DNA of 32,626 bases from Muribaculaceae bacterium (lineage in GTDB: Bacteria; Bacteroidota; Bacteroidia; Bacteroidales; Muribaculaceae). This document shows, piece after piece, positions 1 to 32,626 of the stretch (position 1 is the first letter of the stretch; every line of letters begins with the position of its first letter). Below the pieces are notes generated by a model. That model saw nothing but the letters and a program-made list of their open reading frames with translations, had not been told where the DNA came from and did not search any database. The DNA is taken from NCBI GenBank assembly GCA_017547845.1, contig JAFYNZ010000044.1, positions 1 through 32,626 of the forward strand. Reading direction: 5' to 3'. Position numbers and translations under genes: made by a program.

Positions 1-34
1 CAACACAAATTTACTAAAAATCCATGACATGACA

Positions 35-78
35 AAGGCTTTCGCGCTGAAAATCAGCATGAAAGCCTTATTTTTTTC
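35..78 (+). terminator. Intrinsic terminator of an upstream plus-strand gene
   Basis: A 9 bp stem (AAGGCTTTC at 35-43 with GAAAGCCTT at 61-69) encloses a second stem (GCTGA at 46-50, TCAGC at 54-58) and is followed on the plus strand by a run of seven T. The minus-strand side has no T run, so it most likely ends a plus-strand gene lying left of the window. Confidence 0.8.
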
Positions 79-147
79 GTTGTTTTTTGCAGTACAACAA
101 AAATAGAGGCCGACTAACGGACTTGTTAGACAGCCTCTTCTATTTTA

Positions 148-273
148 TATCTATTGCTTCTATAGTATCTATTGCATCTATAGTATCTATAGTATCTATT
201 GTATCTATAGTATCTATTGTATCTATTGTATCTATTGTATCTATAGTATCTATAGTATCTATAGCACCTATAA
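148..273. repeat. 9 bp minisatellite, 14 copies
   Basis: Fourteen contiguous 9-mers, mostly TATCTATTG or TATCTATAG, run without a break; the first variant copies are CTTCTATAG and CATCTATAG and the last decays to CACCTATAA. Because the unit is three codons long, the plus strand reads as an open (Ser-Ile-Val)n frame, but this is a consequence of the repeat and not good evidence of a gene. It lies after a terminator and before intergenic repeats. Confidence 0.95.
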
Positions 274-294
274 TTACTATCTCGATGCTAACAC

Positions 295-512
295 CCCATT
301 AACCTTTAGCATTTACATCGTCGCTGATACCCCGAAAGGGGTTACATTTCGATAACCGGTGGTCAGTGAGCACAGCGAACGCCACCACCGAATGCCACAG
401 CCACCCATTAACCTCTAGCATTCACATCGTCGCTGATACCCCGGAGGGGGTTACATTTCGATAACCGGTGGTCAGTGAGCACAGCGAACGCCACCACCGG
501 ATGCCGTAGCCG
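295..512. repeat. Tandem duplication of a 109 bp intergenic unit
   Basis: Units 295-403 and 404-512 are about 93% identical; I count eight differences, all transitions. Each unit contains a small hairpin (ACCCC, four-base loop, GGGGT) and an inverted repeat CCGGTGGT ... ACCACCG(G). The hairpin loop differs between copies (GAAA versus GGAG) while its stem is kept. No coding potential is apparent. The spacer ends with the tail TAAACATTACCC also seen near 7961 and 14337. Confidence 0.9.
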
Positions 513-532
513 CCCCATTAAACATTACCCCC

Positions 533-1426
533 TCAATCATATTGCCCGAGCGTCTTCTTGAGCTCCTCCTGAATCATCAGACGCAACTCCTGAGGCTGAA
601 TCACCTTAATACTACTGCCATAATACATCAACTCACGCACCAAGTCATCGGTCAACTTCATGCGATAAGAGAAGACCGAGTAGTCATCGTGCACCTCCTC
701 CATCTGACTGTGGTGCAACGGCAAAGCACGGAAATACTTCGCTTGGCGTGGCTGCACCTGGAGCGAAATGCGTTTCACCTCACCCTGATTGGTCGTGATA
801 CCGATACAGTCATCAAAGAAGGTCGCCGGATCAATATTCTGCGGCATCTCAAACGTGCTGTCGAGAATATTGACCACGCGGATACGGTCCAAAGCATAGG
901 TCCTAATCGACTTATCCTTCTCCTTGCGACCGATCACATACCAACGCTGCTTGAAAAGCTTGATAAAATAAGGGCTAAACAAAATGTCGGTCTCCGGAAT
1001 CGAGCGTGTATAGCTATGGTAGGTGAAACTAATCTTACGCGACAACTTCATCGCCTCCATCACCGAGCCCATGAATTGGCGAGCCGAAGGCACATCGTCG
1101 ACCAAAATGCGATCAGAGATTGACGACGAGTCACTAAGCACTCCCCTCACAGCATACGAGTCCATCAGCCAATTGCTAAACTGGCGGTCATTGCGCGAAC
1201 CCTTCGACTCGATGTAATACTCACCCGCTTGGTTGCACTCAATCGTAATCTTGAAATTGTCCTCGATGGCGCGGCGATAATGAAAAAACGTGCGTGTAGG
1301 GATATCTTGGCCATCACCGTCAGCCGACTTCTTCCACAAGTCATTGAGGTCCTTACGCGTGATTTTGCCATAACGTTGGATGGTATCGATAATCCAAATG
1401 TATCGACTGAAGAGATCTTTTCGCAT
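533..1426 (-). CDS. WYL-domain transcriptional regulator
   Basis: A 297-residue protein. Residues ~1-90 form a helix-rich N-terminus with a KITRKDLNDLW segment typical of a winged-helix domain. Residues ~120-210 look like a WYL domain, with FSPYFIKLFKQRWYVIGRKE in the position of the family's W-Y-L motif and YALDRIRVV after it. Residues ~215-290 fit the C-terminal WCX extension. WYL proteins are DNA-binding regulators, often ligand- or nucleic acid-responsive; the target here is unknown. The gene is single, flanked downstream by the 109 bp repeats. A MITE-like element begins only 22 bp upstream of the ATG, so its promoter is either inside that element or was displaced. I found no TAnnTTTG box immediately upstream. 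Confidence 0.88.
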   Translation of the reverse strand: MRKDLFSRYIWIIDTIQRYGKITRKDLNDLWKKSADGDGQDIPTRTFFHYRRAIEDNFKITIECNQAGEYYIESKGSRNDRQFSNWLMDSYAVRGVLSDSSSISDRILVDDVPSARQFMGSVMEAMKLSRKISFTYHSYTRSIPETDILFSPYFIKLFKQRWYVIGRKEKDKSIRTYALDRIRVVNILDSTFEMPQNIDPATFFDDCIGITTNQGEVKRISLQVQPRQAKYFRALPLHHSQMEEVHDDYSVFSYRMKLTDDLVRELMYYGSSIKVIQPQELRLMIQEELKKTLGQYD

Positions 1427-1448
1427 TTTAGTAAGAGTTAAGTCATAA

Positions 1449-1717
1449 GGGAACTTCTATTAATTCCCGGATTAAGTTATTTATTTTATTTTCGGGGGGC
1501 TTCCTTTTGTGGGCTCTATGTTTGATTTCATCCAAGTTGCTCACGCTCGGGATAGTTTATGCGAGCATAACTCTCCACTCGCTCAATCGCAACAGTTTTA
1601 CTGGCATCTTTTCGCCTTTAACTCAGTCGTATAGCTCGCTATACTCCTTGCGTTACAAACAAAAATCTCCTCAGTCAAAATTCATAAATCACCACAAAGC
1701 AATTTATAGGAGTTCCC
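1449..1717. mobile_element. MITE-like 269 bp element with TIRs and ATAA target duplication
   Basis: The left end GGGAACTTCTATTAATT (1449-1465) and the inverted right end (reads GGGAACTCCTATAAATT on the minus strand, 1717-1701) match at 15 of 17 positions. The element is flanked by ATAA at 1445-1448 and again at 1718-1721, consistent with a 4 bp target-site duplication. It encodes no transposase; the open frame across it (1507-1734) runs out past the terminal repeat and is probably spurious. A lone copy of the terminal sequence occurs at 3068-3083. It sits between tRNA-Pro's terminator and the WYL gene. Confidence 0.7.
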
Positions 1718-1718
1718 A

Positions 1719-1758
1719 TAAAAAAGTAGCCTAACGAGGCTGATTTCCCCATTAGGCT
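1719..1758 (-). terminator. Terminator of tRNA-Pro
   Basis: On the minus strand a stem of AGCCTAA (1758-1752) and TTAGGCT (1734-1728) is followed closely by six T (1726-1721). It begins 8 bases past the 3' end of tRNA-Pro. The MITE-like element is inserted directly beyond the T tract. Confidence 0.75.
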
Positions 1759-1765
1759 CGGCTTG

Positions 1766-1838
1766 TCGGGGTGAGGCGACTCGAACGCCCGACCTCTACG
1801 TCCCGAACGTAGCGCGCTACCAACTGCGCTACACCCCG
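1766..1838 (-). tRNA. tRNA-Pro (anticodon CGG)
   Basis: Folds into a full cloverleaf on the minus strand: acceptor CGGGGTG/CACCCCG, D stem GCGC/GCGC, anticodon stem CTACG/CGTAG with loop TTCGGGA, five-base variable loop, T arm with TTCGAGT, discriminator A at 1766. The anticodon CGG reads the Pro codon CCG. CCA is not encoded and must be added by the CCA enzyme. Confidence 0.95.
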
Positions 1839-1857
1839 CTGAACCGTTTTGCGATTG

Positions 1858-1889
1858 CAAAGTTAATGATTTGCCTCAAAGTAGACAAA
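1858..1889 (-). promoter_or_regulatory. Promoter of tRNA-Pro
   Basis: On the minus strand TTTG (1889-1886) is separated by 20 bp from TAACTTTG (1865-1858), a full match to the Bacteroidetes sigma-A promoter pattern (TTTG, 19-21 bp, TAnnTTTG). Transcription would start about 12 bases before the mature tRNA. Confidence 0.8.
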
Positions 1890-1924
1890 CGTTTTGCAAA
1901 ATATTTTAGTCAAAAACCACTCGA

Positions 1925-2611
1925 TTACTTTTCAACATCGATAGCCGCCGTCAATGAAGCCCACAACTTATCGTCAGGCACAGGAGCCTCCACATAAATC
2001 TCCTTCTTAGAGACCGGATGCACAAACCTTATGCTGCGAGCCAGCAACGAAATGCTGCCGTCAGGATTGCTGCGACGAGCGCCATACTTCAAGTCCCCCT
2101 TAATAGGCGTGCCCGTAGTCGACAACTGCACACGGATCTGATGCTTGCGACCGGTGATGAGATTAATCTCAAGCAACGAGTAATTCTCACCCTCAGCCAA
2201 CGTGCGATAGATGAGTTCCGAACGCGCAGCACCCTCCTTGGGACGAAGCGAAGCATACGACTTATTGTTGCGTTCGACCGACGTGATATAATGCGTCAAA
2301 TGCGCTTCAGGCTGCTTGGGACGACCCTGAACGATAGCCCAATAAGTCTTATGAATCTCATTATTGCGAAACATATCATTAAGCCTTGTCAACGCCTTGC
2401 TCGTCTTGGCAAAGACCACAAGCCCGCCGACAGGACGGTCGATGCGGTGAGCCACGCCACAAAACACATTGCCCGGCTTGGCATAAGTCTCCTTAATATA
2501 CTGACGCACAATCTCCACAAGCGGAGTGTCGCCCGTCTTATCGCCCTGCACAATCTCGCCCGGACTCTTATTGACGATGATGATGTGATTGTCTTCGTAG
2601 ATTACTTCCAT
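1925..2611 (-). CDS. RluA-family 23S/tRNA pseudouridine synthase
   Basis: A 228-residue stand-alone catalytic domain without an S4 domain. It begins with the beta-strand MEVIYEDNHIIIVNKSPGE (the usual NKPxG is NKSPG here) and carries the signature HRIDRPVGG at 55-63 with presumed catalytic Asp58. ITGRKHQIRVQL near 150-161 and the KGDLKYGA segment after it are further family hallmarks. The enzyme isomerises uridine to pseudouridine in structured RNA. The variant HRIDRPVGG (instead of HRLDRxTSG) and lack of S4 fit the shorter RluA/TruC-like branch; the exact RNA target cannot be assigned. It lies between two tRNA genes on the same strand, each with its own terminator, so it is probably transcribed alone. 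Confidence 0.9.
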   Translation of the reverse strand: MEVIYEDNHIIIVNKSPGEIVQGDKTGDTPLVEIVRQYIKETYAKPGNVFCGVAHRIDRPVGGLVVFAKTSKALTRLNDMFRNNEIHKTYWAIVQGRPKQPEAHLTHYITSVERNNKSYASLRPKEGAARSELIYRTLAEGENYSLLEINLITGRKHQIRVQLSTTGTPIKGDLKYGARRSNPDGSISLLARSIRFVHPVSKKEIYVEAPVPDDKLWASLTAAIDVEK

Positions 2612-2681
2612 CTCTTGCTATTCATTGGAGGGGACACCGGTGGCCTCCCCATAGGTTGCACCATCTGAGCAGTCGTAAACG

Positions 2682-2711
2682 AAAAAAGAGTCAAACATCG
2701 CTGTTCGACTC
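2682..2711 (-). terminator. Terminator of initiator tRNA-Met
   Basis: Minus-strand stem GAGTCGAAC (2711-2703) with GTTTGACTC (2696-2688), nine pairs including one G-U that only forms on this strand, loop AGCGAT, followed by TTTTTT (2687-2682). It starts 11 bases after the tRNA. Confidence 0.85.
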
Positions 2712-2722
2712 TCTGCTCTTAG

Positions 2723-2794
<72 letters not shown>

Positions 2795-2873
2795 ATGTCT
2801 GTTTTCAACCGAGCGACCTTCGCGACAGATTGCATCTCTCTGCCAATCTCTCAATTGCGAGTGCAAAGTTACA

Positions 2874-2905
2874 ACCTTTTTTCGACATGACCAAATTTTT
2901 TCACC
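2874..2905 (-). promoter_or_regulatory. Promoter of initiator tRNA-Met
   Basis: Minus strand TTTG (2905-2902), 20 bp spacer, TAACTTTG (2881-2874). The predicted start is about 70 bases before the mature tRNA, so a 5' leader is removed by RNase P. From here to the LRR gene the spacer holds only the terminal-repeat remnant at 3068, the hairpin at 3101 and the tandem repeat at 3163. Confidence 0.75.
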
Positions 2906-3067
2906 ACTTTTTTCACCACTCCCCCATTTTTCATCCCAAATCCACCAATCCGTCCCATCCCATCTATTATATCTACCCTCAATCCTCTATCGCATCTATC
3001 CCTACCATCACACGAATGCCTTCTCCATAGAATAAGAGTGTCGCGGGGAAGGTGGAGGGACACTTTA

Positions 3068-3083
3068 GGGAACTTCTATAAAT
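3068..3083. repeat. Solo terminal repeat related to the 1449-1717 element
   Basis: GGGAACTTCTATAAAT matches the termini of the MITE-like element at 1449-1717 (one mismatch to each end). I saw no second inverted end nearby, so it is either a decayed copy or a shared regulatory word. Confidence 0.5.
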
Positions 3084-3100
3084 CGAGAGTGGGGATAAGA

Positions 3101-3137
3101 AAAGGCAGGGAGTCGATCATGGTCGCTCTCTGCCTTT
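3101..3137. terminator. Hairpin, probable terminator between LRR gene and tRNA-fMet
   Basis: AAAGGCAGGGAG (3101-3112) pairs with CTCTCTGCCTTT (3126-3137). On the plus strand the one non-Watson-Crick position is a G-U; on the minus strand it is an A-C mismatch. Minus-strand downstream sequence is TTTCTTATCC. It could end the LRR transcript after reading through the repeat array, or work in both directions. Confidence 0.45.
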
Positions 3138-3162
3138 GTGTTGTGAGTCGGTGTGATTCTTT

Positions 3163-3319
3163 CCGAATGTCGGGAGAAGGTCTCTCCGAATGTCGTGGGG
3201 ATTCTCTCCGAATGTCGTGGGGATTCTTTCCGAATGTCGGGAGAAGGTCTCTCCGAATGTCGTGGGGATTCTCTCCGAATGTCGTGGGGATTCTTTCCGA
3301 ATGTCGGGAGGAGGTCACT
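3163..3319. repeat. Higher-order tandem repeat (22/23 bp monomers in a 67 bp superunit)
   Basis: CCGAATGTCG starts at 3163, 3186, 3208, 3230, 3253, 3275 and 3297, with a degenerate copy at 3320. The spacing is 23-22-22-23-22-22-23 and the monomer tails follow the same order (GGAGAAGGTCTCT, TGGGGATTCTCT, TGGGGATTCTTT), so three monomers form a 67 bp superunit present twice plus a partial third. The period is not a multiple of three, so any reading frame shifts between superunits. Confidence 0.95.
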
Positions 3320-3335
3320 CCGATGAGGGGGGGTG

Positions 3336-6300
3336 TTATCTTACGATTACTTTTGCTGTCTTGTCGCCTACGGTTACGATGTAGATGCCCGGTGAGAGGT
3401 TGTCGACAGTGATGCCGTCGGCTTGTGTCTCGGCGTTGAGGATGGCGATGCCGTTGATGTTGCTGATGCTGATTGGCAAGCCTTCTTGGTCAGCGCTGAC
3501 AGTGATGCTGCCCTGTGTCGATGTGATCTTGATGGCTGCATCTGCTGCTGCGTCAATGCCTGCTTTGACATCGAGCAGGTAGGTGTAGATGTAGACATTA
3601 GGGAGTTTCTCGTTGACCATCAGACACATTGCATCTTCGAAGTCTTTGTTGAACGATGTCACGCCGTCGGTGATGGTGTAGTCTTCTCCTTCGGTCATGA
3701 GTTGGCCTACGAGGTAGCCTTCTTCGTCGACTTCAGGCATACCGATGTACCAGTAGTAGAGCGTAGGAGTGCCGTCTACCATGCTTTGATCGCTAAGGTC
3801 TACTACGCCGTTGACTTGCTCGATGTCGAGTGGATACTGGTTGTGGTAGTAGTAGGTGATGTAGCTTGACTTGTGGAGCGGAAGGGTGGCAAACGAGAAG
3901 TAGTTGTTGTTGATGACGAGCATCTTGAGTTTGCTAAGTTTTTCGACATCAATCTCAGAGAGGTAGTTGTTGGAGATAGAGAATTGTTGGAGGTTTGGAC
4001 AGCCTAAGAGGTCAATTGTCGAGAGGCTGTTTTGGTCGACATAGAGAGCCCAGAGTTTTTTGTTGTTGATAACGATGTCGGAAAGGCCATTGTCAGAGGC
4101 TGATGCCACTTCAAGTTTAGTGCATGGTGAAAGGTCGAGCGAGTTGAGTCTGTTGCCCGAGAGCGCGAGAATTCGAAGTTCAGGGAAGTCCGAGAGGTCA
4201 AAACGCTTGAATGCGTTGTTTTCGAGTGCCATTTCTTGGAGTTTTGTTGAACCCTTAGGGAGAGTGATGTCGGCAAGACCAGCATCACAAACGCTAATGT
4301 TGATCGCTTCGGTGAGCTTAGAGCCGTCGAATGAAGATAGTTTAGCGCCTGTCATACTGAACACGGTCACCACGTCAGTAGGTTCATAGGTATAGACTTT
4401 GACTTCTGTATCGGCCTTTGTTTCGGCATAGAATAGTTTGTAGACAGTGTCGAGAAGGTATTGAGTGACTGTCTCATTGCCATTCCAGTCGATGTAGATG
4501 GCTGTGCCATAGTCGGCTGCAGCCAATGAGAGCTCCACGAGATCGCCATCGTTGACAGTGTGGAATGTAGCAATGACATTGGTAGGCATGCCGGCTACAA
4601 GCATTGTTGTGGTCTTAAAGATATTTTCGCCGGCAAATGCAGGGAATGCAGTGTGAGTCATTTCGCAGTAGACTTCACCAATGTTTTGATCGAGGAATGT
4701 GGTGATGCCGTCGACCACTTCGTAGTCTGTGCCCTCTGTAAGCGTTTCGCCTGAGACCTTCTTCCATGTGAAGATAGTCTCGTCACCGCTGACGTAGCGG
4801 CGTTGGTCGCGAAGGTCTGCGCAAGGACCCTTAGTCGCAATCTGGAGGTCGGTTTGTGGAGCATAGACGTAGCAATCCTCGTCGAGATATTCACACACAG
4901 GAAGCGAAGCGAATGTGAAATGGTTGCCCGAGAGGTCGAGTTTTTCAAGCACACTCTCCTCTGGCAAAGTGATAGTCTTGAGTTGACAGTCGGCTACGTT
5001 GAGCGTTTTCAAAGCGCGGCAATATCTGAATTCAAGCTCTTCAAACTCGTTGCCTGAGAGGTCGATATCGCGGATATATTCGCCTGTGAAGAAGTTAATA
5101 GGATCGCTCAGACGGTTGTTGCTCAAGTTGAGTTTGCGGAGGATTGTAAGGTCGTGGAGGGTGATGTCGGTCAGCTGGTTGTTGCTGATGTTGACATCGG
5201 TGAGGACATTCTTGCCGTAGCCGGCGTTGTCGGTAGCCAATGACACGACCGAAAGGTTGTTGTATGAAAGGTCGAGGAATTCGAGGCAACGGTTCCAGTT
5301 AAGGTCGATGCTATAGAGACCGGCATTGACGATAGCAAGATGGCGCAACGAGCGTAGGCCACCAAGTTCGATGGAATACATCGGAATGTCGCAGACCTCG
5401 AGTGCAGTGATATCGACACCCTCCGGAGTGTAGATTTCGATAGCACCCCAATCGACGCGAGTGCCCATGACGTTGTTGTGTTCGGAGCGTTCAGATGTCG
5501 CAGTGAATGATTGCTTCACGCCATCGCCAAAAGTTACAAAGAATTCTACAGGATTCTGCTCCGATGCGCCGGCGATGCCGACTTTGAATGCAATCTCTTT
5601 GCCTTCTTCGAGTCCGGTGGTGAAGTTGGCAGCGAGTGTAGGCTTGCCATACTCTGAAGCCGACTTGATGAGGAATTTCTCAGTCTTGAGCAGATGCTCG
5701 TCGAAGACAGAATTGGAGAACGCGATGTAGACACTGTCGGAGTAAGCCTTATTGAGAGTCACCACGCCGTCGGAATGTGTGTAGTAGGAATTGTCGAGAA
5801 GTACAGGTTCAGTCGGGTTTGCCTCATTGATGGCATAGAGCTTCATGTGGGTAGTCGAGCCTTCTCTCATGACACGCGAACTGAAGTCAAGCGTGTGACC
5901 TACAGGGTATGAGCGGTCGGCGTCCATGTCGCGCTGAGCATAGTAATATGTATTCCAAGTGCCCGGATTCACAGGCAGAGAAGCGAAGTCAAGGCAGTTG
6001 TAATTGAGATAGACCTGGTAGAGCTTCTTGTTGTTGCTCAGGTCGATAGAGGAGAGATAGTTGTAAGATGCTTCGAGCACGAGCAGGTTAGGGTTGTTGC
6101 TAAGGTTGAGCTCGGTGAAGTTGTTGCCTGAACAGAAGAGATAGACAAGATCGGGGTTGTTGCTCACGTCGATCGACGCTATCTTGTACTCATTGTTGTA
6201 CGAGCCACGGTGAGAGCAGTAAAGTTCTCGGAGTTTAGGATTGTTGCTCACGTCGACCGATGTGACCTTAGTCTCCGATACGTTGAGAATCATAAGCTCG

Positions 6301-7031
6301 GGATTGTTGCTCACGTCGACACTTTCGACATTGGTGACATCAAGCGTCAGACGATAAAGCGACGGGCACTGTGATGGGTCGATGTGGGTGAGACTGACGT
6401 TGTGGTAGCCGTCAAATGACATCATCTTCGGATAGTTGCGGAGGTCAAACTCAGGGTCCATGTGGTCGATGATGCTGATCTCCAGAATGCTCAGCTCCTT
6501 GAGCGTCGGAGGTATCACGAGTGGTGTCTCGTTTGTGAATATATTGTCCGACAGATAGAGGGCTTGGAGCTTGGTCTGAGCTGAGAGGTCGAGGTCCTTG
6601 AGCTCGTTGTGGCTGAGGTCGAGGATGACGAGGTTGCGAGCTTCGGTCATGTCGATGTGGTCGATGTAGCAACCGCTCGCGTTGAGGTAGTCGAGTTTGT
6701 CGGCGTCGCCATAGATGCGCACCATGCCCTCTGCAGAGACGGTGCAGCCTACGAATGTGCCTGATATGCCTCCCGCTGCTTCATCGTAGAATGCAGGGTT
6801 GACGGTCAATTCTTCCTTGCCGAAACCGCAGTCGATGTAGAACTTGCAGTCGACATCGGTAGAGCCAAGCACGAGCGAGAAGGCGTTGTCTGAGCCGTAG
6901 GTGTTGTAAATGTTGGTGTGGAAACTGATTGCCGGCTCGTCGGTCGATTGAGCGTTGACGGAGAAGCCGAAGCAGAACATCACGATCAGTAGCAGATACT
7001 GACGGAGTGAGGTGGTAAAGATTTCTCTCAT
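3336..7031 (-). CDS. Large secreted leucine-rich repeat protein with T9SS sorting domain
   Basis: A 1231-residue protein with an N-terminal signal peptide ending near SVNAQ (~residue 28). LRRs occur in three blocks (~95-370, ~550-720, ~880-1080) with a consensus like SIDVSNNPxLxxLxxSxN. Each block ends in a similar cap (FASLPVNPGTW..YYYAQ, FASLPVCEYLD..VYAPQ, FATLPLHKSSYITYYYHNQ) and is followed by a beta-rich non-LRR segment. The last ~75 residues (SITVSADQEGLPISISNING, ending PGIYIVTVGDKTAKVIVR) look like a type A T9SS C-terminal sorting domain, so the protein is predicted to be secreted by T9SS and fixed on the cell surface. Ligand unknown; surface LRR proteins of this group often act in adhesion. 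It is monocistronic with a predicted 240-base 5' leader. Confidence 0.88.
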   Translation of the reverse strand: MREIFTTSLRQYLLLIVMFCFGFSVNAQSTDEPAISFHTNIYNTYGSDNAFSLVLGSTDVDCKFYIDCGFGKEELTVNPAFYDEAAGGISGTFVGCTVSAEGMVRIYGDADKLDYLNASGCYIDHIDMTEARNLVILDLSHNELKDLDLSAQTKLQALYLSDNIFTNETPLVIPPTLKELSILEISIIDHMDPEFDLRNYPKMMSFDGYHNVSLTHIDPSQCPSLYRLTLDVTNVESVDVSNNPELMILNVSETKVTSVDVSNNPKLRELYCSHRGSYNNEYKIASIDVSNNPDLVYLFCSGNNFTELNLSNNPNLLVLEASYNYLSSIDLSNNKKLYQVYLNYNCLDFASLPVNPGTWNTYYYAQRDMDADRSYPVGHTLDFSSRVMREGSTTHMKLYAINEANPTEPVLLDNSYYTHSDGVVTLNKAYSDSVYIAFSNSVFDEHLLKTEKFLIKSASEYGKPTLAANFTTGLEEGKEIAFKVGIAGASEQNPVEFFVTFGDGVKQSFTATSERSEHNNVMGTRVDWGAIEIYTPEGVDITALEVCDIPMYSIELGGLRSLRHLAIVNAGLYSIDLNWNRCLEFLDLSYNNLSVVSLATDNAGYGKNVLTDVNISNNQLTDITLHDLTILRKLNLSNNRLSDPINFFTGEYIRDIDLSGNEFEELEFRYCRALKTLNVADCQLKTITLPEESVLEKLDLSGNHFTFASLPVCEYLDEDCYVYAPQTDLQIATKGPCADLRDQRRYVSGDETIFTWKKVSGETLTEGTDYEVVDGITTFLDQNIGEVYCEMTHTAFPAFAGENIFKTTTMLVAGMPTNVIATFHTVNDGDLVELSLAAADYGTAIYIDWNGNETVTQYLLDTVYKLFYAETKADTEVKVYTYEPTDVVTVFSMTGAKLSSFDGSKLTEAINISVCDAGLADITLPKGSTKLQEMALENNAFKRFDLSDFPELRILALSGNRLNSLDLSPCTKLEVASASDNGLSDIVINNKKLWALYVDQNSLSTIDLLGCPNLQQFSISNNYLSEIDVEKLSKLKMLVINNNYFSFATLPLHKSSYITYYYHNQYPLDIEQVNGVVDLSDQSMVDGTPTLYYWYIGMPEVDEEGYLVGQLMTEGEDYTITDGVTSFNKDFEDAMCLMVNEKLPNVYIYTYLLDVKAGIDAAADAAIKITSTQGSITVSADQEGLPISISNINGIAILNAETQADGITVDNLSPGIYIVTVGDKTAKVIVR

Positions 7032-7096
7032 AGATTATGAATTTGGTTAATTAAAATTAGCATTGTTTTCATGGTCGCGAGAAGGGTGATTGTCTA

Positions 7097-7160
7097 TCGA
7101 TGTGATACGCCGTTATGCAATGTCCCGTGTGGTCGTCGGTCGATGTGATACGCCGTTATG
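7097..7160. repeat. Pair of 21 bp direct repeats in the LRR gene leader
   Basis: An identical 21 bp word (beginning TCGATGTGATACGCC, ending GTTATG) occurs at 7097-7117 and 7140-7160, 43 bp apart. It lies between the predicted LRR promoter and its ATG, so it would be in the mRNA leader. Confidence 0.85.
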
Positions 7161-7276
7161 GACTGCGATGTCCGGGTGTTGGTTTCCGCGGCTTCAGACC
7201 CAGTGCAGAGAGCAGTCGCGGGCGTGTTGAGAGGCATCGTGTCGATGTCGAAAACTTCTCGCCAAAATTAAAACTG

Positions 7277-7307
7277 CAAAGTTATGCTAAATCATTGATA
7301 TTTACAA
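7277..7307 (-). promoter_or_regulatory. Promoter of the LRR gene
   Basis: Minus strand TAACTTTG (7284-7277) with TTG (7307-7305) 20 bp upstream. A second -7-like word, TAATTTTG, lies at 7270-7263. The transcript would start near 7270, leaving a leader of about 240 bases that contains the 21 bp repeats. Confidence 0.65.
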
Positions 7308-7402
7308 CCCCTCAATTGAGAAAATAGAAAACTCATCGATTTTAACACTTATATTTACACCCCTCTGTTGAAAATGTAGAAAAACAACCGATTTTAACAC
7401 TT
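7298..7402. repeat. Two ~53 bp tandem repeats overlapping and upstream of the LRR promoter
   Basis: Segments 7298-7350 and 7351-7402 share both ends (ATATTTAC at the left, CGATTTTAACACTT at the right) and an A-rich middle. The first copy covers the -33 region of the predicted LRR promoter; the second lies directly upstream of it. Confidence 0.8.
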
Positions 7403-7495
7403 TGAGAGCGAGATGGGCGAGGGAAGAGATGCCCATGCCGGGGCTTTGCCACGATCTACGACAGTAGCGACATGAGGTGTCCCCTCTCTGTCTCC

Positions 7496-7850
7496 GGGTG
7501 ACTTCATTGTTCGCACTCCGGGGAAGGGACACCTAATGTGTAGTGTGCAGAGTTAAAGGTTTAATGGAGCAGGGCTTGTTAGGCCTGTTAGCCCCTTTAG
7601 GCTTTCAGGGCCTTTCCCATTCGACACACCCCTCTGCTGTCCACCATCGCTGTCCCTTTGCTGTCCACGATTACACTCACTGTCCGTACCCCTACGGAGG
7701 GACACGACATTCCCCCTCTGCTGTCCCTTGCTGCACTCATTGTCCTCACCCCTACGGAGGGACACTCCATTCAGCCCTCTGCTACCCCCCTCTGCTGTCC
7801 CCTTGTTGTCCACGGGTGACTTCGTTGTTCGCACTCTGGGGAAGGGACAC
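7496..7850. repeat. Segment bounded by 37 bp direct repeats, with internal repeats
   Basis: A 37 bp sequence at 7496-7532 recurs at 7814-7850 with two differences; it starts GGGTGACTTC and ends GGGGAAGGGACAC. Between them are two copies (around 7690 and 7745) of a C-rich word containing CCCCTACGGAGGGACAC, and several CCTCTGCTGTCC words. Open frames on both strands here are repetitive and not convincing genes. The spacer from here to 7988 otherwise holds GGGCTTTT-rich sequence and the tail AAACATTAAACATTAC. Confidence 0.8.
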
Positions 7851-7988
7851 TTAATCTGTAGCACTTGAGGCGTAAGGCGGAATATGCAGTGCGTAATGGA
7901 GTAGTGCCTGCCGGGCTTTTTAGGGCTTTTAACCCTTTGTCATTACACTTTAAACATTAAACATTACTGTCGTTTGATAAAAAAGTGT

Positions 7989-7996
7989 TAACTTTG
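7989..7996 (+). promoter_or_regulatory. -7 box of the leuS promoter
   Basis: TAACTTTG is a full match to the Bacteroidetes -7 element; the -33 region at the expected distance is weak. It predicts a leader of about 135 bases before leuS. Confidence 0.55.
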
Positions 7997-8005
7997 GGGG
8001 TTGAA

Positions 8006-8127
8006 ATGATTTTCACAAGGCGTCTCCGTGGTCGGCGACTCTCAGCGACAAGCGCAGTCGGCACGGCATGGCGACAGTTTGCAACCATGTAAGTATTAAT
8101 TTAATCTGAGAATCCACAGCGATTCTC
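8006..8127 (+). other. leuS leader: short arginine-rich frame and start-proximal hairpin
   Basis: An ATG at 8006 opens a 28-codon frame ending TAA at 8092 that reads MIFTRRLRGRRLSATS and onward. It lies almost at the predicted transcript start and has only two Leu codons, so a leucine attenuator is unlikely. Further on, GAGAATC (8108-8114) and GATTCTC (8121-8127) form a 7 bp hairpin with loop CACAGC that ends ten bases before the leuS ATG, where it could affect ribosome access. Confidence 0.3.
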
Positions 8128-8137
8128 CTTCGACATT

Positions 8138-10900
8138 ATGGAATATAATCACAAAGAGATTGAGGCCCGTTGGCAGCAGTTTTGGAGAGACAACGATGTG
8201 TATCGTGCGGAGATTGACAACAGTCGTCCGAAGTTTTATGTGCTTGACATGTTTCCTTATCCGTCAGGTGCGGGTCTGCATGTGGGCCACCCGTTAGGCT
8301 ACATTGCTTCCGACATTTACTCTCGTTATAAGCGTCAACAGGGTTTCAATGTGCTTCACCCTATGGGCTACGATGCCTATGGTCTGCCTGCAGAGCAATA
8401 TGCTATCCAGACAGGTCAACACCCCGAAATCACTACTCGTCAGAACATCGCTCGCTATCGTGAGCAGCTCGACAAGATAGGCTTCTCCTACGACTGGAAT
8501 CGCGAGATTAAGACTTGCGACCCTGAGTACTACAAGTGGACTCAATGGGCGTTCCAGAAGATGTTTGACAGCTATTATTGCAACGCTTCGCAGCAGGCGC
8601 GCCCTGTGGCTGAGCTTGTCGCTCACTTCGAGAAGCATGGCTCTGAGGGCTTGAATGTCGCTTGCTCTAAGGAGTTGACATTCACTGCCGACGAGTGGAA
8701 TGCTCTGACCGAAAAGGAGCAACGCCAACGCCTTATGAATTATCGCATCGCTTATCAGGGCGAGACGATGGTCAACTGGTGTCCGAAACTCGGCACTGTG
8801 CTTGCCAACGACGAGGTGAGCGAAGGTGTCAGCGTGCGTGGCGGCTATCCTGTGGAGCAGAAGTTGATGAATCAATGGTGTCTGCGTGTGTCGGCCTATG
8901 CTCAACGATTGCTCGACGGTCTTGACAAGGTCGATTGGACCGACTCTCTCAAGGAAACGCAGAAAAACTGGATCGGTCGCTCTGAAGGTGCCGAAATGCG
9001 CTTCAAAGTGGCCGATAGCGATATCGAATTGGAAATCTTCACCACTCGTGCCGACACAGTGTTTGGCGTGACTTTCATGGTGCTCGCTCCTGAGTCGAAG
9101 TATGTCGACATGGTGACCACCGACGATCGTCGTGCTGCTGTGGCTGAATATCTCGACGCTGTGAAGCATAAGACTGAACGCGAACGCCAGATCGACAAGC
9201 GCGTGTCGGGTGTATTCACCGGTGCATATGCCGTCAATCCGTTGACAGGCAAGAATATACCTATCTGGGTGTCGGACTATGTACTCGCCGGCTACGGCAC
9301 AGGCGCTATCATGGCTGTTCCTGCCCACGACTCTCGCGACTACGCTTTCGCCCGTCACTTCGAATTGCCTATCATTCCTCTCATTGAGGGTGCAGATGTG
9401 TCGGAAGAATCGTTTGACGCTAAGGAGGGCAAGATGATGAACTCTTGCGGCCCTGAGCTCGACCTCAACGGCCTTGAAGTGAAAGATGCCATCGCCAAGA
9501 CCAAGCAGTTTATCGCCGAAAAGGGTATCGGCAAGGTGAAGGTCAACTATCGTCTGCGCGACGCTATCTTCAGCCGCCAACGCTATTGGGGCGAACCATT
9601 CCCTGTCTACTACAAAGATGGCGAGCCTTATATGCTCGACGCTTCTAAACTCCCTCTCGAACTCCCTGAAGTAAGTTCATACCTCCCTACCGAGTCGGGC
9701 GAGCCTCCATTGGGCCGTGCCCAAAATTGGGCCACTGAAGAGGGCTATCCTCTCGAACTCTGCACTATGCCGGGCTTCGCAGGCTCTTCTGCCTACTACC
9801 TCCGCTACATGGACCCTCGCAACAACGAGGCCCTCGTCGGCAAAGAAGCCAACGAATACTGGCGTAATGTCGACCTATATATCGGCGGCACCGAACACGC
9901 CACCGGCCACTTGATCTACTCTCGCTTCTGGAACAAGTTCCTCTTCGATATGGGACAGACCGTCGAGGACGAGCCATTCCGCAAACTCATCAACCAGGGT
10001 ATGATTCAGGGCCGAAGCAACTTCGTCTATCGCATCAAGGATACCAACACGTTTGTCAGCCTCGGTCTGAAGAAAGACTACGATGTCACTCCTATCCACG
10101 TCGATGTCAACATCGTCAGCGGCGATGTGCTCGACCTCGAAGCATTCAAGCAGTGGCGTCCGGAGTTTGCGACAGCAGAATTTGTGCTCGAAGACGGCAA
10201 ATACATCTGCGGCTACGCTGTAGAGAAGATGTCGAAGTCGATGTTCAACGTCGTTAACCCTGACGATATCGTCGAAAAATATGGTGCCGACACGTTGCGT
10301 CTCTACGAAATGTTCCTCGGTCCACTCGAGCAAAGCAAGCCATGGGACACCAACGGGATCGACGGCGTCAACCGCTTCCTCAAGAAGCTATGGGGTCTCT
10401 TCGAAAAAGTCGACCTCGACAATCGTGTCGCTGCATCGAAGGAGGAACTCAAGGCTGTGCATAAACTCATCAAGAAGGTGACTCAAGACATCGAAAACTT
10501 CTCGTTCAACACCTCCATCTCAGCCTTCATGATCTGCATCAACGAGCTCACATCGCTCAAGTCGACCAACGCCGAAGCATTGGAGACTGTCACCCGCGTC
10601 ATCGCTCCGTTTGCACCTCACATCGCTGAAGAATTCTGGCATCGTCTGGGCAACCAAGGCAGCGTCGTAGACGCCGAATGGCCTAAGCACAACGAAGACT
10701 ACCTCAAGGAGGACAATGTCAACTACGCCGTATCGTTCAACGGCAAGGCTCGATTCAACATCCAAGTCCCTGCCGGCACTGCCAAGGAGGAGGTCGAAAA
10801 GATTGCTCTCGCCGACCCTAACGCCGAAAGATGGCTCGATGGCAAGACTCCGAAGAAGATCATCGTAGTGCCAAACAAGATTGTCAACATCGTAATCTGA
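8138..10900 (+). CDS. leuS: Leucyl-tRNA synthetase
   Basis: A 920-residue class I synthetase that charges tRNA-Leu with leucine in the cytoplasm. The HIGH signature is HVGH at residues 48-51 within [19 protein letters not shown], and the KMSKS signature is at 697-701. The CP1 editing domain lies between, with the conserved [18 protein letters not shown] and [17 protein letters not shown] segments; the latter contains the Asp used to limit misedited amino acids. An anticodon-binding helical domain follows KMSKS, and the C-terminus resembles the small C-terminal domain. Length is slightly above the E. coli enzyme (~860) because of insertions around residues 150-190 and 640-680, common in Bacteroidetes LeuRS. 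It precedes rdgB but is separated from it by a terminator. Confidence 0.98.
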
Positions 10901-10925
10901 TGACTCGACTCATCACCCACCATAG

Positions 10926-10960
10926 AGATGCGGCCCACACTGAGGTCGCATCTTTTGTTT
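10926..10960 (+). terminator. Terminator of leuS
   Basis: AGATGCGGCC (10926-10935) pairs with GGTCGCATCT (10944-10953), ten pairs with one G-U, followed by TTTTGTTT. It separates leuS from rdgB, which begins 40 bases later. Confidence 0.8.
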
Positions 10961-11000
10961 ATCAAGCAATAAAACGCCCCGAAAATCGTTAGTAACATAT

Positions 11001-11588
11001 ATGAAAGAGATAGTATTTGCGACCAATAACGCACACAAGCTTCAAGAAGTGCGACAGATAGTAGGCGACAGCTACAAAGTCTTGTCGCTATCCGACATTG
11101 ATTGCCACGACGATATACCCGAGACAGCCGACACCCTCCAAGGCAACGCCCTGATCAAAGCACGATGGGTCAAAGAAAAATACGGCTACGACTGCTTCGC
11201 CGACGACACAGGCCTAATGGTCGACGCGCTCGACGGCGGTCCGGGAGTGCACACAGCCCGCTATGCAGGCCCCGACTGCGACCCTCAGAAGAATGTCGAC
11301 AAAATGCTCCGCGAACTCGACGGAATTGCCGACCGCAACGCTCATTTCAGCACCGTCATAGTCCTGATTCTCAACGGCGAAGAACACGCATTCGAAGGAC
11401 GAGTCGACGGCCGTATCGCCACCTCTCGCAGCGGCTCGGCAGGCTTCGGCTACGACCCTATATTCATTCCTCAAGGCTACGAAGTGACATTCGCAGAAAT
11501 GTCGGCCGACGACAAAAACGCTATCTCCCACCGTGGTCGTGCGATGCAAAAACTCATCGACCACCTTCGCCAATCACAATCGATTTAA
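11001..11588 (+). CDS. rdgB: RdgB/HAM1 non-canonical purine NTP pyrophosphatase
   Basis: A 195-residue protein, the usual length. It hydrolyses dITP, XTP and dHAPTP-type nucleotides to the monophosphate and pyrophosphate, keeping deaminated purines out of DNA and RNA. Seen motifs: FATNNAHKLQEV at 6-17 (the TxNxxK nucleotide site), FADDTGL near 68-74 with the metal-binding acidic residues, PGVHTARYAG, GSAGFGYDPIF, and the closing MSADDKNAISHRGRA. Gene order leuS-rdgB-PorZ-like is compact; rdgB and the next gene are 30 bases apart and probably co-transcribed. No TAnnTTTG box is evident in the short gap after the leuS terminator. Confidence 0.96.
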   Translation: MKEIVFATNNAHKLQEVRQIVGDSYKVLSLSDIDCHDDIPETADTLQGNALIKARWVKEKYGYDCFADDTGLMVDALDGGPGVHTARYAGPDCDPQKNVDKMLRELDGIADRNAHFSTVIVLILNGEEHAFEGRVDGRIATSRSGSAGFGYDPIFIPQGYEVTFAEMSADDKNAISHRGRAMQKLIDHLRQSQSI

Positions 11589-11618
11589 TCCCCCATCACC
11601 AAACCACTCTTCACGACA

Positions 11619-14081
11619 ATGAAAAAGCTACTCACCATAGTCCTCACCCTCATCGCAACACTCTGCTCCGGCAACATCGCAGCACAGACAGCCGTAGGCG
11701 ACTGGAAGATCCACCCCGCTTTCGACTACTACTTCAAGACAGTCATCGACACCGACGACCGCACCTACGTCCTCGCATTGCAGCAGAAATGCATTCCGAC
11801 AGCAGTCGGCTACGAAAAAGAATTTGGCGGCCTATTCGTCTACGACAAGCAAGCCGACGAGTTCCTATCCTACAATAGCCGCAACTACCTCTCCGAAGAC
11901 GTGGTCAGCTACATCGCCTACAATCAGGCGCGTGGCTACCTGCTCATTGTCTACGAAAACAGCAACATCGACCTCCTCTTCGACGACGACACAGTCTACA
12001 ACATCCCCGGCTACATGTCGGCGGCAATGACCGTATCCAAAGACATCACCCATGTCACATTCGACGCCCCCAACTCACGCGCATACCTCGCCACACAATT
12101 CGGCTACTTCGTCATCAACGACCAAAAAGGCGAAATAGCAGAATCACACATCTACAACACTCCCCTCAACTCCGTCGGACGCATCGGCAATCGCCTCATC
12201 GCATTCACCGACCACAAAGCCCTCTCAAGCCCCATCGACAACCCTCACCTCTCACTCAACGACTTCACCACCATCAACGGCATCACCACCCCATCAATGA
12301 TGCTACCGCTCAGCGACGACAGCTTTGCATTCGTCCACACCGGCCAAGGCAACCTCCAGATGGCACAACTATCCGACGACAGCAACACTGCATCATGCAC
12401 CCTACTCACAGGCGACAAAGTGCAGTCAGCCTACACCCTCGCCGACGGTGCCTACTTCCTCCTCTCAGGCTACAACGCCCACAAACTCGAACGCGACGGT
12501 CGCATCACATCGATCTCCATTCCCGAAGAGCACTATTTGCAGCAATTCTCATCAGCCGACTTCAGCGAATTCTGGTTTGTAGCCCCACGCAAAGGCCTCA
12601 GAAGCCTTCGCCTTGCCGACAACGCATGGACCATCACCCACGACTACTTCATGCCGTCAGCCCCGGCCGTATTCCGAGCATGGACCATCGAATACTCACC
12701 CGACTACGGTATGCTACACGCCAACGAAGGCATGAACCCCGTATTCACCACCAACACCATGTACCTCAACCACCTCATCTCAGGCTACAAAGACGGACGA
12801 TGGACCAACTACGGCGGCACCGTCATCGACAACCCCCTCTGCCAATACATACGCGACGGCTACGGCCCGTCTATCGACCCAATCGACCCCGACATCTTCT
12901 ACATCGGCACCTACAAACACGGCCTCTTCCGCATCAACATCGCCACCGAAGAAGTCGCTCAATACTCCTACCCCAACGACAAAAGCAAAGCCCTCGACGG
13001 CTTCCACCCACTATTTCCTGCAAGCTCATGGGAATACTGCAAAATCTCCAAGCCCGTATTTGATGCCGACGGCACCCTCTGGCTCACCCACGACACTCAG
13101 TCAGTCACCGACTCAGCCAACTCCCTCTACTACTGGACAGCCGACGACCGCAAATCCGACAACACATCAGGATTCAAATCCATGAGCGTCAAAACATTCG
13201 AGTCAAAACACTTCAACGTCATTCTCCCACTCAAAAAGACTCGCAACATCATAATGCTCGCCAACGGATACCACGAAGGCCCGATTTGGGCTCTCGACCA
13301 CAACGGCACACTCGACGACACATCCGACGACCGAGTAGTCAAATTCAACAAAATCCAAGACCAAGACGGCAACGAGATACCTCGCACCTACGTCTACGGA
13401 TTCCACGAAGACATGCAGACAGGACGCGTATGGGTGCACACATTCAACGGCGTGTTCACCATCAACCCCTCACAACTCTTCAATAGCGACTTCCGTGGAC
13501 ACCGCATCAAAGTCGCACGCAACGACGGCACAAACCAAGCCGACTACCTCCTCGATGGAGTCCCCGTCTACGACATGACAGCCGATGGCGGCAACCGTAA
13601 ATGGTTTGCAACAGGAGGCGTAGGAATAGTCCTCACATCAGCCGACGGCACAGAAGTAATACGACAACTCACCACCGACAACTCCTACATCCCCGACAAC
13701 CTCGCATACACCATCGCATGCGACAACGAGTCAAACTCCGTATGGGTAGGCACCAACTTCGGCATCGCACAATACCTCTCCGACTCAACACCGGCAGAAG
13801 ACAACTACGACAACGTCAAAGCATACCCCAACCCTGTCCGCCCAGACTACTACGGATGGGTCACAATCGAAGGCCTTGTCGACAACTCACTGGTCAAAAT
13901 CGCAGACGCATCAGGAGCAATAGTCAAAGAACTCGGACGCTCAAGCGGCGGCATGATATCATGGGATGTTACCAACCTTGAAGGACGACGCGTAAAGACC
14001 GGCGTCTACTACGTACTCGCATCTCAAAGCGAAGAAGGTGGCAAAATGGCCAACGTCACCAAAATCCTCGTCGTCAACTGA
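11619..14081 (+). CDS. porZ: PorZ-like type IX secretion beta-propeller protein
   Basis: An 820-residue protein with a signal peptide (cleavage after ~residue 22, NIAAQ). The body reads as repeated short beta-strand blades of the two-component-regulator propeller type, for example SRAYLATQFGYFVINDQKG, NRKWFATGGVGIV and SNSVWVGTNFGIAQYL. The last ~85 residues (YPNPVRPDYYGWVTIEGL, then GRRVKTGVYYVL) form a T9SS C-terminal domain. In Porphyromonas gingivalis, PorZ (776 residues, two propellers plus CTD) belongs to the surface attachment complex with PorU, PorV and PorQ and delivers anionic lipopolysaccharide to secreted cargo. It follows rdgB by 30 bp. Codon choice is strongly C-ending, unlike the fimbrial and OmpA genes. 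Another propeller protein with a CTD is possible, but the N-terminus and gene context favour PorZ. Confidence 0.85.
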   Translation: MKKLLTIVLTLIATLCSGNIAAQTAVGDWKIHPAFDYYFKTVIDTDDRTYVLALQQKCIPTAVGYEKEFGGLFVYDKQADEFLSYNSRNYLSEDVVSYIAYNQARGYLLIVYENSNIDLLFDDDTVYNIPGYMSAAMTVSKDITHVTFDAPNSRAYLATQFGYFVINDQKGEIAESHIYNTPLNSVGRIGNRLIAFTDHKALSSPIDNPHLSLNDFTTINGITTPSMMLPLSDDSFAFVHTGQGNLQMAQLSDDSNTASCTLLTGDKVQSAYTLADGAYFLLSGYNAHKLERDGRITSISIPEEHYLQQFSSADFSEFWFVAPRKGLRSLRLADNAWTITHDYFMPSAPAVFRAWTIEYSPDYGMLHANEGMNPVFTTNTMYLNHLISGYKDGRWTNYGGTVIDNPLCQYIRDGYGPSIDPIDPDIFYIGTYKHGLFRINIATEEVAQYSYPNDKSKALDGFHPLFPASSWEYCKISKPVFDADGTLWLTHDTQSVTDSANSLYYWTADDRKSDNTSGFKSMSVKTFESKHFNVILPLKKTRNIIMLANGYHEGPIWALDHNGTLDDTSDDRVVKFNKIQDQDGNEIPRTYVYGFHEDMQTGRVWVHTFNGVFTINPSQLFNSDFRGHRIKVARNDGTNQADYLLDGVPVYDMTADGGNRKWFATGGVGIVLTSADGTEVIRQLTTDNSYIPDNLAYTIACDNESNSVWVGTNFGIAQYLSDSTPAEDNYDNVKAYPNPVRPDYYGWVTIEGLVDNSLVKIADASGAIVKELGRSSGGMISWDVTNLEGRRVKTGVYYVLASQSEEGGKMANVTKILVVN

Positions 14082-14419
14082 TCCCCCCGACATTGGTCGA
14101 AAGCATCGGCAGAAACCTTAGCGAAGGCAAAGTCGCTGCCATCGTCGAAGTCGTCGGCGAGCAGAGTCATCGGAGTGAATGCCTTTTGGGCCCTTTTGGC
14201 CTTTAGGCCTTTTCGCTTCCCTTCCACTTGCCCTTTAGTCTTATCAGGCCCTTTCGCCCTGCCGTGCCGTTTATGCGTCGGCCTTTTGGGCGTTTTCGCC
14301 CTTTTAGGTCTTTCACTAAACCCGCTAACGCCCCTCTAAACATTACCCATTACCACCCTTCAGCCCCATAAAAAGCGACAGTGCAGCCCATCTGGACCAC
14401 ACTGCCTTAATCGGTGAGT
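14082..14419. other. Intergenic spacer rich in GGCCTTT-type words
   Basis: Between the convergent PorZ-like and fimbrillin genes, 14178-14320 contains many overlapping GCCTTTTGG / GGCCTTTAGGCC words and ends in TCTAAACATTACCCATTACC. Frames across it are low-complexity and I see no gene. No clear terminator with a T run was found for the PorZ-like gene. Confidence 0.6.
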
Positions 14420-14440
14420 CGTGGGAGTATCACCCCCACG
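14420..14440 (-). promoter_or_regulatory. GTGA-loop hairpin 1, after the last fimbrial gene
   Basis: Minus strand CGTGGGG / TCCCACG (seven pairs, one G-U) around loop GTGATAC. It begins 4 bases after the stop of the 324-residue fimbrillin. There is no T run after it, so it is not a standard intrinsic terminator. It shares loop start and context with the hairpins at 15464, 17254 and 19571. Confidence 0.65.
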
Positions 14441-14444
14441 GCCT

Positions 14445-15419
14445 TTATTCTACAGGGACTACCTTTTCGTTGTCAAACGACTCTTCGATAAACAATGTGA
14501 TTTCCGAGCCGATTGTGAAGAGGTCGCCCTTGAGTGTTGTCAACCAGTTGCGACGGATAGGAATTTCCTGAATGAATGAGCGTTGATAGATCTTGCCGTT
14601 TTCGAATGTCACTGTGAGCACAAAAGGCATCATAGTGTCATCTACCGGGTGAGCAGGGATATAGTCTACAAAGATAGTCTTGTAATCAACGTTTTCCTTC
14701 TCTACCACGCTTGAGCCTGCAGCGATAAATTCGCCTTCTGCATAGTCCACGCGTGACGCTTCCATCACATGGCAGTAGTTGGCGTCAGGCATTCCGAAAT
14801 AGCCTGTCGTTGCGTCAAATGTCTTGGCACGGCCGAAGTCGTATTCCACCTTCACGCTCTCGATGTGAGAGTTAAACTGGCGTTCTGCCTCGTCCCAGTC
14901 GTCAGCCAAGAGGCGAAGCTTACCATATGGACGCTTCAACTCTGCTGAGAGCTGTGGTGCTGCCACGATGTCCTTTGCCACGAAATATTCGTCGACTGTC
15001 TCGTCGTTGAGTGCTTGCTTGAAGCCGATAGTCTCCATCGCTGTAGCATTTACGTCTGAGTCAAACTCTGCGTATGCCACGAAATGATAGTTTTCGCCGA
15101 TCACAAGGCGTGGGTTGAATATCACCGATGTACGGTCGCCTATGCAGGTCACTGTCTGCTTCTCGCCATAGATCTGATAGTCGTCGAGGTAGAGTGCCAA
15201 TGTGAATGTCACATCCTTGCCTACATTGTTGGTCGCACCACCGAGTGCCGAGTTTGTCCACGATGTGTGGTCGGTCGCGCGTGTGCCGATTACGTCCGGA
15301 AGGCTGACAGTGAATGCCACCTCCTCGTTTGAGCCCGGTTGGCCCGGTTTTGGCTCATCGCTTTGACAAGAGGTCAACATCATGCCCAATGCAAGTGCCG
15401 AAAATAGATACTTTTTCAT
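14445..15419 (-). CDS. Fimbrillin-type lipoprotein, short form (last gene of operon)
   Basis: A 324-residue protein with lipoprotein signal MKKYLFSALALGMMLTSC (Cys18) followed by QSDEP, the acidic motif that sends Bacteroidetes lipoproteins to the cell surface. VIGTRA places Arg47 where FimA-type fimbrillins are cut by an Arg-specific protease. The rest is the shared module: LVIGENYHFVAYAEF, KRPYGKLRLLADD, IFVDYIPAHPVDDTM, IPIRRNWLTTLKGDLF, ending shortly after. It has no beta-helix extension. It resembles DUF6562/FimA-like proteins. Likely a polymerising or accessory subunit of the fimbria encoded by this operon; it is the last of seven co-oriented genes. Confidence 0.82.
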   Translation of the reverse strand: MKKYLFSALALGMMLTSCQSDEPKPGQPGSNEEVAFTVSLPDVIGTRATDHTSWTNSALGGATNNVGKDVTFTLALYLDDYQIYGEKQTVTCIGDRTSVIFNPRLVIGENYHFVAYAEFDSDVNATAMETIGFKQALNDETVDEYFVAKDIVAAPQLSAELKRPYGKLRLLADDWDEAERQFNSHIESVKVEYDFGRAKTFDATTGYFGMPDANYCHVMEASRVDYAEGEFIAAGSSVVEKENVDYKTIFVDYIPAHPVDDTMMPFVLTVTFENGKIYQRSFIQEIPIRRNWLTTLKGDLFTIGSEITLFIEESFDNEKVVPVE

Positions 15420-15463
15420 TGTAATTCCGGTTAATAAGTTTTGTTATTAGAGTATTTGCGAAT

Positions 15464-15485
15464 GACGGAGGCATCACCCTCCGTC
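15464..15485 (-). promoter_or_regulatory. GTGA-loop hairpin 2, between fimbrial genes
   Basis: Minus strand GACGGAGG / CCTCCGTC, eight perfect pairs around loop GTGATG. Preceded by ATAGGGT and followed by TTCGCAAATACT, matching the flanks of hairpins 3 and 4. It sits in the gap between the 564- and 324-residue genes. Confidence 0.75.
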
Positions 15486-15505
15486 ACCCTATGATTCGTT
15501 ATTAA

Positions 15506-17200
15506 TTATTCAAGACCATCAGCTGCACTTGGAGCCCAAGCTGCGCCATCCTTAATATTACCTTCAACAACTTTAGCACCTTCTGAAGTATTGATTTGGA
15601 ACCACTTATTCTTATAAGGGTGCTCTGTGCTGTTAGTAATAACGTTGTTTGTGAATGTGAATGTGTGACCTGCTGTCAATTTACCGGCTCTAACAAGACC
15701 ACCTACGCAATCTGTAAACTTATTGCCTGTAACTGTCAAATCACCTGAATATGGATCATACTGTGGCATGATAGCCCATGACTTGATACGAACGAATGAA
15801 CAATCTTCAACCACCAATGACTTATAACCACCATTATTTGACATAGTATAGATAGGATAACCCAAGTCGCTGAATGTAGTGTTGCGAACTACGATAGAAG
15901 CGTTAGGGTTTGTACCATAGATACCACGACCCTTCTTTTCACCTGTACCTGTGAAAGTACAACCATCTACTACGAGGTTATCGATTTGAGCTGTTGCATT
16001 GATTACGATACCTGAATTAAGATTTGAGCCGTCATATACGAAATCTACACCGTCAAGTGTCACATTTTCAATCTTAGTGTTAGCGTCTGTTACAAATGTC
16101 ATTACAGAATTTTCACTTCCCTTGATTGTAACATCTTTCAATTCACCGATTGTAACTGTGCCATAGTTAACATCTTCTTGAAGGAGGATTGTGCTTCCAT
16201 CTTCTGCATTTTCAAGAGCATCTTTCAATTCAGCAGGAGTAGTAGCCAACACATAATCGATATCGATAAAGCCTTCGAATGCTTCTTCGATTGTGAGTGT
16301 CAAGTCTGAATCCATTGTGAAGAGGCGACCCTTAAGTGTTGTCAACCAGTTGCGCTTCACAGGGATATCTTGGTTGAAGTCACGAGTGTATGTCTTGCCG
16401 TTTGCGAAGATCACCTTCACTGTGAATGGCACCATAGATTCTGAGCCATCAAACTTACCAGGGAGGTAGTCAACGAAGATAGTGCGATCTGTGCCTGCTG
16501 TTTCATCAGTGTATTCGCCGTATTCAGCTACAAATGTTTGTGCGCGTTCAGTGTATGCAGGGGCGAATGTACCGGCAATCACGTTAAAGTTAGTAGGGCG
16601 AGTGTGCTTGTAAGTCACTTCTACGCTTTCGATTGCTGCACCGAATTGACGTTCTGCTTCATGCAAGTCTTCTGCGATAAGGCGAAGCTTACCGTAAGGA
16701 CGCTTCAATGTCGCTGACAACTCTGGAGCTGCTGTCAATGTAGTAGAGACGAAATATTCATCGTTCAATTCGTTGTTGATGCCTGACTCTACAGGGATAA
16801 GACCCATGTTTGTAGCAGGGTTTACACCTGCGCCTGTTGCTGTTGCATCGTTGTCAAATTCTGCAAATGCCACCAATTGGTAGTTTTCGCCGATCACCAA
16901 TGTTGGCTCGAATGTAGCTGATGTACCGTTGCCTGCAGACGGAACTGTCTTATTGTCTGCAAACACCAAACGGCCGTCAAGGTAGAGTGCTACGTTGAAC
17001 GTAACATCTGCGTTCATGTTGTTGCTAACGCCACCAAGAGCCGAGTTTGTGCCGCCTGCACGTGTTGACACTGCGTCAGGAAGACTCACTGTGAACGCTA
17101 CCTGTTGCTCGATGCCATTGCCCGGTGCTAATGGCTCATCGCTTTGGCATGAAGTCATCAAGAGACCTGCGCCAAGGGCTGCAAATAAATACTTCTTCAT
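15506..17200 (-). CDS. Fimbrillin-type lipoprotein with C-terminal beta-helix (564 aa)
   Basis: Residues 1-~312 are the common fimbrillin module: lipobox TSC with Cys18, QSDEP export signal, Arg47 in VSTRAGG, NSALGG, KRPYGKLRLIAEDL, IFVDYLPGKFDG, IPVKRNWLTTLKGRLF. From ~320, ATTPAELKDALENAEDGST is the usual cap of a right-handed parallel beta-helix, followed by ~200 residues of short turns rich in N, G, V and T (VTIKGSENSV, IDNLVVDGCTFTG, IVVRNTTFSDLG, LVVEDCSFVRI, LTVTGNKFTDC). Such helices often bind glycans; no catalytic signature is apparent. The AT content appears higher in the helix part than in the N-terminal part. Likely a surface-displayed subunit or tip adhesin of the fimbria. Confidence 0.8.
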   Translation of the reverse strand: MKKYLFAALGAGLLMTSCQSDEPLAPGNGIEQQVAFTVSLPDAVSTRAGGTNSALGGVSNNMNADVTFNVALYLDGRLVFADNKTVPSAGNGTSATFEPTLVIGENYQLVAFAEFDNDATATGAGVNPATNMGLIPVESGINNELNDEYFVSTTLTAAPELSATLKRPYGKLRLIAEDLHEAERQFGAAIESVEVTYKHTRPTNFNVIAGTFAPAYTERAQTFVAEYGEYTDETAGTDRTIFVDYLPGKFDGSESMVPFTVKVIFANGKTYTRDFNQDIPVKRNWLTTLKGRLFTMDSDLTLTIEEAFEGFIDIDYVLATTPAELKDALENAEDGSTILLQEDVNYGTVTIGELKDVTIKGSENSVMTFVTDANTKIENVTLDGVDFVYDGSNLNSGIVINATAQIDNLVVDGCTFTGTGEKKGRGIYGTNPNASIVVRNTTFSDLGYPIYTMSNNGGYKSLVVEDCSFVRIKSWAIMPQYDPYSGDLTVTGNKFTDCVGGLVRAGKLTAGHTFTFTNNVITNSTEHPYKNKWFQINTSEGAKVVEGNIKDGAAWAPSAADGLE

Positions 17201-17253
17201 GATAGATAAAGTTTTTAGTTAATAATATTGTTAATTAATTTTCTTCGCGAGCC

Positions 17254-17273
17254 ATGGGGATTTCACTCCCCAT
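17254..17273 (-). promoter_or_regulatory. GTGA-loop hairpin 3, between fimbrial genes
   Basis: Minus strand ATGGGGA / TCCCCAT, seven perfect pairs around loop GTGAAA, preceded by CTATAGGGCG and followed by GGCTCGCGAAGAAAATT. It lies between the 741- and 564-residue genes. Confidence 0.75.
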
Positions 17274-17299
17274 CGCCCTATAGTTTACTGATTATTGTA

Positions 17300-19525
17300 T
17301 TAGATTTCCTCTACAACTTGATACCACTCAACATTCTCCAAATATTGACCAATGGTTTCGTTTGTCATCTTTTGACCATTAATTGTGATATTTGCCATGA
17401 AAACTTGATAAATGTTATTCACTGATTTGATCAACTTCTTACCTTCAGCAAGTGTGAAATCCAAGTTTTGCAATATCATTACAGAGTTGTTGGTGTTATC
17501 GATAGTAATTACATCATTTTTGAAATTACCTTCGCAATTTTCAATAATAATCGCACCGTATGTTTTGTCAACAACCTTTATTGCTGCGTTTCCACCAAAC
17601 AAATAATTGTTAAACCACAAAGCGTTATTCATAGAGCCACTTTCGAATGCATCACCTTCATATTTAACACCATCAGGGTTTGTGATTTCACTAACGCAAA
17701 TATTACCATTGAAGTCTTCAGGTACTACAACGTGCCAGCCATCTTCTTCGATTGACTTGTAGCCGTCAGCAATCCATTTTGCTTGAGGTTCTGTTTTAAA
17801 TACGCCACCAGAGATAGCAATTTTACCGCCCCAATCCTGCAATCCTGCATTAAACTCACCACCATTGATAGTAACCTTGCCATTTGTTAATGCAGCAATA
17901 CCATAGCCACCGCCTGATACTGAGAATTTACCACCATTTACTGTGATTTCACCCTTATTGACGTATGCCAAAGAGCCGTCCATACCCTTATGAGTGTATG
18001 TACCACTATTAACTACAACTTTTGCATCTGCGTGGTAGATATAGAATACATGGCTTGAAGTATTGAGATATTCTTTGTTGATTGTACAATTATTGAGAGT
18101 TGATGTACCTGCTGCACCACAAGCTACTGCACCTTGATAACCTGTAATATTTACACCAGTCAATGTCATATCACCATAGTTGTTTATAGGATATGATGGC
18201 CAACCGTCGTTTTCTCTGATTGATGCACCAATGACTTCTGTACCTTCAACTACTAAAGTTCCATAATTGCAAATTGCTGAACCGCCATTTGCGCCAATAG
18301 ACGAAATTGTTCCACCTATCACTTTCAAAGTTGCACCCGATCTAATTTCAATTACATGACCATCAGTTTTTGGCATTGTGCCAGTAATAGTCTTGCCGTT
18401 GAGGTCAAGAACAAACGTGCGAGCAGTTGCTTCCTCAGAGCGTACTGCAGGAGCAGGGTTGGCTGATGGAGCAGCACCGAAAACGAGTGTTTCTGTCACT
18501 GCTATATCATTATTCAAAACGATTTCTGTAGTCTCGCCCGGAGTGGCATTATTGATAGCTTCTTGGAGTTGAGAAGCATTAGAAACTGATACGAAGTTGA
18601 TAGTTTCTTCGTTTGCGAACATTTCGTCAACTGTGAGGGTGAGGGCTGCTTCTGTTGTGAAGAAGTCACCGCGAAGTGTTGTCAAGTAGTTGCGCTTCAC
18701 AGGGATGTCTTGTGCGAATGTGCGAGTGTAAGTTTCACCATTAGTGTAAGTTGTCACAATAGTGAAAGGATACATAGTTTCACCTGTTTTGCTTGCAGGA
18801 AGGTAGTCTGTGAATACTGTCAACTCGTTAGTAGCTTCTGCATATGTAGCCTTATTAGCTTCAAATTCCTTGCTTGTAGCTTGACCACCAAACACTTCTG
18901 CCATTGCATTGAAGTGTGTTTCCATCACGACATTATCGCCGTAAGTCACCTTCACTGACGCAACATCTGTACCGAGAGCTTGGAGCTTGTCGTAGTCAGT
19001 CGCTACAAGGCGAAGTTTACCAAATGGACGACGGAGTGTTGCCGACATCTCAGCGCCACCCATAACTTCAGTATCGAAGCAATAGTATGCGTCTTCGCTT
19101 TCGTCGCTGATACCCTTGAGAATAGCGATGCTTGCAAGAGCGTCATTGCCGTCAAATGCATCATTGATAGCAGATTCCGCTACAGCGTCGCCAAATGTTG
19201 CGTATGCCACCACCTTATAGGTGTAACCTTGCACTACGGTTGGGTGGAATGTAGCAGTATTGACATCACTCTGACACGTTTCGCTATACATCACCTTGTT
19301 TGCATCATTGAGAAGCACAACTGTGTAGTTAAGCTGGCCTGCGCCGTTAGAGAAACCACCATTCGCTGAGTTTACTTCGCCGGCACGTGTGCCCATAGCG
19401 TCTGGAACGCTGATTGTGAACGATGCTTGAACCTCTTCGCCCATACCCGGTGCGAATGGCTCATCACTTTGGCAAGAGGTCAACACAAGACCCATTGCGA
19501 GAGCCGGGAATAAATACTTTCTCAT
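17300..19525 (-). CDS. Fimbrillin-type lipoprotein with C-terminal beta-helix (741 aa)
   Basis: The N-terminal ~310 residues are the shared module: MRKYLFPALAMGLVLTSC (Cys18), QSDEPFAPG, Arg47 in MGTRAGE, NSANGG, RRPFGKLRLVATDYDKL, VFTDYLPASKTGETM, IPVKRNYLTTLRGDFF. After ~320, SVSNASQLQEAINNATPGE caps a beta-helix of ~280 residues with rungs such as ATLKVIGGTISSI, GTLVVEGTEVIG, GDMTLTGVNITGY, GEITVNGGKFSV, KVTINGGEFN. WIADGYKSIEEDGWHVVVPE is a short conserved segment that also appears in the 951-residue neighbour. The last ~120 residues are a further small beta-rich region. No enzyme signature seen. Probably a displayed adhesive or scaffold subunit. Confidence 0.8.
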   Translation of the reverse strand: MRKYLFPALAMGLVLTSCQSDEPFAPGMGEEVQASFTISVPDAMGTRAGEVNSANGGFSNGAGQLNYTVVLLNDANKVMYSETCQSDVNTATFHPTVVQGYTYKVVAYATFGDAVAESAINDAFDGNDALASIAILKGISDESEDAYYCFDTEVMGGAEMSATLRRPFGKLRLVATDYDKLQALGTDVASVKVTYGDNVVMETHFNAMAEVFGGQATSKEFEANKATYAEATNELTVFTDYLPASKTGETMYPFTIVTTYTNGETYTRTFAQDIPVKRNYLTTLRGDFFTTEAALTLTVDEMFANEETINFVSVSNASQLQEAINNATPGETTEIVLNNDIAVTETLVFGAAPSANPAPAVRSEEATARTFVLDLNGKTITGTMPKTDGHVIEIRSGATLKVIGGTISSIGANGGSAICNYGTLVVEGTEVIGASIRENDGWPSYPINNYGDMTLTGVNITGYQGAVACGAAGTSTLNNCTINKEYLNTSSHVFYIYHADAKVVVNSGTYTHKGMDGSLAYVNKGEITVNGGKFSVSGGGYGIAALTNGKVTINGGEFNAGLQDWGGKIAISGGVFKTEPQAKWIADGYKSIEEDGWHVVVPEDFNGNICVSEITNPDGVKYEGDAFESGSMNNALWFNNYLFGGNAAIKVVDKTYGAIIIENCEGNFKNDVITIDNTNNSVMILQNLDFTLAEGKKLIKSVNNIYQVFMANITINGQKMTNETIGQYLENVEWYQVVEEI

Positions 19526-19570
19526 AATTTAACCGTGTTATTTGTTATTATTAATTTTTCTTCGCGAGCA

Positions 19571-19590
19571 ATGGAGATTTCACCCTCCAC
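19571..19590 (-). promoter_or_regulatory. GTGA-loop hairpin 4, between fimbrial genes
   Basis: Minus strand GTGGAGG / TCTCCAT around loop GTGAAA; two of the seven pairs are G-U and so form only in the minus-strand RNA. Preceded by ACATAGGGCA and followed by TGCTCGCGAAGAAAAATT. It lies between the 951- and 741-residue genes. Confidence 0.7.
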
Positions 19591-19610
19591 TGCCCTATGT
19601 AGTCAATAAA

Positions 19611-22466
19611 TTATTTCACACATATTTTACCATTCTCAACACTGAAGAATTCTGCATCTGCACCACCGTTAAGAACAGTCATAGCATCTTCTGTGGAAAC
19701 TTCTGTATTTCCTGATACGCTCTTCAATACATTGCCATCATAGTAGTAGCATGAAGTATTGTTGTTTGAACCTTGATATACTATGCCATTAGACGATGTA
19801 ATAGTTCCGGCATTTAAGCAATAGTTTGCTTTATCTCCTGTGCCATATTGTGCTTTAGGAGCAATTGCACCGGCACCATCTGCTCCATTTACTACACCTT
19901 CGTTGTAACAATAGCTTGCATTAATTGAGCCATACAAACTATAAGCGATACCGGCTGCGTAGCTTGCAACTGCTGTGATATTTCCATAGTTTGCGCAATA
20001 TTTTAATGTTGATGCAGAACCTGGTGATTGACCGAGAATACCGGCTGCAGATGCATTGGGATTATCGTGAGTTGATGTTACATTACCATAATTATAGCAG
20101 TATTCGTATGTTGAAGCAGCTTTTTGAACACCTGCAATACCGGCAGCTGCTTCAAAATAATTTGATTTAATATCACCTGTATTAACTGCGTTTTTGATAG
20201 ATCCTGCAAAACCGTGAGCAATACCGGAAGCACCTACTTCGCCTGTAATGTCACCTGTATTAATAACATCTTCAATGTTTGCGCCAACTGTAACCCAAGA
20301 AGCAATACCACCGGCTCTATTTGCACTTACTGTAGCATTGTTTTCGCAGTTCTTAATTGTAACATTTGCCGCGTTATGAACTATACCACCTGCATAAGAA
20401 GCAGCTGTGATTACACCTGAGACTTTCACATTCTCAATAGTCAAACCATCTCCGGCAACGCAAACAACACCTGCAGCGTGTTTGTCTGAACGAATATTCA
20501 CGTTTTCAAGGGTAAGATTTTTAATTTGTGCGTTTTCAGCAGTGTAAGCAATAAGAGCTGCATATTCAGTATTAGCAATAGTTAAGTTTGATATTTTCTT
20601 GCCATTACCATTCAATGTGCCTGCAAAAGGGTTTTCAGATGTACCAATTTGACTCCATTCAACACCTGATAAATTGATGTCATCAGTGATTGTAATTTCT
20701 TCTGTCGAGCCTGTTATTGCCATAACAGATAGAGCATTACAAAGTTGATTAGCAGTAGAGACGCTTGTAGTTAGAACATAATACAATCCATCCTTTTCTA
20801 CTGCTTCGTAGCCATCTGCTATATTGCCGCTCTTAGTAACAGTGTTATCGTTGAAAGTACCTCCGTATACATCAACAGGAGCTCCGTATCCCATATAGTT
20901 TTGGAAAATACCACTTTGACCACCTTGTACACCATAATATCTGAAGTTACCGTCAAATACTTTAATTGTGGCCCCTGCAGGGCAAATTACACTTGCACCA
21001 ACACCACCTGCTGCATTATAATTAAGAGCAAAATTACCATTGTTGATTGTTAACTTTGATGTGTTGCCATAAGCATAAATAACGTGAGCAGTTAATACGC
21101 GACTACCGAGAGCATCAGTTACCGATATATTACCGCCATTAATAGTTACATCAGCACCATTGTTCATGTATAATGCACCACGATCGGAAGTGATTGTAGT
21201 TCCTTCTTCTACTACCAATTTGCCTGAAGTGTAAACAGCATAATTAGGATAGCTTCCTTCAGCAATTGGAGCACCTTCAATAGTGATGTCATCCAAAACA
21301 AGTTCACCGGCATTATTGATAGCGGCGTCACCATTAGGAGTTGTATTCTTGATAGTACCACCCATCAACTTAGCAGAAACACCTTCAGCAACTTCGATAG
21401 CTGCACCATTACCCTTTGCGTTTGCAGCTGTGATAGTCTTGCCATTGAGGTTGAGTGTCATGTTATTTGTAATACTCAAAGGCTTTGAGAGCACAATATC
21501 ACCTTCCAATGTATATTCGCCACCCATTGCTGCAGCAATAGCCAATTGTTCTTCTGCATTGCCTTCGCCCGGAATGAAGTTGTCGAAGTTATCTTCTACG
21601 TTAACTGTGATTTCAGCACCTGCAGTGAAGAAGTTACCGCTAAGAGTAGTCAACGCATTACGACGTACAGGAATGTCGTTGAATGTGCGAGAATATGTTT
21701 CTGTGCTGCCATCATATTTCACTAATACAGTGAAAGTCACAGGATATTCACCTTCTTTTGGCGCCGGAAGATACTCAGCAAAAACAGTATGTGCGCCTGT
21801 TGCATCTGCAGCTTCATAATAACCAAATGGCTTAGTTGTTCCTTCAACATTTTCAGTCGCAATAGTGAAAGCTTCTGTTGTAGCGTCAAATGTACCTTGC
21901 TGAGGATTTGCGTAAGTAATTGTTACAGACTCTACTTTAGTCTTTGCAGGATCATAGTCTTCTGCGACAAGGCGAAGCTTCCCAAATGGACGAGTCAAAG
22001 TCAAAGGTTGAAGGTCACCATTTGCAAAATTGTGTTTCAATGTCTTGAAATAAGCATCCTTTGATTCGTCGTTAAAGCTATTGGTAATCGCTATTGGGTT
22101 CACTCCATTCCAAGCATCCTTGAGAGAAGCATACGCTGTAATCTTATATTCGCGACCAAGTACAACTGTAGGTTTAAACGTAGCAGTTGTTCCACTCACT
22201 GTTGCCTGATCGTGATTTAAAATCTGCGTGTCATTGCTTGCTTGCAACACCAATGTGTACTTGATTTGGTCAGCACCTTGATTTGTTGCACCACCCTTGT
22301 CAGATTGGTTTGCTCCGGCTGCTGCACGAGTACCGAGGTCGCCGGGAACGTTGAGGGTGAAAGTCACCTGTTTTTCGCCACCTTCACCGGGTGCGAATGG
22401 CTCGTCGCTTTGGCATGAGGTCATGACGAGACCTAATGCAAGAGCCGGGATTAAATACTTCTTCAT
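19611..22466 (-). CDS. Fimbrillin-type lipoprotein with two beta-helix regions and GLUG-like repeats (951 aa)
   Basis: The N-terminal ~315 residues are the shared module: MKKYLIPALALGLVMTSC (Cys18), QSDEPFAPG, Arg47 in LGTRAAA, TRPFGKLRLVAEDYD, VFAEYLPAPKEGE, IPVRRNALTTLSGNFF. A first beta-helix (~325-590) has rungs such as MTLNLNGKTITAA, GELVLDDITIEG, ADVTINGGNISV, and ends with IADGYEAVEKDGLYYVL. A second region (~640-930) starts FAGTLNGNGKKISNLTIAN and consists of ~25-30 residue repeats with AGGI/AAGIAG cores (YAGGIVHNAANVTIKNC, RAGGIASWV, AAAGIAGVQ, SAAGILGQS, YAAGIAYSL), matching the GLUG-type repeat of surface adhesins. It is the largest candidate adhesin of the operon, encoded second among the five subunits. 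Confidence 0.82.
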   Translation of the reverse strand: MKKYLIPALALGLVMTSCQSDEPFAPGEGGEKQVTFTLNVPGDLGTRAAAGANQSDKGGATNQGADQIKYTLVLQASNDTQILNHDQATVSGTTATFKPTVVLGREYKITAYASLKDAWNGVNPIAITNSFNDESKDAYFKTLKHNFANGDLQPLTLTRPFGKLRLVAEDYDPAKTKVESVTITYANPQQGTFDATTEAFTIATENVEGTTKPFGYYEAADATGAHTVFAEYLPAPKEGEYPVTFTVLVKYDGSTETYSRTFNDIPVRRNALTTLSGNFFTAGAEITVNVEDNFDNFIPGEGNAEEQLAIAAAMGGEYTLEGDIVLSKPLSITNNMTLNLNGKTITAANAKGNGAAIEVAEGVSAKLMGGTIKNTTPNGDAAINNAGELVLDDITIEGAPIAEGSYPNYAVYTSGKLVVEEGTTITSDRGALYMNNGADVTINGGNISVTDALGSRVLTAHVIYAYGNTSKLTINNGNFALNYNAAGGVGASVICPAGATIKVFDGNFRYYGVQGGQSGIFQNYMGYGAPVDVYGGTFNDNTVTKSGNIADGYEAVEKDGLYYVLTTSVSTANQLCNALSVMAITGSTEEITITDDINLSGVEWSQIGTSENPFAGTLNGNGKKISNLTIANTEYAALIAYTAENAQIKNLTLENVNIRSDKHAAGVVCVAGDGLTIENVKVSGVITAASYAGGIVHNAANVTIKNCENNATVSANRAGGIASWVTVGANIEDVINTGDITGEVGASGIAHGFAGSIKNAVNTGDIKSNYFEAAAGIAGVQKAASTYEYCYNYGNVTSTHDNPNASAAGILGQSPGSASTLKYCANYGNITAVASYAAGIAYSLYGSINASYCYNEGVVNGADGAGAIAPKAQYGTGDKANYCLNAGTITSSNGIVYQGSNNNTSCYYYDGNVLKSVSGNTEVSTEDAMTVLNGGADAEFFSVENGKICVK

Positions 22467-22558
22467 AGTTTTAACCGTGTTTAATTAGTTAATAAGTTTA
22501 TTTTTTTGTTTTTTAGTTGTATGCTATTGAGTTTTATGGTTGTCGTCAGTCACGAGCG

Positions 22559-23467
22559 TCAGTCGCACGTCACATCACACTTCATCGGCGAAGGCGACGA
22601 GAAGAATGCACCACTGAGTGTGGTCAAGGCGTTGCGGCGGAGGGGTATATCGCTAAACGTTCGTGAGAACTGAGAGTCGTCGTTGAGAGTCACAGTGACC
22701 GTGAATGCCTGCAGATAGGTGTCGGCATTGACGGGGAAGTAGTCGGCGACGATGGTCTTGGCAGTAGCAGCGTCGGTGACGCTATACTGCTCGGCTGTGA
22801 GTGTCGGAGAGACCGTAGCGTCGAGGGAGAATTGCTGCGTCAAGGCATCGAAGCGATTGAAGAGCGTGTTAGTGCCGTAATCGATGCTGACCGAGCTGAT
22901 AGTCGCTGCAGCCGGGTAGTCGGTAGCGACGATACGCAGCTTAGCGTATGGACGCTTGAGCATAAGTGCGTGCTGAAGGTTGTCGGCTGTGAAGCGTGCA
23001 GTCTTGGTAGCGACATAGAAGTCTTCCGACTCGTCGTTGAATACGCCGGCGATAGGCATGGCCTTGAGATAGTCGGCTTTCTGAGCATCAGAGAGGGTGA
23101 GTCGGTCGCCGAAGTGAGCGAGGGCTACCATGGTGTAGGTCTTGCCGAGGGTGACCATTGGTGAGAATCGTTCGCCGTCGCCGTCGGTGTCGCTTATCTG
23201 GCAGAAGTCGGATAGGATCAGAGTGTTGTTGTCGGCCACTTCGTAGAGGGCAAGAATATAGTTGAGCTTGTTGGCGCCGAGGTTGTGAGCGCCGCCGAGC
23301 GCAGAGTTGAAGGCGTCGGAGCTGCGAGTCGGGATAGCGTCGGCGACATCGACAGAGAAAGAGGCTTCCACAGTCGTAGCGTCAGGCGCAGCGGGCTCGT
23401 CGTGGCTACAAGAAGCGAGCATCAACGTGCCACACAAGAGTGCGTATATGGAGTGTTTGCTAAGCAT
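22559..23467 (-). CDS. Fimbrillin-type lipoprotein, first subunit gene (302 aa)
   Basis: A 302-residue member of the same family but the most diverged of the five. MLSKHSIYALLCGTLMLASC gives lipobox Cys20, then SHDEP; Arg48 lies in IPTRSSD, and NSALGG follows. The core motifs LGKTYTMVALAHF, KRPYAKLRIVATDYPA, IVADYFPVNADTY and IPLRRNALTTLSGAFF are present and the protein ends soon after, without a beta-helix. It follows the FimB-like anchor gene by 34 bp, the usual place of the major or first accessory fimbrillin. A 92 bp gap to the next gene contains no GTGA hairpin but does have a T-rich minus-strand complement of A tracts. Confidence 0.8.
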   Translation of the reverse strand: MLSKHSIYALLCGTLMLASCSHDEPAAPDATTVEASFSVDVADAIPTRSSDAFNSALGGAHNLGANKLNYILALYEVADNNTLILSDFCQISDTDGDGERFSPMVTLGKTYTMVALAHFGDRLTLSDAQKADYLKAMPIAGVFNDESEDFYVATKTARFTADNLQHALMLKRPYAKLRIVATDYPAAATISSVSIDYGTNTLFNRFDALTQQFSLDATVSPTLTAEQYSVTDAATAKTIVADYFPVNADTYLQAFTVTVTLNDDSQFSRTFSDIPLRRNALTTLSGAFFSSPSPMKCDVTCD

Positions 23468-23501
23468 GAGTTTAAATCGTTGTTATATAGTGGAAATCCT
23501 C

Positions 23502-24635
23502 TTATTCGTTATTAGGGTTGGAACGTTTGAACCTGATGACGATCTCTTCTTCAAACTTGTCGTTGATGTCCAGTCCGCCGGAGTTGCCGGAGTTTGCAAG
23601 GAAGCGACCGAGCACGATAGTGAGTTTGTCGGGATAGATCGGGATATCGATGTTCTCGTTTTTGGATACCTGCTTACCGTCAGGGTTGGTGACCGTGAGG
23701 TTGAGAATCAAGTGGGACTCTTTACCGTTGACAAACGAGTAGTCGTCGCCGAGGCTGACCATCTCTGCCTGGTCGAAGATGTAGCGTTGCGGAACAAACT
23801 TGTAGCCGATGTTTGACGCCGAGAGGTTGGGGCGAGCTTCAGGGATGGAGTATCCGACGTTGAGGAACGTAGGATAGAAGCAGTCGACCTCGTTTTGCTC
23901 CACTGGGACGTTGGAGAGTTCGAGGTAGTCCTTATAGTCGGTGGCAAGCACGACGTAGCGGCCTTGCGGACGGACGAGCGTGGTCTCGGCATAGCGAGGC
24001 TCACCAAGGTATTTGACATCTTCGATGCGGAACTCGTAGGTGCGAGCGAAGCAGTCGCGAAGGTCGTTGTCATCACACTCTTCACGCAATGGGAGGTCAG
24101 ACTTGATGGCAGCCATATTTTTTGTGTCGTAGTAGTAGTCTTCTTCGCGGCCGAGAGGCACATAGTCAGCCCACGCGAGTAGCGTGTAGGTGCCGCCGGG
24201 GAGCTCTACGTGGCAAGTGTGCGACGGAAGCTCGATGGCAGCGTCGATGAGCTGCACGTTGCGTTCGACGAGCTGGCCGCGTCCTGTGCGCACCTCTTCG
24301 TTGGAGCCGTGGTAGATTTCCCACACGAGGCGGAGATTCCACTTGTCGCTTGCAATCTTGTTTTCGCCCAAGTAGTAGCGTTCAAACTGCGGAGCGTCGA
24401 AGGTACGAGTCTGGAGCGAGCGCCATTCGTCGATGCCGAAGATGCCCGGGTTGGCGTTGTCGATCGTATAGTCGACCACGGTATAGATTTCCGGAGCGAG
24501 GTTGCGCACGTTCATCGTCAGCGTCACGTAGGCGCGACCTTCGTCGGGGTATTCGTGGATGGTTTCGACACAGCAACTTGCCGCACCGACCGATAGCACG
24601 ATGGCTGCGATCAGGAGATGGAGATAGCGTCTCAT
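23502..24635 (-). CDS. FimB/Mfa2-like fimbrial anchor lipoprotein
   Basis: A 377-residue protein with signal MRRYLHLLIAAIVLSVGAASC (Cys21, followed by a second Cys). YVTLTMNVRNLAPEIY opens a beta-rich domain typical of FimB/Mfa2 proteins; CHVELPGGTYTLLAWADYV and TLVRPQGRYVVLATDYKDY correspond to the two beta-sandwich halves, the latter echoing the RPxGxxRLxATDY motif of the fimbrillins. In P. gingivalis, Mfa2/FimB anchor the fimbria to the outer membrane and control its length. Unlike the fimbrillins it lacks the TR|A/S processing site near residue 47, as expected for a non-polymerised base. Its start codon overlaps the upstream gene's stop by 4 bp, implying translational coupling. Confidence 0.8.
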   Translation of the reverse strand: MRRYLHLLIAAIVLSVGAASCCVETIHEYPDEGRAYVTLTMNVRNLAPEIYTVVDYTIDNANPGIFGIDEWRSLQTRTFDAPQFERYYLGENKIASDKWNLRLVWEIYHGSNEEVRTGRGQLVERNVQLIDAAIELPSHTCHVELPGGTYTLLAWADYVPLGREEDYYYDTKNMAAIKSDLPLREECDDNDLRDCFARTYEFRIEDVKYLGEPRYAETTLVRPQGRYVVLATDYKDYLELSNVPVEQNEVDCFYPTFLNVGYSIPEARPNLSASNIGYKFVPQRYIFDQAEMVSLGDDYSFVNGKESHLILNLTVTNPDGKQVSKNENIDIPIYPDKLTIVLGRFLANSGNSGGLDINDKFEEEIVIRFKRSNPNNE

Positions 24636-25957
24636 AGTTTCACCTCCTTCACTTTAGGCGTACGTGGCCACCACCATTTGTAGGTCAGGGTGATGCCGGC
24701 GCGAGTAGGTCCCCACCACCAGCCTTCGCCGGAGTCGAATTTCTGACCGTTCTCGCGGTTGTAGTACACGTCGTATTTGTATTTGACCACGCCGAGGCCG
24801 AGGTTGAACTCGAGACCCCAATTCTTGTTTGCGCCGAAATTCAGGGCATAGCCGTAGCCCAGACCGCAGCCCCACGCCGGAGAGTCCGGGTCCTGGTAAC
24901 GGCCATGGTCGTTGATGGCGATATTGAAGAAGCCCACAGTGCCGTGGAGACCGATGAAGTGTCCGCTGCCGGCCTTTGTAGGCCAGAAACGCACTTCAGG
25001 CTGCGTCGCCAAGATGCGACACTTGCGAGTCGGAGTTATATTATAAGGTGAATAGTACACCGGCACATCGAGCGACCATTTCTTGCCCAATGCGGCCTCA
25101 AAACCGAGGTTGGCGATCGATGCCGCACCTATCAGAAGATTGGCCTTCAATGCGAAGAAGCCTTTCTTCTGAGGTTGAGCCACAACGACAGATTCTGCCA
25201 CAGTCTCCTCGACTGCCTCGACCACTACGGGTGCAATCTCTGTCTCCTCGACCACTACGGGTGCAATCTCTGTCTCTTCGACCACTACCGGAGCAGGCTC
25301 GACAATCTCCTCCACAGGCTCAGCTTCGACCACTTCGACAGCAGACTCACCCACCGGCTGCTCTGTGGTGTAGGTCATAAAAACGACTGTCGCATTACGC
25401 ATCTTGTCGAAATATACATTCATGAGTTTTCGCCACACGGCGCCTTCATCGATCTGCTGAAGCTCCGGAATACGGCTATCGATAAGGTGTTCGTCAAGAT
25501 AGTCAACGAGTGTGTGATCACCATCAATGATGGCCAATACAGCCTCTTTATGGTTGATATCTGAAGCCACTACTTGCTCACGAAGGAAGTCCCATGAGAT
25601 GTAGCTATCATCGTAGGAGATGATGCTGTCGGGCAACTGAATACGATCGCGCACAAATTTCTCAAGCACGCCGAGACGCTCTCTGGCAAGACCATGATTA
25701 AACTGATAGCTGCCTTCAGGCGACGCAGCACCACAGAAATAGACGTGGGTCACCTTAGTCGCAGTGTCGGCAGACAACTTTTGCAAGTATTCATGGATTG
25801 AGAGCAAGCGTTTGGCATTGTTGGAAAAAGCCAAATCGATCGTAGTACTATTGACACGGAAATCGACTGACATTTCCGTACGATTCTGCTGTGAACTTGC
25901 TGTCGCAATGCCCACTATGAACAGAATTAGTGCGAATATACATCTTTTGATACTCAT
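24632..25957 (-). CDS. DUF3868/DUF3575-type outer-membrane protein of fimbrial operon
   Basis: A 441-residue protein with signal peptide (to ~residue 22). Residues ~25-140 resemble an OmpA-like domain (VDFRVNSTTIDLAFSNNAKR, then HVYFCGAASPEGSYQFNHGL), which may bind peptidoglycan. A Pro/Glu/Val linker (~185-250) contains PVVVEETEIA twice. Residues ~260-441 form a DUF3575-like beta-barrel: FALKANLLIGAASIANLGFE, FIGLHGTVGFFNIAI, GLGYGYALNFGANKNWGLEF and a closing aromatic strand ITLTYKWWW. DUF3868/DUF3575 genes regularly open FimB-fimbrillin operons in Bacteroidales; their exact role in assembly is not settled. It is the first large gene here and overlaps the anchor gene by 4 bp (ATGA). Confidence 0.8.
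   Translation of the reverse strand: MSIKRCIFALILFIVGIATASSQQNRTEMSVDFRVNSTTIDLAFSNNAKRLLSIHEYLQKLSADTATKVTHVYFCGAASPEGSYQFNHGLARERLGVLEKFVRDRIQLPDSIISYDDSYISWDFLREQVVASDINHKEAVLAIIDGDHTLVDYLDEHLIDSRIPELQQIDEGAVWRKLMNVYFDKMRNATVVFMTYTTEQPVGESAVEVVEAEPVEEIVEPAPVVVEETEIAPVVVEETEIAPVVVEAVEETVAESVVVAQPQKKGFFALKANLLIGAASIANLGFEAALGKKWSLDVPVYYSPYNITPTRKCRILATQPEVRFWPTKAGSGHFIGLHGTVGFFNIAINDHGRYQDPDSPAWGCGLGYGYALNFGANKNWGLEFNLGLGVVKYKYDVYYNRENGQKFDSGEGWWWGPTRAGITLTYKWWWPRTPKVKEVKL
25217..25291 (-). repeat. 30 bp in-frame tandem repeat in the DUF3575 protein linker
   Basis: Two identical 30 bp copies (25217-25246 and 25247-25276) and a 15 bp partial third encode the Pro-Val-Val-Val-Glu-Glu-Thr-Glu-Ile-Ala linker repeat. 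Copy-number change would lengthen or shorten the periplasmic linker in steps of ten residues without a frameshift. Confidence 0.9.
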
Positions 25958-26043
25958 CGTCTCCGGCTCAGTTTAGTCGTTATACATACTTTTTCTTTGT
26001 TTCTCTCATTACAATCATTCCCGGTGGAAGGTTCACCTTTCAT
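25954..26043 (-). CDS. Possible 29-codon leader peptide of the fimbrial operon
   Basis: An ATG at 26043 opens a frame reading MKGEPSTGNDCNERNKEK and onward, rich in charged residues, whose TGA stop overlaps the ATG of the DUF3575 gene by 4 bp (ATGA), the same arrangement as at 24632-24635. No family is recognised, and a frame this short can occur by chance. If translated, it would couple translation of the operon to the leader. Confidence 0.25.
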   Translation of the reverse strand: MKGEPSTGNDCNERNKEKVCITTKLSRRR

Positions 26044-26143
26044 CTGATTCGTCAATTTAATCATTTTTGCATATTATACACCAATATTAAATTTATCTAT
26101 AGTAGCCGTGGCTACGCTACCCCCCCATTTTCGACGCAACAGC

Positions 26144-26218
26144 CTGATAATCAAAGGGTTAGCTTTCGCCACTACAGACAAAGGGGGATTTCTCCACCTA
26201 AAGAGAAATGATTATCAG
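26144..26218 (-). ncRNA. Structured 5' leader RNA of the fimbrial operon
   Basis: Read on the minus strand from the predicted transcript start: CTGATAATCA (26218-26209) pairs perfectly with TGATTATCAG (26153-26144), closing a ~75-base domain. Inside, TTTCTC/GAGAAA forms a hairpin with loop TTTAGGTG, and TGGC-GAAA-GCTA forms a short stem with a GNRA tetraloop. A further GTAGC/GCTAC hairpin lies at 26102-26115. I do not recognise a known riboswitch class. Confidence 0.5.
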
Positions 26219-26221
26219 TGA

Positions 26222-26249
26222 CAAAGTTAAATATTTTTTTTGAATCAAA
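26222..26249 (-). promoter_or_regulatory. Promoter of the fimbrial operon
   Basis: Minus strand TAACTTTG (26229-26222) is a perfect -7 box; TTTG (26249-26246) lies 16 bp upstream, about 3 bp closer than usual, so the promoter may be weak or activator-dependent. The predicted leader is about 260 bases. I saw no TAnnTTTG box in any gap between the downstream subunit genes, which supports one long transcript. Confidence 0.6.
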
Positions 26250-26418
26250 CACCATTTTACTGAAAAAAGTTTTAACATTAGTTGCAATTTAACATTGTTA
26301 ATTAACAGCCCTCTCGAGCTGACTACAATATTTATAATATCCGGTTATGCATCGACTGCAACTGCGACCGCACCTTTCTCCTTGACGAATTATCCACCAT
26401 AACGACCAAACTCATATC

Positions 26419-26481
26419 CATCGCCCAGTCTCTCCCGTCGCCCACCTCCTATCCCTTCTACTCATCGCCCAGTCTCTCCCG
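26419..26481. repeat. 19 bp direct repeat in the 26250-26700 spacer
   Basis: CATCGCCCAGTCTCTCCCG occurs at 26419-26437 and 26463-26481, 44 bp apart. The rest of the spacer (26250-26700) is AT-rich on the left, with no gene-sized frame; a GACATA/TATGTC inverted repeat lies near 26596-26612. Confidence 0.85.
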
Positions 26482-26698
26482 ACCAACTAACGACAAAATT
26501 TGACACATATGTCATCATGCACGCAGAGAATGAGCATAAGCCGCTCTATAGGTGACGATGTTTCGAGAAGAGTCTAAACTAATCAGTAAAAAAATGACAT
26601 ATCGATTATGTCTGAGACTCAGGCACAGCTCCGACTAAGGATAACATCGTAAGGAGCGACAATGCCGACAAAAAAAGAGTATACCAACGAGAGAGTAT

Positions 26699-26736
26699 AT
26701 AAAAGAAACAGTGCCAAAATTTACATTTTGGCACTG
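26699..26736 (-). terminator. Terminator of the OmpA-family gene
   Basis: CAGTGCCAAAAT (26709-26720) and ATTTTGGCACTG (26725-26736) form a perfect 12 bp stem with a four-base loop. On the minus strand it is followed by TTTCTTTTAT, about 100 bases after the OmpA-family stop codon. Confidence 0.85.
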
Positions 26737-26832
26737 ATCCACCCACATGATTTTTTCGCTAATTCATCACACAATGTATAACTAAAATAAATAAGTCGAG
26801 CGAAAAAATCTACTAATTAAGACATATGTATG

Positions 26833-27957
26833 TTATTTTTCAGCAATGCAAATTGCAACGCGGTTGAGTTCTTGTTCTGCGAATGGTTGATCGAGGTCAC
26901 CACGAGCTTCAACAGTCACTCTGTCGCTTGAGATACCTGTAGAGATGATAGCGTCAGCAACTGCTTGAGCACGCTTTTGAGAAATCTCCATGTTGTAGTT
27001 AGTGTTACCTGTTTGACGGTCAGCATAACCTGTGATGACAATCTTAGTTGCAGGATGTGCATTGAGGAATGATACCAATTCGTCGATCTTCACTTGTTCT
27101 GATTCACGGATCTTAGCGGAATTGATAGTGAAGAATACATCGCGTTGGATAGTCACCTTTTGTTCTACAACCTGAGGCTTTTCAACCTTTTCTTCAACCT
27201 TAACAGGTTCTTGAACAGGTTGAGCAACGATTTCTTCTACGATTTCTTCTTCAACAGGGATTTGTACCTTCTTGTAGCTCTTACCCAAGTTGAATGTGAA
27301 GCCAACCAAGCCGTTGAATTGCCAGTCAGGGTTGCCTGCCTTCTTAGAGTTGAAGTGGTCAGACATACCGTTAGCGTTCACTTCCACGTTTACAGCCACG
27401 ATGTCGCTGAGACGGATGTTAAGACCGAGACCACCACGGCCTGTAACGAAGTTCTTTGAGTCATTCCAGAGGTACTCGAGACCATTAGTAGCAGCGCCGA
27501 CCTTCACAGCTTCGTCATTGTTGAATGCGTGGTTGAAACCTGCACCGACGAATGCGTAGAAGTCCAATGTTCTCTTAGGATTGAAGCCACAGAAGAGATT
27601 GGTCAATGAAAGCATTGCATCAAGGTTGCCTTGAACGTAGTTGTAGCTATAGTCCATGCGAGGAGCTACCCAGCTACCCTTAGCTTGCCAACCGCTTGCG
27701 CCTAATCTCAAACCGAATGCAGGGATAAACTTATAGCCGACATTCACTGCTGCTGCAGGAGAGATGAGCTTACCAAATGTGTTTTCACCCAATGTGTAAG
27801 CAGCGCCACCTTGCACTTGAACGAAGAAATGAGGACGGAATTCGATTTTTTCTTCAAACTTTGTATTATTCACTTGTGCATTTTCTGCTACTTGAGCACT
27901 TGCACCGAGGCAACATAATGCTGTTGCACCAATTAAAAGACTACGTAATATCTTCAT
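26833..27957 (-). CDS. OmpA-family outer-membrane protein
   Basis: A 374-residue protein. Signal peptide MKILRSLLIGATALCCLGASAQ; an N-terminal beta-barrel (~30-230) with alternating strands such as FFVQVQGGAAYTLG, AVNVGYKFIPAFGLRLGASG and WQFNGLVGFTFNLG; a linker rich in Val, Glu, Pro and Lys (~235-275); and a C-terminal OmpA domain (~280-374) with VFFTINSAKIRESEQVKI, VITGYADRQTGN and SQKRAQAVADAI. The Asp of GYAD and Arg of QKRA match the residues that hold peptidoglycan diaminopimelate. It tethers the outer membrane to the cell wall and is usually abundant in Bacteroidales. It is monocistronic with an excellent promoter and terminator. A/T-ending codons dominate, in contrast to leuS-porZ, consistent with high expression. 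Confidence 0.95.
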   Translation of the reverse strand: MKILRSLLIGATALCCLGASAQVAENAQVNNTKFEEKIEFRPHFFVQVQGGAAYTLGENTFGKLISPAAAVNVGYKFIPAFGLRLGASGWQAKGSWVAPRMDYSYNYVQGNLDAMLSLTNLFCGFNPKRTLDFYAFVGAGFNHAFNNDEAVKVGAATNGLEYLWNDSKNFVTGRGGLGLNIRLSDIVAVNVEVNANGMSDHFNSKKAGNPDWQFNGLVGFTFNLGKSYKKVQIPVEEEIVEEIVAQPVQEPVKVEEKVEKPQVVEQKVTIQRDVFFTINSAKIRESEQVKIDELVSFLNAHPATKIVITGYADRQTGNTNYNMEISQKRAQAVADAIISTGISSDRVTVEARGDLDQPFAEQELNRVAICIAEK

Positions 27958-27993
27958 AATATAGAAATTTAGTTTACAATTCTTTTCAATTCA

Positions 27994-28024
27994 CAAAATT
28001 ACACAATAATTTCAATATAGCAAA
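27994..28024 (-). promoter_or_regulatory. Promoter of the OmpA-family gene
   Basis: Minus strand TTTG (28024-28021), 19 bp spacer, TAATTTTG (28001-27994): a full consensus match. The leader would be about 30 bases. Confidence 0.85.
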
Positions 28025-28330
28025 CTTTTTTAACTAAAATCTACTCAACTCACTCACTTTAAGTTCACTTTTAGCACCTCACTCACATCACTCAATCACT
28101 TCTCCATCTATCGACTCAATTCGAAAATCTGGTCAATTGGTCAAAATAGTTGGCGAAATATAGGGAAACTCTCTAATGGTCAACATCTCTAAGTCAGGCT
28201 GAAATAATCAAGACAAGCCTACATATTGAACCTGTTGCATATATACTGCCGGATTCCGTCATGACTGTATAAAATTTGGCCCCGATCTCTGAATCCGGAT
28301 AAAATCGGATTAACACTCAAAGTACATAAT
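28025..28330. other. Intergenic spacer with a CCGGATTC/GAATCCGG inverted repeat
   Basis: No gene-sized frame. CCGGATTC (28249-28256) and GAATCCGG (28291-28298) are inverted over a 34-base gap, with a further CGGATT copy just after. It might be an operator or the foot of an RNA stem; nothing more can be said. Confidence 0.4.
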
Positions 28331-28335
28331 AAAGA

Positions 28336-28367
28336 GAAGTGAGTCGTACAGATGTCCGACCCACTTC
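28336..28367 (-). terminator. Terminator of the coiled-coil lipoprotein gene
   Basis: GAAGTGAGTCG (28336-28346) with CGACCCACTTC (28357-28367): eleven pairs in minus-strand RNA, where the odd position is a G-U, followed by TCTTTATTAT. It lies about 45 bases beyond the stop codon. Confidence 0.75.
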
Positions 28368-28412
28368 ATCATTATAATTAGCTTAAATTATACTGTGGAT
28401 TAATCCTTAGTA

Positions 28413-31400
28413 TTACTTTGCACGTTTGTACTGTTCGATTTGACCTTCTACTACAGGAATAACAACCATTGTCTTGATTGGTTCTGGAGCCCACTTATGA
28501 GTGATGCTTACAGGAACAACAAGGTAGAATTTTTTCGCAACTGCAACACCACCAAAGTTATTGTAAATCAATTCACCAGTAACTTGATCGTATGTTACAG
28601 CAATCTTAGTATTAGGTACTTCAGAAAGTGCAATAGTAGTTGCTGGGTTGAAAGTAAGCATGCCATTTTCAGCAGGGAGTGTTACTTCCTCAAGGCTTGA
28701 TACGGCACCAGTGTGCTTAAGACCGATACGAGTCTCATCAACATGCCATGTTACATTTGAAATACCATAGTAGTTATAAAGTACGTTAGACTTTTTAACT
28801 GCGTAACCACGGAAGTCCTTAATTTCAAATGCATCATATGTTGAAATCTTAGAACCACCCTGAATACCATCGGTGAAGCTATCACCCATAGAGATTTGAG
28901 AGAAGTTAAGTGGCTTAATAAACTTCAAATCATATGTACGAACAGGAATTTGCTGACCATTAGGATACTGAGCCATAAGAGTAAGCTTAGTAGTCTTTTC
29001 ATGGTGAACCAAAATCTTACCAGCATTATTACCTGGATTTGTTACTTCGTTATTGATAACTTGAATATATACAGGTGTTGAAATTACATTTGTTTCGCCA
29101 AATACTTCGTGACCAGCATCCCAACGAAGAGCAACAGCTGCCTTATTTTCGTTCATATCCTTAAGCACGTATGCATTAGGACTAGTGTATTTAGTAGATT
29201 TTGAACCGATATAACCATTTGGTTGAACCAAATTGTATGATTCATAAGTACCATTATAAACACCATCAGCAGCGAACAACATATCCCATGAAGAGCATTT
29301 TGCGATACGTGCATGATGTCTTACAATTGAAGGCTGAGTTTTGTCTGTTTCTGTGTTAGAAAGCATGAAGGCTTGCTTAATTGGGAAGTAGTAATCACAA
29401 GTCTTACCATTTTCACCTACCACTGAACCATCGCGTGGGTCAATTGTACCATACTGAAGTGGAAGAACTTTAAGTGTTGTAAATTGATCCTGATCATGCA
29501 CTGCATATGGTGCAGGTTGAGCTTCGAACTTAGCACCCTCCCAGAATGATTCATTTTGGTAAGCAGCTGTAGCCAAATATGGACGGAGTGGTTCAATTGT
29601 CAAGCTTGTAGCGATAGTCAATACAGGATATGTATCCTCCTTCATGTAGTTAGGAGTACAGATAACTTCGATGCCAAGTGTTGTTACTTCATCAACATTG
29701 AGTGGCATATATTCAGAAGGAATATTTTGATTGAACGTGAAGCTCATTGCATATTGTCTTTCTGCATCCAATGTAACGTCAGCTACAGCAGGAACGCCTT
29801 CTGTAATATCCTTACCATTGAACTTGTAAACTACCTTAATATCACCGGCAGTATATACACCATGGAATTCCTTAGGATTGAGAAGACGGATGTTATCATT
29901 GTTGAATACATCAGTAAACTGTCTCCAAGTAAGAGTGAATGAATAATCCTCAACAGGGTTGCAAGAGATGGCAGATGTGTAACCTTCGAGAGGAATTGTC
30001 AACTCTTCAGCCTGAGATGGTTGGAAGTATACTTTTACGAACTTAACATCGATAACTTTTTCGCCATACTTCAAAGTAGCACGATATACATTTTCTTTCT
30101 TGCTTGCCTTCTTATCGTGAGCACTGAAAGTACCATCTTCTCTTACGAAACCAGGAGTTACAACATAATTACCGAGTGAATCTTTTTCAACCTTAGACCA
30201 AACTGTCTTGTTGTAATCAGCCAATGCAAATTCAACAGAGAGATTGTAAGCAGCCAACTCATAAGCAGGCATGATGCTGTGAGAATCTTCATAATTCTTA
30301 CATACAGAAACATAATCATTGAGATTCAATGTTTTATCATAAGGCACTTCAGCAATGATTTCAGCCTTAGTAGGAGCGATTGCCAAGTGGTTTGTAGGAA
30401 TAGCGATTTCAGCCAATGATGGATTAAACACACCTTCAGTTACGCGAGCGTATTCTGAGTATACTTCAGCTCCTTCGATAGTAGTCTTGTCATCTAACGT
30501 AGTTGGTATTTGCTTAACGCGAAGAGCAGCGATATTGATTTTACCATCAGCTGTCTTGTTGATAGCTGCATCACCATTCTTAGAAGTGCTAACAATCAAA
30601 ACACCATTTTCGACCTTATAACCATCTACTTTGAGAATGCAATCATTTTCACCACCACGAGTAAGAATACTTGCAGTTTTTTCTACAAATGAAACTTCAT
30701 CGATTGTGTTTCTACCAACACTCTTTGGAGAAAGACGATAGCTTACAGGAACATTTTCAGGAGTGAAGCGAATTGCCTTGCTTGCTTCTGCGATTTTCCA
30801 ATTATCACCTTCACCTGTCATTTCTTTGAAGACTGCAGTAGAGAAGTCGATACATGGAACGCCATCAGCATATGCATCTGGGATCAATGTAATGCTTGTC
30901 AAACGTTGAGAGAATACTGTTGCAAGAGTATTGAGAGCATTAGATAAGTTTTGACCGAGAGTTGTGATTTCACCGCGAAGAGTTGTTTCTAATTTAGCGA
31001 TATCATTCTTGATGATTTCCAAAAGTTCTGCTTTCAATTCAGCAACCTCAGCATCAGTATAACCGAATGCTTGATTCTTAGTTTCATCAATCTTCTTATC
31101 AAGAGCATCGAGTTTAGTGTTAATTTCGTCGATACGAGTGTTGATTTCAGCGATAGCTGTTGCGTTGGCTTGAACGCTTGTTTTCAAATCAGCGATATCA
31201 GCCTTGATAGCCTCATCAGCAGACTGCAAAGCAGCTACAGAAGATTCGAGACCTTGAACAGTTTCGAGAAGGTCAGCATAGTTTGCTTCGATAGTTGCGA
31301 TCTTACCATTGATAAGATTTTGGAATTCTTCGAAAGCAGCTCTTTGAACTTCTACGGCTTGTTCGAGAGTAGCGAGTTCGTCAGCGACAACGTTGATTTT

Positions 31401-31991
31401 GTCTGTAAGTTCGTTTTCAACGCGATCCAATTCACCGTTTACGCCTTCCAAAGCACCGCTAAGTTCATTGAGACCCTTTTCGATACCTTCGATTTTACCA
31501 GCAATTTCAGCAAGTTCTTTTTCAGTAAGAGCACGTTGCTCTTCCATCAAAGCCTTAACTTGTTCCATCACTTCAGCGATAGCTTCAGCCTTAGCAGTAG
31601 CAGCAGCTTCCTTAGCGAGTTCGGCAGCAGCGAGTGCATTAAGAGCATCAGCCTGAGCAGCAGCTACAGCAGCTTCGTTAGACTTAGCCAAAGCCAAAGC
31701 TTCGTCGCCAGTAGCTTGAGCAGCCTTAGCAGCAGCCAAAGCTTCATCAGCAGTTGCTTGAGCAGCCTTAGCAGCAGACATAGCATCAGCAGCAGCCTGA
31801 GCAGCTTGAGCAGCAGCTTCCTTGTTAGCGTTCAACGCTTCTTCAAGTGAATTCACTTGAGATTGGAGTGATCCTGTTTGCTGAGTTAATACAGCGATAT
31901 CATCGTCGTAATCTTTACAACTTGTGAATGTCGCTGGCATGCATGCCATCAGCAAACAAAAAAAGGATACTTTCAAAAACCTTTTTTTCAT
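28413..31991 (-). CDS. Large surface lipoprotein with Ala-rich coiled coil (1192 aa)
   Basis: The lipoprotein signal MKKRFLKVSFFCLLMACMPA leads to TSC (Cys26), followed by KDYDDD, an acidic motif of the kind that exports Bacteroidetes lipoproteins to the cell surface. Residues ~35-375 are an almost unbroken coiled coil: first Ala-rich with 14-residue repeats (KAAQATADEALAAA, KAAQATGDEALALA), then classical heptads with I/L at a and d (IAEINTRIDEINTKLDALDK). From ~385 a long beta-rich region follows (SITLIPDAYADGVPCIDFST onward, several FKEM and PVSYRLSPK-type strands) that I cannot assign to a named family; there is no T9SS tail. Strong promoter, own terminator and A/T-ending codons suggest high expression. 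Plausible role: a rod-like surface spacer displaying a globular tip, or an S-layer-like or adhesive protein. Confidence 0.8.
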   Translation of the reverse strand: MKKRFLKVSFFCLLMACMPATFTSCKDYDDDIAVLTQQTGSLQSQVNSLEEALNANKEAAAQAAQAAADAMSAAKAAQATADEALAAAKAAQATGDEALALAKSNEAAVAAAQADALNALAAAELAKEAAATAKAEAIAEVMEQVKALMEEQRALTEKELAEIAGKIEGIEKGLNELSGALEGVNGELDRVENELTDKINVVADELATLEQAVEVQRAAFEEFQNLINGKIATIEANYADLLETVQGLESSVAALQSADEAIKADIADLKTSVQANATAIAEINTRIDEINTKLDALDKKIDETKNQAFGYTDAEVAELKAELLEIIKNDIAKLETTLRGEITTLGQNLSNALNTLATVFSQRLTSITLIPDAYADGVPCIDFSTAVFKEMTGEGDNWKIAEASKAIRFTPENVPVSYRLSPKSVGRNTIDEVSFVEKTASILTRGGENDCILKVDGYKVENGVLIVSTSKNGDAAINKTADGKINIAALRVKQIPTTLDDKTTIEGAEVYSEYARVTEGVFNPSLAEIAIPTNHLAIAPTKAEIIAEVPYDKTLNLNDYVSVCKNYEDSHSIMPAYELAAYNLSVEFALADYNKTVWSKVEKDSLGNYVVTPGFVREDGTFSAHDKKASKKENVYRATLKYGEKVIDVKFVKVYFQPSQAEELTIPLEGYTSAISCNPVEDYSFTLTWRQFTDVFNNDNIRLLNPKEFHGVYTAGDIKVVYKFNGKDITEGVPAVADVTLDAERQYAMSFTFNQNIPSEYMPLNVDEVTTLGIEVICTPNYMKEDTYPVLTIATSLTIEPLRPYLATAAYQNESFWEGAKFEAQPAPYAVHDQDQFTTLKVLPLQYGTIDPRDGSVVGENGKTCDYYFPIKQAFMLSNTETDKTQPSIVRHHARIAKCSSWDMLFAADGVYNGTYESYNLVQPNGYIGSKSTKYTSPNAYVLKDMNENKAAVALRWDAGHEVFGETNVISTPVYIQVINNEVTNPGNNAGKILVHHEKTTKLTLMAQYPNGQQIPVRTYDLKFIKPLNFSQISMGDSFTDGIQGGSKISTYDAFEIKDFRGYAVKKSNVLYNYYGISNVTWHVDETRIGLKHTGAVSSLEEVTLPAENGMLTFNPATTIALSEVPNTKIAVTYDQVTGELIYNNFGGVAVAKKFYLVVPVSITHKWAPEPIKTMVVIPVVEGQIEQYKRAK
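31692..31817 (-). repeat. 42 bp tandem repeat (3 copies) in the coiled coil
   Basis: Copies begin at 31692, 31734 and 31776 and encode 14-residue units (two heptads) such as KAAQATADEALAAA; the third copy has drifted. Copy changes would alter coiled-coil length by exactly two heptads and keep register. Confidence 0.85.
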
Positions 31992-32106
31992 AAACTAATT
32001 TTTTAAAAAATTAATAATTAAAGTTGTTTATCGTAGTTTTTATTGTTTATTATTGAAAATTAACCAAATCGGCCTATCAGACACAGATATGGTATAAAAA
32101 TCGTGA

Positions 32107-32137
32107 CAAAGATACAACAAATGTTTGATATGACAAA
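32107..32137 (-). promoter_or_regulatory. Promoter of the coiled-coil lipoprotein gene
   Basis: Minus strand TTTG (32137-32134), 19 bp spacer, TATCTTTG (32114-32107): a full consensus match, giving a leader of about 110 AT-rich bases. Confidence 0.85.
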
Positions 32138-32159
32138 ATAGTTGCTCAATTTTTTGTGA

Positions 32160-32506
32160 AAAAATATTAACCAACAGTCCTAACACAGAACACCGAAACA
32201 AAAACACCGGTCACCCAATCCATAGTGGCACCCTCGCGAATATCCCGACAAATATTTCGACACAATAACCACACCATGAAACCATAAGACAACAAAGACC
32301 GACCGACATATCCAACCACTTGCATAAAACAATTATAATACCAACAAATCACTACACCTATATTATATATAAAAGCCGGATTATCCACCGACAAAGAAAC
32401 ACTCGCGACATCAAAGAGGAAACAACACAGAGAAGACAATACACACAGCCGCATAACCCAGACAACCCATCATCAACCAAACATAGGCTCAGTAGCAAAA
32501 AGGTGT
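32160..32506. other. AT-rich spacer before the transposase
   Basis: No supported gene. A 95-codon minus-strand frame (32167-32454) is Cys-rich, resembles nothing I know and has no promoter or terminator. The left end of the insertion sequence at the window edge probably lies around 32490-32510, but its terminal repeat cannot be fixed without the other end. Confidence 0.5.
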
Positions 32507-32526
32507 GGGCATAAATAAAAAAATGT

Positions 32527-32534
32527 TATCTTTG
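32527..32534 (+). promoter_or_regulatory. -7 box immediately before the transposase start
   Basis: TATCTTTG matches TAnnTTTG and ends five bases before the ATG at 32540, so transcription would begin at or next to the start codon (a leaderless mRNA). The -33 region is poor. Confidence 0.45.
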
Positions 32535-32539
32535 TAGGC

Positions 32540-32626
32540 ATGGAAACAAAGATATTAGAACAATTGGCAAGCCTAGTATTGCCCAAAGAAATCCTCGACC
32601 GTTTTGTAATAGTAAAAATAGAGACA
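32540..32626 (+). CDS. N-terminus of a transposase, ISAon1-type suspected (partial)
   Basis: Twenty-nine codons run to the window edge with no stop: METKILEQLASLVLPKEILD and nine more residues (RFVIVKIET). The pattern LxxLxLPKEILDxFxIVxIE is what I recall for the N-terminal region protein of ISAon1-family insertion sequences in Bacteroidales, where the catalytic part is on a second, overlapping frame. The match rests on a short stretch and memory of the family. Confidence 0.55.
   Translation, partial: METKILEQLASLVLPKEILDRFVIVKIET

Follow-up and report, generated by a model that had tools for sequence, protein, structure and literature searches.

The stretch analyzed here (the window) comprises 32,626 nt of contig JAFYNZ010000044.1 from a Muribaculaceae bacterium (GCA_017547845.1), and all coordinates are positions within it. 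Its minus strand carries a DUF3575 gene, a gene for an anchor-like DUF6562 lipoprotein, and five genes for further DUF6562 lipoproteins, all seven of which were located where the sequence-only reading had placed them. The first gene (24632..25957) encodes a 441-aa protein whose earlier assignment to DUF3575 agrees with Pfam, and it overlaps by 4 nt the gene of the 377-aa anchor-like lipoprotein (23502..24635), which scores 171 bits against DUF6562 (PF20200) and only E 0.22 against the Mfa2 family (PF08842). The proposal that an anchor-like gene leads the operon is supported, this gene being second in order, and the order is conserved; 72 loci with any operon gene (L107 was entered twice) gave 32 DUF3575-anchor and 41 anchor-pilin neighbors. 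Two of the remaining proteins consist of the module only. The 302-aa single-module fimbrillin (22559..23467), identified by Pfam and the module alignment, possesses no aromatic hinge or tail, and the 324-aa fimbrillin (14445..15419) ends with a Phe followed by a 9-residue tail, for which Mfa1, with Trp554 of 563 residues, offers a comparison. The 324-aa protein is a candidate shaft subunit. The other three are fusions of the module with a C-terminal extension, namely a 951-aa protein (19611..22466; N-module 21579-22466, 655-aa C-terminus 19614-21578), a 741-aa protein (17300..19525; N-module 18605-19525), and a 564-aa protein (15506..17200; N-module 16271-17200, beta-helix C-terminus 15509-16270).

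A promoter-like site of the Bacteroidetes type, TTTG-16-TAACTTTG (26222..26249, minus strand), is the sole match of this pattern inside the operon on that strand, and its first base is the coordinate 26249 at which the sequence-only reading had ended the region. The claim of one readable promoter holds for this pattern, but a sigma-70-type scan gave several same-strand matches within the operon, such as 17571-17544 (11/12), with 33 matches observed versus 24.4 in shuffles. The 5' leader also holds a 10-nt inverted repeat (26144-26218). A hairpin scan placed terminator-like hairpins on the minus strand in the gap that separates the operon from the OmpA-family gene upstream of it (26709..26736) and 3' of the last gene (14377..14406); such sites show no excess in the region (10 versus 11.8).

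The shared N-terminal module

The five N-modules align across approximately 310 residues, the first being 32-52% identical to the others, and have in common a lipobox Cys and the motifs [SH]DEP, TR|[AS], RP[YF][GA]KLR[LI], and LTTLxG, in agreement with the earlier description of five tandem genes with a common lipoprotein module. All five proteins and the anchor score above the Pfam cut-off of DUF6562 rather than falling into a named FimA/Mfa sequence family; fim_Mfa1_fam and FimD_tip_adhes gave only weak matches below cut-off, Mfa_like_1 (PF13149) has no match in the host genome, and in a sequence search no solved structure proved to be related to the module. Cys18 of the lipobox and Arg47 of the putative cleavage site are invariant in 39/39 aligned module rows, an alignment from which two of 36 fetched stretches (L088:14696 and L092:4989) were left out. 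In a broader motif count, a lipobox-like Cys was found by a loose pattern in 110/110 modules and the strict [TSD]R[AGSTDN] site in 102/110; visual inspection showed an Arg at this position in the remaining eight. This count took 17 of the 19 short proteins other than two anchors, omitting L034 and also L100, whose annotated start falls behind the signal, and three of the 17 scored nearer the anchor profile. A lipoprotein signal with a lipobox Cys is a property of type V pilins, and the Arg about 30 residues past the Cys has the position expected of their cleavage site. The host genome encodes one Peptidase_C11 protein. An aromatic residue, mostly Phe or Tyr and not Trp, lies 22 residues past the LTT/RTN-type motif in 69/93 surveyed fusions; any aromatic near the module end is present in 91/93, compared with 74% of background windows. 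By eye, what follows this hinge in the fusions looks similar to the tail of single-module pilins encoded in the same operons.

The AlphaFold2 model of the 564-aa protein (pTM 0.50) is predicted to contain a type V pilin fold followed by a beta-helix, and the N-module is thus pilin-like in the structure prediction that had been suggested as a check. Foldseek comparison of this model with the PDB gave 18 matches at E<=1e-3 from 11 entries, all of them Bacteroidales structures, of which 17 are titled as fimbrial, adhesion, or adhesin proteins and one as a putative polysaccharide-binding DUF1812 protein. They include tip Mfa3 (5nf4, E 5.8e-8), FimA prepilin, and anchor Mfa2, and beta-helix proteins come after the pilin matches in the list. 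These matches point to a two-domain beta-sandwich pilin fold at a distance, with TM-scores by target of 0.39-0.59 (at least 0.5 in 4/18) and rmsd values of 5.8-11.1. In both this model and that of the 741-aa protein (pTM 0.53), a confident strand at residues 35-39 precedes the Arg, where the removable first strand of a type V pilin would be expected. The latter model contains a beta-helix at about residues 309-576, as judged from its strand pattern, a low-confidence linker at 579-632, and a further C-terminal domain. Of the three beta-helix C-termini proposed earlier, those of the 564- and 741-aa proteins are thus modeled, while that of the 951-aa protein was read from sequence alone. A role as a type V pilin is proposed here for DUF6562, a family of unknown function.

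C-terminal heads and their exchange

Measured from the module end, the three extensions comprise 254, 434, and 655 aa, close to the approximately 240, 420, and 630 residues given earlier, with none in the two single-module proteins. GLUG-like repeats had been reported in the largest of them; Pfam gave no GLUG match at E<=1 in the 951-aa protein and instead placed Peptidase_M26_N at residues 611-684 with a score exactly at the cut-off. GLUG matches occur in 12/93 C-termini pooled over all loci, and CBM26, BACON, and fn3 each match five C-termini, possibly in overlapping sets; two proteins with these domains that were scanned at full length contain all three. In PHROGs, the 564- and 741-aa proteins have no match and the 951-aa protein matches one unnamed family. 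A candidate common head of the 741-aa protein and an Alistipes protein was dropped, as the two match different halves of a 915-aa protein of SIG118.

The search for similar fusions elsewhere, another of the checks suggested, showed them to be widespread, with 93 in 54 genomes (SIG118 and G382 counted as one). The extension is shorter than 60 aa in 21 proteins and 201-1219 aa long in these 93, with none between. The loci are the best matches of homolog searches and so are not a random sample, many lie on MAG or draft contigs, and one search, in which no more than five candidates were scored for each genome, gives counts that are lower bounds; proteins cut by a contig end, the duplicate locus L094, and nine proteins longer than 420 aa with partial modules were left out. 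Modules within a genome are often nearly alike. Fifteen pairs of fusions from the same genome have N-modules of at least 70% identity; the C-terminus is similar (>50%) in one of these and has no match in 10. Of 31 such pairs from different genomes, it is similar in 19 and has no match in five. Nucleotide matches, after non-collinear ones were discarded, stop within 30 nt of the module end in 15/15 same-genome pairs. Conversely, the 951-aa head is 89% identical to that of a 714-aa protein of SIG118 while their modules share 51%, and the heads at L120 and L139 share 76% versus 38% for the modules. Similar heads on dissimilar modules, and similar modules with unlike heads, are direct comparative support for the interchangeability that had been read from this operon, and at the sequence level the data indicate head exchange at a fixed joint, with the common half kept alike. 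The joint falls directly behind the final strand of the module and its aromatic hinge. Counting against exchange, the five pairs above lack C-terminal similarity between genomes too, and of the 29 genomes that encode at least two fusions, 16 have no pair at or above 70%. The three fusion modules of the present operon are only 39-46% identical, and any exchange here would therefore be old. Inversion of DNA as in a shufflon was considered and rejected, since no inverted repeats of at least 20 nt were found in 14000-27000.

A hairpin downstream of the fusion genes

A covarying 12-bp hairpin lies 3' of each of the three fusion genes on the minus strand, 13 nt past the stop of the 951-aa gene (19554..19597), 19 nt past that of the 741-aa gene (17237..17280), and 14 nt past that of the 564-aa gene (15451..15491), and it is confined to this operon in the host genome. 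At the Rfam gathering score only two tRNAs were found in the window and the hairpin is unmatched, so that a structured RNA element without an Rfam match is described here. An intrinsic terminator was rejected because no T-run is present, the three stems being followed by GCGAAGAAAA- or GCAAATA-type sequence. A fourth, diverged copy past the 324-aa gene was likewise rejected (z -0.55, with 52/200 shuffles folding as well). Its role is probably to adjust the stability of the mRNA or the stoichiometry of the subunits. That it is instead a site of recombination or mobility is doubtful. In favor of such a site, all 11 matches sit 9-66 nt past a fusion-gene stop and so border the exchanged part on its 3' side, L074 and L075 among them, two loci at which a second module gene was not found. 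Against it, a G-U pair kept in the stem of 11/11 sequences on the coding strand fits an RNA, and in the host genome the hairpin is restricted to this operon.

Relation to type V pili and competing explanations

The region is probably an operon for a type V pilus of a Bacteroidales gut bacterium, in which several tip adhesins are alternatives to one another and their heads are exchanged by recombination. It would encode a FimA/Mfa-like pilus with one anchor and one or two plain pilins, made together with three alternative head-bearing pilins. The precursor may be an outer-membrane lipoprotein that is cut past the conserved Arg, perhaps by the single C11 (clostripain-family) protease of the genome, and cleavage could open a groove into which another subunit inserts its C-terminal strand. 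The shaft may be built from the 324-aa protein, and the fusions could be tip subunits in which the tail continues into the beta-helix, with heads that recognize glycans or other ligands on surfaces; that a long beta-helix would stop polymerization or mark a tip was also the suggestion of the sequence-only reading. Exchange would proceed by homologous recombination between the repeated N-modules, replacing the head and its 3' spacer as one unit and giving a changing adhesin repertoire on a constant assembly platform. With slightly less than even confidence, the module is further proposed to serve at once as the interface for assembly and as a handle for recombination, with copies in the operon and, in some genomes, at dispersed chromosomal sites; unequal crossing-over and gene conversion would keep the interface uniform while units of head and hairpin spacer are gained, lost, and traded between genera, and each strain would end with its own set of beta-helix tips.

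The operon resembles Bacteroidales type V pili (FimA/Mfa1; Bacteroides) in its predicted pilin fold, lipoprotein precursor, Arg site, anchor-like gene, putative hinge with C-terminal tail, and head-bearing pilins, and it differs in its DUF6562/PF20200 sequence family and in the hairpins between its genes. The statement that known subunits are all single modules does not hold, since Mfa3 and Mfa5 carry more: Mfa3 has 105 residues past the Trp hinge (PMC5789003) and Mfa5, another tip protein, is large and vWF/IgG-like (PMC7835359), so that a tip pilin would be expected to carry a C-terminal head. The fusions share with Mfa3 the fold match and a putative aromatic hinge with more sequence C-terminal of it, which is 201-1219 residues here and a beta-helix where modeled. 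What is unusual is the presence of several unlike heads per operon, the beta-helix, and the exchange of heads at the module boundary; heads of GLUG or carbohydrate-binding type are a further difference from the known pili. PMC12632263 cites diversification of type V tip pilins by diversity-generating retroelements, a related outcome; here whole C-terminal segments are swapped. The literature searched, with many subscription papers and bioRxiv preprints outside its coverage, contained nothing on DUF6562, and within the same partial coverage no work joined GLUG, Bacteroidales, and fimbriae and no title or abstract start concerned beta-helix or head-swapping pilins like these. The chimeric fiber proteins of Bdellovibrio reportedly combine a constant part with variable tips. 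They belong to a different bacterium and serve recognition (PMC10769870).

Because the post-hinge residues look like single-module tails, a donor strand may persist, and the fusions could then sit in the shaft, in line or displayed sideways, with beta-helices studding the fiber. The presence of several fusions per operon is consistent with such an arrangement, which is nevertheless unlikely, as known C-terminal ligand domains belong to tip pilins (PMC12632263) and the final residues are dispensable in tip Mfa3 and essential in shaft Mfa1 (PMC5789003). It is improbable that the fusions are stand-alone surface adhesins or glycan binders with the pilin fold as a mere spacer and no pilus. The CBM26, BACON, and fn3 matches would suit such proteins, as would G534, in which nine dispersed fusions occur and the fetched pieces of 6.6-18 kb contain neither an anchor nor a DUF3575 gene, but a permanently tethered lipoprotein has no obvious need of the conserved cleavage-site Arg, and linkage to anchor-like and DUF3575 genes also argues for a pilus. 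The draft state of many loci raises the question of whether near-identical N-modules with unlike C-termini arose as chimeras when metagenome bins were assembled; this is highly improbable because paired genes share long single contigs, with both genes of a pair on a 3.34-Mb contig at L137 and on contigs of 1.27 and 1.59 Mb at L139 and L120, and the pattern recurs in 13/29 genomes with at least two fusions. An operon of alternative tip adhesins with exchanged heads suggests that little-studied gut Bacteroidales could alter fiber binding without breaking fiber assembly, and the idea is testable because the joint between the constant and exchanged parts is fixed to within 30 nt.

Operon layout and the predicted pilin module

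The gene calls place seven genes, all on the minus strand and reading in one direction, between 26249 and 14445, as the sequence-only reading had proposed: five tandem module genes preceded by a DUF3575 gene and an anchor-like gene. The first encodes a DUF3575 protein of 441 aa and the second, overlapping it by 4 nt, an anchor-like lipoprotein of 377 aa; these are followed by proteins of 302, 951, 741, 564, and 324 aa, in that order, separated by spacers of 34–99 nt. All six lipoproteins pass the Pfam cut-off for DUF6562. In the genome itself, which is 89.8% complete, a protein search with the 324-aa protein as the query found five module copies, every one inside the operon. Profile searches of this genome gave one match to Peptidase_C11 and none to Mfa_like_1. 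Within the DUF3575 gene, ahead of the DUF3575 domain, three 30-nt tandem repeats lie at 25216–25305, two of them identical and the third at 67%.

A pattern match at 26249–26222 (minus strand), TTTG-16-TAACTTTG, is promoter-like by the Bacteroidetes-type consensus, and has no second match within the operon on that strand. Against the claim of one readable promoter, sigma-70-type matches do exist inside the operon. Terminator-like hairpins flank the operon on both sides, and such sites are not in excess over shuffles. In the 5' leader, at 26144–26218, two 10-nt arms separated by 55 nt form a perfect inverted repeat.

AlphaFold2 models of the 564- and 741-aa proteins were built from 39 aligned sequences. 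The 564-aa model (mean pLDDT 76, pTM 0.50) has a module mostly at pLDDT 84–94, with loops at 45–76, and a beta-helix region at 68–91; the 741-aa model (mean pLDDT 79, pTM 0.53) is mostly at 84–94 over residues 309–576, with a dip at 351–370, a linker below 50 at 579–632, and then another domain. With the 564-aa model, Foldseek against the PDB returned, at E ≤ 1e-3, 18 chains belonging to 11 entries. All are Bacteroidales proteins, and 17 of the chains are titled fimbrial, adhesion, or adhesin, including Mfa3, FimA prepilin, and Mfa2; the remaining one is a putative polysaccharide-binding DUF1812 protein. These matches indicate a pilin fold for the module, as anticipated, and they are distant, since the TM-scores by target are 0.39–0.59. 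Lower matches at probability 0.97–1.00, interspersed with low-probability ones, include GH28 polygalacturonase, adenovirus LH3, alginate lyases, and RbmB, which are beta-helix proteins. Sequence search found no relatives of the module among solved structures; a single chain that came up, at E 0.73, is unrelated. Both alignments, which have module rows in common, keep Cys18 and Arg47 without exception in their 39 of 39 rows.

Polymerisation requires the last six residues of Mfa1, a 563-residue protein with its hinge at Trp554, and the last nine residues of the tip protein Mfa3 are dispensable, according to PMC5789003. The 324-aa protein ends in Phe followed by nine residues, and because this parallels Trp554 of 563 in Mfa1, it is the candidate shaft subunit, on tail length alone; the 302-aa protein has neither hinge nor tail.

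Distribution of the module and its heads

Within the family, the module profile matched at least 57 of 397 genomes, the source genome counted, and these fall into 18 of 30 genera. Across the order it matched 10 of 247 genomes from six families, three of the ten belonging to the same family as the source genome; PF20200 matched 8 of 41 genomes. Named records with the module include MAGs labelled Alistipes, Rikenellaceae, Coprobacter, Barnesiella, Porphyromonadaceae, and Muribaculaceae. Fusions of module and head were recovered by profile search: among 114 full-module proteins, the C-terminal extension is 201–1219 aa in 93 and below 60 aa in 21 (two of these anchors by position), with none intermediate. 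At most 51 of the 93 C-termini match any of eight Pfam families, namely GLUG (12), Beta_helix (7), Peptidase_M26_N and Pectate_lyase_5 (6 each), and CBM26, BACON, NosD, and fn3 (5 each), sets that may overlap; the others have no such match. A DUF3575 gene is directly followed by an anchor in 32 of the 72 loci having any operon-type gene, and 41 cases of anchor-to-pilin adjacency occur across 72 loci (locus L107 counted twice). Two Alistipes MAG loci, L085 (10001–13588) and L098 (10001–13861), combine the DUF6562 module with fn3, CBM26, and BACON in one protein, the fn3 and BACON matches being below their cut-offs. CBM26 is starch-binding, and these domain matches give some indication that certain heads bind glycans.

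Type V pili comprise anchor, stalk, and tip pilins, their pilins are lipoproteins cleaved by surface clostripain, and retroelements can diversify the tip pilins, as stated in PMC12632263; the general kind is therefore already known. As far as the literature searched shows, the new features are the presence of several pilins with heads in one operon, the exchange of these heads at a fixed joint with the module, the DUF6562 family, and an inter-gene hairpin.

Proposed exchange of heads at the module joint

Over 261 residues, the front portion of the 951-aa head (roughly residues 300–570) is 89% identical to that of a 714-aa protein of the related MAG SIG118, with modules at only 51%; four-fold sites are alike at 110 of 123 positions in the head and at 28 of 66 in module residues 50–310. 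The 741-aa head matches that of a SIG118 915-aa protein (70% over 283 residues; modules 41%), and its last 90 residues match the 714-aa protein at 69%. Orthologues of the 302-, 324-, and 564-aa proteins have no such break, with identities, not uniform along the alignments, of 77%, 89%, and 84% (module) plus 75% (head), respectively.

Among survey genomes, modules at least 70% identical were found in 15 same-genome and 31 different-genome fusion pairs. The C-termini match at 50% or more over 100 residues in one same-genome pair, at 31–33% in four, and not at all in ten, whereas 19 different-genome pairs match at that level and five not at all (Fisher p 4e-4; pairs not independent). Such a same-genome pair is present in 13 of the 29 genomes with at least two fusions and absent from 16, including the genome of the window. 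In all 15 same-genome pairs the nucleotide match stops no more than 30 nt from the end of the module, and its starting point ranges between 300 nt ahead of the ATG and 138 nt past it. From ATG to module end, the pair at locus L139 is identical over 914 nt and that at L137, on a 3.34-Mb contig, is 97.4% identical. Across different genera, L120 and L139 share heads (76% over 424 residues) with modules at 38%, and a protein at the Alistipes MAG locus L095 is 73% identical over 308 residues to the SIG118 915-aa protein, the two modules being 31% identical. One survey genome, G534, has nine fusions of 753–1315 aa over six contigs, one truncated at a contig end; their modules are 52–83% identical in 36 of 36 pairs, and their heads have no match in 26 of 36 and 50% in one. 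From these sequence comparisons, we propose that within many genomes modules are homogenised and heads replaced.

The inter-gene hairpin and neighbouring genes

Three spacers contain a hairpin of 12 bp whose loop is of the GTGA type, 13–19 nt past the stop codons of the 951-, 741-, and 564-aa genes. These copies are the only three pattern matches in the genome, and a hairpin model places them at E ≤ 8e-14, whereas the two hits that rank next have E of 3.3 and 4.6. Across 75 sources, the model has 11 matches at E ≤ 0.01, of which three are in the window, seven are in SIG118, and one is at L130; all sit 9–66 nt past the stop of a fusion gene. In their alignment, 99.2% of cells pair and both sides have changed in 6 of 12 pairs; the covariation score is 0.547 versus 0.307 shuffled and at most 0.167 when slid, and fitting of the alignment to the model works in its favour. 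Further pair types are no more numerous than in shuffles, 131 of 500 of which attain the same count. In general, structured spacers are more frequent between fusion genes: values of z below -2.5, from single-base shuffles, occur in 21 of 40 such spacers, five of them from the window and SIG118, versus 18 of 77 among the controls (p 0.004).

No T-run follows the stem, and for this reason we read the hairpin as a probable element of mRNA stability or processing; less probably, it has a role in recombination.

At L119 (7429–11739), the spacer that follows the first fusion gene and the one that follows the second have the same sequence over 155 nt and bear a GC-rich hairpin different from the 12-bp one.

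Beside the operon, T9SS PorZ is matched at full length at 11619–14081 on the plus strand (NF052228, 401.5 bits, cut-off 260), and a gene at 3336–7031 on the minus strand encodes an internalin-like LRR protein that carries a T9SS sorting domain; given these two matches, a type IX secretion system is probably present in the organism. A 1192-aa protein with weak, coiled-coil-type Pfam matches only is encoded at 28413–31991 (minus strand), upstream of an OmpA-family gene at 26833–27957.
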